Source: Candidatus Coatesbacteria bacterium
Lineage (GTDB): Bacteria > RBG-13-66-14
Length of the DNA: 50,114 bases
Assembly: GCA_014728225.1 (NCBI GenBank)
Contig: WJLX01000101.1
Coordinates: forward strand, 1 to 50,114
Direction of reading: 5' to 3'
This document shows, piece after piece, positions 1 to 50,114 of the stretch. Within the stretch, counting starts at the first letter, position 1; the number at the start of each line of letters is the position of its first letter. The notes beneath the pieces are model-generated. The model saw nothing but the letters and a program-made list of their open reading frames with translations. It ran no database searches and was not told where the DNA came from. The translations under genes were made by a program, and so were the position numbers.

Positions 1-250
1 AGTTTCTTATAGACCCGCCGGCCGTCGGCGTAGCGGTGTAGCTGGTCGGGTCGAGCGCGGCCCGGCGAGCGGCGGCTCGGACGGTCGGGTCGCCGAGCCG
101 GAACAGACGGGCTATCTCACTTATGCGCCCCTCGGCGCAGCTCTAGTGATAGCGGTTGTTGCACCTGGGACGGTTGGCGTGCCGCTCCCGCGACCCGCTC
201 TTCCCCACCACATTGCCCCCCTCGATCGGTGGCGGGACAGCAGACCCGTT
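1..250 (-). pseudogene. decayed HTH/zinc-ribbon-like fragment, possibly transposase-derived
   Basis: Reading the minus strand from about 212 gives a frame with RPRCNNRYH, then an in-frame TAG at 143-145, then SEIARLFRLGDPTVRAAARR in the same frame, running off the window edge. The second stretch resembles the helix-turn-helix of short transposases and resolvases, and the first a zinc-ribbon remnant. The stop in the middle argues for a dead gene or chance similarity. No terminal repeats are visible. Tentative. Confidence 0.25.
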
Positions 251-329
251 CACGACGCTGGAAGACCCCAACTGCAACAGCTGATGTTCATCTTCTGTGA
301 TGATCCCACATGATGATCCCAAATGAAAT

Positions 330-353
330 GAGGGCCGGGAAAACCCGGCCCTC
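330..353 (-). terminator. terminator hairpin of cold-shock gene
   Basis: A perfect 10-bp stem (GAGGGCCGGG / CCCGGCCCTC) with a 4-nt loop lies 24 bp past the cold-shock stop codon. On the minus strand it is followed by ATTTCATTTG, a weak U-rich tail. Confidence 0.65.
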
Positions 354-376
354 TCGGTATGTGACCTGTCGTGGTT

Positions 377-586
377 CTACGGCTGCTCGGACAGGCGGGT
401 TACGTCGGCGGCCTGCAGGCCCTTGGGACCCTGCTGGACCTCGAACTCAACCTCTTCGCCTTCGAGGAGCGAACGACGGCCGGTGCCGTTGATGGCGCTG
501 TAGTGGACGAACACATCGGGGCCATCGGGCTGCTGGATGAAACCGTAGCCTTTGGCGTCGTTGAACCACTTGACGGTACCACGCAT
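377..586 (-). CDS. cold-shock domain protein (CspA family)
   Basis: A 69-residue protein that is a single cold-shock OB-fold: [16 protein letters not shown] holds RNP1 (KGYGFI) and DVFVHYSAI holds RNP2 (VFVHYSAI). Members bind single-stranded RNA/DNA and melt mRNA structure. The reading frame is open further upstream, but this ATG is preceded by AAAGGA at a good distance and gives the family's usual length. It is monocistronic, with its own promoter (738-766) and a leader of about 145 nt, as is common for cold-inducible csp genes. Family assignment is very secure; whether it is cold-induced or constitutive cannot be seen. Confidence 0.96.
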
Positions 587-737
587 TCTGGAAATCCTTT
601 CCTTGCGCATCGCGTGTTTTTGGTTTTCGGTCTTTGGTGACCGTGCGATGCCGTTCTTGCGATCCCCGCTCAAACGTCTCCCGCCACGGACTTAGGATGT
701 GGGGGATGAGGGGGATGTTCCACACGGGAACCTTGGA

Positions 738-766
738 ATACTAGCAGCCCGACCGAGCCAGGTCAA
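738..766 (-). promoter_or_regulatory. sigma70-type promoter of cold-shock gene
   Basis: On the minus strand TTGACC (761-766) and TAGTAT (738-743) are separated by exactly 17 bp. Transcription would start near 731, giving a 5' leader of about 145 nt before the start codon at 586. Confidence 0.7.
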
Positions 767-861
767 GGAAAAAGCACGTTTTTCGTCGTCGATGCCCGGA
801 TCGACCCGCTTTGAGCCCGCCGGGCACCGGATAACCGGGCCAAAATAGAGCGAGATTATCC

Positions 862-890
862 CTGATATGTGGCGCGTTTTTTTCTATACT
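862..890 (+). promoter_or_regulatory. probable fhs promoter
   Basis: CTGATA (862-867), 17-bp spacer, TATACT (885-890). The -10 is strong and the -35 matches 4 of 6. It lies about 85 bp upstream of the fhs start codon. Confidence 0.55.
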
Positions 891-974
891 GGGTAACGTC
901 GGATAAGTTGACCTCGAGCTTCACCCCGCCTCCCGCGCCGCGGATTCGGGAATACCCCCCGTAAGGAGTTGTTA

Positions 975-2648
975 ATGAGCGAGATACCCGCAGATATCGA
1001 GATAGCCCATCGCGCTAGGCCCCTGCCGATCGTCGAGGTGGCCGACAAGCTGGGGCTGGCCCCCGAAGACCTGGACCTCTACGGCAACGACAAGTGCAAA
1101 GTGCACCTGGACACCCTGGAGAAGCGACGTCGCGGCGTCGGCAACCTGGTGTTGGTCTCGGCGATCACCCCGACACCGGCCGGCGAGGGCAAGACGACGA
1201 CGACCATCGGCCTGACCCAGGGTTTGACCAAGCTGGGTAAAAACGCCTGCTGCGCCATCCGCGAGCCCTCCCTCGGGCCGATCTTCGGCATCAAGGGCGG
1301 CGCCGCCGGCGGCGGCTACTCCCAGGTCCTGCCGATGGAGGACATCAACCTCCACTTCACCGGCGATTTCCACGCCATCACCGCGGCGCACAACCTGCTG
1401 GCGGCGTCCCTCGACAACTACCTCCACCGGCGCCACGACGACATCGACCCCCGCACGGTGACCTACCGCCGGGTGCTGGACATGAACGACCGCGCCCTGC
1501 GCGACATCATCATCGGCCTGGGCGGACGCAAACAAGGCGTACCCCGGGAGACGGGCTTCGACATCACCGCGGCCAGCGAGCTGATGGCCATCCTCTGTCT
1601 GGCCCAGGACTTCGGCGACCTCAAGGGCCGCATCGAGCAGATGTTCATCGGTATGACCTACAAGCGCGAGCGGGTGCTGGCCAAACAGATCGGCGTCTCC
1701 GGGGCGATGGCCATGCTGCTCAAGGACGCCATCAAACCCAACCTGGTGCAGACCCTGGAGGGCGGACCGGCCTTCATCCACGGCGGACCCTTCGCCAACA
1801 TCGCCCACGGCTGCAACTCCGTGCTGGCCACCCGAATGGCCCTGGCCTTCAGCGACTGGGCGATCACCGAGGCCGGTTTCGGCTTCGATCTGGGCGCGGA
1901 GAAATTCTTCGACATCAAATGCGTCGGCGGCGGCTTCTACCCCAGCATCGTCGTGCTGGTGGCCACCTGCCGGGCGCTGAAGATGCACGGCGGCGTCAAG
2001 AAGAAGGAGCTCGACGAGCCCAACCCCGACGCCGTGGCCGCCGGGCTGCCCAACCTCGAGAAGCATCTCGAGAACATCGGCAAGTTCCGCCTGCCCACCG
2101 TGGTCTGTCTCAACCGCTTCGCCTACGACACCGACGAGGAACTGCAGATCGTGCTGGACTTCTGCCGTGAAAAAAACGTCCCCGCGGCGATCGGCGACGG
2201 TTTCGCCAAGGGCGGCGACGGCATGCGCGAGCTGGCCCAGCTCGTCGTCGACCACGCCGAGGACTGCAAGAACCTCTTCCGCCCGCTCTACAAATGGGAC
2301 TGGCCGTTGAAGAAGAAGATCTTCACCATCGCCCACGAAGTCTACGGCGCCGAGCACGTCGACTACACCAAACAGGCGCGTATCGACCTCAAGTACATCA
2401 AGAAATTCGGCTACGACAAGCTGCCGGTCTGTATCGCCAAGACCCAGAACTCGCTCTCCGACAACCCCAAGCTCCTGGGGCGCCCCAAGGACTTCGTCGT
2501 CACGGTGCGCGAGATCGAGATCGCCGCCGGCGCCGGCTTCGTCATCCCGTTGACCGGCGACATCCTGCGGATGCCCGGATTGTCCAAGCATCCGGCGGCC
2601 AACGACATGGACATCGACTCCCGGGGCAACATCAGCGGTCTGTTCTAG
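975..2648 (+). CDS. fhs: formate--tetrahydrofolate ligase
   Basis: Catalyses ATP-dependent formation of 10-formyl-THF from formate and THF, feeding one-carbon metabolism (purines, or the methyl branch of the Wood-Ljungdahl pathway). The 557-residue length is typical. The ATP-binding loop TPAGEGKTTTTIGL is near residue 70, and EPSLGPIFGIKGG followed by GGGYSQVLPMEDINLHFTG is the family signature. TTG at 969 is also in frame, but ATG at 975 has TAAGGAG six bases upstream and gives MSEIP. It is followed 36 bp later by an unrelated membrane gene. No other acetogenesis genes are in the window, so its wider role is open. Confidence 0.98.
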   Translation: MSEIPADIEIAHRARPLPIVEVADKLGLAPEDLDLYGNDKCKVHLDTLEKRRRGVGNLVLVSAITPTPAGEGKTTTTIGLTQGLTKLGKNACCAIREPSLGPIFGIKGGAAGGGYSQVLPMEDINLHFTGDFHAITAAHNLLAASLDNYLHRRHDDIDPRTVTYRRVLDMNDRALRDIIIGLGGRKQGVPRETGFDITAASELMAILCLAQDFGDLKGRIEQMFIGMTYKRERVLAKQIGVSGAMAMLLKDAIKPNLVQTLEGGPAFIHGGPFANIAHGCNSVLATRMALAFSDWAITEAGFGFDLGAEKFFDIKCVGGGFYPSIVVLVATCRALKMHGGVKKKELDEPNPDAVAAGLPNLEKHLENIGKFRLPTVVCLNRFAYDTDEELQIVLDFCREKNVPAAIGDGFAKGGDGMRELAQLVVDHAEDCKNLFRPLYKWDWPLKKKIFTIAHEVYGAEHVDYTKQARIDLKYIKKFGYDKLPVCIAKTQNSLSDNPKLLGRPKDFVVTVREIEIAAGAGFVIPLTGDILRMPGLSKHPAANDMDIDSRGNISGLF

Positions 2649-2684
2649 ACCGCGCCCGCCCCTGACGCCTCCCCGGAGTGACCC

Positions 2685-3455
2685 ATGGCCCGATACAACA
2701 GCGCAATGCGCCGGGTGGTCCGCCGCCGCCTGTGGAGTGACGAGAAGAAGAAAAAACGCCGCACCGCCGTCTTCAGCGGACTGATGATCGTCTGGATGGG
2801 CGGCTACATGTCCTTCATCTTCCTGGAGACACTCTGGATCGCCATCGGACTGGCGTCCGCCTGGATCGTCATCTTCCTCGTCGTCGTATTGGGCGACTAC
2901 GCCGACCGCCTCTTCGTCATCCGCGCCCTGTTCGAGGAGGCCGGGGAACGCTGGGAGAAGTTCTGCGAGGAGGTCGGGGATCCGCCGATCAAGGCCCGGG
3001 TGGGCGAAGCCTTCCCCCTGGTCATCGAGCACTACGCCACCATCCGCCAAAGGCTGGGTGAGATCGACGATCTGCCCGCCGACCTCGACGACGTCGTCGA
3101 CGAGGTCGAGGCCGACGCCCTGGCGCTGGCCCGGGAATGGTTGCGGATGGACAAGGTCTTTCTCCTCTACCAACGCGGCAAGGACATCAACTCCGAACCA
3201 CTGCAGGGCAAGGCCCGGCAGTTGATGGCCCTGCTGGGCAAGCGGACCGTCGAGTTTACCGTCCTGCTCGAACGCCTCGTCGAGGCCCTCAACCGCCTCG
3301 AAGCCTTCGAGCTCGACAGCGAGGTGGCCGTCGAGTTCGGCACCGCGACGGGCCGTTCCGACTTCGGCTTCGTCGAGCACTTCGTCAGCGAGCTGCGCGA
3401 TTGGAGCGCCTGCCTGACCCGGGCCCAGGAGGAGCTGACCCGGGAGAAGTTCTAG
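2685..3455 (+). CDS. hypothetical two-TM membrane protein with long helical tail
   Basis: No family recognised. The 256-residue protein has a basic N-terminus (RRVVRRRLWSDEKKKKRR), two adjacent hydrophobic helices (about residues 28-48 and 50-70), and a cytoplasmic, mostly helical acidic region of about 185 residues rich in Leu, Glu and Arg that may form coiled coils. GC-rich codon use matches the neighbours. It starts 36 bp after fhs on the same strand and could be co-transcribed. The last base of its TAG stop is the first base of a large inverted-repeat element (3455-3649), so its mRNA would end in that structure. Confidence 0.8.
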   Translation: MARYNSAMRRVVRRRLWSDEKKKKRRTAVFSGLMIVWMGGYMSFIFLETLWIAIGLASAWIVIFLVVVLGDYADRLFVIRALFEEAGERWEKFCEEVGDPPIKARVGEAFPLVIEHYATIRQRLGEIDDLPADLDDVVDEVEADALALAREWLRMDKVFLLYQRGKDINSEPLQGKARQLMALLGKRTVEFTVLLERLVEALNRLEAFELDSEVAVEFGTATGRSDFGFVEHFVSELRDWSACLTRAQEELTREKF

Positions 3456-3649
3456 CGCGGGAGACCGTTGAAAACCCAACCCCGCCGAATCTCCCGAACC
3501 CGACGCCCGGAACCGGCACGGTTTTTGCAGCCCCGGAACCGCCGGGACGGGTTACGGGTTGCGACCCCGCAAAAACCGTGCCGGTTCCGGGCGTCCAGCG
3601 GATCCCGCTCCGTGGAGCCGCTCGTCGGGTTTTCAACGGTCTCCCGCGC
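3455..3649. repeat. nested inverted-repeat element, copy A
   Basis: The outer arms 3455-3477 and 3627-3649 are a perfect 23-bp inverted repeat (core GAGACCGTTGAAAACCC). The inner arms 3502-3528 and 3569-3595 are a perfect 27-bp inverted repeat (core GGCACGGTTTTTGC). The 40-bp centre contains a further imperfect stem (CCGGAACC / GGTTACGG). Total 195 bp, starting on the stop codon of the upstream gene and ending 83 bp before the next start. Same design as copies B, C and D. Confidence 0.93.
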
Positions 3650-3732
3650 CGCTGCCGATCGTCGAGCCGGCTGACGACGTCGGGTTAAATCATCCACTCC
3701 GAATACGGACACTCACTGATAAGGGAGGAAGA

Positions 3733-4383
3733 ATGGCGCAGATGGAAGGCTCGGCCCATGCCGAGACGATCGAATACTACCGCTTGACCCTGGAGGCGCG
3801 CAAGCGCGACCCTCACGCCGAGCGGGCGGCCCGGATCGACGCCGAGACCCTGGAGATGGTCCGCGAGACGCCGGACCTGCTCGAGATGAACAAGGCCTTC
3901 ATGGAGGGCGGGCTGGCCTTTCGCTTGACGAGGGCCATCGCCGTCGACGGCGCCCTCTACCAGGCGGCTATCCACCGCAAACTGGGCCAGGAGGAGCTGG
4001 CCGAGCACTGGGAACGCCGTGCCAAGGCGCTGGAGTGTGCCGAGGACTACGCCGCCGTCGACGGGATCGCCGAGGAGTGGGGCAAGGAGGAGGGCGCCCT
4101 GCGTGAGCGCGACGAGCGGTTCAAGATCATCGTTGACGAGGGTCTGGAGGCCGTACTCAACCTCAGCGCCGGCGAGCCGGGGAGCAAGCTGGGCGAGCTG
4201 CAGCGCACCAAGCTGGAGGCCAACCTGAAGGAGTTGCGCGAACGGGCCCCCGGAATGCGTTTTCCGGACCTCCTGACTCTGCCCTTTGTTCGTGACCGGT
4301 TGCCCTGGGACGACGCGGCCCTGCGCAAGCTGAGCGAGCTGTTCGAGGGTGTCAACCGTGACGAGTTTGGGGGTGAGTACTGA
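3733..4383 (+). CDS. hypothetical soluble helical protein
   Basis: No family recognised. A 216-residue, highly charged, mostly helical protein (repeated ERAARIDAETLEM-like segments, RLTRAIAVDGALYQAAIHRKL, LAEHWERRAKALE). It lacks a signal peptide and TM segments and has no obvious catalytic motif. The frame is open upstream into the repeat element, but ATG 3733 is preceded by AGGGAGG four bases away and is clearly the start. The stop TGA overlaps the next start (TGATG at 4381-4385), so translation of the next gene is probably coupled and the two products probably act together. Confidence 0.85.
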   Translation: MAQMEGSAHAETIEYYRLTLEARKRDPHAERAARIDAETLEMVRETPDLLEMNKAFMEGGLAFRLTRAIAVDGALYQAAIHRKLGQEELAEHWERRAKALECAEDYAAVDGIAEEWGKEEGALRERDERFKIIVDEGLEAVLNLSAGEPGSKLGELQRTKLEANLKELRERAPGMRFPDLLTLPFVRDRLPWDDAALRKLSELFEGVNRDEFGGEY

Positions 4384-5894
4384 TGGATCCGGCAGTCAAG
4401 CAGATGATCGACGGCATGCGGATGGGCATCGACGCCCAGGCGGGCAACGTCAACGATCCGGAGCTGTTGGAGCGGGCCTACGGGATCATCGACAAGATGG
4501 AGGCCCTGGCCGCCGAGGGCGGCGACGCCGCCGAGTTCCAGCAGAAGTCCCAGGGTTTGATGACCGAGTACGGCCAGGTGATGAGCGAGTTGGCCACGGC
4601 TCAGACCGCCGGCATGGAGCAGCAGATCGAGAACGCCGAGAAGATGGCCGAGGAGCTGGAACCCGTCGATCTCGAGACCCTGGACATCACCGACCTGTCC
4701 ATCGTCGTCAAGCCCCACCGGATGATCTACGATTCCCAGGTCAAGAACAACCCCAACGTCCCGCATCAACGGGCGGCCTACGAGGCCCTCTTCGCCCTGG
4801 CCGAGGAGTGCGCCACCATCCCGGAGTTCAACCGCCGCAGCCTGGCCGAGGGGCATCAACACCACCTCGGGCTCTCCTCGACCTGGGACGCCAACCTGCA
4901 GTCCCTCGAGCATGAAATCAAGTATCAGCAACCCGAGATGATCACCTGGGCCCTCAACGCCCTGGAGAAGACGCGGGACTACCCCTCGCCGGAGAACATC
5001 AGCTACGCCCTGACCGAGTTAGCCCTGGTCAACGAGCAGCGGATGGCCCGGCGGCGCAACGCCATCCTGCCCTTCACCTGCTTCACCGATGCCCTGGGCG
5101 AGTATCTGCTCTGGCCCCATATGCACACCGAGGAGCAGCGCCGGAAGATCCACCGTCTGCTCGAGTTCTCCCGGGAGCTGACGGGTTGGGAGATGGACGA
5201 GGCCTTCTATCGTCCATACGTCCGCCGGCGCACCGAAACCGGTCAGGACAAGATCGCCGCGGAGCAGGGCCCCGATTATCTGGGCCTGACGCAGTTGCTG
5301 CGTGCCGGCTGGCACCTCGACGCCAAGTACAGTCCCGAGGAGCGCAAGGCCTTCGGGAGTCTGGACGATGTTCCTCCGCCGGACCCCCTGCCCTACCCCT
5401 ACCGGACCGGCCCAGTGGGTGGTGTCGAGTTGGTTCTCTCGCAACCGGCCTTCGCCCTGCCCTTCGACGAGGCCTACACCGTCCGACTGACGATCACCAA
5501 TCACGCCGTCGAGCCGCGAACCCTGGATGTCGCCAAGGGGTTGCGTTGCTGGCTGTTCGACGACAGCGGCGAGGTGACCGTCAACCGTCTGCCCGTCGAG
5601 CCGCCCGCCGAACTGGCCCCCGGGGCGAATCACGTCGTCGAGGGCGATTTGTACGCCTGGGGCTTGACCCGGGTGGAGGGGCTGCGGCTGGTGGCTTTCG
5701 ACGTCGGCATCCCCGGCGGGCACGGCTGCGATCTGGCGGAGAAGCATTCCGATCCCGGGCAGTTGAGCCCCTTCACCATTGCGAACTACGTGCTGCAGCC
5801 CTTCGACGGTGGGACGGCCACGGCGCCGGCCTTCGTCATGCCCCACCGCCCGGTGCCCGGGTACCCCTTCCCCGTTCCGCTGACCGGGTTGTAG
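4383..5894 (+). CDS. hypothetical 503-aa protein with C-terminal beta-sandwich-like domain
   Basis: No family recognised. Residues 1-100 are charged and helical. The middle part (about 120-330) is helical, with MARRRNAILPFTCFTDALGEYLLWPHMH and GWEMDEAFYRPYVRRR. From about 340 to the end the sequence becomes beta-rich (VELVLSQPAFALPFDEAYTV, RLTITNHAVEPRTLDVAKGL), like an Ig/C2-type sandwich. There is no signal peptide or TM helix. The start overlaps the stop of the upstream gene by one base, suggesting a two-gene unit. A GC-rich hairpin without a U-tract follows (5914-5941). Confidence 0.85.
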   Translation: MDPAVKQMIDGMRMGIDAQAGNVNDPELLERAYGIIDKMEALAAEGGDAAEFQQKSQGLMTEYGQVMSELATAQTAGMEQQIENAEKMAEELEPVDLETLDITDLSIVVKPHRMIYDSQVKNNPNVPHQRAAYEALFALAEECATIPEFNRRSLAEGHQHHLGLSSTWDANLQSLEHEIKYQQPEMITWALNALEKTRDYPSPENISYALTELALVNEQRMARRRNAILPFTCFTDALGEYLLWPHMHTEEQRRKIHRLLEFSRELTGWEMDEAFYRPYVRRRTETGQDKIAAEQGPDYLGLTQLLRAGWHLDAKYSPEERKAFGSLDDVPPPDPLPYPYRTGPVGGVELVLSQPAFALPFDEAYTVRLTITNHAVEPRTLDVAKGLRCWLFDDSGEVTVNRLPVEPPAELAPGANHVVEGDLYAWGLTRVEGLRLVAFDVGIPGGHGCDLAEKHSDPGQLSPFTIANYVLQPFDGGTATAPAFVMPHRPVPGYPFPVPLTGL

Positions 5895-5913
5895 GGAGGG
5901 CCGAATGCGAGTA

Positions 5914-5941
5914 CACGGCCGGGTCGGTCGGCCCGGCCGTG
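5914..5941. other. GC-rich hairpin downstream of 503-aa gene
   Basis: Perfect 10-bp stem CACGGCCGGG / CCCGGCCGTG with an 8-nt loop, 20 bp past the stop codon. There is no T-run on the plus strand, so a factor-independent terminator is not well supported; it could be a pause or RNA-stability structure. Confidence 0.4.
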
Positions 5942-6011
5942 CAGCTTCGCTGGGGCGGGATTCGTTAACAACGTCAGGCGGCCCCGCGGGCCGCCGCGAA
6001 TGAATAAAGCA

Positions 6012-6033
6012 CGGCCGGGTTGCTTCCCGGCCG
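6012..6033 (-). terminator. terminator of FAD oxidoreductase gene
   Basis: Stem CGGCCGGG / CCCGGCCG with a 6-nt loop. Read on the minus strand it is followed by TGCTTTATTCATT. It lies 24 bp past the stop codon of the minus-strand oxidoreductase. Confidence 0.55.
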
Positions 6034-6056
6034 CCGTTCGATCACACGGTTGATCC

Positions 6057-7574
6057 TTATTCCGGAGCCTCCTCGGCGCGGAAGGTCTTGCCGTCGCGCT
6101 TGCAGAGGATCATCGCCAGGTGGCGGCCGTCGGAGGCCGCGGGGGGCAGTCCGCCGCCGGGGTTGACCCACTGGCCGATCAGGCGGAAGTTCCTCAGCCC
6201 GGCCAGGGTCTTGGGCATCTTCATGTTCAGCGCCCGGGGGGTGAACTTCCAGCCCTCCATCGAGCCCTGCCAGTTGTTGGTGTAGCGCTTGAAGGTCAGT
6301 GGGGTGGCCACGTCGGTCATCTCGATCTTGCCCGAGATACCGGGGAAGCGCTCCTCGAGACGCTGAACGACCTCGAGGGCTACCTCCTCCTTGGCCTCGC
6401 GGTAGGCCTGTTTATCCTCGGCTCTGTTCTTCCACCAGTCGTAGCTGGAGTAGAACATGGTCTTGACGCTGGCGGCGCCCGGAGGGGCCAGGGTGGGGTC
6501 GAAGTTCTCGATCGCGACGTGGAGTTGTTCGAAGGTTCGACCGGCGACCACGAGGGGTCGGCTGGGGGTGAAGATGATCCCGTCGGTCAGCGGCGGGATG
6601 TCGGCGAAGGTGTCGCGCACGCCCAGGCCGACGAAGACCAGGGGCTCGAAGATCGGCAGCTCCTCGAAGTAGCGCTTCTGTTCCTCGCTGACATAGCGGT
6701 CGTTGAGCAGCTCGAAGAAGGTGGAATGGGCGTCGCCGGCGCCGACGATAAAATCTCCGCGCTGCTCGGAGCCGTCGGCCAGCCTGAGGCCGACGGCGGT
6801 GTCGTTCTCGATGAGGATCTCGTTCACCCGGCTGTTGTAGGCGATCTCGCCGCCCAGGTCGGTATAGCGACGCTCGATGGCCCGGGCGAAGTCCAGTGAG
6901 CCGCCGATGGGATAACCGGTGTTGCCGGCGTGCATCCCGGCCAGAGTCAGCGGCAGGCCGAGGGCGGTCAGGTCGGGCGGGAAGATGTCGCGCAGCGCCG
7001 CCCGCAGGTGAGGATTGGTGAAGCGCCGGGCGTACTCGCCCTGACTGATTTTATAGAAGGGCTTGAAGGCCCCCATCACCGGCATCATCCGGAAAAAGCC
7101 GCCCAGCTTGCGGAAGGGTCCACGCAGCTCCGGCGGAATCAACACGTCGTCGTCCTTCATCTTCAGCGCGGCCATCTTGCGGATCGAGCCGGCCAGCTCG
7201 TCGATGAGCGCGGCGTCCTCGGGGCCGATGCGCTTGAACTCCGCGGCCAGGCGGTCCGGGTCGACGTAGAAGTTGATTTGCCGGCCGTCGGGCAGCTCGT
7301 AGCGGGCGAAGGCGTCGTAGAAGACGATCTCGCGGCCCTGGAGGGCGCCCAGCTCGCGCCAGATGCGGTAGAAGGGCGAACCCGGCGCCGCCCCGACCAG
7401 CCAGTGGATACAGCCGTCGACGGTGTAGCCCCGGCGCTCCCAGGAGGTGCAGAGCCCGCCAGGCTTGTCGTGCAGTTCGAAGATGGTGACGTCGTAGCCG
7501 TTCATCCGCAGGTAGCAGCCCGCCGACAACCCGGCGATCCCGGCGCCGATGATCAGGACCCTGTTGGTGGCCAT
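6057..7574 (-). CDS. FAD-dependent oxidoreductase, phytoene desaturase-like (CrtI/amine oxidase superfamily)
   Basis: A 505-residue flavoprotein. The N-terminus MATNRVLIIGAGIAGLSAGC carries the Rossmann GxGxxG, followed by FELHDKPGGLCTSW, the diglycine motif of this superfamily. The C-terminus ends with QWVNPGGGLPPAASDGR, the second FAD-contacting motif of CrtI-type proteins. Relatives desaturate or isomerise carotenoids or other prenyl lipids; the substrate here is unknown and no carotenoid genes are nearby. An ATG 30 bp upstream lies inside a palindrome, while ATG 7574 has GGGGGAA upstream and begins directly before the Rossmann strand, so I prefer it. Two TetR-style palindromes upstream suggest repression-type control. 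Confidence 0.9.
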   Translation of the reverse strand: MATNRVLIIGAGIAGLSAGCYLRMNGYDVTIFELHDKPGGLCTSWERRGYTVDGCIHWLVGAAPGSPFYRIWRELGALQGREIVFYDAFARYELPDGRQINFYVDPDRLAAEFKRIGPEDAALIDELAGSIRKMAALKMKDDDVLIPPELRGPFRKLGGFFRMMPVMGAFKPFYKISQGEYARRFTNPHLRAALRDIFPPDLTALGLPLTLAGMHAGNTGYPIGGSLDFARAIERRYTDLGGEIAYNSRVNEILIENDTAVGLRLADGSEQRGDFIVGAGDAHSTFFELLNDRYVSEEQKRYFEELPIFEPLVFVGLGVRDTFADIPPLTDGIIFTPSRPLVVAGRTFEQLHVAIENFDPTLAPPGAASVKTMFYSSYDWWKNRAEDKQAYREAKEEVALEVVQRLEERFPGISGKIEMTDVATPLTFKRYTNNWQGSMEGWKFTPRALNMKMPKTLAGLRNFRLIGQWVNPGGGLPPAASDGRHLAMILCKRDGKTFRAEEAPE

Positions 7575-7596
7575 TTCTGGTGGTTCCCCCGGTTGA

Positions 7597-7612
7597 CCGA
7601 ACATCTGTTCGG
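7597..7612. promoter_or_regulatory. operator-like palindrome 1 (CCGAAC-N4-GTTCGG)
   Basis: A perfect 6-4-6 palindrome 22 bp upstream of the oxidoreductase start codon. Its half-site is identical to that of a second palindrome 66 bp away. Shape and sequence are typical of TetR-family operators, but no regulator gene is adjacent. Confidence 0.6.
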
Positions 7613-7661
7613 CTGATGTTTCAACAAGTTAGGACAAAAAGACTGAAATTAGTGTCCGCCT

Positions 7662-7679
7662 ACCGAACAACCGTTCGGT
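7662..7679. promoter_or_regulatory. operator-like palindrome 2 (ACCGAAC-N4-GTTCGGT)
   Basis: A perfect 7-4-7 palindrome in the gap between rlmN and the oxidoreductase, containing the same 6-bp half-site as 7597-7612. Together the two sites bracket the likely promoter of the oxidoreductase. Confidence 0.62.
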
Positions 7680-7731
7680 TCGTGCGGCTCGCTAAGCTCG
7701 GATGCAAAAATAGTCCCGCAGTCGGAAAAAC

Positions 7732-8778
7732 TCAAGGGTCGTCGAGGCTTTTTTCGCGCATCAGTTGACCGCAGGCGGCGGCGATATCCGCCCCCTGGGA
7801 GCGCCGCAGATTGGCCGCATAGGCCCCCCGGCGGGTGATTTCCAGAAAACGCTCGACGGCGGCGGCCGGCGGAGGCTCGAAGGGCAGGCCGGGCACCGGG
7901 TTGTAGACGATCAGGTTGAGCTTGTGCGGGATACCGTGGAGCTTTTTTACCAACGCCTGGGCCTGGGTCGGGCCGTCGTTGACTCCGCCGAGCAGGACGT
8001 ACTCGAAAGTGATCCGCCGGTCCGTGGCGTCGTAGTACTCGCGGCAGGCGGCCAGTAGCTCAGCCAGGGGGAAGCGGCGGTTGATCGGCATCAGTTCGTC
8101 GCGCAGCTCGTCCGTCGGGGCGTTGAGACTGACGGCCAGCTTGACCTTCAGCGCTTCGGCGGCCAGGCGGCGAATCCCCGCCGGGACCCCCGCCGTCGAA
8201 ACGGTGATCCGCCGGGCGCCCAGCTCGAGGGGGCCCAGCAGCAGCCGCAGGGCCTTCAGCGTGGCGCTGTAGTTGAGCAGGGGCTCGCCCTGACCCATCA
8301 GGACGACGTTGCGCACAGCCGCCTCCTGTTTACGCAGCAGCAGGACCTGGGCGGCGATCTCGTGACCCGCCAGCTTGCGGGTCAGCCCGAGTTGCGCCGT
8401 GGCGCAGAAGGCACAGCCCAGGGGGCAGCCCGACATCGTCGACAGGCAGGCCGTGCGGTAGGTCGTCCCGTCTTCGCCGCCCCGGGGCATCGAGACGCAT
8501 TCCGTGCGCGCCCCGTCGGGGTACTCGAGCAGCAGCTTCAGCGTGCCGTCGGCGGAGCGGGCCTCGTCGATCACCCGGGGCAGGGCGGTGGAGTAGCGTC
8601 GCTCCAGCTCGGCCCGCAGGCCCCGGGAGAGGTTGTGCATCGCGGCGAAGGACTCCGCCCCGGCCGTCCACAGCCAGCGCCGCAGTTGCTGAACACGGAA
8701 GGCGCGCTCGCCCAATTCGCCCAGCAGTTTGGTCAGCTCGGCGGTCCCCAGGGCGCGGATGTCCGGTTTGTCATCCAT
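7732..8778 (-). CDS. rlmN: 23S rRNA/tRNA adenine C2-methyltransferase RlmN
   Basis: A radical-SAM enzyme that methylates A2503 of 23S rRNA and A37 of some tRNAs. The 348-residue length is usual. SGCPLGCAFCATAQLG carries the CxxxCxxC cluster motif, GQGEPLLN is the SAM-binding GGE-type loop, and the C-terminal AACGQL carries the catalytic Cys. The frame is open upstream through repeat DNA. MDDKPDIRALGTAEL at 8778 looks like the true N-terminus; MVGM at 8787 is an alternative, and neither has a convincing Shine-Dalgarno. It stands upstream of the FAD oxidoreductase on the same strand, with a 157-bp gap holding the palindromes. Confidence 0.95.
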   Translation of the reverse strand: MDDKPDIRALGTAELTKLLGELGERAFRVQQLRRWLWTAGAESFAAMHNLSRGLRAELERRYSTALPRVIDEARSADGTLKLLLEYPDGARTECVSMPRGGEDGTTYRTACLSTMSGCPLGCAFCATAQLGLTRKLAGHEIAAQVLLLRKQEAAVRNVVLMGQGEPLLNYSATLKALRLLLGPLELGARRITVSTAGVPAGIRRLAAEALKVKLAVSLNAPTDELRDELMPINRRFPLAELLAACREYYDATDRRITFEYVLLGGVNDGPTQAQALVKKLHGIPHKLNLIVYNPVPGLPFEPPPAAAVERFLEITRRGAYAANLRRSQGADIAAACGQLMREKSLDDP

Positions 8779-8813
8779 GCCGACCATGATAGCAGACGGG
8801 ACGCCCGGCGTCA

Positions 8814-8930
8814 GGGGCGGCGGTGCCGCGGCCGGAGCGCGACGGACACCATTATTAATAACCACGATTATCGCCGCGAGCGGCGCTCCCTCCGGTCGCT
8901 CCCCGTAGGAGGCAACCACGAGAACGCCGC
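8814..8930. repeat. 117-bp direct repeat, copy 1
   Basis: Shares both ends with 9332-9448: GGGGCGGCGGTGCCGCGG at one end, GCGACGGACACC inside, and GCCGCGAGCGGCGCTC...GTAGGAGGCAACCACGAG at the other. Both copies are 117 bp with a variable middle of about 20 bp. The right part contains small palindromes (CCGCGAGCGG), so it is REP-like. Confidence 0.85.
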
Positions 8931-8944
8931 CCAATAGACGACTG

Positions 8945-9014
8945 CAATCTTACTCGAAGTCGATCTTGTTGCTCGTCAGCCCCGTGATCATCTTGGGGCG
9001 GCGGTGCCGCGGCC
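8945..9014 (-). pseudogene. detached 3' tail of a DUF1015 gene (copy 1)
   Basis: Minus-strand reading gives PKMITGLTSNKIDFE followed by TAA, matching the C-terminus PKMITGLTINRFDHA of the intact DUF1015 gene 0.5 kb upstream. The sequence before it (CGGCCGCGGCACCGCCGCCC) is repeat DNA, not gene body. Only the tail is present, so this is a remnant. Confidence 0.7.
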
Positions 9015-9085
9015 GGGGCCGTCACGGTTCTTGCGACGCTGGACCACACCGGGTCCAGCGTCGCAAGAACTCGCGCCGGCCCCTG
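9011..9085. repeat. degenerate relative of the nested inverted-repeat family (G)
   Basis: A perfect 18-bp inverted repeat 9027-9044 / 9053-9070 with an 8-nt loop. The arm contains CACGGTTCTTGC, one change from the CACGGTTTTTGC core of the main family. The flanks GGCCGGGGCCG and CGCGCCGGCCCC extend the pairing imperfectly. Confidence 0.6.
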
Positions 9086-9289
9086 CGTTGTCTCACCAAC
9101 GTAACGATCAGGTCCGCGTCGCTGCAGGGGCGGGGCTTTCGACCCCCCGCGGCGGCCATTGCATCAGCCATACCCCTCAACCCGATCATTACCCCAGCGG
9201 GGAGGGGGAACCGTCTTACGCCGACAGACCAAGGGGCGGACCGGTCGGTTCGCCCCTGCAGACACCATCCACCATCGACGCAGCAGCCA

Positions 9290-9353
9290 CGCGAAATCGA
9301 AGCGGTTGCTCGTCAGCCCGGTGCTCATCTTGGGGCGGCGGTGCCGCGGCCGG
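9290..9353 (-). pseudogene. detached 3' tail of a DUF1015 gene (copy 2)
   Basis: Minus-strand reading gives PKMSTGLTSNRFDFAW, clearly related to the C-terminus of the intact DUF1015 gene, again preceded by CCGGCCGCGGCACCGCCGCC. The stop has been lost and the frame runs into unrelated sequence. Confidence 0.65.
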
Positions 9354-9448
9354 ATCGCGACGGACACCCTCGAAGACGACAGCGATCAGTGCCGCGAGCG
9401 GCGCTCACTCCGGTCGCTCCCCGTAGGAGGCAACCACGAGAACGCCGC
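9332..9448. repeat. 117-bp direct repeat, copy 2
   Basis: Partner of 8814-8930. It lies directly downstream of the intact DUF1015 gene (stop at 9468) and overlaps the start of tail copy 2. Confidence 0.85.
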
Positions 9449-9467
9449 TCCAGAGACTCCTGACGGT

Positions 9468-10802
9468 TTACGCGTGGTCGAAGCGGTTTATCGTCAACCC
9501 GGTGATCATTTTTGGATAGAAATCCGTCGACTTCTGCGGCATGCGCTCGCCGCCGCCGGCCACTTCGGCGACCTCCTCGGGTCGCGTCGGGTTCATCAGG
9601 AAGGCCAACTGCATCCGACCCTCGTGAACCTGCCGGATGGCCTCCTTGGCGTCGCGGATGTAGGTCACGTTGGTCTGCTTGGCCAGGGCCTCCTGGTCGA
9701 CGCCCAGCACCTTCTCCAGGATCAATCCGTGGAGCACGGCGCAATCCAGATGCTTGTAGGCCTCGGAGTGCTCGTCGCCGAAGAACTCGTCCAGGGCCTC
9801 TTCGTTGGTCAACCGCAGGACGTAGCACTCCTCCTCGATCTCGGTGATCACCAGGCCGAAGGCGATGTGACCCTCCTCGTACTCCAGGGCCAGGCGCTCG
9901 AGCATCTCGTCCTCGCCGCCCTGGATCTCGCCGATGACCCGGATCTGGAAGTCCTTCTCCAGCTCGCCGATCAGCCGGGCCGGGTCGATCTTCTCCGCCG
10001 GCAGGGAGTGCACCAGCCGGTGGGTGGCGAAGACCGTCAGCCCCTCGGCGAACATGTTGACGAAGGTCATCATCCGTTTGTCGACACTGTGCGGCGGGAC
10101 GCCGGTCTTGCCGGCGGCCTCCATCTCGCGCCAGTAGTTGACCGCCGTCTCGTAGCGATGGTGCCCGTCGGCGATGAACAGGTTCACCGGCTCGAGGATC
10201 CCCTGCAGCTTCTCGATGAACTCGGTGTCGGTGACGATCCAGACCCGGTGGGTCTCACCGAAGTCGTCGACGACCTCGAAGTCGGGGTTGCAGCCCTTCT
10301 TCAACCAGTTGATCAGCTCGTCGGTGGCCTTCTTCTCGTCGGGGTAGAGCATGAAGATCTGGCCGAAGTTGGCCCCCGTGGCCCGCATCAGGTTCAGCCT
10401 GTCGGCCTTGGGGCCTTCGAGAGTGTTCTCGTGGGGCTTGACGCTGCCCTTGGAGAAATCCTCGAGCTGGGCCAGGGCGATGAAGCCCGAGCGCACCCGC
10501 CGCTCGCCCTCCGGTCCCCGGTACTCGATGTCGTAGAGGTAGATCGCCGGCTCATCGTCGCGCTCGAGGATGCCCTCATCGATCATCCGCTCGAACAGCC
10601 GGGCCGCCGCGGTGTACTCGTTGGTGCCGTCGGCCGGGCCCTCGTCGGACTTGATCACGTGGGCGATGTTCCAGGGCGAGCGGGTGAAGTACTCCTCGCG
10701 CAGGGCGTCGTCGATCTTGTCGTAGGGCTGAGTGACGAGGTCCTTGAGCGCGCCGGCCTGGGCGGCGTAGCGGTAGGCGCGGAAGGGGTAGATCTGGGCC
10801 AT
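9468..10802 (-). CDS. DUF1015 family protein
   Basis: A 444-residue protein matching the DUF1015 (ParB/sulfiredoxin-like superfamily) pattern: N-terminal PFRAYRYAAQAGALKDLVTQPYDKI, then VKPHENTLEGPKADRLNLMR near residue 125, FIADGHHRYETAVNYW near residue 215, and C-terminal STDFYPKMITGL. An archaeal member of the superfamily is a free-serine kinase; bacterial members are mostly uncharacterised, so activity is not assigned. It starts at ATG with AGGAGACCGAGT upstream and has a strong promoter at 10850-10878. Two stray copies of its last 15 or so codons lie downstream, which is unusual. Confidence 0.9.
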   Translation of the reverse strand: MAQIYPFRAYRYAAQAGALKDLVTQPYDKIDDALREEYFTRSPWNIAHVIKSDEGPADGTNEYTAAARLFERMIDEGILERDDEPAIYLYDIEYRGPEGERRVRSGFIALAQLEDFSKGSVKPHENTLEGPKADRLNLMRATGANFGQIFMLYPDEKKATDELINWLKKGCNPDFEVVDDFGETHRVWIVTDTEFIEKLQGILEPVNLFIADGHHRYETAVNYWREMEAAGKTGVPPHSVDKRMMTFVNMFAEGLTVFATHRLVHSLPAEKIDPARLIGELEKDFQIRVIGEIQGGEDEMLERLALEYEEGHIAFGLVITEIEEECYVLRLTNEEALDEFFGDEHSEAYKHLDCAVLHGLILEKVLGVDQEALAKQTNVTYIRDAKEAIRQVHEGRMQLAFLMNPTRPEEVAEVAGGGERMPQKSTDFYPKMITGLTINRFDHA

Positions 10803-10849
10803 ACTCGGTCTCCTAATGAGGGTAAGTGGTGGTCGGATAAAGCGCTGCT

Positions 10850-10878
10850 ATCTTAGGCGGCGAGGGGCGGAATGTCAA
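10850..10878 (-). promoter_or_regulatory. sigma70-type promoter of DUF1015 gene
   Basis: A perfect TTGACA (10873-10878, minus strand), 17-bp spacer, TAAGAT (10850-10855). It is followed within 50 bp by the start codon at 10802, with AGGAG as ribosome-binding site. Confidence 0.8.
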
Positions 10879-10879
10879 T

Positions 10880-11310
10880 ACGGGGGGTGCGTACGGCGCG
10901 TTCTCCCGCCGGCAGTCGTGGTATTGGCTTGACGTAGACGGTTTACCGGCCACCTGTACAGTGGGACGAAACACATCCATGTTGAAACTGGCGGGAGAGA
11001 CGAGATGCTGCAGTGGCTGATATCGGAGTGTCCTTGATGGGTTCGTCCTGACGACAGCGGCCCCACCGGGCGGGGTCAACGAGACATCGACGCCGACGGC
11101 TCGTTCAGCAAAATGACCACCGGCCCCACTGGCGACCCCGGCCCACCTTGCGCGAGTCAACCTACGGCGACCCGCACTTACGCTTAGCTACGAAGAAAAC
11201 AGGTTGACCGATGCTATATAAACGGCGAGTTTGGTGCTTTGGGCAGCTGGGTTTAAGCCTGATCGTCGGGCGCTGACGAAGGAGGGCGAGGCGCTGTCGG
11301 CGTAGTCGAA
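10880..11310. other. gap without recognisable gene
   Basis: Nothing convincing on either strand. Short open frames exist but have no ribosome-binding site or recognisable sequence. The segment 11160-11240 is relatively A+T-rich (CTATATAAAC). It ends at the terminator hairpin of tRNA-Val. Confidence 0.4.
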
Positions 11311-11313
11311 GGC

Positions 11314-11341
11314 AAAACGACGGCCGGCGGGCCGTCGTTTT
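11314..11341 (-). terminator. terminator of tRNA-Val
   Basis: Perfect 12-bp stem AAAACGACGGCC / GGCCGTCGTTTT with a GGCG loop, 18 bp past the 3' end of tRNA-Val. The A/T ends make it functional in either direction. Confidence 0.8.
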
Positions 11342-11359
11342 GTGTGGAACCAACAAAGA

Positions 11360-11436
11360 TGGTGGGCGATACTGGACTCGAACCAGTGGCTTCCGCTCTG
11401 TGAAAGCGGCGCTCTAACCAACTGAGCTAATCGCCC
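11360..11436 (-). tRNA. tRNA-Val (anticodon CAC)
   Basis: All four stems fold: acceptor GGGCGAT/ATCGCCC, D-arm GCTC-AGTTGGTTA-GAGC, anticodon stem CCGCT/AGCGG with loop TTCACAG (anticodon CAC), and T-arm ACTGG-TTCGAGT-CCAGT. Discriminator A and an encoded CCA follow. It reads GUG. Its first 10 nt are also the end of the coding region upstream (11427-11909), whose TAG stop is tRNA bases 8-10. Confidence 0.96.
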
Positions 11437-11909
11437 GGGATGCCGGCTGTTACCTCGGCGGGTAGCAGCTCCTTCAAGCGTTGGAGGGCGGCGTCCAGGT
11501 CGGTGGTCAACCAGGCGGCCTCGTCATCACCGCCGGGAGTGCTGAAGGACACGACGAGGAGGGGTCGACCCCGGGTCTTGCCGAGGAAGCCGTAGCTCAA
11601 GCGTACGGCGGTGATCCGTTCGAGGGGGATGTCGAGGGACGTCCGGCCGACCCAGGGCTCGAAGCGGATACGCATCCGGGTCAGGGCCCAGCAGCCGTTG
11701 CCGCGGTTCTGGGCGGGTCCGCGGGAGCGCAGACCAAAACAGTTGGCCGTGGGCTCGAGGTGCAGAACGTCTTCGTCGGTTAGTTCGGCGAGGACGGTGT
11801 TCCGGGTGTCGTCGCGCAGGCGGCGCAGGCGTCCGCCGAGCAGGCGCAAGGCCAGGTAGATTATCAGCAGCAGACCGCTTACGGCGAGGATGATCCAGAG
11901 CCAGGCCAT
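11427..11909 (-). CDS. membrane-anchored protein with PH/GRAM-like domain, unknown function
   Basis: A 160-residue protein with one N-terminal membrane helix (WLWIILAVSGLLLIIYLALRLL), a short basic stretch, and a domain of about 120 residues whose pattern (LTRMRIRFEPW, LDIPLERITAVRLSYGFLGK, RPLLVVSF) resembles bacterial PH or GRAM-like domains. This is inferred by pattern, not a firm family call. Its TAG stop falls within tRNA-Val, so the mRNA must be cut or read through by RNase P processing of the tRNA 5' end. It lies between two tRNA genes on the same strand. Confidence 0.75.
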   Translation of the reverse strand: MAWLWIILAVSGLLLIIYLALRLLGGRLRRLRDDTRNTVLAELTDEDVLHLEPTANCFGLRSRGPAQNRGNGCWALTRMRIRFEPWVGRTSLDIPLERITAVRLSYGFLGKTRGRPLLVVSFSTPGGDDEAAWLTTDLDAALQRLKELLPAEVTAGIPGD

Positions 11910-12048
11910 TGCTGCGTCCCTGTGCTTTGTTTATCCCGTGGCGACCGGCTTCACCCGGGTCCGTCGGGGTCTGCCGGCGGTGCAGGCACCGGAGCGGCTT
12001 GCAGCCCGGCCCTCGTCGCAGAAGCGGCGCCTGGGCGGACACGGCCCG

Positions 12049-12303
12049 CCAATCCAGCTCCCGTCTTGCGGTCGCTTTCGACGTCGGGCGGGCCGTCACG
12101 CTATCCAGCCCCCCAATCCAGCCCCCGTCTTGGGTCGCTTTCGACGTCGGGCGGGCCGTCACGCTATCCAGCCCGCCAATCCAGCTCCCGTCTTGGGGTC
12201 GCTTTCGACGTCGGGCGGGCCGTCATGATATCCAGCCCCCCAATCCAGCCCCCGTCTTGCGGTCGCTTTCGACGTCGGGCGGGCCGTCATGATATCCAGC
12301 CCC
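12049..12303. repeat. tandem repeat, 4 units of about 64 bp
   Basis: Units begin with CCAATCCAGC at 12049, 12113, 12176 and 12240 (periods 64, 63, 64). Each contains CGCTTTCGACGTCGGGCGGG and ends with TATCCAGCCCC. Units differ at only a few positions. The array stops 4 bp before the encoded CCA end of the next tRNA and thus replaces the normal terminator region of that tRNA. It has no coding potential consistent with the neighbours. Confidence 0.92.
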
Positions 12304-12307
12304 CGTT

Positions 12308-12384
12308 TGGTGGGCCCACCAGGACTCGAACCTGGGACTAACCGGTTATGAGCCGGTGGCTCTAACCAACTGAGCTATGGGCCC
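12308..12384 (-). tRNA. tRNA with CAT anticodon, probably tRNA-Ile2 (lysidine type)
   Basis: Acceptor GGGCCCA/TGGGCCC, D-arm GCTC...GAGC, anticodon stem ACCGG/CCGGT with loop CTCATAA (CAT), T-arm CCAGG-TTCGAGT-CCTGG, discriminator A and encoded CCA. It is not an initiator, because the first acceptor pair is matched. The acceptor G-C pairs and the CCGGCTCATAACCGG arm resemble tRNA-Ile2 more than elongator Met, but sequence alone leaves that open; TilS recognition would decide. Confidence 0.9.
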
Positions 12385-12442
12385 GGTGGTTCTAGCGGTG
12401 GGCCGGCGGCCGTCCGGGGGGACGGGCGGCGTCGCAGGTGGT

Positions 12443-12472
12443 ATAATACGCCGAAGGCGGGGTGGAGGTCAA
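12443..12472 (-). promoter_or_regulatory. promoter of the CAT tRNA
   Basis: TTGACC (12467-12472, minus strand), 18-bp spacer, TATTAT (12443-12448). It points toward the tRNA and lies back-to-back with the rplY promoter. Confidence 0.72.
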
Positions 12473-12484
12473 GGGGTTCGGGGC

Positions 12485-12513
12485 TTGCCTGCGACGGCGC
12501 GATGTGCTACAAT
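12485..12513 (+). promoter_or_regulatory. promoter of rplY-pth
   Basis: TTGCCT (12485-12490), 17-bp spacer, TACAAT (12508-12513) with an extended TG before the -10. It lies about 80 bp upstream of the rplY start. Confidence 0.7.
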
Positions 12514-12595
12514 GCGCCCCCTGTAAACGCTCAAGCGGCGGCTTCGCCGTCAAACGCTCGTCACGCCCCGACCGGGGTGTTTGGAAGGACGCAGA

Positions 12596-13279
12596 ATGAA
12601 AAGGATCAAACTGGCCGCCAGCAAGCGCGAACCCGGCGGCAAGGGCGCGGCCCGTCGCCTGCGCCGCGACGAGAAGATACCCGCCGTCGTCTACGGGCAG
12701 GGTCTGGAGGAGAGCATCCCGGTGGCGATCAGCCATTTCGACGTCACTCACAACATCCACGCTCACGAGGCCCACAACTTCATCATCGACCTCGAGGTCG
12801 ACGGCAAGGTGCACCCGACGATCATCGCCTCGCTGCAGCAGGACCCGTTGACCGAGGAGTATTACCACATCGATTTCTATCGTATCTCGATGGACAAGGC
12901 GATCCATACCAAGATCCCCGTGATCCTCGAGGGCACCGCCCCCGGCGTCAAGGAGGGCGGCATCGTCGAGCAGGTCATCCGCGAGATCGAGATCAGCTGC
13001 CTGCCCCTGGAGATGCCGGACCTGATCCCGGTGGACATCTCCCAGCTGGAGATCGGTGATACGGTGCACGTCTATGAAATCGAGCCCCCCGCGGGGGTCG
13101 AGTTCCTCGTCGACGGAGAGGACACCATCGTCCACGTCCGCCCGCCTCGTGTACTCAGCGCCAAGGACCTGGGCCTCGAAGAAGAGGAAGAGGGCGAAGA
13201 GCTCGAAGAGGGCGAAGAGGGTGCCGAGGAAGGCGAGGAAGGCGAAGCCGGCGAGGACGCCGTGGAGGCCGAGGAGTAG
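12596..13279 (+). CDS. rplY: 50S ribosomal protein L25, CTC type
   Basis: Binds 5S rRNA in the large subunit. The 227-residue protein has the N-terminal L25 domain (RREPGGKGAARRLRRDEKIPAVVYG pattern; DPLTEEYYHIDFYRI) and the C-terminal TL5/CTC domain (IPVILEGTAPGVKEGGIVEQ; LPLEMPDLIPVDISQLEIGD). It then ends in a Glu/Gly tail of about 35 residues (from LGLEEEEEGEELEEGEE onward) that is longer than usual. The start ATG has GGAAGGA seven bases upstream; the frame extends 15 bp further but that ATG lacks a site. The next gene, pth, starts 3 bp after the stop, a common pairing in bacteria. Confidence 0.96.
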   Translation: MKRIKLAASKREPGGKGAARRLRRDEKIPAVVYGQGLEESIPVAISHFDVTHNIHAHEAHNFIIDLEVDGKVHPTIIASLQQDPLTEEYYHIDFYRISMDKAIHTKIPVILEGTAPGVKEGGIVEQVIREIEISCLPLEMPDLIPVDISQLEIGDTVHVYEIEPPAGVEFLVDGEDTIVHVRPPRVLSAKDLGLEEEEEGEELEEGEEGAEEGEEGEAGEDAVEAEE

Positions 13280-13282
13280 GAC

Positions 13283-13867
13283 TTGCTGGTCGTCGGGTTG
13301 GGCAATCCGGGGGCGCAATACCGCGAAACCCGGCACAACATGGGCTTCATGGTTGTCGACGCCCTGGCTTCCTCCGGCGGAAGCTGGAAACGGGTCTGTA
13401 AAAGCAAGGTCCGGCGGGGTAACCGGTTGACCCTGGCCAAGCCCCAGACCTATATGAACCGTTCCGGCGAAGCCGTGGAGTGCCTGTTGCGCGCCGAGAA
13501 CGTCCGCAAAGAAGAGTTGCTGGTCGTCTGTGACGACGTCAATCTGTCCTTCGGTGAGCTGCGACTCAAGCCGTCGGGGGGCGCCGGCGGGCATAACGGC
13601 CTGACCGACATCATTGTTCGGATCGGCGAAGGTTTTGGCAGGTTGCGCATCGGTTGCGGCCCCGCGCCGCGCTACGCCGACCTGGCCGATTTCGTCTTGA
13701 GCCCCTTCACCCCGGCCGAAGAAAACGAGCTGCCGTCGATTATCGAGCGGGCCGCCGCCGCCTGCCTGTTGTTGGAACGGCTGGGTTACCAGCGCGCGAT
13801 GAGCGAAGTCAACCAGCGGTTGGAAAAGACCGAAGCCGATCAGGACACCGGCGATCCGACCGATTGA
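13283..13867 (+). CDS. pth: peptidyl-tRNA hydrolase
   Basis: Releases tRNA from peptidyl-tRNA dropped by stalled ribosomes. The 194-residue length is typical. Motifs: N-terminal VVGLGNPGAQY, RHNMGF with the catalytic His, PQTYMNRSG, CDDVNLSFGELRLKPSGGAGGHNGL. The start is TTG at 13283, three bases after the rplY stop, with the GAGGAG at the rplY end as ribosome-binding site, so the genes are translationally linked. Copy B of the inverted-repeat element begins 24 bp after its stop. Confidence 0.97.
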   Translation: MLVVGLGNPGAQYRETRHNMGFMVVDALASSGGSWKRVCKSKVRRGNRLTLAKPQTYMNRSGEAVECLLRAENVRKEELLVVCDDVNLSFGELRLKPSGGAGGHNGLTDIIVRIGEGFGRLRIGCGPAPRYADLADFVLSPFTPAEENELPSIIERAAAACLLLERLGYQRAMSEVNQRLEKTEADQDTGDPTD

Positions 13868-13890
13868 GCGCCCAATAGCGGTTATCCGAT

Positions 13891-14076
13891 CCGGAAACCT
13901 TTGAAAACCGCTCGCCAGACCCCGGGGCCGGGTCGCCGGTCGCGCCGGAACTGGCACGGTTTTTGCAGTTGCCGTACCGCTGAGACGTTTCACAGTCTTC
14001 GACGCCGCAAAAACCGTGCCAGTTCCGGCGGCGAAGTCGCTGATCGTCGCCGGTCGTGCTTTTCAAAGGTCTCCGG
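13891..14076. repeat. nested inverted-repeat element, copy B
   Basis: The outer arms 13891-13907 and 14060-14076 match at 16 of 17 (core ACCTTTGAAAA). The inner arms 13944-13966 and 14007-14029 are a perfect 23-bp inverted repeat with core GGAACTGGCACGGTTTTTGC. Compared with copies A and C, the left arm has CT for CC and the right arm has the matching AG for GG. The centre is 40 bp. It lies between pth and hppA, both on the plus strand. Confidence 0.92.
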
Positions 14077-14190
14077 CGTTGATCGTGTGTGAAGCGGACG
14101 TTACGTCTGGTTTTGGGGTCGCACCTTGGATTATCGGGGACGGATACGTCACCAGACAAGCGAGAACGCTTGCAGCAGTGAGGTAGGATT

Positions 14191-16263
<2,073 letters not shown>

Positions 16264-16273
16264 CGGACCGCTC

Positions 16274-16301
16274 TTTACAAGGACGGGCGCCCTATTGTAA
16301 C
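16274..16301 (+). promoter_or_regulatory. possible promoter of the rpsF operon
   Basis: TTTACA (16274-16279), 16-bp spacer, TGTAAC (16296-16301), just after the hppA stop and about 140 bp upstream of rpsF. The -10 is weak. Confidence 0.35.
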
Positions 16302-16442
16302 CTTCGATTTCCGTGCGCTGCCCGCGAGGGTCGACCGCGATCAACCAGAACGACATAGAGAACACCATAGAGAATGACAAATCCGGTCGCGGCTATCCTG
16401 CTCGGGACTACTCCGGCCGTTGCCGATTCGCAAGAGGAAGCG

Positions 16443-16721
16443 ATGCGCAACTACGAAACCACTGTTCTGCTGCCGGGTTCGCTCTCCGAGCAGCAGGTGG
16501 AAGACAAGAAGGACCAGCTCCGCGGGTATTTCGGCGACGAGGCCGAGATCGAGGACCAGGGGGTCCAGAAGCTGGCCTACAAGATCAAGCACAACCGGGA
16601 CGCCCACTACCTGCTGGTGCGTCACCGCAGTGAGCCGGCCCAGATCGACCAACTGCGGAACAAGCTCAAACTGGACGAGGAGATCCTGCGTCATCTGATC
16701 ATCGCGCCCGAGGACGATTGA
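16443..16721 (+). CDS. rpsF: 30S ribosomal protein S6
   Basis: A 92-residue S6 (MRNYETTVLLPG; KLAYKIKHNRDAHYLLVRH), which binds 16S rRNA with S18 in the platform. The frame is open for 69 bp more upstream, but ATG 16443 follows AGAGGAAG at the right distance and matches the conserved N-terminus. It is first gene of the classical rpsF-ssb-rpsR-rplI operon, all on the plus strand with short gaps. The leader of such operons often binds S6:S18 for feedback control; I could not identify a clear motif here. Confidence 0.96.
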   Translation: MRNYETTVLLPGSLSEQQVEDKKDQLRGYFGDEAEIEDQGVQKLAYKIKHNRDAHYLLVRHRSEPAQIDQLRNKLKLDEEILRHLIIAPEDD

Positions 16722-16749
16722 AGCGCCCTCCGCGTGGGAGGTTATGAGC

Positions 16750-17208
16750 ATGGCGAGTTTTAACAAGGTTATCCTGATGGGCAATCTGACCCGGGATCCC
16801 GAGCTGCGTTACACCGCTTCGGGACAGGCCGTGGCCTCCATCGGACTGGCCGTCAACCGGGTTTACAAAACCTCCTCCGGCGAGAAGCGCGAAGAAACCT
16901 GTTTCGTCGATTGCACCGCCTGGGCCCGCAGCGCCGAGATCATCTGCGAATACAAGCGTAAGGGCGACCCGTTGCTCGTCGAGGGACGGCTGCAATACGA
17001 TACCTGGGAAGACCGTGATACCGGTAAAACCCGTTCCAAACTGAAAGTCGTTATCGAGAACTTCCAGTTCATCAGTCGCGGCGGCGGTGCCGGCGGTGCC
17101 GGCGGAGGCGGCGGACGCTCCTACGGCGGTTCCGACCGTGGCGGCGCCCAGCCCTCCGGTCGTGACGAGGGCATGGAGCCCCTCTCCGACGACGATATCC
17201 CCTTCTAG
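16750..17208 (+). CDS. ssb: single-stranded DNA-binding protein
   Basis: A 152-residue SSB with an OB-fold (MASFNKVILMGNLTRDPELRYTASG to about residue 105), a Gly-rich linker (GGGAGGAGGGGG) and the acidic tip DDDIPF that recruits replication and repair partners. ATG 16744 is in frame but only two bases after GGGAGG; ATG 16750 gives correct spacing and the family N-terminus MASFNK. Operon position between rpsF and rpsR is standard. Confidence 0.96.
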   Translation: MASFNKVILMGNLTRDPELRYTASGQAVASIGLAVNRVYKTSSGEKREETCFVDCTAWARSAEIICEYKRKGDPLLVEGRLQYDTWEDRDTGKTRSKLKVVIENFQFISRGGGAGGAGGGGGRSYGGSDRGGAQPSGRDEGMEPLSDDDIPF

Positions 17209-17220
17209 GAGTCAAAGCAC

Positions 17221-17475
17221 GTGGCCAAGAAGAAGAAAACCAAGAAGAAACGACCCCAGCGCAACCGGCCCTGCCGGTTCTGCCGCGACGGGATCGACAA
17301 GATCGACTACAAGGACCTGGAGATCATCCGGCGTTACATCACCGAGCGCGGCAAGATCCGCGCCCGCCGGACCACGGGCACCTGCGCCAAGCATCAGCGC
17401 CAGATCGCCCGGGCTATCAAGCGCGCCCGTATCCTGGGCCAGGTACCCTTCCGTCTCGAGTACTACCGCCACTAG
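17221..17475 (+). CDS. rpsR: 30S ribosomal protein S18
   Basis: An 84-residue S18 with a Lys-rich start and the conserved [19 protein letters not shown] and [17 protein letters not shown]. It keeps Cys residues (PCRFC and GTCAKH), the zinc-ribbon (C+) form of S18. The start is GTG at 17221 with GGAG nine bases upstream. Confidence 0.96.
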
Positions 17476-17577
17476 GAAGGCGCCGTACCCTCCACCGGCC
17501 GAGGTCGGCCCCCCGCGACGCGATTATCTACGTCGGCCGCCCAGCGGTCGAACGTTGGAGTTGACCAAAGGAACACC

Positions 17578-18360
17578 ATGGAAGTCATCCTGCGCAAGGA
17601 CGTCCCCAACCTGGGCAACCAGGGCGATATCGTTACCGTCAAGCCCGGTTACGCCCGCAATTACCTCATCCCGCAGCAGTTCGCCATGCCGCTGACCAAG
17701 GGCGCCCGGCGGCAGATCGAGGCCGAGCACGCCGCCCGCCGCCGCCGCCTCCAGGCGCGCCGCGACGAGCACCAGGCCCTGGCCGACAGCATCGACGACA
17801 AGAGTTTCACCGTCGCCGCCAAGGCCGGCGAAACCGGCCGCCTCTACGGCTCCGTCGGCGAGAACGAGATCGTCGAGCTCCTCGACACCGTCATGGGGCT
17901 CAAGATCGAACGCGCCATGGTCAAGCTCGACGACCACATCAAGCAGGTCGGCGTCTACCACGTCCCCATCCGCTTCCAGGAGGGCATCGAGCCCCAGATC
18001 AAGCTCTGGGTCGTTCCCGAGGGCGAAGAGGCCGTCGGCCTGCCCGAGGACGCCCCCGCACCCCAGCTCTTCGTCGGCGGCACCCAGAGCCTCGACGTCG
18101 CCAAGGCCCACGCCCGCGAGCTGGTCGGCGCCGCCGTGCCCGACGAGGAACTCCCCGCGGCTCCCGCCGGCGAGGAACCCGAGGAAACCCTGGCCGAGGC
18201 CGCCGAGGATGCAGGCGACTCCGACGACACCCCGGAAGCTCCGGACGAAGCAACCGAAGTCGCGGCTGAAGACGCCGCCACCGGGGACGTCACTGCCGAA
18301 GACACTGCCGAAGACACTGCCGAAGACACTGCCGAAGACAAAGAAGACGAGAAGGCCTAG
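17578..18360 (+). CDS. rplI: 50S ribosomal protein L9 with long acidic C-terminal extension
   Basis: Residues 1-148 form a complete L9: EVILRKDVPNLGNQGDIVTVKPGYARNYLIP at the N-terminus, connecting helix, and the C-terminal domain KLYGSVGENEI-like (RLYGSVGENEIVELL, VPIRFQEGIEPQIKLWVVPE). The remaining residues, about 110, are an additional low-complexity acidic tail rich in Glu, Asp, Ala and Thr that ends in four perfect 4-residue repeats (TAED). L9 is normally about 150 residues. It lies 102 bp after rpsR and is closed by a strong terminator. Confidence 0.95.
   Translation: MEVILRKDVPNLGNQGDIVTVKPGYARNYLIPQQFAMPLTKGARRQIEAEHAARRRRLQARRDEHQALADSIDDKSFTVAAKAGETGRLYGSVGENEIVELLDTVMGLKIERAMVKLDDHIKQVGVYHVPIRFQEGIEPQIKLWVVPEGEEAVGLPEDAPAPQLFVGGTQSLDVAKAHARELVGAAVPDEELPAAPAGEEPEETLAEAAEDAGDSDDTPEAPDEATEVAAEDAATGDVTAEDTAEDTAEDTAEDKEDEKA
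18292..18339 (+). repeat. 12-bp tandem repeat x4 inside rplI
   Basis: Four identical ACTGCCGAAGAC units encode TAED x4 near the L9 C-terminus. The identity at DNA level implies recent slippage or expansion. Confidence 0.95.
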
Positions 18361-18386
18361 CCTTCCCGGAAGTCCGGTTGCCAGCG

Positions 18387-18416
18387 ACGACGGGCCCCGC
18401 GGGGTCCGTCGTTTTA
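18387..18416 (+). terminator. terminator of the rpsF-rplI operon
   Basis: 12-bp stem ACGACGGGCCCC / GGGGTCCGTCGT (one G-T wobble) followed by TTTATT, 26 bp after the rplI stop. Confidence 0.85.
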
Positions 18417-18423
18417 TTGGGCC

Positions 18424-18708
18424 TCAGCTAACCTGAGCGGACCACTCGAGCAGTTGAACCTGCAGGTCGTCGAGACAACTGTCATCATTGCCGCGCCTGT
18501 AGTAACGATATGCCGTATCGCGCCGGCTGCCCGGGTCCTTGGGCCACAAGAACACTCGACCGGAATGAACGAGCGCTCTCATGAAGGTCAGCTCGAGACA
18601 GCTTCGCCTGTCTTGGGCGATGTGGACATTTCCCGCCGCATCTCTTGCAGTTACATCTTGCAGTTGCATCGACCAGCGGCCACCTTGCATAATATCCCGG
18701 CAGCTCAT
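18424..18708 (-). CDS. possible small ORF, unknown
   Basis: A 94-codon open frame with lower GC than its surroundings. Its product contains SCLELTFMRALVHSGRVFLWP and RRDTAYRYYRRGNDDSCLDDLQ. No family is recognised, no Shine-Dalgarno is clear at either Met (18708 or 18669), and no promoter is visible. It may be a remnant of transferred DNA. It lies between the ribosomal operon terminator and the rhomboid gene. Confidence 0.25.
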   Translation of the reverse strand: MSCRDIMQGGRWSMQLQDVTARDAAGNVHIAQDRRSCLELTFMRALVHSGRVFLWPKDPGSRRDTAYRYYRRGNDDSCLDDLQVQLLEWSAQVS

Positions 18709-18930
18709 TGCACCACGGTGAACACCTCAGAACCGAGCCAGCAGCTCTGGATGAGCAGGTAAGCAACCCGCCGGGCCGTTGCCCGCCTATCCAACCACCG
18801 CCCGACAACCCTTGCCGTTCAGCACCTCCGACCCGGGCCGCAATTCACCGCCGGCGCCGCGCAGCGGGGGCCCGCCCGACACGATGAGCCGATCGGTTCG
18901 TGAGCTCAGCAACCGTGAAACACGCCTATG
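18709..18930. other. gap without recognisable gene
   Basis: No convincing coding frame, tRNA or promoter seen. It runs from the low-GC stretch into a degenerate inverted-repeat relative at 18936-19003. Confidence 0.4.
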
Positions 18931-18935
18931 ACGAG

Positions 18936-19003
18936 GCCCGGCGCGGTTCTTGCCGCGCCGGACGCCGGCGTCCGGCGCGAATGCAAGAAGCGTGACGGGC
19001 CGG
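18936..19003. repeat. degenerate relative of the nested inverted-repeat family (H)
   Basis: A perfect 24-bp palindrome without loop at 18955-18978 (GCGCCGGACGCC and its complement), flanked by GCGGTTCTTGC on one side and GCAAGAAGCGTGACGGGCC on the other. The flanks match the GGCCGTCACGGTTCTTGC arm of relative G. It lies 14 bp past the rhomboid stop codon. Confidence 0.6.
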
Positions 19004-19016
19004 GGGCGGGGAAGGG

Positions 19017-19736
19017 TTAATCGTTGTCCCCGTAGACCACGATGTGCTCGGGATGCTCCTCGATGGGCCGGAAGCGTTTGCGGTTGAACCACAGGTAGGC
19101 CGCCCCGGCGAGGAAGCCGCCGATGTGGGCGAACCAGGCCACCCCGCCGGAGAAGTCGGCCACGATGGCCGTCCAGCCGTTGAAGAGCTGGACGATGAAC
19201 CAGAAGGGCAGCACCAGGAAAGCCGGCAGGCGCACGGCCCAGAAGATGATCACGATGGGCACCAGGGTCAGGATCCGCGCCTTGGGGAACAGCACCAGAT
19301 AGGCCCCCAGCACCCCGGCGATGGCCCCCGAGGCGCCGATGACCGGGCTGGCGCTGGTGGGGGCGAAGATGAACTGGATGAAGGTCGCCGCCAGGCCGCA
19401 CAGCAGATAGAAGACCAGGTAGCGCAGATGACCCAGCCGGTCCTCGACGTTGTCGCCGAAGACCCAGAGGAAGAGCATGTTGCCGGCGATATGGATGAAC
19501 CCGCCGTGGAGAAACATCGACAGGAAGGGGGCGTAGAACAGCCGGGCGATGCGGATGCCGCGCAGGGAGAGGTGGATGGTGTAGTCGGCGGGGACGAAGG
19601 CGTTCTGCAGGAAGATGCCGCGCAGCTTGTCACCCATGAACAGTTCCAGCAGGAACAGCCCGACGTTGAGGGCGATGATCGCCGTGTTGACGTAGGGGAA
19701 GCTGCGATGCTCGATGTCATCCTTGAGCGGGATCAA
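19017..19736 (-). CDS. rhomboid family intramembrane serine protease
   Basis: A 239-residue protein with six hydrophobic segments. The catalytic Ser lies in GASGAIAGVLGAY and the catalytic His in WFAHIGGFLAGAAY; the N-terminal part has HGGFIHIAGNMLFLWVFGDNVED, the loop typical of bacterial rhomboids. Such enzymes cleave TM helices of other membrane proteins; the substrate is unknown. It starts with ATG at 19736 overlapping the stop of the upstream lipoprotein gene by 4 bp, so the two are probably co-expressed. Confidence 0.94.
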   Translation of the reverse strand: MIPLKDDIEHRSFPYVNTAIIALNVGLFLLELFMGDKLRGIFLQNAFVPADYTIHLSLRGIRIARLFYAPFLSMFLHGGFIHIAGNMLFLWVFGDNVEDRLGHLRYLVFYLLCGLAATFIQFIFAPTSASPVIGASGAIAGVLGAYLVLFPKARILTLVPIVIIFWAVRLPAFLVLPFWFIVQLFNGWTAIVADFSGGVAWFAHIGGFLAGAAYLWFNRKRFRPIEEHPEHIVVYGDND

Positions 19737-20689
19737 GGCTGTTCCTCACCGGTTATGGCGGCGGCGATCGTCGGGCCGCGGTACAGGCCGTCGTCGGCGA
19801 CGGCCCACAGCCGACCCGCGTCGTCGGCGGTCAGCTCGCGGAGTGTTTTCGGGGAACCGGCGACGGGTCGCCAGTTGAGCAGCTCGCCGGGGCTGCTGTA
19901 GACTCCGGCGGCACGGATACCGGCGGTGGAGATCAGCAGGCGGCCTTCGTCGCGGACCAGGGCGGTGATGTAGTTGTACTCCGGTCCCCGGCCGCGTTCC
20001 TTGGTGAACGATCCGCCGCCGTCTGCGGAGCGGTAGAGGCCGTGGTACATCGAGCCCAGGTAGAGGGTCTCGGCCGCGGGGTCGTAGTCGAGCAGGGTGA
20101 TCCGCTCGGCCTCGAGGGGGGTTTCCCTGGAGCCCGCAACCCCTTGCCAGCTTTCTCCCTCCAGGCGCCAGAGCCCGTCGCCCAGGGTCCCGGCGTAGAT
20201 CACATCGTCGACGGCGGCCACGGCGGTGACGGCGTGATCCGGCAGACCGGCGGGCAGCGCCGCGAGGACTCCGGGGGCGGTGAGGCGGTGGACCATCCCC
20301 ACTCCGCCGACCAGGAGGCCGTCTGTGTCCGCGGCCAGGGACCACAACGGCTCGTCGAAGGCGGTGTGGTCGAGTCGGCCGCCGGGCTCCAGCGTCCATA
20401 AACCGGCGTCCGTGGCGGCGTAGAGGATACCTTCGTGGGTCAGCAAACGGTGGATGTTGAGGTCTTCGCTGCCCGAAACGCGGTTCCAGCCGTCATCCCC
20501 GTCGCGCCACAGGCCGTCGCCCAGGGTGCCCACGAGGAGTCGGCCGTCGTCGTCGAGGACCAGACAGCGCAACTCGGCGCTCGTCGGGAGTTCGACGAAC
20601 TCCCAGACATCGTCACTGTCGCAGGCCGCGGCGAGGCTGAGGGCGACGGCTAACGGGAGCAACGTAAAACTGGAGACGTTGTTTTTCAT
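19733..20689 (-). CDS. lipoprotein with beta-propeller-like repeats
   Basis: A 318-residue protein. The N-terminus MKNNVSSFTLLPLAVALSLAAAC is a signal peptide ending in a lipobox-like LAAAC. The rest contains repeated GTLGDGLWR, ATDAGLWTLE, AGTLGDGLWRLEG, GSMYHGLYRSADGG and VADDGLYRG blades, as in two-component-regulator-type or BNR/sialidase-type propellers. Probably anchored in the envelope and binding a ligand or protein. It is followed immediately by the rhomboid gene (4-bp overlap), which could make it a partner or substrate of the protease (inference). Confidence 0.85.
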   Translation of the reverse strand: MKNNVSSFTLLPLAVALSLAAACDSDDVWEFVELPTSAELRCLVLDDDGRLLVGTLGDGLWRDGDDGWNRVSGSEDLNIHRLLTHEGILYAATDAGLWTLEPGGRLDHTAFDEPLWSLAADTDGLLVGGVGMVHRLTAPGVLAALPAGLPDHAVTAVAAVDDVIYAGTLGDGLWRLEGESWQGVAGSRETPLEAERITLLDYDPAAETLYLGSMYHGLYRSADGGGSFTKERGRGPEYNYITALVRDEGRLLISTAGIRAAGVYSSPGELLNWRPVAGSPKTLRELTADDAGRLWAVADDGLYRGPTIAAAITGEEQP

Positions 20690-20762
20690 TGCGACCGAGT
20701 TTACCAGAGGTCGGGGACGGTAACAAGAGTCCGGCTGCGGCGGAGCCTACAAACAAAGAGAC

Positions 20763-20793
20763 GCAAAGACACGGCTCCCGGCCGTGTCTTTGC
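20763..20793 (-). terminator. terminator of the chemosensory operon
   Basis: Perfect 13-bp stem GCAAAGACACGGC / GCCGTGTCTTTGC with a 5-nt loop, 23 bp past the last CheW-like gene. The minus strand continues GTCTCTTTGTTTG, a broken U-tract. Confidence 0.8.
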
Positions 20794-20816
20794 TGTTTCG
20801 GCTTCCAGTCGGATTT

Positions 20817-21221
20817 TCAGTCCAGTCCCCGGCGAATCAAACGGCGGTGGTCGAGGAGGAGTACCCGACTCGCGGCGTCCTGCAGCGCTCCCCGGATCAC
20901 TCCGTCGTCGTGCGGTTCGAGTCCCTCGGCGTCAATGGTCGTCAGCTCACCGGCCTCCTCGGCCAGCAGCACCACGGCGCCGTTGCGGTTCTCGACGACG
21001 ACGCCGTAGGGGTAGTCGGCCTCGACGGGTCCTTCGAGGACCAGGGCCGCCAGGGCCCGGCCGTCGTGCAGCGTCAGTCCGGCGCAACGCTCCGGCGGGT
21101 TGGGCGCGGGGTGCAGTCGGGGGGCGCGCAGGATCTCGCCCACGCCGACCAGGCTGACCGCCCAGCGCTTGCCCGCCAGGGGAAAGACCAGCAACCGCAG
21201 TCGTGGCCCGTCAAGCATCAC
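20817..21221 (-). CDS. CheW-like adaptor, small variant 2
   Basis: A 134-residue protein with a degenerate CheW-like fold: LRLLVFPLAGKRWAVSLVGVGEILRAPRLHPAPNPPERCAGLTLHDGRALAALVL corresponds to the first half of CheW, and AVVLLAEEAGELTTIDAEGL to the second. It is the last gene of the operon and overlaps the previous one by 11 bp. It may scaffold CheA and receptors or act as a decoy; assignment rests on pattern and position. Confidence 0.7.
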   Translation of the reverse strand: MMLDGPRLRLLVFPLAGKRWAVSLVGVGEILRAPRLHPAPNPPERCAGLTLHDGRALAALVLEGPVEADYPYGVVVENRNGAVVLLAEEAGELTTIDAEGLEPHDDGVIRGALQDAASRVLLLDHRRLIRRGLD

Positions 21222-21588
21222 CCTCCTCGGAGTCGAAGGCCGCCGGGTTCAAGACGATGCGTGGTCGGCCGTGGATCTCGACGACGCCACGGAAATAGGC
21301 CGTTGGCGCCCGGCTGGCCTGGGTCGGGAAGGGGCTCAGTTCCTCGGGCGCGGCGGCGACGATGTCGCCCAGCTCGTCGATGTAGAGCACGACCTCAGCA
21401 ACGCCGCCGCGCAGGCGCAACAGTTTGTCGAAGGTCGCCTTGGGCCGACGCTTGCCCCGCCGGCCCAGCTCGCGCTGCCAGGGGCCGAAGCGGGGCCCGC
21501 CCTTGCCCGGGTTATCCTCGATGCGGGCCAGCTCAGCCACCGCTACGGCGTAGGCCAGCTCTTCGATCTCGAACAACAGCAGGTCCAT
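21211..21588 (-). CDS. CheW-like adaptor, small variant 1
   Basis: A 125-residue protein: MDLLLFEIEELAYAVAVAELARIEDNP is a typical CheW opening, and IVEIHGRPRIVLNPAAF-like sequence (VEIHGRPRIVLNPAAF) a CheW closing strand. The middle is shorter and more basic than classical CheW. The frame runs upstream into cheB, but ATG 21588, 7 bp after the cheB stop, is the sensible start. It overlaps the next gene. Confidence 0.7.
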   Translation of the reverse strand: MDLLLFEIEELAYAVAVAELARIEDNPGKGGPRFGPWQRELGRRGKRRPKATFDKLLRLRGGVAEVVLYIDELGDIVAAAPEELSPFPTQASRAPTAYFRGVVEIHGRPRIVLNPAAFDSEEGDA

Positions 21589-21595
21589 CGCTACC

Positions 21596-22738
21596 TCAGG
21601 GTTGACGGCCGGCCAGTTGCAGGAATAAGGCGCCCAGCTCGAAGGCGGAGACGGTCGCGGCCCGGACACCGGCCTCGAGCACGGCGGAGGGCATGCCCCA
21701 GACGACGGAACTCAGGCGGTCCTGGACGTAGGTGGTTCCGCCGGCACGCTCCAGCTCACGCATCCCGGCGGCGCCGTCGGCACCCATGCCGCTGAGGATC
21801 ACCCCGGCGGCTCCGGCTCCGTAGGCCCGGGCGACGCTTTCCAGCAGCACCGTGGCCGAGGGGATGTGCCCGGCGACGGGATCGGCGGTCAACAGGCGGA
21901 AGCGTCCCTTGTCGTCGACCTGCAGGTGGGAGCGCGGGGCGGCCAGGTAGATCCGGCCCGGGATCACCCGCTCGCCGTCGACGGGCCTTCGAACCTCGAG
22001 GGCGCAGACGCGCTGGAAGATCCGCAGCAGCTCCTCGTAGAACGACGGGGTAATGTGCTGGACTACGGCCACGGGAACGGGATAGTCCGCCGGCAGGGCG
22101 GCCAGCAGTCTACGCAGCAGGGCCGGTCCCCCCGTCGAGGCGCCGACGGCGATGAAGCGCACCGGGGGGTCGACGTCGTCCCGGGGCGGCGGTTGACGTC
22201 GTTTGGTCGGCGCGGCGGCGCGGGGCGCTACGGCCGTCGTCGGTGACGGTTCCGGGGTGGTTTTTTCTGCCGCACGTTCGCCAGTTTCCCGCCGTTCCAG
22301 GGGGGCGAAGCGCACCGGGCGGATGCGCGAGGCCAGCAGAACCTTGGCGATCAGCTCCTCGGCGATCAGGTGCAGGTCCAGGGAAACGCTGCGCGAGGGT
22401 TTTAGTACGCAGTCGATGGCCCCCAGGCTTAACGCCTCGACGGTGTAGGCGGCGCCCTGTTTGGTGTAGGAGGAGACCATCACCACGGGCACCGGATTGG
22501 TGTTCATCAGCCGTCGAACGGCCTCGATGCCGTCCATGCGCGGCATGACCACGTCCATGGTCACGACGTCGGGCCGCAGCTCGTTGACCCTGGTCAGGGC
22601 CTGCGCACCGTCGGCGGCGAAACCGACGACCTCGAGCCGGGGATCGGCGTCCAGCAGGTCGGCCAGGGTGCGCCGGACGAAGTTGGAGTCGTCGACCACC
22701 AGGACGCGGACGCGCTTGGGGTTCGTTGCGGAGTTCAC
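21596..22738 (-). CDS. cheB: chemotaxis response regulator protein-glutamate methylesterase CheB
   Basis: Removes methyl groups from (and deamidates) receptor glutamates when phosphorylated by CheA. The receiver domain (about 8-125) has VLVVDDSNFVRR and the phospho-Asp in VVTMDVVMPRMDG. The linker is Pro/Ala-rich. The methylesterase domain (about 190-375) has the triad in GASTGGP (Ser), VQHI (His) and GMGADGAAG (Asp). The start is GTG at 22738 with no clear Shine-Dalgarno. Only two bases separate it from the base of inverted-repeat copy C, which could control its translation. Confidence 0.97.
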   Translation of the reverse strand: MNSATNPKRVRVLVVDDSNFVRRTLADLLDADPRLEVVGFAADGAQALTRVNELRPDVVTMDVVMPRMDGIEAVRRLMNTNPVPVVMVSSYTKQGAAYTVEALSLGAIDCVLKPSRSVSLDLHLIAEELIAKVLLASRIRPVRFAPLERRETGERAAEKTTPEPSPTTAVAPRAAAPTKRRQPPPRDDVDPPVRFIAVGASTGGPALLRRLLAALPADYPVPVAVVQHITPSFYEELLRIFQRVCALEVRRPVDGERVIPGRIYLAAPRSHLQVDDKGRFRLLTADPVAGHIPSATVLLESVARAYGAGAAGVILSGMGADGAAGMRELERAGGTTYVQDRLSSVVWGMPSAVLEAGVRAATVSAFELGALFLQLAGRQP

Positions 22739-22740
22739 CT

Positions 22741-22935
22741 CGGCGAGACCTTTGAAAAACGTTTACGGCGCTTTCGCGGCCCTGCATGGCCGGAACCGGC
22801 ACGGTTTTTGCGGAGTTTGGCGCCTGCGGCCGTCCGGAGCGCGGCGGGGCTGCAAAAACCGTGCCGGTTCCGGCGTTGGGGTTCGCGTGGCGGCGGGGCG
22901 GTCTTCCCGGCGGTCGTTTTTCAAAGGTCTCGCCG
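22741..22935. repeat. nested inverted-repeat element, copy C (between cheA and cheB)
   Basis: The outer arms 22741-22761 and 22915-22935 are a perfect 21-bp inverted repeat (core GAGACCTTTGAAAAACG). The inner arms 22789-22811 and 22852-22874 are a perfect 23-bp inverted repeat with core GGAACCGGCACGGTTTTTGC. The centre is 40 bp and the total 195 bp, as in copy A. In the operon mRNA it lies 21 nt after the cheA stop and 2 nt before the cheB start. Confidence 0.94.
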
Positions 22936-22956
22936 CTGACGGTCGGAGCTGGGACC

Positions 22957-25900
22957 TCAGCGACCGCTGAGTTGGAGGAGCTGCTTGACCAGGCGTTCTT
23001 CGTTGAAGGGTTTGGTCAGGAAGGTTTCCACTCCGAGTTCCTGGGCCCGCTGACGGTGTTTCTCGCCGGTGCGGGCGGTCAGGATCATCACGGGCAGGTG
23101 GCGGGTGCGGGAGTTGCTCTTGATCTCGCTGATCAACTCGTAACCGTGCATCCGGGGCATTTCGAGGTCGGTGAGGACGCAGTCGATCTCCTCGCGCTCC
23201 AGGATGTCGAGGGCTTCGAGGCCGTCGGCGGCGGTCAGCACGCTGAAGCCGCGGCGGGAGAGCATCCGGCCGACGAAGTTGCGGATGCTGACCGAATCGT
23301 CGACCAGCAGGACGCGGACGCCGTAGCCCACGCCGGCGGAGTCCGGGGTCAGGGTGAGTTTCTCGCGGCGGGGTTTGGTCCGGCGCGGGGCGGGTTGGTC
23401 ATCGACGACGGTCTGATCGGGTCGTTGGAGCTCGGTCGTCGGTGTCGTCGGAGGCTCTTCGGTTTCGAGGGGCGCAGCGGGACGGCGTTGCGGGGCGCGC
23501 CCGATCAGGTCGTCGGGGTTGATGATCAGGGCCACGCTGCCGTCGCCCAGGGTGGTGGAGCCGCCGAACATCGGCAGGTTCTTCAGCAGCCCGCCGGTGG
23601 GCTTGACCACCATCTCCTGCTTGCCGACGAGTTCATCGACGACGAGACCGACCCGGCGCTCGCTCTGGCGCACGATCACCAGAAACTGGTCCGTCGTTTG
23701 CGAGGGCAGGTCGAAGAGTTCGTCGAGGCGCCGCAGGGGCAGCAGGTCGTCGCGGTGGCGGTAGACCTCGCGTCCGGAGAGGCTCGTTAGGTCATCGGGG
23801 GCCAGCATCAGGGTTTCTTCGACTTCGGTCAGCGGCAGGGCGAAGGTCTGGCCGCCGACGGTGACGAACAGCCCCTCGCTGATACCCAGGGTCAGCGGCA
23901 GGGTGAGGATGAAGCGGGTGTAGGCGCCGGGCTCGCTCTTTAAGTCCAGAGTGCCCTTGATTTCCTTGAGCCGTTTGGCGACGATGTCCAGGCCGAAGCC
24001 GCGCCCCGCGGTCTCGGTCAGCTCGGCGGCGGTGGAGAAACCGGGGCGGAAGATCAGTTCGCGCAAGGTATCGTCGTCGGCGGAGTCGAACTCCTCCCGG
24101 CTGATCAGGCCCAGTTCGAGGGCCCGGCGGCCGACGGCCCGGGGATCGATGCCCGCGCCGTCGTCGTAGACCTCGAGCACGACGGAGTTGCCCAGGTGGT
24201 AGGCCTCCAGGCTGACCGTGCCGCGGACGGGCTTGCCGAGGGCCCGGCGTTCCTCCGTGGTCTCGACGCCGTGGGCCACGGCGTTGCGGATCAGGTGGGT
24301 GATCGGCGTCAGCAGGTCGTCGAGGAGCTTCTTGTCGATCTCGGTCTGCTCGCCGCTGACCTCGAAGTCCAGTTCCTTGTCGTAGTAGCGAGCGATGTCC
24401 CGGGCGGCGCGGCGGAAGCGGGTGGCCACGCTGGCGAAGGGCACCATCCGCACCAGGGTGACCTCGTCCTGGATGTTGCCGGCGATCAGGGACAGCTCGT
24501 TGAGGTGTTCGGAGAGCAGCCCGACGGCCCGCTGGTAGTTCTCGTTCAGGTTGGAGAAGTCGGAGCCCTGTCCGCTCAGGTCGCGGTTGAGGGCGTCGAG
24601 CTCGCTGAAGCGGTCGAACTCGTGGGGCGAGAAATCACTGATCGTCGAATGCCGGGTCCCGGCGTCGGCGCCCGCGGCCGCCCCGACGCCCCGGGCGGCG
24701 TACTCGTTGAGGCGGCGGGCGGCGGCCTGGAGCTCGGCGAGCTGTTCGGTGTAGCCGTCGGAGAGGCCGGCCAGCTCGGTGATGATCTCGTCGATGCGCG
24801 TCCGGGTGATCACCAGCTCGCCGGCCAGGTTGAGCAGGACGTCGAGGCGGGCCGGATCGACCCGGAAGCCGTGGGAGCGGGCGACGCCGGTGACTTCGGC
24901 GCGCGGAGCCGCGGCCTCGGCGGGGGTGCGTTCGAGCTCCTCGAACGCGCCGAGCAGCTCGGCCACCCCGGCGGTCAAATCGCGGATCCGCCGGTGGGTC
25001 TCCTCTTCGGTGACCACCTCGCGGCCCTGCTCGATGACGGTCTCCAGTAGCAGGGCGGCGGTGTCGGTCAGCTCGAAGAGCAGATCGATGCCGTCGACGG
25101 GCACGGCGTGTTCCAGCTCGTCGGCCCGGCTGAGCAGGTCCTCCATCGCTTTGGCGGTGCGGCTCATGGCGTTGAAGCCCAGCATCGCCGCGGCGCCCTT
25201 GAGGGTGTGGGCCTCGCGCATCAGCTCGCGGATCAGCTCGAGGCTGTCGGTTTCGTTCTCCAGCAGCAACAGGTTGGAGTTGAGCTGGTCGATCAGCTCC
25301 TCGGCCTCCGCGGTGAAGATGTCGAGCATCTCGGAGCGCACACCGCCGTCAGCGTCGGACACGGCGGCGGCCGGTTCGGCTTCCTCCGGCGGGGGCTCGA
25401 CCGGGGCGGCGGCTTCTTCCCGTCGCGGTTTGTAACCGCCGAAGAGTTGTTCGGCCAGGCTGTCTTCCTCGACGGGCGGTTTCTCGACTGCGGGTTCGGC
25501 GGCGGCCGGTTCGTCGGGCCGACCCGCGGCGGCGGCGAAGGCCGCGCGCACGGTGTGGACGGCCTCGGCGCCCGGAGGCGCACCGGCGCGGCGGGCGTTC
25601 TCCAGCTCCTCGTAGGCCGCCTGCCAGAGAGAGTTTACCCGCTCGTCGTCGTGGTTCTCCCGCAAACGGCGCAGCAACTCGACCAGGGCGGTGACGACCT
25701 CGGCGTCCGGCGCCTCGGCCTCCAGGGCGTCGGCCAGCTCGGCGCCGCGCTCGAGCAGCTCCCCGAGGGCTTCCTCCGTCGGCGGCTCGGCGCTCGGCAG
25801 GTCGGCGAGGCGGTCCAGGGCCTCCTCAACGGCGGCGGGATCTCCCTCGGGCAGGGCCTCGAGGTGGGCGGCCAGGCGCTCCAGCAACACCACCAGGGCG

Positions 25901-26130
25901 GCGGGGACCTCCTCGGCGGTTAAATCGAGCTTGCCGAGGCGTTCCCGCAGGCGCTCGAAGAAACCTTCCTCGCGGTCGAAGCCGCTCCAGAGTGAGGCCT
26001 GCAGACAGCCGTCGACGGCGCGCAGCAGCTCGGGACGCTGCGGTTCGTCGGCGGTCAGCTGCACCGCCAGCTCCTCGAGCAGGGGCTCGAGCTGGGAGCG
26101 GTAGTCCTCCAAGGGCCGTTGGTCAGTCAT
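22957..26130 (-). CDS. cheA: hybrid chemotaxis histidine kinase CheA with C-terminal receiver
   Basis: A 1057-residue kinase. Residues 1-260 are an uncharacterised helical, Glu/Ala/Pro-rich extension. The HPt domain follows, with the phospho-His near 308 in REAHTLKGAAAMLGF. The dimerisation segment is near 430-560 and the HATPase near 590-760 (LIRNAVAHGVETTEER, YDDGAGIDP, GRGFGLDIV). A CheW-like domain spans about 770-900 (ISEGLFVTVGGQTFALPL). The receiver covers about 935-1055 (RVLLVDDSVSIRNF, phospho-Asp in LTDLEMPRMHGYE). The fused receiver is typical of non-flagellar or alternative-function systems (Frz, Pil-Chp-like). It overlaps the HPt gene by 8 bp. Confidence 0.97.
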   Translation of the reverse strand: MTDQRPLEDYRSQLEPLLEELAVQLTADEPQRPELLRAVDGCLQASLWSGFDREEGFFERLRERLGKLDLTAEEVPAALVVLLERLAAHLEALPEGDPAAVEEALDRLADLPSAEPPTEEALGELLERGAELADALEAEAPDAEVVTALVELLRRLRENHDDERVNSLWQAAYEELENARRAGAPPGAEAVHTVRAAFAAAAGRPDEPAAAEPAVEKPPVEEDSLAEQLFGGYKPRREEAAAPVEPPPEEAEPAAAVSDADGGVRSEMLDIFTAEAEELIDQLNSNLLLLENETDSLELIRELMREAHTLKGAAAMLGFNAMSRTAKAMEDLLSRADELEHAVPVDGIDLLFELTDTAALLLETVIEQGREVVTEEETHRRIRDLTAGVAELLGAFEELERTPAEAAAPRAEVTGVARSHGFRVDPARLDVLLNLAGELVITRTRIDEIITELAGLSDGYTEQLAELQAAARRLNEYAARGVGAAAGADAGTRHSTISDFSPHEFDRFSELDALNRDLSGQGSDFSNLNENYQRAVGLLSEHLNELSLIAGNIQDEVTLVRMVPFASVATRFRRAARDIARYYDKELDFEVSGEQTEIDKKLLDDLLTPITHLIRNAVAHGVETTEERRALGKPVRGTVSLEAYHLGNSVVLEVYDDGAGIDPRAVGRRALELGLISREEFDSADDDTLRELIFRPGFSTAAELTETAGRGFGLDIVAKRLKEIKGTLDLKSEPGAYTRFILTLPLTLGISEGLFVTVGGQTFALPLTEVEETLMLAPDDLTSLSGREVYRHRDDLLPLRRLDELFDLPSQTTDQFLVIVRQSERRVGLVVDELVGKQEMVVKPTGGLLKNLPMFGGSTTLGDGSVALIINPDDLIGRAPQRRPAAPLETEEPPTTPTTELQRPDQTVVDDQPAPRRTKPRREKLTLTPDSAGVGYGVRVLLVDDSVSIRNFVGRMLSRRGFSVLTAADGLEALDILEREEIDCVLTDLEMPRMHGYELISEIKSNSRTRHLPVMILTARTGEKHRQRAQELGVETFLTKPFNEERLVKQLLQLSGR

Positions 26131-26533
26131 CGTCTCGTTTCCCCGGTTGGTCGTCCAGGTCGGCGAACAGCCTCTCCAGTTCCGTGATCGCCTCGTCCTC
26201 CTGCAGGTCGCCCGTTTCGTAGCCCGCGATCATCTCGCCGAGGCGCTCCCGCCAGCGGGCCAGGGCCTGCAGTTCAGCCCGTTTGATCCGGCGCTCCTCG
26301 AAGAGGTACTCCTGCAGCCGCTGCTCACCCAGACGGGCGGCCCGGGCGGTATTGTCCAGCCCCAGGCTCAGCGCCGAACCACGGACCGTGTGGGCCAGCC
26401 GGTAGAGCTCGTAGTTGGCGTCCTCCACCAGCTCCAGCTCCGGATAGGTCGCCAGCAGCTCGGCGAACCGCCCCAGGTTGGCCCCGGCTTCGGCGATGAA
26501 GGTCTGGATCAGCTCGTATCTCGTCCGACTCAC
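26123..26533 (-). CDS. stand-alone histidine phosphotransfer (HPt) protein
   Basis: A 136-residue helical protein with YRLAHTVRGSALSLGLDNTARAARLGEQ: the phospho-His is near residue 48, and the usual Lys after it is Arg. The start is GTG at 26533, overlapping the cheR stop (GTGA), and the end overlaps the cheA start by 8 bp. A separate HPt next to a CheA that already has one suggests a phosphorelay branch, perhaps accepting phosphate from the CheA receiver and passing it to the PATAN-receiver protein or CheY (inference). Confidence 0.85.
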   Translation of the reverse strand: MSRTRYELIQTFIAEAGANLGRFAELLATYPELELVEDANYELYRLAHTVRGSALSLGLDNTARAARLGEQRLQEYLFEERRIKRAELQALARWRERLGEMIAGYETGDLQEDEAITELERLFADLDDQPGKRDDD

Positions 26534-27405
26534 GCGCCTTCCCCCCGCCGTCGGCGAGTGCGCCGACTCTTGCGGTAGAGCGGCAATCCGGCGAAATCGA
26601 CCAACCGAAAGCGCTCGCTGATGCCGAACAGGCTCTCGGAATGGCCGATGAACAGGTAGCCGTCCTCGACCAGGCCGCGGTGGAGCAGTTCGGCGATGCG
26701 TTGGATGCAGTCGACCTCGAAGTAGATCAGGACGTTGCGGCAGAAGATGACGTCGACGGGGGCGTCGAAGGGCGGTGGACGCAGCAGGTTGTGACGGCGG
26801 GGCCGCACGATCCGGCGCAGGGATTCCCGCAGTCTGCCGAGGTCGGATCCCAGCGGTTCGAGATACCTCTGGCGCAGTCCGGCGGGGATGCGCTCCAGCT
26901 CGGAGCGGCGGTAGATCCCGGCGGCGGTACGCTCCACGGCGCGACGGGAGAGGTCCGTGGCCCAGACCTCCAGCTCCCAGTCCCGCCGCGTTCCCAGCAC
27001 CTCCCGAGCCGTCATCGCCAGGGAATAGGGCTCGTGGCCGCCGGCGCAGCCGGCGCTCCACAGCCGCAGGGTTCGCCGGTCCGCGAAGCCCTTGCGCGAG
27101 ATGATCGCCGGCAGGACGTACTCCCGCAGCACGTGGAACTGGGGCTCGTTGCGGAAGAAGGAGGTCTCCTGGACCAGCAGATCCTCGAGCAGGGTTTCGT
27201 ACTCCTCGCCGTCGGACTGTAGTTGGAGGCGGTAGTGGGCGGGGTCGTCGAGCCCCAGGTGCTTCATCCGCCGGGCCACCCGGTTGGCCAGCTGGTAGAG
27301 CCGGCCCTTGGAGTAGGCCAGTCCGCTGCGCCTCTGCACCAGTTCGCGCAGAGACTCAAGCTGCGCCAGCTCGGTGCCGGTCAGTCTCTCGACCAGATCG
27401 GCCAT
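26530..27405 (-). CDS. cheR: chemotaxis protein methyltransferase CheR
   Basis: Methylates receptor glutamates using SAM. The 291 residues comprise the N-terminal helical domain (ELVQRRSGLAYSKGRLYQLANRVARRM), LVQETSFFRNEPQF, the SAM-binding LRLWSAGCAGGHEPYSLAM, and IFCRNVLIYFE. The usual SAM-site motif GEEPYS reads GHEPYS here, a notable substitution. It has no TPR extension. It starts 11 bp downstream of the MCP gene. Confidence 0.95.
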   Translation of the reverse strand: MADLVERLTGTELAQLESLRELVQRRSGLAYSKGRLYQLANRVARRMKHLGLDDPAHYRLQLQSDGEEYETLLEDLLVQETSFFRNEPQFHVLREYVLPAIISRKGFADRRTLRLWSAGCAGGHEPYSLAMTAREVLGTRRDWELEVWATDLSRRAVERTAAGIYRRSELERIPAGLRQRYLEPLGSDLGRLRESLRRIVRPRRHNLLRPPPFDAPVDVIFCRNVLIYFEVDCIQRIAELLHRGLVEDGYLFIGHSESLFGISERFRLVDFAGLPLYRKSRRTRRRRGEGA

Positions 27406-27416
27406 GCGGGGCCCGG

Positions 27417-29711
27417 TTAACCTTCCTCACCTTCGTCGTTGACGAGGAACTCGTCGGGGACCTTGAAGTTGGCCAGCTCGGCGAGCAACTGTTCGGAGAT
27501 CTTGCCCAGGTCCTCGGCGGCCTGGAGGGACTGGTTGACGCCGACGAGGTTCTGTCGGGTGACCTCGCTGATCTCCTCCATCGACTGGACGATGCCTTCG
27601 GCGCCCTTGGCCTGCTGCTTCGAGGCCAGGGAGATCTCCTGGATCAACTGGGCCGAGGCGTTGACGTTCTCGGTGATCTCGGTCAGCGAGCCGCCGGCCT
27701 TCTCGGCCAGGTCGGCGCCTTCCTCGACCTGCCCGGCGCTGGATTCCATCAGTCGGACGGCCTCGGCGGTCTCGCTCTGGATGCCCTGGATCAGGGTGGC
27801 GATATCCTTGGTGGCCTTGGCCGAGCGCTCGGCCAGCCGGCGGATCTCGTCGGCGACGACGGTGAAGCCGCGGCCGGCCTCGCCGGCGCGGGCGGCCTCG
27901 ATGGCGGCGTTGAGCGCCAGCAGGTTGGTCTGGGTGGCGATGTCGTCGATGACCTCGATGATCTCGCCGATCTCGACGGAGCTCTCCCCCAGGGCCTTGA
28001 TGCGCTCGGCGGTGCCCTGGACGGTCTCGCGGATGGCCAGCACCGCCCGGACGGCCTCGCCGACCTCCTTCTCGCCCTCGGAGGCGATCTCCGAGGCCCG
28101 GTTGGCGGCCTCGGCCGTGGCGGCGGCGTTGTCGGAGACCTGAGAGATCGAGATGCTCATCTCCTCGACGGCCGAGGTGACGTTGGCGATCTGTTCGGCC
28201 TGGATCTCCGAGGAGCGGCTCATCTGCTCCGTGGTGGCGATGATCTCGCTGGAGGCCGAGACCACGCGGGAGGATGTCGTGTTGACCCGGGCCATCAGCC
28301 GGCCGAGCTGTTCGATCATCAGGTTGAAGGAGTCGCCCAGGGAGCCGACGACGTCGGCGGTCACCTCGGCCCGTCCGGTCAGATCGCCCTCGGCGGCGTC
28401 GGAGGTGACGGCCAGCAGGCGCATCATCGAGGCGTTGAGCGCCTCGCGTTCGGTCTCGGTCTGGATCAGCGCCAGGATGCGGTCGAGCATGGTGTTGAGC
28501 GATTCGCCCAGGGCCTGGAGCTCGTCGCCGGTCTGGATGTCGACGCGCTGTTGGTAATCACCGGCCGCGATATTCTCGGTCACCTCGGCCAGCTCGGTCA
28601 GCGGCTTGGTCAGCCGGGTGCCGAACAGGACGCCGGCGCCCACGGCCAGCACGATGGTCACCGCGGCGATGATGATCGCCGTGTTGCGACCGGTCTGGGC
28701 GGCGGCGACCGCCTCGTCGTACTCGATCTCGGCGATCAGGCCGTAGGTCAACTGGGCCTCCTGCACCCGCTCCCAGGCGTCCAGGCCGCGGATGTCCGGC
28801 CCGATGGGCACCTCGTAGTAGACGCCCATGACCTCCTCGCCGCGGTAGTTGGTGTAGACGCCGCGGTGGGGGTCGGTCAGCAGGATCTCCCTCTCGGCCA
28901 GCTCCCGGGTGGCCCGGGTGTCGATGGCCTGCTCCAGGATCGTCGATTCCTCGCCGAAACGGGAGTCCGAGCGCATCAGGTTGTCCGAGCCGACGATGTA
29001 GGTCTCGCCGGTCTCGCCCAGCATCTCGGAGCGGATCAGCAGGGAGTTGATCCGCGCCGGATCGATCTGCACCGCCACGGCGCCGATGATCGTCGTCCCC
29101 CCGGGGGCGCGCACCGGGGCGGCGATGAACATCGCCGGGTTGCCCGTCGGCTGGTAGATCTCGTAGTCGACGACGTTGGTCTCCCCGGTCAGCGCCGTGC
29201 GCACGCAGACGCCCAGGTTGGTGTCCTTGTAGGGCCCGCCCTTGAGGTTGGTGCCCATCTCCTCGCCGCGCAGCACCGAGTAGAGGACGTCGCCGTTGGT
29301 GGCCACCACGTAGACATCCTTGTAGCCGTAGTTGGAGCGGAACTCCTTGAGGAAACGGGAGTAGGGCTCGATGGTCTCGGTGTAGAGCGGGCTGTCCACG
29401 TCGCGGCCCAGCTCGACGAACAGGGGCTGGACGAACTGCAGCATCTCGAGGGTGCTGAAGTCCCGGCTGAGGACGGCCACGTCGGAGAAGCGGTCGTAGA
29501 AGTAGTTCTCCAGGGCGTCGCCGCGGGAGACGCCGATGGCCTCGAAGCTGTCCAGGGTCTGTTGCTCCTGGGCGTCGGCGTTGATGGCGGTGATGACGAT
29601 GGTCAGGCCGGCCGCCGGGATCAGGGTCAGCAAGACCGCCATCAGGATGATCTTGCCGCGGACGGACATCCGCCGCCAGAACAGCAATGATTTCAGGGAG
29701 AACTTAGCCAT
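27417..29711 (-). CDS. methyl-accepting chemotaxis protein with dCache sensor
   Basis: A 764-residue receptor. TM1 is at about 20-40 ([20 protein letters not shown]), and the periplasmic part at about 45-330 is dCache-like ([49 protein letters not shown]). TM2 is at about 338-360 ([20 protein letters not shown]), then HAMP. The signalling domain tip reads [20 protein letters not shown]. There is no NWETF-type C-terminal tether for CheR/CheB; it ends in LVNDEGEEG. It is the only receptor in the operon. The two substrate-binding lipoproteins just upstream are candidate ligand carriers for its periplasmic domain (inference). Confidence 0.96.
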
Positions 29712-29873
29712 CTGCCTCTACCTCCAGCGGTCGACCTTGCTGATTGTTAACCTAATCCGGTGCGATGAGAAGGGATGAGTGCGGGTGCCGCGGTCCGACG
29801 GGGGCTGGGGCGGCGGGGTCGGTCGGGTCGGCCCCGCCGCTGTCTCTTCGCCAACAGCAGCCTGACGTTCAGC
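29712..29873. other. gap with hairpin between second lipoprotein and MCP
   Basis: A perfect 9-bp stem GCGGCGGGG / CCCCGCCGC at 29810-29818 and 29832-29840 lies 33 bp past the lipoprotein stop. It lacks a U-tract, so it may be a processing or attenuation structure that sets the ratio of abundant lipoprotein to receptor. I see no strong promoter in the rest. Confidence 0.45.
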
Positions 29874-31016
29874 CTAACCTTCCTCGTCTTCTGCTTCTTC
29901 TTCTTCGGCGGGTGCCGCCACCGGGGTGGTCACCGGCGGGCCGGACTGGACGATCTCGCAACTGCGGTGCAGGTCCTCGGGGATGGTTACACCCAGCCGG
30001 GCGGCGGCGGTTTCGTTGATCAGCCGGGCGCCGTCGACATTGGTCTCGATCGGCATGGTGCTGATCGGTACGCCGTTGAGCACCTTGATCACCATCTCGA
30101 CGGCCAGCTCGCCGTGATCCGTGCCGGTGATGCAGTCGCCGAGGAGGGCGCCGTCGTCGCGGACGGTAAAGGCCCAGGTGGCCGTCGTCGGCAGGTCGGT
30201 GTTCCGCAGCGTCCACTCCAGCACCTCGGGTCCGGTGATGTGGTCGCCGTTGGCCCGGCTCAGGGTGTGGTAGACGGTGAGCATGATGAAGTCCGCCGTG
30301 GCGTTGGCCTCGGCGACGGCCTCCTTCCAGACGTCGAACTCGCCGATCTGCTCCTCCATCACCACCTCGATGCCGTAACTGGGCGCCTGCTCCTTGTAGT
30401 ACTCCATGTGGGGCGGGGCCACGGTGGCGTCGTCGTTGAGCAGGGCCATCCGCGTAGCCTCGGGGTAGAGCTGGCGCAGGATCTCGATGGTGCCGGCGAA
30501 GCGGGCCTGGTGCAGACAGCCGCTGATATTGTGACCCGGATTGTCCAGGTTGTCGGCCACGCCGTAGTGGTCGACGGGGTCGTTATTCACCGCGGCGAAG
30601 ACCACGGGGATGTCCTTGTCGAGCATCTGGACGCCGAAGTACTCCATCGCGTTGTCGGCGATCAGGATCACTGCGTCGGGTTGCTGCTCCTCGACGTAGG
30701 CCAGGGTCTCGCTCCCGGCCCGGGTCATGAACTCCACATCGGGGTTGCGCTTGGTGTCCATGTAGTAGTACTCGAGGTTGTAGTCCTCGCCCTCCACCCA
30801 GCGCGAGTCGGCGAAGGCGGTCTCGATGCCCGCGTTGACCTCCTGGACCCAGTTGTACTCCGGATGGTAGCTGTGAACCACCAGGATGTCGTAGACCGCG
30901 CCGGCGTCGGCGTCGGCGTCGGTTGCCGGATCGCCGTCCTCGTCGCAGCCCGTACTCCACAGCAGCGCGAGCAGCGCGGTTAGAACCAGCACTAAGATGG
31001 CTCTCGGGTGCTTCAT
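29874..31016 (-). CDS. ABC-type substrate-binding lipoprotein 2 (ABC_sub_bind-like)
   Basis: A 380-residue protein: signal peptide MKHPRAILVLVLTALLALLWSTGC with lipobox STGC, an acidic linker, then a periplasmic-binding fold beginning DILVVHSYHPEYNWVQEVNAGI and continuing LEYYYMDTKRNPDVEF. It ends in an acidic Pro/Glu tail. It belongs with PF04392-type proteins, which occur with both transporters and sensor systems; no permease or ATPase is nearby, so a sensory role is likely. It is a clear paralogue of the next upstream gene. The frame extends upstream, but ATG 31016 has GGAGGAACC directly before it. Confidence 0.9.
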   Translation of the reverse strand: MKHPRAILVLVLTALLALLWSTGCDEDGDPATDADADAGAVYDILVVHSYHPEYNWVQEVNAGIETAFADSRWVEGEDYNLEYYYMDTKRNPDVEFMTRAGSETLAYVEEQQPDAVILIADNAMEYFGVQMLDKDIPVVFAAVNNDPVDHYGVADNLDNPGHNISGCLHQARFAGTIEILRQLYPEATRMALLNDDATVAPPHMEYYKEQAPSYGIEVVMEEQIGEFDVWKEAVAEANATADFIMLTVYHTLSRANGDHITGPEVLEWTLRNTDLPTTATWAFTVRDDGALLGDCITGTDHGELAVEMVIKVLNGVPISTMPIETNVDGARLINETAAARLGVTIPEDLHRSCEIVQSGPPVTTPVAAPAEEEEAEDEEG

Positions 31017-31113
31017 GGTTCCTCCTTGATTTTGCTGGTGATGGACGAAGCCGCCGTCCAGGCCGTCAATCAAGTCGAACCGGCTCCCCTTCGCCGACGA
31101 GGCGGGTTGGTTC

Positions 31114-32169
31114 CTAGAAGACGGTGCAGCTGGCGCGCAGCGAGTCGGTGACTTCGATACCCCAGCGTTCGGCGGCGGCGGCGTTGACCATCCGTTCGCC
31201 GTCGACGTTCTCGACTACGGAGATGGTCCCCGGTTCGCGACCGTTCAAGTAAACGCCGATCAGTTTGGCGACCTCTTTGCCCTGGTTGACACCGTTGATG
31301 GCCTCGGCGCAGAGGGCGCCGCCCTCGACGGACCAGTCCCAGGTGCCGACGACGGGGATCGGCGAGTTCTCGACGGTCCAGGCCAGGACCTCGTTCTCGT
31401 CGATGTGCTCGCCGGCTGCGTTCTCGATGGTGTGATAGAGGGTCAATTGAATGTAGTCGGCCGTTTCGGCGGCGGCGGCCACGGCGGCCCGCCAGTCCTC
31501 GAAGGTGCCGACGGCCTCGTCGTAGACGACGTCCAGACCCAGCTCGGCGGCCTGGGCCGTCATCCGCTCGATGACCGGCGGCGCCGTGGTGCCGTCATCG
31601 TAGATGAAGGCCACCGCGGCGGCCTCGGGACGCATCTCGCGCAGCAGATCCAGGGTGCCGGCGAAGCGCTCGCGCTCCAGGCAGCCGGTGATGTTATGCC
31701 CGGGCTTGTCGTAGCTGTCGACGATGCCGTAGCTCTCGACGGGATCGCTGTTGACGCCGCAGAAGAACACCGCCCGCTCGCCGTCCAGCAGCTCCTCGCT
31801 GACGTAGGTCTGGGCGTTGTCGTCGACGGTGATCACGATGTCGGCGTCGAGTTCCTCGATCTTCGCCAGGGCGTCCGCGCCGGCCCGCTCGAATTCCTCG
31901 GCGGGGATACGCTTGGTATCCATGTAGAAGTATTCGAGGAGGTAGTCCTCACCCTCGGTCAGGCCGGCGTCGGTCAGTTCGGCCTCCAGGCCCTCGTTGA
32001 CGTCGGCGACCCACTTGTACTCGGGATGATAGCTGTGAACGACGAGAAGCTGCGACGGAGCGTCCGCGGTCTCGTCCTCGGCGGTGACGGTTTCCTCCTC
32101 GCCGTCGCAACCGGCGAAGACGATCAGCAAAGCGAAGCTGAGTAGTATGACGAGGGCAATCCGTTTCAT
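31114..32169 (-). CDS. ABC-type substrate-binding lipoprotein 1 (ABC_sub_bind-like)
   Basis: A 351-residue protein: signal peptide MKRIALVILLSFALLIVFAGC with lipobox FAGC, then QLLVVHSYHPEYKWVADVNEGL, LEYFYMDTKRIPAEEF and FFCGVNSDPVESYG. Its closest relative in the window is the neighbouring lipoprotein, with the same motif order (HSYHPEY, YMDTKR, NNDPVDHYG/NSDPVESYG, PGHNI-GCL), so the pair arose by tandem duplication. GGAGGTTG precedes the ATG. It lies 40 bp downstream of cheW, inside the chemosensory operon. Confidence 0.91.
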   Translation of the reverse strand: MKRIALVILLSFALLIVFAGCDGEEETVTAEDETADAPSQLLVVHSYHPEYKWVADVNEGLEAELTDAGLTEGEDYLLEYFYMDTKRIPAEEFERAGADALAKIEELDADIVITVDDNAQTYVSEELLDGERAVFFCGVNSDPVESYGIVDSYDKPGHNITGCLERERFAGTLDLLREMRPEAAAVAFIYDDGTTAPPVIERMTAQAAELGLDVVYDEAVGTFEDWRAAVAAAAETADYIQLTLYHTIENAAGEHIDENEVLAWTVENSPIPVVGTWDWSVEGGALCAEAINGVNQGKEVAKLIGVYLNGREPGTISVVENVDGERMVNAAAAERWGIEVTDSLRASCTVF

Positions 32170-32209
32170 CGAAAGACAACCTCCAGGGGTTGGCCCGCGG
32201 CCCGTTCCC

Positions 32210-32662
32210 CTAACGATAGGGGGCGAAGGCCTCCAGGCGGGTTAGTTCGACGGCGTCCAGGACGCTGACGGGGCCGCCGCCGCGATTGTAGATGCCGATC
32301 AGCAGTTTGGGGCGCGGCAACTCCGTCGGCGGCGGCAGCAGTTCAGCGGTGTCGAGTTCGGTGATATCGGAAACGAAGTCGACCAGCAGGGCGAAGGCGG
32401 ATTCGGGCTCCGGCTCCAGCACCAGCACCCGGTTGGCGGCGCCCCGGTTGCGCCGGGTCAGCTCGAACAGGCCGCTGATCTCCAGCAAACCGGTGACCAC
32501 GCCGCGCAGGTTGAACAGGCCCAGCACCGTCGACGGCGCGCCGGGGACCGGCGTGACCGACGGCGGGAAGATGATGTCGGTGACGACGGAAACGTCGAGG
32601 GCGAAGGTCTCGCCGCCCAAGCCGAACTCGACGAAGCGTCGCCGCTGCGGGGCTTCAGACAC
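32210..32662 (-). CDS. cheW: chemotaxis coupling protein CheW
   Basis: A 150-residue CheW: FVEFGLGGETFALDVSVVTDIIFPPSVTPVPGAPSTVLGLFNLRGVVTGLLEI is a classical opening, with the NLRG motif that contacts CheA and receptors, and ALLVDFVSDI follows. The start is GTG at 32662 with GGAGGTGA upstream. It is the only full-type CheW of the three in the cluster. Confidence 0.93.
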   Translation of the reverse strand: MSEAPQRRRFVEFGLGGETFALDVSVVTDIIFPPSVTPVPGAPSTVLGLFNLRGVVTGLLEISGLFELTRRNRGAANRVLVLEPEPESAFALLVDFVSDITELDTAELLPPPTELPRPKLLIGIYNRGGGPVSVLDAVELTRLEAFAPYR

Positions 32663-32728
32663 TACTCACCTCCGGCTCGTCGACCGGTCTCCGTACTGCG
32701 TTTAAGCCGTTCGAACCGCGGCCTCGAT

Positions 32729-32840
32729 CACCGAGGGGGCGATAAACCGAGCTGGTTCTCGACGACCTGCTCGACGACCTGCTGGACGACCTGCTCGACG
32801 ACTTGCTGGAACTCCTCGGTCTCGAAGGGTTTTAGTTATC
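32729..32840 (-). pseudogene. duplicated cheY 3' tail with 12-bp repeat expansion
   Basis: Minus-strand reading gives KPFETEEFQQVVE, then QVVQ, QVVE, QVVE, then NQLG. This is the C-terminus of the intact cheY just upstream (KPFETEEFQQVVENQLG) with the four-codon QVVE unit expanded from one to four. No start or receiver body is present. It lies in the cheY-cheW gap. Confidence 0.85.
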
Positions 32841-32905
32841 TACCTCACAGCTTCGACGGGTGTTTACCGGCCCCTGGGGCTCTGGTCACCCACCCCGGGG
32901 CGACC

Positions 32906-33268
32906 CTAGCCGAGCTGGTTCTCGACGACCTGCTGGAACTCCTCGGTCTCGAAGGGTTTTGTTAGATACTCGTCGGCGCCCTGGCGCAGGCCCCAGAACT
33001 TGTCCGAGTCCTGGTCCTTGCTGGTCAGCATGACGACCTTGAGTTTCTCGGTCTTGGGGTCGGAGCGCAGGTCGCGGCAGACCTGGAAGCCGTTCATCTT
33101 GGGCAGGATGATGTCCAGGACGATCAGGTCGGGCAGCTCGCTCTTGGCCATCTCCAGACCGGCGGCGCCGTCGGTGGCTTTGATAATATCGTGGCCGAGG
33201 GGTTCCAGAGCCTCCAGGACCAGCTCCATGTCGACACTCGAATCCTCGACGACCAGTATCTTTGCCAT
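32906..33268 (-). CDS. CheY-like single-domain response regulator
   Basis: A 120-residue receiver: KILVVEDSSVDMEL (acidic pocket), phospho-Asp in LIVLDIILPKMNGFQ, Thr/Ser in VVMLTSKDQ, and Lys in YLTKPFETEEF. MNGFQVCRDLRSDPKTEKLKVVMLTSK resembles PilH/PatA-type regulators of surface behaviour more than the flagellar-motor CheY. It is probably the output or sink for CheA phosphate. A duplicated copy of its tail follows it. Confidence 0.94.
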   Translation of the reverse strand: MAKILVVEDSSVDMELVLEALEPLGHDIIKATDGAAGLEMAKSELPDLIVLDIILPKMNGFQVCRDLRSDPKTEKLKVVMLTSKDQDSDKFWGLRQGADEYLTKPFETEEFQQVVENQLG

Positions 33269-33580
33269 CGGTTCAACCTACCTTTCACTGGGGTGGTTCC
33301 GGCGGGAGGGGGGCCCGCCACCGGGGTTTCCGGCTGGGGTCGTCGACCGACGGGGTCGCTCCCCTGAACGGTCGGGACGCCAAGGCGGCCGACGACGTAA
33401 GAATCTCTCTAGTTCAAAGTTGCAAGAAGTGTGCCAATCACGAATCGTCCGGGCCTTCGTCGGGGGTCTTGGAGCAGCGGAAGGGGAAGATTAAGTATAA
33501 CAAACCGGAACCCTGGGTGCTTTGTCTCAACGCGGGGACGGTCTTTGGTGATCAAAACGGCGACCGGGGCGGCGGCTGTC
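33269..33580. other. gap upstream of cheY-like gene with possible promoter
   Basis: No gene seen. On the minus strand an extended -10, TGTTATACT, lies at 33494-33502 without a good -35, so a second promoter for cheY and the downstream genes is possible. A 17-bp sequence TGCAAGAAGTGTGCCAA at 33421-33437 recurs exactly at 35695-35711. Confidence 0.45.
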
Positions 33581-33739
33581 TCAGTCCTGCTTCATGTAGG
33601 CGTAGAGGCCGAGGTCTTCCCAGAGGGCGAAGCGCTCGTGATCCTCCTCGCTGATGGCTTCTCCGTAGGGGTCGACGGGGTGGGGGTAGCGACGCTGGAT
33701 ATCCTGCCAGCGGGCGATCTCTTCTTCGGAGAGCGACAT
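33581..33739 (-). CDS. small acidic protein, unknown
   Basis: A 52-residue soluble protein (SLSEEEIARWQDIQRRYPHP; DHERFALWEDLGLYAYMKQD). The frame is open upstream to a TTG that overlaps the previous stop, but ATG 33739 has a strong GGAGGTGGG seven bases away. Rich in Glu, Trp and Tyr; no family recognised. Its position between two receiver genes suggests a role as adaptor or phosphatase-like partner of the pathway (inference). Confidence 0.7.
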   Translation of the reverse strand: MSLSEEEIARWQDIQRRYPHPVDPYGEAISEEDHERFALWEDLGLYAYMKQD

Positions 33740-33780
33740 GCGACCCACCTCCGGGGTTGTGGGGGTAGACTGGTGTTGGA

Positions 33781-34932
33781 TCAACCGGTGCGCTGCAGCT
33801 TGCGTTCGACCAACTTGCGGGCGATGCGGGTCAGCTCCTCCTCCTTGAAGGGCTTCTCCAGGTAGACGTCGGCGCGGACCAGGCGACCGCGGAGCTTGTC
33901 GGTGAAACCGGTCAGCGAGGTCAGCAGGATCACGGGCACGTCGGTGGTACGGGCGTCCTTCTTGAGCTGGCTGCAGACCTCGTAGCCGTTGCGCCCCGGC
34001 AGCATGACGTCGAGGACGACCAGATCGGGAGGTTCGGCGACGGCCTTCTCGATGGCGATTTCGCCGTCGGCGGCCTCGAGGATGTCGAAGCCGGCCTCGG
34101 AGAGGACGTAGCTGACCAGGTGGCGCGAGGTGATACTGTCGTCGACGACGAGGATGCGGGACTTGCGCTCACCGGCCTCGCCGCGTTTGACGATGCCCAG
34201 GTTGAAGAACACCGCCACCGCCTTGAGCACCTCCAGGCGGGAGTGGTGGGACAGGCTGAGCAGATTGTTGACCGTGCGGCGGTTGTTGATCAGCTTCAGG
34301 CAGTCCCATTCGACCTGGGAGAACTCGATGTCGTCGGCCAGCTCCTGCTGCTGGATCATCAGCGGGATGTCCAGAGAGCCGATGAGTTCGAGGAGGGACT
34401 GCTCCTCGTCGGTGATGCGGGCCACCTCCAGCAGCAGGTTGTCGACGCTCATCGGCTCGGCGAAGCTGCGGGGCAGCTCTTCGTCGTCGATATAATAGAC
34501 CAGGATGTCCATGTCGTCGGCCAGCTCGCCGTTGATGTGGCGGCGGCTGCCGCGATGCCGGCCGAAGAGGTCCTTGGCCAGCTCGACGGTGCGCAGGCGG
34601 AAGGCCTGTTCGACGTGCTCGGCGGTGACGATGCCCTTTCTTATCAGCACCTCGCCGATGACCCGGCCGTTGGCCCGCTGGCGCATTTGGGCCAGCTCGT
34701 TCATCAGCAGGCTGTTGGTGATGGCGCCGATGCGCACCAGGTAGGCGCCGATGGGCTCGATCTGGCCCGGGGAATCGGCCCAGATGACCCGGCCCGAGCG
34801 CAGGTAGAAATTGACCTCCAGCTCGTTGCTCTTGATGCTGCAGCAGATGGTTTCGCGCTTGAAGCGCAGCAGCTCGAAGATGTCGGGCAGGGACAGCCCG
34901 GAGTGGGTGCCTTTCAGGATTACGCGTTCCAT
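33781..34932 (-). CDS. PATAN (DUF4388)-receiver protein
   Basis: A 383-residue protein. The N-terminal PATAN/DUF4388 region is LKGTHSGLSLPDIFELLRFKRETICCSI, with FYLRSGRVIWADSPGQ. A helical middle follows (MRQRANGRVIGEVLIRKGIVTAEHVEQAF; TVNNLLSLSHHSRLEVLKAVAVFFNLGIV), then a C-terminal receiver from about 262 (RILVVDDSITSRHLVSYVL, phospho-Asp in VVLDVMLPGRNGYEV, KPFKEEEL). Related PATAN response regulators control pili, phototaxis and heterocyst patterning. It is first gene of the operon, with a promoter at 35120-35148. Confidence 0.88.
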   Translation of the reverse strand: MERVILKGTHSGLSLPDIFELLRFKRETICCSIKSNELEVNFYLRSGRVIWADSPGQIEPIGAYLVRIGAITNSLLMNELAQMRQRANGRVIGEVLIRKGIVTAEHVEQAFRLRTVELAKDLFGRHRGSRRHINGELADDMDILVYYIDDEELPRSFAEPMSVDNLLLEVARITDEEQSLLELIGSLDIPLMIQQQELADDIEFSQVEWDCLKLINNRRTVNNLLSLSHHSRLEVLKAVAVFFNLGIVKRGEAGERKSRILVVDDSITSRHLVSYVLSEAGFDILEAADGEIAIEKAVAEPPDLVVLDVMLPGRNGYEVCSQLKKDARTTDVPVILLTSLTGFTDKLRGRLVRADVYLEKPFKEEELTRIARKLVERKLQRTG

Positions 34933-35119
34933 CGGGATTGTGCCCCCAAAGCGAAAGACATCATTTTTCGTCGGACGGGTTGGCTGATAACGTCGTTCCG
35001 TGGTCTGGCCGGGTTCTGTGCGTTTCGATTGTTCAGGAAGAGGCCCACTGTGTCAGGCGGGTTCGAAGCGGGGATAATGGTCCAACTTCGTCTGTAGACG
35101 ATAGAAGGCGACAATCTGA
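34933..35119 (-). other. leader of the chemosensory operon
   Basis: About 180 nt between the predicted start of transcription and the first gene. It has no ORF with a ribosome-binding site and no riboswitch that I recognise. Confidence 0.4.
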
Positions 35120-35148
35120 AGTATAACTGCGACTAGGTATCTTTTCAA
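35120..35148 (-). promoter_or_regulatory. promoter of the chemosensory operon
   Basis: TTGAAA (35143-35148, minus strand), exactly 17 bp, TATACT (35120-35125). Sigma70-type rather than sigma28 (flagellar) or sigma54, which supports a non-flagellar regulon. Confidence 0.75.
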
Positions 35149-35809
35149 GTAGTGACTGGCTGATTATGACGTAGACGCTTGATCGGAACGCAGGTACCTA
35201 TAGCAGCGTCGCTGAGTCGCAAGCCACACTCGGCTTTCCCTCGCCGGGACCGCCCGACGGCGGACTGCCGGCGGGATCGGCGCCTTCGGTTGGTGGTTGT
35301 CGCCGGGGGAGCGGCGGAAAGTGCCTGCTCCTAACCCGTTCAGGACCAACTTGTCAGGATTGTTACTCGACCGGCGTTGCGGCGGCCCGTTAAACCGCTG
35401 CTCGCGCTGTCATCCAGCAGTCTGCGCCATTATCCGGCGGTCTCCGTTTCCCGCGCAATGTTCCAGCAACGTGAGTGCTGCCTGTCGCTTGTTTCAAGCG
35501 CTGGGAAAAGACCCCTCGAGCATCTCGGCCCCATCCTATCAGAATGGCTTGCTTTCTGACCAGCGCTTATCCATTCTGACAAGAAAACCGCTGGATTCCG
35601 CCGGCCGACCATCGGGGTCGGGGTTGGCCTTGTGGGCCTGGCTTCTCCCACCCCAAGCGCGAGGAGCGCTGAAGGATCACCGGTCCAGTAGTAATGCAAG
35701 AAGTGTGCCAAGGGAGCGGATTGCTCTTGTTGATAATCCCGCCGTGGGGCGGGGTTCACCTTCGGACCGACCCGCGGCGCGGTGCGGGCGCCGTCGGCCG
35801 CTGGATGAG
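35149..35809. other. non-coding gap of lower GC downstream of lptD-like gene
   Basis: No gene supported on either strand. Base composition is less GC-rich than the genes. It contains TGCAAGAAGTGTGCCAA at 35695-35711 (exact copy of 33421-33437) and a small stem CCCGCC / GGCGGG at 35738-35753 that could end the lptD-like transcript. Confidence 0.4.
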
Positions 35810-38239
35810 CTAATAGAGCTCCGGGCGGCCCTCGATGCGGATGTCCGGGATGTCCTTGATGTCGACCAGGAACCATACCCGGATGATGCCCCGGCTCTCC
35901 TCCAGGCGCAGTCGGGCCTCCCAGGAGTGCAGATCGCGGTAGATGGAGAAGGACTGGCTGACTAGGTCCCCGGTGACCAGATCCAGGTTGTTCTGGTAGG
36001 TCAGCCGCCAGTGGTCGGTCAGGTTGAAGATGGCCTGCAGGTTGAGGAACTGCAGGTCGGGCGAGCCGTACAATCCCTTGGTGAAGTCGTAATTGACGCC
36101 CAGGCGCCAGCCGGCGTCGATGCGCTGCTCGAGTTCGCTCTCCGGCAGGTCGGTGTCCAGGGGATCGTAACCCGGGATGTCGTCGACGGGGTCCAGGTAC
36201 TCGTTGTCGTCAAGGTCCGCCTTGGCGCCGCCGCCGGAGAAGGCCAGCCCGGCGGTCAGGTCGAAGCGGTTGAGCTCGCCGCTGTAGAGGTCGTGGGAGG
36301 TCGACAGGGTCAACCGGGCGTTGTACCACTCGGCGAAGTTAGGCGTCAGATAGACCCGGCTGGTCAGGTCGCTCCAGGGCTCCTCGAGCTCTTCGTCGGC
36401 GGCGGGCAGGGGAACGCCGAGGTTGGTGTCGCTCTCCTCGACGCCGTAAAGGGCGTAGCTGGTGTTCAGGTCCCAGCGCAGCAGCTCCAGGGTCTCCACC
36501 GCCGTCGGGTTCGCCGTCTCGTCACCGGTTTCCGCCTCGTCGACCTCGTACTCCGTCCCGGCGCCGGCGCCGAAGTGGATCTTGATCCGGTTGGTCAGCC
36601 CGAGGCCCAGGATCGTCGAGCCGTTCTGGGTCTGGCCGCCGGCAGGTACCAGCTCGTCGTCGATCTCCGGTTTCCAGCTCAGGCTCGCCGCCGGTTCGAC
36701 GATGTGGCGCACCTCGTCGTCGCCGGGGTAGAACAGACCGTAGAGGCGGGTGTTGAAGCCGATCCCGGCGTTGTAGAGCGGCTGGAGATGGTTGAGGGAG
36801 CCGTCGGCGGCCCGCCGGTACCAGTCCAGGCTGCCGGCGGCGAAGGGGGTGAAGTTGAAGAAGCGGAACAGGCTGAACGGCCGGCTCAGCCGCAGGCTCA
36901 GGTCGATGTTGCGGAAGGGGCCCGAGGTCGAGTTGAGCCGGTTGAGGTAGGTCAGCGAGCCGGAGAGATAGGCGCCGGTCTCGAACAGCTCGCTCTGGGA
37001 AACGGCGGCACGCACCCGGGGCACCGTCCAGGTCACCGGACCCAGACCGCCCTCCTCGTCCTCCTCGGCGTCGTAGTCCACCAGACTGGCGCTGTGGTCC
37101 AGGTCCAGCCCCAGGCTGAAGCGGTCCCAGGAGCGCGACAGGGAGAGGAAGCTGCGCAGGCTGCTCTGGGTGCGGTCGTCGACGTCCTCGGCGTAGAGGT
37201 AGTCGGTGTAGCGATCCGTGCGGGCGTCGATCTGCAGCAGACCGTCGATGTCCCAGGGCAGGTCCTGGCGGTGGCGGGCGCTGACCGACCACCACTCGCG
37301 ACCCGTGCTGCGGTCCTCGTCGTGAACGGCCTGGAAGTAGTTCAGGCCCCAACGGGTGCCGTAGAGGTAGCGGGCTTCGAGCTCCTGGCGCCAGCCGCGC
37401 TCGGTGTCGTAGTCCAGGCCGAAGGTGGCGTCGGCGTAGTCGTTGATGGCCCAGTAGTAGGCGTTGCGCAGGGTGAAGGCGTTGCTGGAGCGGTAGGCCA
37501 GCCGCGGGGCCAAAAAGCCGCTGCGCCGCTCGCCGCCGAGGGGGTAGTAGTAGTAGGGCGCCGCCATCACCGGCACGTGGCCGATGAACAGGATGATCGG
37601 CTTGGCGACCACCTTGTCGCCGGCGTAGACCTTGAGCCGGGGGCAGTAGAAGTGGTACTCCGGGTCCTCGGGGCGCTTGGAGGTGGTGAAGGTGCCGTTG
37701 GCGATGTGCAGCACATCGCCTTCCTGTAGTTTCAACCGTTCACCGGTGGCGAAACCCTTCTCGACGCCGGTGACGCCGTCGTAAACCAGACCGCGTCCGC
37801 TGGCGAAGCTGTAGCGCATCCGCTCGCCGTCGACACGCTCGTCGCCCTCGATCAGCACCGGGGCGCCCAGGGCCTCGACCTCGCCGCCGGCGGCCTCGTA
37901 GACGACGGTGTCCGCCGCCAGGCGCATGTCCTCGTAGGCCACCCGGGCGTTGACGTTGAGGATCAGGCGCTCCTCGCGCACCCGGTACTCCAGCCAGCCC
38001 GTCTCGGCGTCGACGGCGAAGCCGATCTCCCCCGGCGGCAGCTCGTCGACGAAGAAGAAGTCCGTCCGCTCGTCCGCGTCGCGCTCGGCGGAGCCGTCCA
38101 CTTCGCGCTCGCTCCAGGCCAGAGCGGCGGCGCCGGCGGGCTCCGGCTCCGGCAGACGGGGTTCCGGCACCGGCGGGCCCGGTTCCCGGGCCGCCGCCGA
38201 CAGGACCGCGACGAGGATGATGGTCAGGGTTTGGCGCAT
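35810..38239 (-). CDS. LptD/OstA-like outer-membrane protein
   Basis: 809 residues with signal peptide MRQTLTIILVAVLSAAA. An N-terminal OstA/LptA-like jelly-roll domain (about 70-190: LNVNARVAYEDMRLAADTVVYEAAGGEVEALG) is followed by a long beta-barrel with alternating aromatic strands (AYYWAINDYADATFGLDYDTERGW; YYYYPLGGERRSGFLAPRL, an LptD-type motif). LptD inserts lipopolysaccharide in the outer leaflet; no lptA/B/C/F/G genes are in the window. It has no nearby cysteines forming the proteobacterial disulfides. The frame extends 84 bp upstream, but this ATG gives a proper signal peptide. The ribosome-binding site is weak. Confidence 0.88.
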   Translation of the reverse strand: MRQTLTIILVAVLSAAAREPGPPVPEPRLPEPEPAGAAALAWSEREVDGSAERDADERTDFFFVDELPPGEIGFAVDAETGWLEYRVREERLILNVNARVAYEDMRLAADTVVYEAAGGEVEALGAPVLIEGDERVDGERMRYSFASGRGLVYDGVTGVEKGFATGERLKLQEGDVLHIANGTFTTSKRPEDPEYHFYCPRLKVYAGDKVVAKPIILFIGHVPVMAAPYYYYPLGGERRSGFLAPRLAYRSSNAFTLRNAYYWAINDYADATFGLDYDTERGWRQELEARYLYGTRWGLNYFQAVHDEDRSTGREWWSVSARHRQDLPWDIDGLLQIDARTDRYTDYLYAEDVDDRTQSSLRSFLSLSRSWDRFSLGLDLDHSASLVDYDAEEDEEGGLGPVTWTVPRVRAAVSQSELFETGAYLSGSLTYLNRLNSTSGPFRNIDLSLRLSRPFSLFRFFNFTPFAAGSLDWYRRAADGSLNHLQPLYNAGIGFNTRLYGLFYPGDDEVRHIVEPAASLSWKPEIDDELVPAGGQTQNGSTILGLGLTNRIKIHFGAGAGTEYEVDEAETGDETANPTAVETLELLRWDLNTSYALYGVEESDTNLGVPLPAADEELEEPWSDLTSRVYLTPNFAEWYNARLTLSTSHDLYSGELNRFDLTAGLAFSGGGAKADLDDNEYLDPVDDIPGYDPLDTDLPESELEQRIDAGWRLGVNYDFTKGLYGSPDLQFLNLQAIFNLTDHWRLTYQNNLDLVTGDLVSQSFSIYRDLHSWEARLRLEESRGIIRVWFLVDIKDIPDIRIEGRPELY

Positions 38240-38962
38240 GGCTATGCAACAAGCCGCCGCCGACGTCCGGCGACGGATTCGGGGTCCACGGTGGCTGTGG
38301 TGAGAACGACGGGGAGTAGTCACCGCCCCCGGGACGGCGGCCCTATCCCGGCGTCAAGCGATAACAGTCAGGCGTTACCCACGCTGCTGAACCTTTCCGC
38401 TGCGCGCGGCATGGTTTTTCAGCAACGGTGAAGGCTGAAAGGGCCATCGGGGCAGCGGATTGGCCGACAGCCTTGGCAAGCCGGTCGAGGACCAGTTCCA
38501 ACCGCTTGGCCTTGAACCAGGTGGTAAGCAGGTAAACCCGGAGGAAACCGTTAGCGACAGGCGGCGGCTCGAACAGTCCCGGAGCGCCGGAGCCGGTTTC
38601 GCGATGCTGAAGCCCTCCCGGTTCCGCCCGGCAACACAAAACAAGGGGCATGACCCGCACGCTGCCAACGCCTTGCTCAGCAGTGGTTACAGGCATGTAG
38701 CGGCTCGTTGCCGTCAAGTGATCCCGCCAGTTGTTATCCGGCTGTCTTCCGGCCGTGGAGGCAAGCATCCAGCGGTGGTCGGCGGAACGGACCCCGGCGA
38801 CGGCCGTGCCAATGCCGGGACACAGCTTGAGCCGGCAGTGCTCGAGGTTGTCACTACGGCGCGGCCGACGAGGGGTAGACTGACGAACACCGTAGGCCGA
38901 GCGCCGCGAGGGTGGGCGATCATCGGTCTCTACGCGCCTAGCTCGGTCCGGGAGCGAAGGGC
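38240..38962. other. long gap upstream of lptD-like gene, possibly decayed DNA
   Basis: A minus-strand frame of 141 codons (38343-38768; contains ANGFLRVYLLTTWFKAKRLELVLDRLAKAV) is open, but it has no clear ribosome-binding site, no recognised family and lower GC. Fragments such as GGCATGGTTTTTCAGC (38409-38424) are reminiscent of the inverted-repeat arm but unpaired. Probably non-coding or a remnant. Confidence 0.35.
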
Positions 38963-39799
38963 TTATTGCCCGTTCCCGCCGTCCAGCAGGCGCAGCAGCA
39001 GCGCCAGGGTGCCTTTCAGCTCGTGGCGGTGGCAGATCAGGTCGACGAAGCCGTGCTCGAGCTGGAACTCGGAGCGCTGGAAGCCCGGCGGCAGTTTCTG
39101 CTTGATGGTCTGCTCGATGACCCGGGCCCCGGTGAAGCCCATCAGGGCCTGGGGCTCGGCGATATGGACGTCGCCGAGCTGGGCGAAGGAGGCCATCACC
39201 CCGGCCGTCGTCGGATCCGTCAGCACGACGAGGTAGGGCAGATCGGCGGCGCGCAGCCGGGCGCAGGCCGCCGAGGTTTTGGCCATCTGCATCAGCGACA
39301 GCAGACCCTCCTGCATCCGCGCCCCGCCCGAGGTGCAGACCATCACCATCGGCAGCCCCTCCTCGACGGCGCGCTCCATCGCCCGGGTGACCTTCTCGCC
39401 GACGACGGAGCCCATCGAGCCGCCGATGAAGCTGAAATCCATCACCGCCAGGCTGACGGGCAGACCCTCGAGCTCGGCCAGGCCGCAGATAACGCCCTCG
39501 CCCTCGCCGGTCTTCTCGATCGCCGCCCGCAGCCGCTGGGGATAGGGCTTGCGGTCGACGAAGTCCAGCGGGTCGACGGAACGCAGCTCGGCGTCGTGCT
39601 CGGCGAAGCTGCCCTTGTCGGCCAACTGGAAGACCCGCTTGCGACCCGGCACCTTACCGTGGTAATCGCAGTGGGGGCAGACGTAGAGGTTCTCCTCGAG
39701 CTGCTTGGAGTACAGGGTCTCGGCGCAGGAGGGGCACTTGACCATCAAGCCGCTGGGCACGGCGGGCCCGCGTCCGCTGGGAGGCTTCTTCTCGGTCAT
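38963..39799 (-). CDS. accD: acetyl-CoA carboxylase carboxyltransferase subunit beta
   Basis: A 278-residue AccD that transfers carboxyl from carboxybiotin to acetyl-CoA with AccA. The N-terminal zinc ribbon is CPSC...CPHC; the crotonase-like core has DFSFIGGSMGSVVGEKVTRAMERAVE and CTSGGARMQEGLLSLMQMAKT, and ends near ARVIEQTIKQKLPPGFQRSEF. The frame opens further upstream, but ATG 39799 has GAGGAG close by. It lies 20 bp after the PorV-like gene; accA is not in the window. Confidence 0.97.
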   Translation of the reverse strand: MTEKKPPSGRGPAVPSGLMVKCPSCAETLYSKQLEENLYVCPHCDYHGKVPGRKRVFQLADKGSFAEHDAELRSVDPLDFVDRKPYPQRLRAAIEKTGEGEGVICGLAELEGLPVSLAVMDFSFIGGSMGSVVGEKVTRAMERAVEEGLPMVMVCTSGGARMQEGLLSLMQMAKTSAACARLRAADLPYLVVLTDPTTAGVMASFAQLGDVHIAEPQALMGFTGARVIEQTIKQKLPPGFQRSEFQLEHGFVDLICHRHELKGTLALLLRLLDGGNGQ

Positions 39800-39819
39800 C
39801 GAACTCCTCGGTTGGTGGT

Positions 39820-40701
39820 CTAGAAATCGGGGCTGAGGGCCAGGCGCAGGCTGAATTCGGCATCCGCATCGTCGGCGGCCCACAGGGCGGCGGCCAGTTC
39901 GACAAAACCCAGACGGCAGCTCAACCCGGCGCCCCAGATTTGGCTTTCAACGCGGTAACCGCCGCTGAGGACCAGCTGGAAACTCTCGGCGGCTATCGGG
40001 GTCAGCGTCAGATGCCCTCCGTAATCGTACTCTCCGCTGGTGGCGGCGTAGCGGACTTCGACGGCGGGCAGGAGCCAGGACAATCCGCCGTAGGCGAGTC
40101 CGGCGCGCAGCAACCGTTCGCTGAAGATGCGTCCGTCACCGATCTCCAAGCCGGGAGGGATCAGGTTACCTGCGGCGAAACCCAGCCGCCAGCCGTCGTC
40201 GAAACGGGCCTGAAGGCCCAGGTCGAGGCCGAAGCCGTTGTCGGCTTCGGCGGGGCTCTCGAGGGAGAGGGTCTTGAGGTTGACCCCGAGCGCCAGAACG
40301 TCGCCCACGGGAACACCGACCTGTACGGCGGCGATGGATTCGCGATAATCGCTCCCGTCATCACCGAGGTTGTCGAGGGAAAAACCCAGAGTGGCCAGGG
40401 TGTTGGTCTGTCCCAGAGTGGCCGACTCGGTACGCATCGGCTTGACCACGGCCATACCGTAAGTGCCGAATACGACGCCGGAAGAGCCGGCGCCGCCTCC
40501 CCGCAGCAGGATGTCCGCCCGGGGGGCGAAGCCCAGCACCGCCGGGTTGATCAGGCCCAGGGCCGGGTCGTCGGCGACGACGCCCTGCCAGGCCCGGCCG
40601 AGGTAGGCCGTGCCGCCGGCGTAATCCTCGATGGGATAGGCCGCCACGCCGGCCGAGACCAGCACCAATACCGCCAAACTGAGAGAGCGGGCACGTTTCA
40701 T
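39820..40701 (-). CDS. PorV/UPF0164-like outer-membrane beta-barrel protein
   Basis: A 293-residue protein: signal peptide MKRARSLSLAVLVLVSAGVAA, then GGTAYLGRAWQGVVADDPALGLINPAVLGF, the N-terminal motif of PorV/PorQ/UPF0164 proteins, then alternating strands to LALSPDF (C-terminal Phe, as expected for BAM insertion). FadL-like fold is expected. Its start overlaps the fba stop by 4 bp, so it is translated with fba; the pairing is odd because the products have no known link. Confidence 0.82.
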   Translation of the reverse strand: MKRARSLSLAVLVLVSAGVAAYPIEDYAGGTAYLGRAWQGVVADDPALGLINPAVLGFAPRADILLRGGGAGSSGVVFGTYGMAVVKPMRTESATLGQTNTLATLGFSLDNLGDDGSDYRESIAAVQVGVPVGDVLALGVNLKTLSLESPAEADNGFGLDLGLQARFDDGWRLGFAAGNLIPPGLEIGDGRIFSERLLRAGLAYGGLSWLLPAVEVRYAATSGEYDYGGHLTLTPIAAESFQLVLSGGYRVESQIWGAGLSCRLGFVELAAALWAADDADAEFSLRLALSPDF

Positions 40702-41645
40702 CGGCCATCCCAGCCGTAGAGCTCGGCCTTGCCGCTGGAGCCCAGCAGTTGCATCTTGTGGCGCACGACCTTGGTGATCGCCGCGCGGGCCGGGCCCAGA
40801 TACTTGCGGGGATCGAACTGCTTGCGATCCGTATCCAGAATCTCACGTACCGCGCCGAGCATGGCCAGGCGCAGGTCCGTGTCGATGTTGACCTTGCTGA
40901 CGCCCATGGTGACGGCCTTGCTGACGGCCGCGTCGGGAACACCCTTGCTGCCGCCCAGCTCGGCCCCGTGCTTCTCGGCGCGCTCGCGGACCCAGTCGGG
41001 CACGGCGCTGGCACCGTGGAGGACCAGAGGGACGTCGACCTTGTGGCGGATCTGTTGCAGGCGCTCGAAGTCCAGCTTGGGCGCGCCCTTGAACTTGTAG
41101 GCACCGTGGCTGGTGCCGATGGCCACGGCCAGGGAATCCACCCCGGTGCGCTCGACGAACTCGGCCGCCTGGTCCGGATCGGTCAGCACGGCCTCACCCG
41201 CAGCGACCTCGACGTGCTCCTCGATGCCCTCCAAACGGCCCAGTTCGGCCTCGCAGGAGCAGCCGCAGGCGTGGGCCAGCTCGGCGGCCCGCTTGCTGGC
41301 GGCCACGTTCTCCTCGAAGGGCAGCTTAGAGGCGTCGATCATGATGCTCGAGAAACCCGCGTTGATCGCCTGGACGCACTTGGCGTAGTCGGCGCCGTGG
41401 TCCAGATGGATGCTCAGCGGCACGCCGCTCTCGAAGGCCGCGGTGCGGGCCATGCCAACCAGGTAGGCCGCACCGGCGTACTTCAGCGCTCCGGAGCTGA
41501 CGGCGATGATCACCGGCGACTGCTCCAGCGCGGCGGCCTCGACGATCCCCTGGAGGATCTCCATGTTGTTGATGTTGAACGCCCCGACGGCGAAGCCCTT
41601 CTCGTAACCCACGCGCATCAGATCATCGTTATTGTACAGCGGCAT
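40698..41645 (-). CDS. fba: class II fructose-bisphosphate aldolase
   Basis: Splits fructose-1,6-bisphosphate (or a related ketose bisphosphate) in glycolysis/gluconeogenesis. 315 residues; zinc ligands in IHLDHGADY, AIGTSHGAYKF and LHGASAVPDW; FAVGAFNINNMEILQGIVEAA and INIDTDLRLAML-like VNIDTDLRLAMLGAVRE are family signatures. It starts at ATG 41645 with an extended -10 promoter at 41699-41707, and heads the fba-porV-accD unit. Confidence 0.96.
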   Translation of the reverse strand: MPLYNNDDLMRVGYEKGFAVGAFNINNMEILQGIVEAAALEQSPVIIAVSSGALKYAGAAYLVGMARTAAFESGVPLSIHLDHGADYAKCVQAINAGFSSIMIDASKLPFEENVAASKRAAELAHACGCSCEAELGRLEGIEEHVEVAAGEAVLTDPDQAAEFVERTGVDSLAVAIGTSHGAYKFKGAPKLDFERLQQIRHKVDVPLVLHGASAVPDWVRERAEKHGAELGGSKGVPDAAVSKAVTMGVSKVNIDTDLRLAMLGAVREILDTDRKQFDPRKYLGPARAAITKVVRHKMQLLGSSGKAELYGWDGR

Positions 41646-41698
41646 CGCTGACCCCCCTAGATCATTGTTGGCAAGCTGTCTCTCGATCGGTATCGGCG

Positions 41699-41707
41699 AT
41701 TATAACA
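41699..41707 (-). promoter_or_regulatory. extended -10 promoter of fba
   Basis: TGTTATAAT on the minus strand (consensus TATAAT with TGn), about 55 bp upstream of the fba start. No good -35, as usual for extended -10 promoters. Confidence 0.6.
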
Positions 41708-41785
41708 CGGCCCCCGCCGGGCGGCCAGCGGGGGGTAAGCTTGCCGACCATCGGACACCTCGCCCGCCCAGCAGCGCCCGCGCCA

Positions 41786-41980
41786 GGCCCTGGAAAAGCG
41801 GCCGCGGGTCAACCGCAACCCCCCAGGAACACCGCGCCGCCGGAACTGGCACGGTTTTTGCAACTCGGCGACCGTTGGAGCGTTCCTCAACGGTTCGCCT
41901 CAGCAAAAACCGTGCCAGTTCCGGCGGCGGAGGTTTGTCGGTAGTCGTGCCGCTGTTCCGATACCCGCTTTTCCAGGGCC
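41786..41980. repeat. nested inverted-repeat element, copy D
   Basis: The outer arms 41786-41801 and 41965-41980 are a 16-bp inverted repeat (GGCCCTGGAAAAGCGG), diverged from the other copies but keeping GAAAA. The inner arms 41836-41861 and 41903-41928 are a perfect 26-bp inverted repeat with core GGAACTGGCACGGTTTTTGC. The 41-bp centre folds again (GCGACCGTTG with CAACGGTTCGC). Total 195 bp. It lies 69 bp past the tandem-Nudix stop and upstream of fba. Confidence 0.92.
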
Positions 41981-42049
41981 GGGCACGTGGGGGTGGGGGT
42001 GGTGATCAGCGCAGCGCAGAGCGGGCATCGCTTTGTCGGAGTAAGGTAG

Positions 42050-43093
42050 TTACTCGACCACCGGGTTGTCGGCCAGGGGCTTTTCCGGGAAGTCGCCGGA
42101 GACGACGTACCCCAGGGGCTTGGGCCAGCCTTGGTTCACCCCGCGTCGCAGGGCGTCGGGCAGCCAGGCGGGCAGCAGGTCTTCGAGGTCGTTCAGGGAG
42201 CGCCAGTTGAAGCGCAGCTCGTAGTCTTTCTCGCGGTGCAGTGGCTTCAGCTCGCCGCCGCGGACGCGGCAGAGCCAGTAGCAGCCCAGCTCGTGCAGGC
42301 CTTCGGGGGCGAAGCAGGCGTCGCGGAAGAAGTTATCGTTGACGTAGAGCAGGCGCAGCGGCCGGATCCGCAGGCCGGTCTCCTCGGCGACCTCGCGAAC
42401 GATGCATTCGGTCAGCAGTTCGTCGGGTTCGAGGGCGCCGCCGGGTAGGGCGAGGTGGCGTCCGTTGTCGACGACCAGCAGGTTCCAGTGAGCGTCGAAG
42501 ATCAGGGCGACGGAGCGCACCCGGATGCGTCCGGGATGCCAGGCCTGCCGGCCGGTGACCCGATCGGCGATGCGGTTTTGCGTACCGACGAGGTGCAGGT
42601 AGCCGCCGGATTCGAGCCGGCCCCAGTCGGTGTCGAGGACCCGGGCGATGCCGGCCGGGTAGAGGCGCAGGTCTTCGAGTTCGGCGCGGTGGCGGAAGGC
42701 GACCTCGGTCATGATCGCCGCCTCGGGGGAGTCGGGGTTCTCGAAGCCGAGGGCGGGTTGGCCGTCGATGTCGGCGTGGAAGTAGAGGCCGAGGTTGTGC
42801 AGGGGTCGGGCGTGAAAGGGGTCGGGGAAGAAGGTTTCGGCGACGTAGGCGGGCTTGCCGACGGCGGCGGGGCGGCTGGTTTCCTCGCTGAGTTCACGGC
42901 GCAGGGCGGTGGTGGCGGGTTCGCCGGTCTGCTGGCCGCCGCCGGGCAGGCTGTGGAAGTCGCGGCCGTTGATGCGGTAGCCGCTGACCAGCAGCTCCCG
43001 GCCGCGGATGACGATCCCGGCGACGCGGATGCGCAGGCGCAGCTTACCGGGGCGGCAGGGGATGTCGAAGGCGCGGCTGGGGTCGTGGCTCAT
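42050..43093 (-). CDS. tandem Nudix hydrolase (two Nudix domains)
   Basis: 347 residues with two Nudix folds. Domain 1 (about 20-150) has box GGGQQTGEPATTALRRELSEETS, with Ser where Gly is usual. Domain 2 (about 185-310) has the canonical box GGALEPDELLTECIVREVAEETG. Nudix enzymes hydrolyse nucleoside diphosphates linked to another group; the substrate is unpredictable here. Two-domain fusions are uncommon, and the first box may be catalytically impaired and serve binding. It starts with ATG 43093. The gene is downstream of the threonine aldolase (141-bp gap) and may belong to a separate transcript. Confidence 0.88.
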   Translation of the reverse strand: MSHDPSRAFDIPCRPGKLRLRIRVAGIVIRGRELLVSGYRINGRDFHSLPGGGQQTGEPATTALRRELSEETSRPAAVGKPAYVAETFFPDPFHARPLHNLGLYFHADIDGQPALGFENPDSPEAAIMTEVAFRHRAELEDLRLYPAGIARVLDTDWGRLESGGYLHLVGTQNRIADRVTGRQAWHPGRIRVRSVALIFDAHWNLLVVDNGRHLALPGGALEPDELLTECIVREVAEETGLRIRPLRLLYVNDNFFRDACFAPEGLHELGCYWLCRVRGGELKPLHREKDYELRFNWRSLNDLEDLLPAWLPDALRRGVNQGWPKPLGYVVSGDFPEKPLADNPVVE

Positions 43094-43234
43094 GGTCGGG
43101 GATCGTCGTTGAGTTAGGTCGCCGCCCGGGTCGCAGAGTGAAAGGGGTGTCGGCTGCCGGGCTGGAGCGGTCGAATTGGCTGTCGGGTTCGGAGCCGTTT
43201 CATCCCGGTCGAGAGCGGTCTCGTCCGCTCCGGG

Positions 43235-44269
43235 TCAGCGGAAGCTCAGCCGGGCCAGGATCTCGCCGGCGCGTTCGATCTGCTCCGAGTCGACGTCCTT
43301 GTGGGTCACCAGGCGCAGCTTGTCGGGACCGAAGGCGAAGAAGGCCAATCCTTGGGCGGCGGCGGCCTCGACGATCCGTCCCGGCTCGACGCCCTTCAGT
43401 CGGGGAATGATGATGTTGGTATGCACGTCGGCGGGGTCGATCTCGGCCCAGTCCGCGGCGGCCAGCACCTCGGCCAACCGGCGGGCGTGGGCGTGATCCT
43501 CGGCCAGCCGGGTGACGTTATGTTCGAGGGCGTGGAGCCCGGCGGCGGCCAGGATACCGACCTGGCGCATCCCCCCGCCGCAGATCTTACGCAGGCGATG
43601 GGTCTCTTCGATGAAGTCGGCCGGTCCGGCCAGGATCGAACCCACGGGGCAGGCCAGGCCCTTGGAGAGGCAGCTCATTACCGAATCGGCCGGTGCGGCC
43701 AGCTCGGCCATCGTTTTCCCCGTCGCCGCGTGGGCGTTCCACAGCCGGGCGCCGTCGAGGTGAATTTTCACCTTACGTTTGTCAGCAAACCGGCGCAGGG
43801 AAAGGAATAGTTCCTGATCGGCGATCAGGCCGCCCAGGCGGTTGTGGGTGTTTTCCAGGCACAGCAGGCTGGTGCGCGAGGAGTGGAAGGCGCCGCTCTT
43901 GTAGGCGGCGGCGACGGCGGCGGGGTCCGGGGCGCCGCGCAACGTCGGCACCTCCCGGACCAGCACCCGGGCCAGGAAGGCCGGTGCGCCGTACTCGTAC
44001 TCCAGGATGTGGCACTGGGCGCCGCAGATGATCTCGTCACCGCCCCGGGTCCAGGCGGCCACGGCGATCTGGTTGGCCATCGAGCCCGAGGGGGTGAACA
44101 GGGCGGCCTGTTTGCCGACCAGCTCGGCGTAGCGTTCCTCGAGGCGCTTGACCGTCGGGTCGTCGCCCAGCACGTCATCGCCGACCTCAGCCTCGTACAT
44201 GGCGCGGCGCATCGGCTCATCGGGTCGGGTGACGGTGTCGGAGCGCAGATCGATCTCAATCTTGGGCAT
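43235..44269 (-). CDS. threonine aldolase (low-specificity type, PLP-dependent)
   Basis: 344 residues, fold-type [20 protein letters not shown] opens the protein, [13 protein letters not shown] contacts the cofactor, [10 protein letters not shown] has the PLP-ring Asp, and [12 protein letters not shown] carries the Schiff-base Lys. It cleaves L-threonine or allo-threonine to glycine and acetaldehyde. ATG 44269 has GGGAGGAAAG upstream and overlaps the end of pgsA by 14 bp; last gene of the GH57 operon. Confidence 0.94.
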
Positions 44270-44882
44270 CGCTTTCCTCCCCGTTTTCGGCGTCACGACG
44301 CAGGTGACGGATGAACTTGACCAGATAGGTTGCCAGGGAGGCGGCGATCAGGGCCAGTGAAAGCCAGACCGTCAGCTCCTCCAGCCAGTCCAACCCGGTG
44401 CGCAGGGTGTAGACGATGAGGGTCGCGCCGACGGTGAAGGCCGCCGCCTTTCCCAGGTAGTTGGACATCGGCACGTCGCGCAGACGCTGCTTCCAGATCA
44501 ATCCGCCGGCGAGGATCGCCACGTCGCGGCCGATGATCACCGCGGCCAGCCAGAGGGGAAAGCCGCGATGGATGACCAGCATCACCGTGGCCCCGGCCAT
44601 ACAGACCTTGTCGGCCAGGGGGTCGAGGATCTTGCCGAACTCGGTGACGGCATTCCAGCGGCGGGCCAGGATGCCGTCGAGGGCGTCGATCAGCATGCCG
44701 AAGAGCATCACCCCGGCGGCGGTCAACGGGGCCCAGGCGTCGGGCAGGCTGATCAGGTACATCGCCAAGGGCAGGACGAGCAGCCGGGTCACCGACAGCA
44801 AATTGGGCAACAAGCGCTTGACGCCCCGCGCCGGAGGACGGTCGCTGTGGGCCTCGGGGCTGTCGAAGAGACCCTTAGTCAT
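44256..44882 (-). CDS. pgsA: CDP-alcohol phosphatidyltransferase (PgsA-like)
   Basis: 208 residues, membrane-embedded. The CDP-alcohol motif reads [20 protein letters not shown] followed by LDPLADK, with all three Asp present. Around it are hydrophobic helices. The usual reaction is CDP-diacylglycerol plus glycerol-3-phosphate to phosphatidylglycerol phosphate. The frame extends far upstream inside another gene, but ATG 44882, just before the previous stop, is sensible. Substrate (glycerol-P versus inositol-P) is not certain; symbol tentative. Confidence 0.88.
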
Positions 44883-45591
44883 CGTCGCCGTCCGTTTCTT
44901 CGTCGGCGGCGTCGACCTCGAGCGGCGGCGGCACATCGAAGCCCTCCGCACCGGCGGGGGCCTCGACGGCGCCGGGACCGGAAACCTGGAGGGTGTAGTC
45001 CACCTCCAGCTCCAACTCGTCGAGGATGATCCGTCGGGCGCCCTGATGCAGTCGCTCCAGCTCGGCGTGGAAGGCGGGCTCACGGGCCCGCCGTGCCGAG
45101 ACCAGCAGGGCGCCCTCGAAGGCCACCAGCCCGATGAAAGCCACCGCCAGGCTGATCCAGGCCAGGGTTTGGCCCAGGTCCTGGTCCTCCAGCAGGTACA
45201 ACAGCATGAAGACGGGGATCAGGGCAAAGATCAGGTAGATGAACAACCGACCGGCCATCGTCCAGAGGATCCGTCCCCAACCGGCGTCGGCGCCGGTGTG
45301 GGAGGCCATCCCGCTCTTGAGGGTCAGGGTCTTGTAGTCGCCGGAGAGCTCGACGCGCACCCAGGCGTAGAGCGGATACCAGCGGGCGCGCAGGTAGGCC
45401 CGCAGGTCCGGGTACTCGCGCATCGACTTGGCCTTCTTGTGGGTGTAGAGATCGAAGCGCCGCCGATGCTGCGGCAGGGGGGAATCTGCAGACGCCAACC
45501 AGGATTTGAGCCGTTCCAGGGCGCCGAAGTAGGCGTCCTCGCCGAGAGGTTCGGCGGCGCGCAGCAGACTCTGGTGGGCGATGTCGCTCAT
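44875..45591 (-). CDS. hypothetical membrane protein with two TM helices
   Basis: 238 residues. The N-terminal soluble part (about 1-110) includes RRRFDLYTHKKAKSMREYPDLRAYL; two adjacent hydrophobic helices follow (GRLFIYLIFALIPVFMLLYLL and LAWISLAVAFIGLVAFEGALL, about 110-165). A helical segment and an acidic end ([14 protein letters not shown]) close it. No family recognised. ATG 45591 overlaps the branching-enzyme stop (ATGA) with GAGGAG upstream, and the stop is close to the pgsA start; it is clearly part of this operon. Confidence 0.82.
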   Translation of the reverse strand: MSDIAHQSLLRAAEPLGEDAYFGALERLKSWLASADSPLPQHRRRFDLYTHKKAKSMREYPDLRAYLRARWYPLYAWVRVELSGDYKTLTLKSGMASHTGADAGWGRILWTMAGRLFIYLIFALIPVFMLLYLLEDQDLGQTLAWISLAVAFIGLVAFEGALLVSARRAREPAFHAELERLHQGARRIILDELELEVDYTLQVSGPGAVEAPAGAEGFDVPPPLEVDAADEETDGDDD

Positions 45592-47246
45592 CGCAGCTCC
45601 TCCCAGGCGGCCCAGACGAAGGGCGTCGTCGACTCCCGCCGGGAGAGCAGCTCCTCGGCCGCCGGATCGACCCCGCCGGCGTCGAGCTGCCGCAAACCCT
45701 CCAGCAGGGCCAGGCAATACTCGTGGTGCTCGTTGTAGCGCCGCCGGGCGTAGTCCTTGGCCGAGTGGCCGTGGACGAGGAAGGGCCAGTCCGAACTCTC
45801 CAGCAGCAGCAGTTCCCGGGCGGCCTGGGCGAGAAAGCGCCGGGCCAGCTCGCGGTCTTCACCGACGTGGCCGCGGGCGGCGGCGGCCAGGCGGTCCTCG
45901 GCGTCGTAGACCAGCTCCCAGAAATCCGCGGTGTGCTCGTCGAGCCAGACCCGGTGGAAACCGTCGTAGCCCCAGGAGCCCTCCTGCAGCACCACGGGCC
46001 GGGCCGGGTTGCGCTCCAGGGCCGCGGCCGGGGTGACGGCCTCCAGCCGGGGCGAGTCGGCGATCCCGCGCAGCACCCGCTCCAGCCAGGCCGGACCCTC
46101 GTGCCACCAGTGGCCGAAGAGCTCGCAGTCGAAGGGCAGCGCCAGCACGGCGCGCTCGCCGGGAGCCTTGCGGGTCACTCGCTCCAGCAAGCCGACGAAG
46201 TGGGCGGCGTGCTCCTCGACGGCGGCGGCCGCCGCCTCGGGCTCGTAGGGCGCCTTGTGCCCCACGTAGACCTCCTTGCCGGTGACCCGCCAGTAGCGCA
46301 GACCGCTGGGCCAGCGCCGCCGATGGAACTCCCGGTAGCGCGGGTCACCCGGGTAGCCGAGGAAGCCGTCCCAGACCTGGCGGTTGGCTTCGAAGTCCCG
46401 GGCCAGCAGCTTGAGCGAACTCCCCTCCAGCCGGGTCACCCCGTAGGGCTGGCGATCCGGGTAGGGGGTGTGGTGGTGCTCGCGAAAAGCGGCGTAGTGG
46501 GCCTGGACCTCGGCGCCGCCCGGGGTCTGTGCCGCCGGCTCGGCACGCAGCAGATGGCCGTCGACGAAGGTGTAGCCGACGTCGTGGCCCGTCAAGGCCT
46601 CGCTGGTGGCCCGCCGCGGGCGCGGTTGGTCGTCGGTGTGGGCGCGGCGCCAGGGCCGCGCCGGACGGTAGGCGCACTCCGGGGTCCAGAAGCCGCCCCG
46701 CCAGTCCGGCGCCCAGCGCTGGAAGCTCAGCAGGCCCAGACGAACCTGGCGGTCCAGGGCGTCGTCGCGGCCCAACAGGGGCAGGTAGCCGTGGGTGGCG
46801 CAACTCGCGGCGGGTTCGATCCACCCCCCCGTGGCCAGGTCGCGGACGATACCCGGCAGGTCGCGCCGCCGGCTCTCGAAGAAGCGGGTCTGGGAGACGA
46901 ACCCGGCGGCCCAGTTCCGGGCCAGGGCGGCTAGTTCCTGCTCGCCCTGCTCCTCGAAGGCGACGGCGTCCTGCTCCGCGGCGACGGCGTGGCCGCGCAG
47001 GTACTCCAGCAGGCCGCTCTCGCAGCGCGGATCGCCGAGCTGTTCGGCCAGGGGCGGGGTGAGGCCCAGCCCCAACGCGAAGGGCACACCCTCCTCGGCC
47101 AGGTCATGGAAACGGCGCAGCAGGGGCAGATAGACGCCGGCGGCAGCCTCGTAGAGCCAGACCGAGCCGTGGGGCCAGGTGCCGTGGCCCAGCAGATAGG
47201 GCAGGTGGGCGTGAAGGTAGAAACAGACGTTGCCGTGGTCGGCCAT
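45588..47246 (-). CDS. GH57 1,4-alpha-glucan branching enzyme-like protein
   Basis: 552 residues, glycoside hydrolase family 57 with DUF1957-type C-terminus. The start FYLHAHLPYLLGHG is the first conserved region, GGFWTPECAYRP contains the catalytic Glu, and LPFDCELFGHWWHEG contains the catalytic Asp. It ends with helices (FLVHGHSAKDYARRRYNEHHEYC), a typical C-terminal signature. Probably branches glycogen. Glycogen synthase or GlgC genes are absent from the window. It is first gene of a four-gene operon with membrane protein, pgsA-like and threonine aldolase. Confidence 0.93.
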   Translation of the reverse strand: MADHGNVCFYLHAHLPYLLGHGTWPHGSVWLYEAAAGVYLPLLRRFHDLAEEGVPFALGLGLTPPLAEQLGDPRCESGLLEYLRGHAVAAEQDAVAFEEQGEQELAALARNWAAGFVSQTRFFESRRRDLPGIVRDLATGGWIEPAASCATHGYLPLLGRDDALDRQVRLGLLSFQRWAPDWRGGFWTPECAYRPARPWRRAHTDDQPRPRRATSEALTGHDVGYTFVDGHLLRAEPAAQTPGGAEVQAHYAAFREHHHTPYPDRQPYGVTRLEGSSLKLLARDFEANRQVWDGFLGYPGDPRYREFHRRRWPSGLRYWRVTGKEVYVGHKAPYEPEAAAAAVEEHAAHFVGLLERVTRKAPGERAVLALPFDCELFGHWWHEGPAWLERVLRGIADSPRLEAVTPAAALERNPARPVVLQEGSWGYDGFHRVWLDEHTADFWELVYDAEDRLAAAARGHVGEDRELARRFLAQAARELLLLESSDWPFLVHGHSAKDYARRRYNEHHEYCLALLEGLRQLDAGGVDPAAEELLSRRESTTPFVWAAWEELR

Positions 47247-47273
47247 CGAGCGCTCCGGTGTTTGAACCCGACA

Positions 47274-47302
47274 ATCTTAAAGCCTGGCCCAGTGTTTAAC
47301 AA
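47274..47302 (-). promoter_or_regulatory. promoter of the GH57 operon
   Basis: TTGTTA (47297-47302, minus strand), 17 bp, TAAGAT (47274-47279); transcription would start about 20 bp before the start codon. Divergent from the recX promoter. Confidence 0.6.
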
Positions 47303-47330
47303 GGCTTCCGTGGCGACCTGCGACGACCAC

Positions 47331-47359
47331 TTCCACCCCGACGCCGCTTCTGCTATAAT
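47331..47359 (+). promoter_or_regulatory. promoter of recX
   Basis: Perfect TATAAT (47354-47359) with an extended TGC before it; TTCCAC (47331-47336) at 17 bp is a weak -35. No LexA box (CTGT-N8-ACAG or GAACN4GTTC) is visible. Confidence 0.65.
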
Positions 47360-47439
47360 CATTGGTCGATACAAGTATATTTCAGCACTTTACAGCTGGA
47401 AGCCGCCGTCGACAACCACCAATAAAGCCCCGAATCAGG

Positions 47440-47919
47440 ATGCAGACCCTCGATGAAAAGGAAGTCGTCCGCTGTCGCAAGGAGGCTTACAAATTCCTCG
47501 CCCGGCGTGAGCATTCGGCCCATGAGCTGGGCCGCAAGCTGGCCCGGCGATTCGCCACGGCGGTGATCGAGCGCATTCTGGGCGAATTGGCCGCGGAGAA
47601 GCTCCTCGACGATCGGCGCTTCGCCGTGACCTACGTGCGCGACCTGCTGCGCCGCACCCCCTGTGGGCTGCGGCTGATCCGGCGGAAATTGGCCGAGCGC
47701 GGTGTTGACGAAGAAAACGTCAGCGCCGCCCTGGACGAGTTGGCGCCCGACGAGGGGCTGCTCATCGAGCAGGCCGCCCGGGAGAAACTGGCCAAGCTGA
47801 TCAGATATCCCCGCGAGGTCGCCGCCCGGCGGCTGCTCAGCCACCTCAAGCGCCGGGGCTTCCCCCGCGGTCTGGCCCAGTCCGTCACCCTGGAGCTGCT
47901 GGAGGACTGGCCGGAGTAA
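47440..47919 (+). CDS. recX: regulatory protein RecX
   Basis: A 159-residue RecX family protein that binds RecA filaments and limits recombination. It shows the three-helix repeats typical of RecX: YKFLARREHSAHELGRKLARRF, LLDDRRFAVTYVRDLLRR, GLRLIRRKLAERGV and RRLLSHLKRRGFPRGL. The frame is open 78 bp further upstream, but MQTLDEKEVVRCRKEAYKFL at 47440 fits the family; ribosome-binding site weak (AGG at short distance). recA is not in the window. Confidence 0.88.
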   Translation: MQTLDEKEVVRCRKEAYKFLARREHSAHELGRKLARRFATAVIERILGELAAEKLLDDRRFAVTYVRDLLRRTPCGLRLIRRKLAERGVDEENVSAALDELAPDEGLLIEQAAREKLAKLIRYPREVAARRLLSHLKRRGFPRGLAQSVTLELLEDWPE

Positions 47920-47966
47920 AACCCCGTCGTATCGTTCTCGACAAGAACCGGGACGCTCTTTTTCAG

Positions 47967-47990
47967 CCGGGTCGGCGCAGCGCGACCCGG
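47967..47990. other. hairpin after recX
   Basis: Stem CCGGGTCG / CGACCCGG with an 8-nt loop, 47 bp after the recX stop. A T-run precedes rather than follows it on the plus strand, so it is not a convincing terminator. Confidence 0.35.
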
Positions 47991-48021
47991 TGAAGCGCAA
48001 TCGGGGAGCCCGCCGGCTCCT

Positions 48022-48081
48022 TTCTTCGAGCGGTTCTTCGAGCGGTTCGTTGAGCGGTTCGTCGATCGGTTCGTCGATCGG
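48022..48081. repeat. 12-bp tandem repeat x5 upstream of Nudix gene
   Basis: Five units of 12 bp: TTCTTCGAGCGG twice, TTCGTTGAGCGG, then TTCGTCGATCGG twice. It ends 31 bp before the Nudix start codon, thus in the leader. Confidence 0.93.
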
Positions 48082-48112
48082 TGCCGCGGTGAACTAACAA
48101 CCCGGGAGCGCG

Positions 48113-48637
48113 ATGCACGAAGCGACCCTCAACAGCCGCCACGTCTACTCCGGTCGGGTGCTCCTCGACGTCCGCGTCGAGGAGGTCCGGCTGGACGACG
48201 GCGCCACGGCGACCCGCGAGCTGGTCGAAGTCGCCGAGGCCGTTCTGCTGCTGCCGATCCTCGACGACGGCCGGCTGGTCCTCATCCGCCAGTACCGCAA
48301 GGGGATCGAGGCCGCCCTGCTCGAGCTGCCGGCGGGTAAGCTGGACCCCGGCGAGGAGCGCGAGGCAGACGCCCGGCGTGAGTTGGCCGAGGAAACGGGT
48401 TACCGCTGCGCCCGCCTCGAGTACCTCGGACCGATCCACACCAGTCCCGGCTTCTGCAACGAGACCATCCACCTCTACCGGGCCCGGGGCCTGGAGCACG
48501 TCGGCCAGCACACCGACGCCGACGAGCGGATCGACGTCCTTACCCCGACCCCGACCGAGGTCGAGCAACTGCTGGACGAGGGCGCGCTGACCGACGCCAA
48601 AACGCTCTGCGCCCTGCTGCTGCACGGACGCCGGTAA
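48113..48637 (+). CDS. ADP-ribose pyrophosphatase-like Nudix hydrolase
   Basis: 174 residues. AVLLLPILDDGRLVLIRQYRKGIEAALLELPAGKLDPGEE is the pattern of NudF/ADPRase proteins, and the Nudix box continues GKLDPGEEREADARRELAEETGY with all metal-binding Glu. The C-terminal extension AYRAR-like (HLYRARGLEHV) fits ADP-sugar hydrolases. It hydrolyses ADP-ribose or related sugars to AMP and sugar phosphate. A 12-bp repeat array lies in its leader. Confidence 0.92.
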   Translation: MHEATLNSRHVYSGRVLLDVRVEEVRLDDGATATRELVEVAEAVLLLPILDDGRLVLIRQYRKGIEAALLELPAGKLDPGEEREADARRELAEETGYRCARLEYLGPIHTSPGFCNETIHLYRARGLEHVGQHTDADERIDVLTPTPTEVEQLLDEGALTDAKTLCALLLHGRR

Positions 48638-48764
48638 GCCGGGGTACGGAGCCCCCGGCCTATCGGTCACTCGGCAATGACACGGACAAACGAACTACTG
48701 GTAGTTCGGTAGCATTTGTTCGTCCCGGCTCCGGCGCGCCCGCCGTCGACGAGCCCGGGAGCGG

Positions 48765-48825
48765 TGCGCGTTTTTGCGAGGACGGAGCCGCCCGGCTCCG
48801 TCCTCGTTGCAAAAACCGTACCGGC
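48765..48825. repeat. divergent member of the nested inverted-repeat family (E)
   Basis: A perfect 14-bp stem CGAGGACGGAGCCG (48777-48790) and its complement (48793-48806), directly flanked by GCGTTTTTGC on the left and TTGCAAAAACCGTACCGG on the right, the family arm with changes. It lies between the convergent Nudix and PyrD-like genes. Confidence 0.7.
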
Positions 48826-48860
48826 CCGCCCCTCCCCGCGGACATGAGGGTGTACTCGAG

Positions 48861-49841
48861 CTAGTCGTGACCCAGGTAGGAGCGCAGGTACTGGGTGCGC
48901 TCGTAGGCCTCGGGACGGGGAGCCCGCTCCTCGGACAGCAGACCGACGAAGTCCTCGACTTTGTCGTAGTCGTGGCGTTCCATCCAGTCCTCCAGCCCGG
49001 CCAGCAGCTCCTTGACGAAGCCCAGCCCCTTGAGATAGAAAACCGAGGCCGCCTGGACGGCGTCGGCGCCGGCCAGCAGCAGGCTGACCAGGCCCTCGAC
49101 GGAATGGACCCCGGTGTTGCCGCAGAGGCTGCCCGGTACCTTGCCCGCCAGGTTGCCGATCCAGCGCAACGGCCTGCCCAACTCGACGGGATGGCTGGGC
49201 AGCAAGTCGTAGCGCAGTTCGCGGTTTTCGATATCAATCCGTGGGCCTAACGGGCGGTGGAAGAGGACGATGCCGGCGGCGCCGTCGTCGAGGAGATCCA
49301 TGATCAAGCGCTCGGAAACGCCGTGGGGACCGAGCTTGAGGGCCACGGGGATCTCGACCCGCTCGACGACCGAGGCCAGAATCCTGCGATAATGGGCGGC
49401 CAGCTCGGCCGGCTCGGCGCCGGCGAAGATGGCGCCCATCGACAGGTTGAGCTCCAGGGCGTGGGCCCCGGCGGCTTGAGCCTCCCCGGCGTATTGCGGC
49501 CACCATTTGCCCGACAGGCAACTGATGCTGGCGATTATCGACACGCCGAGGTCCCTGGTCTTCTCGATCAGCTCGACCATGGTCCGGGTGCCGTAGGTCA
49601 GCGAAAGATCGGCGTCGGCGTAGGCCTGGGACTCGGGATGAGCGCCGTCGTAGAGAGAGTCCTGCAGCTCGGCACCCTCCTCACGCAGCTGCTCCTCGTA
49701 GAGGCTCTTCAACACCACGGCGCCGACACCGGCGTCGACGGCGCGCTCGACGCCCTCGGCGCGGGCGGTCAGGCCGGAGCTGGCGGCGATCAAGGGGTTG
49801 CGCAGCTCCAGACCGAGGTAACGGGTGGCCAGTTCGGACAT
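48861..49841 (-). CDS. dihydroorotate dehydrogenase-like flavoprotein
   Basis: 326 residues, TIM-barrel of the PyrD-like group: LATRYLGLELRNPLIAASSGLTARAEGVERAVDAGVGAVVLKSLYEEQL at the start; ASISCLSGKWW; ELNLSMGAI; ALKLGPHG; GIVLFHRPLG; CGNTGVHSVEGLVSLLLAGADAVQAASVFY (phosphate/FMN loop). These PyrD-like proteins without a PyrK partner are poorly characterised; pyrimidine synthesis is not assured. The start is ATG 49841 with GGGAG upstream, and the promoter lies at 49908-49936. Confidence 0.88.
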   Translation of the reverse strand: MSELATRYLGLELRNPLIAASSGLTARAEGVERAVDAGVGAVVLKSLYEEQLREEGAELQDSLYDGAHPESQAYADADLSLTYGTRTMVELIEKTRDLGVSIIASISCLSGKWWPQYAGEAQAAGAHALELNLSMGAIFAGAEPAELAAHYRRILASVVERVEIPVALKLGPHGVSERLIMDLLDDGAAGIVLFHRPLGPRIDIENRELRYDLLPSHPVELGRPLRWIGNLAGKVPGSLCGNTGVHSVEGLVSLLLAGADAVQAASVFYLKGLGFVKELLAGLEDWMERHDYDKVEDFVGLLSEERAPRPEAYERTQYLRSYLGHD

Positions 49842-49907
49842 TCTTCAACTCCCGGGGTTGTCCGGTGGTGACCGGCAAGGTATTGTTGAGACGTTGTAAC
49901 AATCATA

Positions 49908-49936
49908 AGTATAGCCTGCTTCCGCGGGAAAAGCAA
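49908..49936 (-). promoter_or_regulatory. promoter of the PyrD-like gene
   Basis: TTGCTT (49931-49936, minus strand), 17 bp, TATACT (49908-49913), about 65 bp upstream of the start codon. Confidence 0.6.
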
Positions 49937-50042
49937 CGGCAACTCCCGCCGACAACGGGAGAATAAGCCGCTGCCGTCGCTCTCAACACGGCGCCGCCGG
50001 CGGAGAGCTTCAACAATCGCTGGGTCTACAAACTCCCGGCCC

Positions 50043-50114
50043 GCCGGAACCGGCACGGTTTTTGCATCTCGGCGACCGTTACAAACGATGATAACGGTCG
50101 GCCTCCGCAAAAAC
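50043..50114. repeat. nested inverted-repeat element, copy F (cut by window end)
   Basis: The inner left arm 50043-50065 is identical to copies A and C (core GGAACCGGCACGGTTTTTGC). The 41-bp centre folds (CGACCGTTA / TAACGGTCG), and the right arm begins at 50107 with GCAAAAAC before the window stops. It lies upstream of the PyrD-like promoter. Confidence 0.88.

Follow-up and report, generated by a model that had tools for sequence, protein, structure and literature searches.

An abundant intergenic palindrome of one Coatesbacteria family with two facing sigma-54-type sites

The genome of a Candidatus Coatesbacteria bacterium harbors about 250 copies of a nested intergenic palindrome of roughly 195 bp, which we named element A. 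Element A is real, abundant and lineage-restricted, it is mobile in origin and apparently maintained in place, it is not a terminator, and it matches no known RNA. Our best explanation, which we consider about equally likely to be right or wrong, is that element A is an old non-coding MITE- or REPIN-like intergenic element that was kept as a paired RpoN site and whose arms are homogenized at the DNA level.

Copies of element A in the window and in the genome

The DNA that we analyzed (the window) is contig C101, with a length of 50,114 nt, of a genome of 2.96 Mb in 181 contigs with 96.8% completeness. An earlier note on this DNA had described four full copies of a palindromic element and a fifth one cut by the contig end, and all five were found at the same places; no strand is assigned to any of them. 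Copy 1 (195 bp, 3455-3649) has outer arms at 3455-3480 and 3624-3649 and inner arms at 3507-3528 and 3569-3590, with a 40-bp center. Its predicted fold was far more stable than those of shuffled sequences, with z values of -11.6 as RNA and -12.2 as DNA. Copy 2 (186 bp, 13891-14076) has inner arms at 13945-13966 and 14007-14028 and the outer arms CCGGAAACCTTTGAAAA and TTTTCAAAGGTCTCCGG, and copy 3 (195 bp, 22741-22935) has inner arms at 22790-22811 and 22852-22873 and the outer arms CGGCGAGACCTTTGAAAAACG. The inner arms of copy 4 lie at 41840-41861 and 41903-41924. The boundaries first given for copies 1-3 were correct, and only the outer arms of copy 4 (GCCAGGCCCTGGAAAAGCGG, one mismatch) were slightly wider, about 41782-41984 instead of 41786-41980. 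In copy 5 (50042-50114) the contig end cuts the second inner arm.

The core sequence GGCACGGTTTTTGC, with up to two mismatches, had 12 matches in the window versus 0.27 expected. Genome-wide, the core 14-mer gave 265/260 matches, and the reversed control gave none. The whole genome contains 234 exact full inverted pairs and 247 copies of the relaxed pattern GGCACNNTTNTTGC-N34..48-GCAANAANNGTGCC. While these counts are for the whole genome, copy-level statistics are from 35% of it (1.04 Mb, comprising the window and about 1 Mb fetched in addition), with 98 full copies, and gene context is based on gene calls by a codon-usage model. Most of the roughly 98 copies have the exact 14-mer in both arms, and only few are decayed. 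In many cases contig ends fall inside copies of element A, as is expected for palindromic repeats in a short-read assembly. The copies are about 12 kb apart and lie outside of cassette arrays (compare integron attC sites). Among named records, the exact core pair was present only in Candidatus Coatesbacteria WJMB01000088.1. Carriage of element A by viruses was rejected, since the exact core pattern had no match in IMG/VR.

The window also harbors a tandem array at 12044-12323 with about four copies of a 63-64-bp unit. It is located between the tRNA genes at 11363-11436 and 12311-12384, and its last unit abuts the tRNA.

Architecture and covariation of the arms

The outer arms of element A have a length of about 17-24 bp and the loose consensus GGCGAGACCTTTGAAAAACAGCC. 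The motif GACC-TTGAAAA, which had been proposed for them from the window copies, is no more than such a loose consensus. Spacers of 26-47 nt follow, the left one C-rich and the right one its G-rich mirror image, and they are unalignable between copies. The inner arms (CCGGAACYGGCACGGTTTTTGC) are almost invariant and form a perfect pair over 22-27 bp. They enclose a center of 40-41 bp, usually ATCTCGGC-GACCGTT-n-AACGGTC-CGCCTCC, in which a third stem is possible. Both the perfect inner pair and the center of 40-41 bp were present in each copy of the window, as described before. Outer arms were detected in 84 of the 91 flank-complete copies in the 1.04 Mb, by a criterion under which 7% of arms paired across different copies score equally well. 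The median span was 194 bp (5-95% range 179-203). A constant total span achieved by compensating spacers was rejected, since the lengths of left and right spacers were essentially uncorrelated.

The arms covary within copies. In the core columns of the outer arms, 93% of the positions were complementary within a copy versus 66% between copies, and 151 changes were two-sided versus eight that were one-sided. In the inner core model 92.4% of the positions were paired, versus 86.2% after shuffling and at most 47% in slid controls. It showed two-sided changes in 22 pairs, more than all 500 shuffles and every slid control. When the outer and inner arms of element A and the stems of the related family B (see below) were taken together, G-T combinations (20) were no more frequent than A-C combinations (33), while the acceptor and T stems of the tRNAs from the same genome had 10 versus 1 (P=0.002). 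The lack of a preference for G-T over A-C argues against selection on one fixed RNA strand. With this result, selection for DNA pairing and correction by template switching cannot be told apart. The argument for the DNA level is less clear for the central stem of element A, since G-U types are present there.

Selection for the DNA hairpin or cruciform itself, for example as a site for chromosome organization, replication or recombination, would also keep the arms complementary, and the sequence of the outer arms would matter little. Consistent with this, the outer arms in the related genome G013 have nearly no common sequence, but they are present in 6-7 of 11 copies, still with a span of 184-199 bp. 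Outward of GACC, complementarity declines smoothly over about 7 bp and a sharp end is absent. Copies of element A less than 2.5 kb apart are also rarer than expected at random (8 versus 15, P=0.01). Apart from this mild avoidance of close neighbors the chromosomal spacing is irregular, however, so that regular spacing was rejected, and selection for the cruciform leaves the conserved sequence of the inner arms unexplained. We regard it as an improbable sole cause.

Sigma-54-type sites in the inner arms

Each inner arm is an exact sigma-54-type -24/-12 site, GGCACG-N4-TTGC, with 10 bp between GG and GC. Every element A therefore has two facing sites. In copy 1 the site GGCACGGTTTTTGC (GG-N10-GC) of the first arm is located at 3515-3528 on the plus strand and is directed into the center, and its partner in the second arm is located at 3569-3582 on the minus strand. 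The same 14-mer was found in Escherichia coli as the motif of the sigma-54 ChIP-seq peak OS13 (AGGGCACGGTTTTTGCA; PMC4591121). One rpoN gene is present in the genome (E 1e-56), and G013 also has one.

Outside of the elements, the motif TGGCAYN5TTGC occurred eight times in the 1.04 Mb. All eight sites were located between genes, with the start of a co-directional gene 25-153 bp downstream of each, and no upstream position in the 1.04 Mb had the same motif with a spacing of minus 1 or plus 1. When the arm consensus sequences of four genera were compared, the sigma-54 columns were identical in 9/9 cases versus 4/11 for the other columns (P=0.004, from four consensus arms that are not independent). 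One arm of the g3 elements often has a spacing of 11, which would make it a poor sigma-54 site. RpoN likely binds to the arms of element A, as predicted from these sites, and such binding may be the reason why the arms are kept. Since the whole inner arm is conserved within the genome, beyond the sigma-54 positions, it could also be read by a different DNA-binding protein.

The sites do not look like ordinary promoters. The base at -26 is C, not T, in 57% of the copies of element A, and it is T in eight of nine promoter-like single sites. Together with the placement of the copies, which fall at convergent junctions in the same proportion as intergenic regions in general and do not favor gene starts, the C at -26 counts against ordinary promoters. 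Within the literature covered, nothing relevant was found on MITEs or inverted repeats with internal sigma-54 sites.

Dense arrays of exact sigma-54 sites were seen in viral contigs from IMG/VR (L211:3660-3780, L213-L234). Facing pairs of the type TTGGCACGN4TTGC-N1..12-GCAAN4CGTGCCAA were present in 23 stretches, tandem pairs in 71 and back-to-back pairs in seven, and wrong spacing did not occur. L211 has three facing pairs at distances of 43 bp, and terminase-like genes follow a few hundred bases later. The N4 stretches of viral facing arms were complementary just 23% of the time, so the viral pairs are sites and not hairpins. A special arrangement of facing pairs in phages was rejected: tandem pairs were commoner and back-to-back pairs were also present, so the phage sites form dense arrays with every orientation.

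Genomic placement and the related family B

None of the copies of element A in the 1.04 Mb was located inside a called gene, and no intergenic region had more than one copy. The copies were found at 59 co-directional, 19 divergent and 17 convergent junctions. Intergenic regions of at least 150 bp as a whole gave 224/72/61, in the same proportions (P=0.97). No orientation preference relative to the genes was found in this sample. Element A was not enriched before gene starts, in contrast to the single sigma-54 sites.

These data bear on two functions that had been suggested for the element, a 3'-end or attenuation device and a structured RNA. The distances to the preceding stop codon noted for the window copies (0, 24, 21 and 69 bp) match the gene calls, but a short distance after the stop is not a genome-wide feature. 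It is local to the window, since the junction types of element A in the 1.04 Mb have the same proportions as for all intergenic regions. On the basis of this gene context, a role as terminator or attenuator was rejected. A structured RNA on a fixed strand is weakened by the missing G-T excess in comparison to the tRNA control and by the lack of a match in Rfam: the search of the window gave tRNAs only, and the matches at copy 1 with the best E-values were far below the gathering scores.

The view that a co-transcribed long hairpin ends, stabilizes or cuts transcripts could nevertheless draw on the very stable predicted fold, on the covariation of the arms and on family B. Family B is an ~85-bp single hairpin related to element A, GTCACGSTTYTTGC...GCAAGAACCGCGCC, in which conserved mismatches break the sigma-54 consensus in both arms. 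By model R2 there are at least roughly 140 copies in the genome and many in G013. The window contains three of them, at 9013-9089 on the plus strand (an ~85-bp hairpin, GTCACGGTTCTTGC...GCAAGAACTCGCGCC), at 18932-19010 on the minus strand (at a junction that is convergent by the gene calls) and at 48755-48837 on the minus strand (also at a convergent junction). Convergent junctions have more copies of family B than expected (P about 0.002, in a count that includes some weak matches), and one copy is located at the same stop codon in our genome and in G013 (L066 and L184). Due to this enrichment and the shared position, family B behaves like a 3'-end element, unlike element A. Element A occurs between divergent genes as often as at any other place, shows no bias to gene orientation, does not prefer G-T over A-C on either strand and has no Rfam match. 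It is doubtful, in our judgment strongly so, that element A itself acts as an RNA or as a 3'-end device.

Occurrence in relatives and mobility

The earlier note had proposed a search of the genome and its relatives with a covariance model, and this search revealed many copies with a restricted distribution. The relaxed pattern gave 247 copies in the own genome (G000), 155 in G013, two in G011, one in G008 and none in the 10 remaining genomes sampled from the phylum. With the covariance model R1, 71 copies were detected in G011, and G009 and G012 had a few each. By model R1 and a generic pattern, element A is confined to one family (the own genome, G013, G011, G008, G009 and G012) and absent from seven genomes from other families of the phylum. 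Few copies, no shared spacing, or a match to an Rfam family had been named as findings that would speak against a defined family; the copies are many, their spacing is shared and there is no Rfam match. The sigma-54 sites, family B and the genus-specific arms are new with respect to the earlier note.

The sequence of the inner arms is specific for each genus: YGGCACGGTTTTTGC in g1, TTGGCACGTTTCTTGC in g4, GTGGCACAGTTTTTGC in g3 and GTGGCACGCTTCTTGC in g2. One copy in the own genome (L061:1899-1970) has inner arms of the G013 type, GGCACGTTTCTTGC, by ancestral inheritance or horizontal transfer.

Different sites are occupied in each genus. At orthologous gene junctions, G000 did not share a single element A site with G013 or g3; the mean protein identity of best matches between the genera is 61%. 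Junction gaps with the element in G000, compared to relatives without it, were 276 versus 34 bp, 376 versus 128 and 124 bp, and 234 versus 3 bp. In the reverse case, a gap of 311 bp with the element in G013 corresponded to 12 bp in G000. These near-empty orthologous junctions look like insertions after the genera had separated. Together with the avoidance of genes and the lack of orientation bias, the different and near-empty junctions indicate that the copies are not terminators. Of the three origins or functions suggested earlier, a MITE-like element is the one best supported, by the different junctions per genus and the near-empty orthologous sites.

No recent near-identical pairs were found among the sampled copies, and very recent ones could hide at contig breaks. 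Since the spacers are unalignable and no recent pair was seen, yet the arms are intact, the arms are apparently maintained in place. An exact 15-bp direct repeat at the ends (CGCCGCGCCGTCCGC) was clear only for the copy at L082:11002-11189, and no family-wide signal of target duplication was detected across 67 copies, which speaks against a plain transposon with target duplication. The copy at L082:11002-11189 lies directly downstream of the rpoN gene, and the orthologous junctions in G013 and G012 are without it. The Y1 transposase (RAYT; Y1_Tnp, PF01797) had no match in G000 and G013, the two copy-rich genomes. Genera g3, g5 and g8, where copies of element A are rare or absent, do have it. 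A RAYT-driven REPIN was rejected because the copy-rich genomes lack the transposase. No long paired-arm (autonomous) element was seen in 35% of the genome, where the frequent contig breaks in element A copies could hide one.

Element A could also be purely selfish, a MITE- or REPIN-like element whose inner arms are read as ends or hairpins by a transposase acting in trans, and its match to sigma-54 would then be coincidental or incidental. The turnover of sites between genera with empty junctions, the genus-specific arms including the one G013-type copy (L061:1899), and the copy with a 15-bp direct repeat are in line with this, as is the intergenic placement without orientation bias, which was also reported for REPINs (PMC3116915). 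Opposed to it are the absence of Y1 transposases (PF01797) from both copy-rich genomes, the lack of a general signal of target duplication, and arms that are intact although the sampled copies include no recent near-identical ones. Furthermore, the conserved columns coincide with the sigma-54 positions. We consider the purely selfish element possible but not probable.

Discussion

According to the explanation that we favor, an old element kept as a paired RpoN site, element A would have multiplied through intergenic insertion and remained in place afterwards. Its conserved working part would be the two facing sigma-54 (RpoN) -24/-12 sites across the 40-bp center. Sigma-54 RNA polymerase could bind to either site and, once activated, transcription would run outward from the element on one side or on the other. 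Such use of either site would fit the absence of an orientation preference. The arms would be held exactly complementary at the DNA level, most likely through arm-to-arm correction by template switching in replication, to which selection for a DNA hairpin or cruciform may or may not add. Perfect stems have been proposed to arise and persist through template switching (PMC8794818, PMC8604942).

More tentatively, the about 250 palindromes may constitute genome-wide paired facing RpoN sites that act as orientation-independent two-way promoters or as a sink for RpoN polymerase. They would be held by selection, presumably for some benefit to the host, would stay symmetrical through arm-to-arm DNA correction, and their sequence would be re-set in concert in each genus. 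If hundreds of facing pairs are indeed occupied by RpoN, a regulator would be wired or buffered across the chromosome in a new way.

The usual explanations for dispersed palindromes in bacteria are terminators and REPINs driven by RAYT, and neither fits element A, whose conserved part is the recognized binding site of a global sigma factor. Its outer arms record how perfect palindromes drift in concert in nature, and they are useful for tests of whether template switching or selection maintains stems. Covariation of this type could be mistaken for a structured RNA.

REPINs are doublets of REP sequences that form hairpins, with random extragenic placement and compensatory changes in the stems (PMC3116915). 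Element A resembles them as a short non-coding element with hundreds of copies and two inverted motifs, each about 14-16 bp long, whose first bases are about 70 bp apart (PMC3116915), and our data confirmed the hairpin of two inverted conserved motifs and the random extragenic placement. Unlike REPIN/RAYT systems, it has no Y1 transposase in the copy-rich genomes and has an extra pair of outer arms about 194 bp apart. Also unlike REPINs, its arms are sigma-54-type sites, are genus-specific and occur in one family only. Units of the REP superfamilies are 20-40 bp long and have at one end an unpaired tag, GTAG or CGTC (PMC3733652). Neither GTAG nor CGTC was found as an unpaired end in the consensus of element A, and family B has CGTC only within its long stem.

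MITEs such as Correia/CREE, NEMIS and ERIC-type elements are about 100-200 bp long, intergenic and non-coding, with inverted repeats and turnover of sites. Element A shares with them the terminal inverted repeats, which vary between copies, the lack of coding capacity and the insertion polymorphism. In contrast to MITEs, its ends are fuzzy and its outer arms differ between copies while being complementary within a copy. A general target duplication was not detected over the 67 copies, nor an autonomous parent in 35% of the genome, where contig breaks could conceal one.

With sigma-54 promoters, element A has in common the exact consensus GGCACG-N4-TTGC with 10 bp from GG to GC, in a genome with rpoN. 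Unlike in such promoters, its sites stand face to face in a palindrome, about 250 times in one genome and with no upstream preference. Under template-switch (quasipalindrome) correction, stems are expected to be perfect and compensatory changes to span several bases, with no G-U intermediates (PMC8794818, PMC8604942), and the covariation between copies suggests that element A is alike in this respect. Element A thus resembles a dispersed palindrome of the MITE/REPIN type yet fails the RAYT and tag tests, and its facing RpoN sites are the new, testable part.

Follow-up and report, generated by a model that had tools for sequence, protein, structure and literature searches.

The analysed window, a 50,114-nt stretch (contig WJLX01000101.1) of a Candidatus Coatesbacteria genome (G000), carries on its minus strand thirteen consecutive genes at 20817-34932, which run in the order PATAN-REC, 52-aa protein, CheY-like receiver, CheW, SBP1, SBP2, MCP, CheR, HPt, CheA-REC, CheB and the two CheW-like proteins CheW2 and CheW3 (Table 1). 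Every gene listed in the first-pass annotation has been found in its place on this strand. The 52-aa protein has given no match in Pfam or NCBIfam; the gene is probably real, because the related genome G013 has a comparable short frame in the corresponding position. CheB is recognised by NCBIfam as well (CheB, 352 bits, cut-off 293), which gives no class name for CheA or the MCP, and the H-x-x-[KR]-G motif is intact in both HPt domains. The MCP and CheR genes are separated by 11 nt, CheR overlaps HPt by 4 and HPt overlaps CheA by 8 nt; a gap of 218 nt between CheA and CheB is followed by overlaps of 74 (CheB/CheW2) and 11 nt (CheW2/CheW3). Gaps of 243 to 312 nt and the palindromic element may break the transcript. 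The strong terminator behind the last CheW is the likely operon end, and the downstream propeller gene is therefore probably a separate unit. Across the whole window, Rfam has returned two tRNAs only.

Table 1. Features of the chemosensory locus, numbered from the first letter of the window (values without unit are Pfam E-values).
Feature	Coordinates (strand)	Evidence and remarks
Sigma54-like -24/-12 site, putative	35695..35710 (-)	exact pattern match; 5' of PATAN-REC, leader ~760 nt
Sigma70-like promoter candidate	35120..35148 (-)	TTGAAA-17-TATACT, 10 of 12; 5' of PATAN-REC
PATAN-REC response regulator, PilG/PixG-like	33781..34932 (-)	DUF4388 8e-16, Response_reg 1.3e-22
52-aa protein	33581..33739 (-)	
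Sigma54-like -24/-12 site, putative	33421..33436 (-)	exact pattern match; 5' of CheY-like gene
CheY-like receiver, PilH-like	32906..33268 (-)	Pfam 1.1e-24
CheW, PilI-like	32210..32662 (-)	Pfam 3.2e-25
SBP1, binding lipoprotein	31114..32169 (-)	PF04392 (ABC_sub_bind) 2.2e-21
SBP2, binding lipoprotein	29874..31073 (-)	PF04392 (ABC_sub_bind) 2.4e-16; ATG start probably at 31016
MCP, PilJ-like signalling half	27417..29711 (-)	dCache_1 5.6e-18, HAMP 9.3e-14, MCPsignal 4e-50
CheR methyltransferase, PilK position	26530..27405 (-)	Pfam 7.6e-53
Stand-alone HPt protein	26123..26533 (-)	Pfam 1.6e-7
CheA, ChpA-like	22957..26130 (-)	Pfam: one HPt, H-kinase_dim, HATPase, CheW, REC
Nested palindromic repeat element	22742..22934 (-)	most of the CheA-CheB gap
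CheB methylesterase with receiver	21596..22738 (-)	Pfam 2e-53
CheW2, weak CheW-like	21211..21669 (-)	Pfam 0.0038, 17.3 bits (below cut-off 23.5)
CheW3, CheW-like	20817..21221 (-)	Pfam 9.9e-11
Intrinsic terminator	20763..20793 (-)	13-pair stem, T-rich tail; directly 3' of last CheW

Sigma70-like sites of the quality of that before PATAN-REC occur three times in the region, against 0.8 expected. The site from which, together with the PATAN output, the first-pass annotation had argued for surface or pilus behaviour is present, but it is uninformative on pili; sigma54-like sites occur too, and it is only one among several promoter candidates. Both exact sigma54-like matches are absent from that annotation. 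The one at 35695-35710 has no palindromic partner, a weaker site of this kind precedes the 52-aa gene in G013, and rpoN is present in the genome. An excess of sigma54 near-matches in the window (9 against 0.88 expected) has been rejected as a sign of many promoters, because in the other seven of the nine the core of a palindrome that recurs is found, which leaves the sites at 33421 and 35695 as the only isolated ones.

Pil-Chp likeness and the output of the system

The main key to the system is a feature that the first-pass annotation had not mentioned, namely its gene order, in which receiver, receiver, CheW, MCP, CheR, CheA-REC, CheB and CheW follow each other as in the Pil-Chp order PilGHIJK-ChpABC (as given in PMC5767216), with the SBP genes placed after the PilI-like gene and before the PilJ-like one. 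Most of the parts that can be compared agree well with Acinetobacter Pil-Chp in a small test set: the CheY-like receiver matches PilH at 41% (E 4e-35), the receiver of PATAN-REC matches PilG at 37%, the MCP matches PilJ at 44% over 351 aa and CheA matches ChpA at 28% over 932 aa, and the frame that occupies the PilI slot at locus L049 matches the CheW at 32210-32662 at 27%. PilH, the PilG receiver, PilJ and ChpA or the Deinococcus CheA are best or near-best matches in a set that is small and holds no flagellar-class references, and a tblastn search of plasmids with CheA and PATAN-REC has returned at least 5000 records, whose ranking is no class test. Compared with the systems of Pseudomonas and Acinetobacter, which share the gene order and the PilH-, PilG- and PilJ-like sequences, the operon differs in the PATAN domain on its first receiver, the two inserted SBPs and a separate HPt protein. 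Its CheA has only one HPt domain by Pfam, its first 260 residues being without assignment, and the sensor of its MCP is a dCache domain, whereas that of P. aeruginosa PilJ is described as HBM-like (PMC12632253).

Related operons outside this lineage share parts of the design. The cyanobacterial Pix/Pil (Tax) systems, reported to act on pili (PMC7690835, PMC10519157), likewise combine PATAN-REC with a second receiver, CheW, MCP and CheA-REC; the present operon differs in having CheR and CheB, and in taking its input from a dCache MCP with SBPs rather than from a photoreceptor. Deinococcus plasmids (D. aetherius pDAETH-1, D. radiophilus pRadio1) carry receiver, CheW, (SBP), MCP, CheA-REC and PATAN, with PATAN and a receiver as separate end genes in a cluster that holds no CheR or CheB; the PATAN-bearing operon of D. 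aetherius has an SBP in the same slot, but of an unrelated family (Peripla_BP_6). Closer to the host, the gene order has been recovered in two halves in two other genera, but no relative spans the SBP-MCP junction, as both halves end at contig ends near the MCP gene: the G013 contig, with a PATAN-REC 67% like that of the window, ends after SBP2, and the G008 contig, which retains the stand-alone HPt, begins inside the MCP. Neither MCP nor CheA has been matched in G013 (99% complete), nor has an SBP1 search of G008 (70% complete) given a match.

An output on pili rather than flagella, as the first-pass annotation had suggested, agrees with the gene content of the host, in which PilT (423.6 bits, cut-off 319.1) and a PilB-like ATPase (651 bits, slightly below the cut-off of 675.65) have been found, while FliG_C has no match in any of the 14 genomes of the phylum; in Synechocystis, PATAN has been reported to mediate binding to PilB (PMC10519157). 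A chemosensory system with SBP co-receptors could instead control gene expression or some surface behaviour other than pilus steering, PATAN-REC then having a different target. PATAN occurs in 14/14 phylum genomes, including the seven outside the family of G000 in which no T2SSE match exceeds the cut-off, so that PATAN alone is not a sign of pili, and the pilus genes are not adjacent to the operon. With the order and component matches to Pil-Chp, the pilus ATPases present, FliG absent and the PATAN-PilB contact all pointing the other way, we regard such an output as unlikely, though it is the alternative to be taken most seriously. Counting against the pilus reading, pili in this group can do without the system, since the sister genomes G009-G012 hold pilus ATPases and no CheA or MCP matches. 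The MCP at 27417-29711 is the only one found in G000 (one PF00015 match), where PF02895 likewise detects one CheA. By the latter profile CheA occurs only in G000 and G008, a restriction weakened by the finding that in G007, one f5 genome at least, a CheA-like protein encoded beside an MCP escapes PF02895; it is therefore conceivable that G000 holds another, divergent CheA.

The binding lipoproteins and their partners

The structure model of SBP1 (pLDDT 90.6) has a type I periplasmic binding fold (6hnj: Z 29.9, rmsd 2.9, 289 aligned; 1zhh: Z 16.9, rmsd 3.6, 270 aligned), and LuxP and TorT entries are among the fold matches. Entries 3lft (an L-Trp entry), 3lkv and 6hni may bear on the ligand. 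A lipobox-like Cys followed by Asp has been found in all four Coatesbacteria SBPs, SBP1 and SBP2 among them. As the residue after the lipobox Cys bears on inner-membrane retention (+2 rule), the Cys-Asp pair suggests an inner-membrane location. Type I binding proteins that work on membrane receptors are represented by LuxP-LuxQ, TorT-TorS and XylFII-LytS; receptors of the LuxQ kind are kinases, whereas here two SBPs are predicted to pair with a Pil-Chp-like MCP. The SBP2 gene directly precedes that of the dCache MCP, as in SBP-activated receptor pairs. Most outside relatives pair with kinases rather than MCPs, and some are fused to kinases; two outside SBP-MCP pairs, in Auribacter and a planctomycete, both have the SBP gene directly before a dCache MCP. 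Some relatives (L054) have no adjacent receptor. Ligand is often bound by dCache domains directly. The MCP might sense alone through its dCache domain, and the lipoproteins might have a role outside signalling, for example in adhesion or ligand buffering; the title given to the fold relative CD0873 does speak of adhesive properties in a substrate-binding protein. The position of the SBP genes immediately before the MCP gene, as in the two outside pairs, the fusions of relatives to kinases and the inner-membrane signal of the lipobox make this quite improbable.

The absence of transporter partners, from which the first-pass annotation had concluded that the SBPs probably present ligand to the MCP, extends beyond the locus, where Pfam finds no permease or ATPase gene beside SBP1 and SBP2. 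The permease family PF02653 (BPD_transp_2) has no match in the host genome (96.8% complete) nor in the six other genomes of its family, and is present in all seven other phylum genomes. In a tree of PF04392 proteins, a split with support of 98/96 places all permease-linked rows (10/10) on one side; the side of the window holds 28 rows, of which 26 are receptor-linked, i.e., beside or fused to receptors, and none is permease-linked. The sampling was not random, loci L091 and L096 (no SBP frame recovered) and loci repeating a sequence already included were omitted, and eight rows labelled "other" stand in the tree outside the two-state count of changes. Among the 27 "sensor" rows, four are the proteins of the window and of G013, the latter assigned by synteny because their contig stops short of the MCP. 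Contig ends truncate the receptor genes that follow L042 and L086 (two rows), 858 bp separate L046 (two rows) from its kinase, L052 and its kinase are divergently oriented, and L107, linked to a cyclase, falls on the transport side. At 10/10 outside SBP loci of a genome scan, the gene that follows in the same direction encodes a membrane receptor. Permease genes beside relatives, named in the first-pass annotation as what would speak against receptor use, do occur together with ATPase genes, confined to the transport-type part of PF04392 and away from the side of the window; ten chosen neighbour genes of relatives include no ABC permease or ATPase. Among these ten is one OPT transporter gene, which neighbours the SBP of L039 on the other strand. 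The TrpX-type ABC binding proteins share family and fold with SBP1 and SBP2, which lie on the other side of the tree, have no permease and score 69.1 and 67.6 bits, far below the NCBIfam TrpX cut-off of 390. That the SBPs work for an ABC transporter whose genes lie elsewhere, their place in the operon being due to chance or co-regulation, as the name of the family, the transport-SBP fold and the permease-linked relatives would allow, is the least probable reading, given the PF02653 distribution, their receptor-linked tree position and the same gene order in G013; most probably they present ligand to the receptor and not to a transporter.

A predicted pilus-steering system

Taken from sequence, the locus is best read, with a probability of about 0.6, as a Pil-Chp-like operon for the steering of type IV pili with built-in ligand-presenting lipoproteins, a reading in which we infer binding, ligand and output. 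Anchored in the inner membrane on its outer side, the two lipoproteins would catch small molecules and bind to the dCache domain of the MCP, which would signal via CheW to CheA. By analogy with Synechocystis and Pseudomonas, CheA would phosphorylate both the PATAN receiver protein, whose target would be the pilus motor PilB, and the PilH-like receiver, which would counteract PATAN-REC, while receptor adaptation would fall to CheR and CheB. The extra HPt and the CheA receiver would probably spread or drain phosphate, and with two HPt domains and four receivers a branched phosphate flow is plausible. A stricter version, in which sensing is wholly indirect, with one MCP receiving two co-transcribed non-transport lipoproteins on its dCache domain and specificity set by swappable binding proteins, is put forward tentatively, at slightly less than even odds.

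For the pilus-steering system that is well studied, a receptor fed by SBPs is so far a proposal: a 2025 Pil-Chp review considers that ligands could act on PilJ either by themselves or by way of a solute-binding protein, and puts the predicted SBPs of P. aeruginosa at 96 (PMC12632253). Here two SBP candidates are named by the operon itself, next to the only MCP found in the genome, and a clean binding question therefore results. The receptor-linked branch of PF04392 further offers many adjacent SBP-receptor pairs, a few of them with MCPs, and gives annotators a reason not to label such proteins as transporter parts. In the open-access literature, as far as the search covered it, no report of SBP genes within a Pil-Chp-like operon has come up, which is not proof of absence. 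If the stricter version is true, the Deinococcus operon with its unrelated SBP in the same slot would represent an independent acquisition of the same design, and the system described here would be the first case of a pilus chemoreceptor whose operon also encodes binding proteins dedicated to it.

Operon layout and conservation

Every gene that the first-pass annotation had placed in this region has been found: 13 successive genes, all on the minus strand, follow one another with overlaps or tight spacing at many junctions, the assignment of CheW2 resting on a weak match. A strong intrinsic terminator lies just past the last gene, CheW3. Upstream of PATAN-REC, one sigma70-like and one sigma54-like site have been found, a second sigma54-like site precedes the CheY-like gene, and rpoN is encoded in the genome (G000). 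We infer a single transcript from PATAN-REC to CheW3, which might break at three gaps: 312 nt ahead of CheY, 243 nt ahead of CheW, and 218 nt, mostly palindrome, ahead of CheB. The 52-aa protein has matched no known family, and a similar frame occupies the same position in another genus (G013).

Coordinates of the features discussed
Feature	Location	Strand	Remark
Operon	20817-34932	minus	
LptD / PATAN-REC gap	34933-35809		nearly 900 nt, with sigma54-like and sigma70-like sites; merely 230 to 330 nt in G013
PATAN-REC	33781-34932	minus	
52-aa protein	33581-33739	minus	acidic; between PATAN-REC and CheY-like gene
Decayed copy of CheY-like gene end	32747-32833		between CheY-like gene and CheW; internal 12-bp repeat steps
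SBP1	31114-32169	minus	PF04392
SBP2	29874-31073	minus	PF04392
MCP	27417-29711	minus	dCache sensor
Nested palindrome	22742-22934		CheA-CheB gap
CheW2	21211-21669	minus	
CheW3	20817-21221	minus	
Palindrome cores elsewhere	3515-3582; 13953-14020; 41848-41916		
Single palindrome arm	near 50051		
L014, other family	G007:C17:19455-23003	minus	MCP, then CheA-like protein missed by the PF02895 model
L052, Vibrio sp. THAF191d	1885-4915		distant SBP relative and CHASE5 histidine kinase gene
L107, Rhizobium leguminosarum pRL22b6	2809-5566		PF04392-like SBP and adenylate/guanylate cyclase genes; TadE/TadG genes adjoin on opposite strand

Among 14 genomes of the phylum, G000 (96.8% complete) carries one MCP, one CheA (detected via PF02895) and two PF04392 proteins, all within this operon; on another contig there is a third match to SBP1, very weak at E 3.4e-4. 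The contig of G013 reads LptD, PATAN-REC, 52-aa gene, CheY, CheW, SBP1 and SBP2 up to its end, and that of G008 opens inside the MCP and runs through CheR, HPt and CheA into the beginning of CheB. Taken together, these two partial sequences support the operon order, but the SBP-MCP junction is spanned in no relative. Matches to MCP and CheA are both absent from G013, which is rated 99% complete.

The palindrome between CheA and CheB is one copy of a genome-wide family with no match in Rfam, its pattern being matched 244 times in G000, 135 times in G013, once each in G008 and G011, and never in the other 10 genomes or the control. Long inverted repeats number 51 in 410,912 bases of G000 (2 after one base shuffle); the core GGCAC-N5-TTGC is present in both arms of 43, and in 38 of these 43 the loop measures 40 or 41 bases. 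Core and inner arms can be read as two sigma54-like -24/-12 sites, face to face across the loop. The outer arms co-vary between copies, and arm pairing is favoured over promoter function for the core because one copy has its core altered in both arms together.

Binding proteins beside receptors

SBP1 and SBP2 share 45% identity and, by predicted fold, are of the amino-acid-binding PF04392 kind. The predicted model (pLDDT 90.6) matches 6hnj (Z 29.9, rmsd 2.9, 289 aligned), 3lkv (Z 28.0, rmsd 4.3, 291 aligned), 3lft (Z 27.9, rmsd 4.0, 290 aligned) and the LuxP-LuxQ entry 1zhh (Z 16.9, rmsd 3.6, 270 aligned). Both proteins score far under the TrpX cut-off. No PF02653 permease has been found in G000 or in any of the 6 other genomes of its family, and this permease family is present in all 7 phylum genomes of other families.

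A scan of the genome collection has returned 11 loci with SBP relatives, including G013. In all ten others, the next same-strand gene listed by the script encodes a membrane receptor, namely one MCP (Auribacter, L040), eight histidine kinases and one HAMP-PAS protein truncated by the contig end. A follow-up search of those ten genomes has given 27 match rows, the earlier ones counted in. Thirteen further stretches comprise one SBP followed by a dCache MCP, one SBP pair that precedes a HAMP-Cache protein where the contig stops, one SBP followed by a kinase, four kinase-fused SBPs, one SBP beside a permease and an ATPase, and five cases that lie at a contig edge, have other genes as neighbours or allow no clear assignment. 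The sensor is of dCache type in all three SBP-linked MCPs observed (window, L040 and a further SBP-MCP locus, L090).

In a tree of 45 rows, chosen without regard to neighbourhood, one branch (98/96) splits 17 rows, containing 10 of 10 permease-linked proteins, from 28, of which 26 are receptor-linked and include the window's SBPs; the sampling is not random, as the scan patterns derive from the window's own family and the transport examples are mostly plasmid-borne. One genome (G018) has its permease-linked copy on the transport side and its receptor-linked copies on the opposite side. Exceptions are a Vibrio relative divergent from a CHASE5 kinase, an orphan in Aeromonas, and a transport-side Rhizobium protein whose gene overlaps a cyclase gene, perhaps another receptor pairing.

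Likeness to Pil-Chp and proposed signalling

The operon follows the gene order of the PilGHIJK-ChpABC cluster, as named in PMC5767216. In BLAST against a small protein set that holds no flagellar-class references and thus gives no class test, the CheY-like protein is nearest to PilH, the PATAN-REC receiver to PilG (G013 copy aside) and the MCP signalling half to PilJ (44% over 351 aa, G008 relative aside); after G008, CheA matches Deinococcus aetherius CheA best (348 bits), with ChpA at 332 bits. Plasmid pDAETH-1 of D. aetherius encodes a receiver, CheW, SBP, MCP, CheA-REC, PATAN protein and receiver; a comparable arrangement in D. radiophilus includes a second MCP but lacks an SBP. The D. aetherius SBP is of a different family, Peripla_BP_6. 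Though thin as a single example, this operon suggests that the slot which an SBP fills between CheW and the MCP has functional meaning.

From gene order and these matches, we read the probable output as pilus steering, since G000 also encodes PilT and a PilB-like ATPase, FliG_C is found in 0 of 14 phylum genomes (control genomes such as E. coli matched), and, according to PMC10519157, the PATAN domain mediates PilB contact in Synechocystis and PilH counters PilG in Pseudomonas. Against pilus steering, the sister genomes G009-G012 have pilus-type ATPases without a CheA or MCP match, and PATAN occurs in all 14 genomes. There are 2 to 12 PATAN (DUF4388) matches per genome, even where no T2SSE match passes the cut-off.

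A lipobox-like Cys is followed by Asp in all four Coatesbacteria SBPs. In E. coli, Asp after the lipobox Cys retains a lipoprotein at the inner membrane, and by this +2 rule the SBPs would be held there beside the MCP. LuxP, TorT and XylFII are described as binding their receptors with or without ligand (PMC6321045). There are precedents for Pil-Chp, for PATAN output and for receptors activated by SBPs. The literature searched has yielded no case of a Pil-Chp-like operon that itself encodes dedicated, non-transport SBPs, and in a 2025 review (PMC12632253) an SBP route to PilJ figures only as a possibility. In the proposed pilus-steering pathway, the SBPs would dock on the MCP in a LuxP-like manner with a putative ligand, and the signal would then pass via CheW-CheA to PATAN-REC and the PilH-like receiver, along a presumed flow of phosphate.
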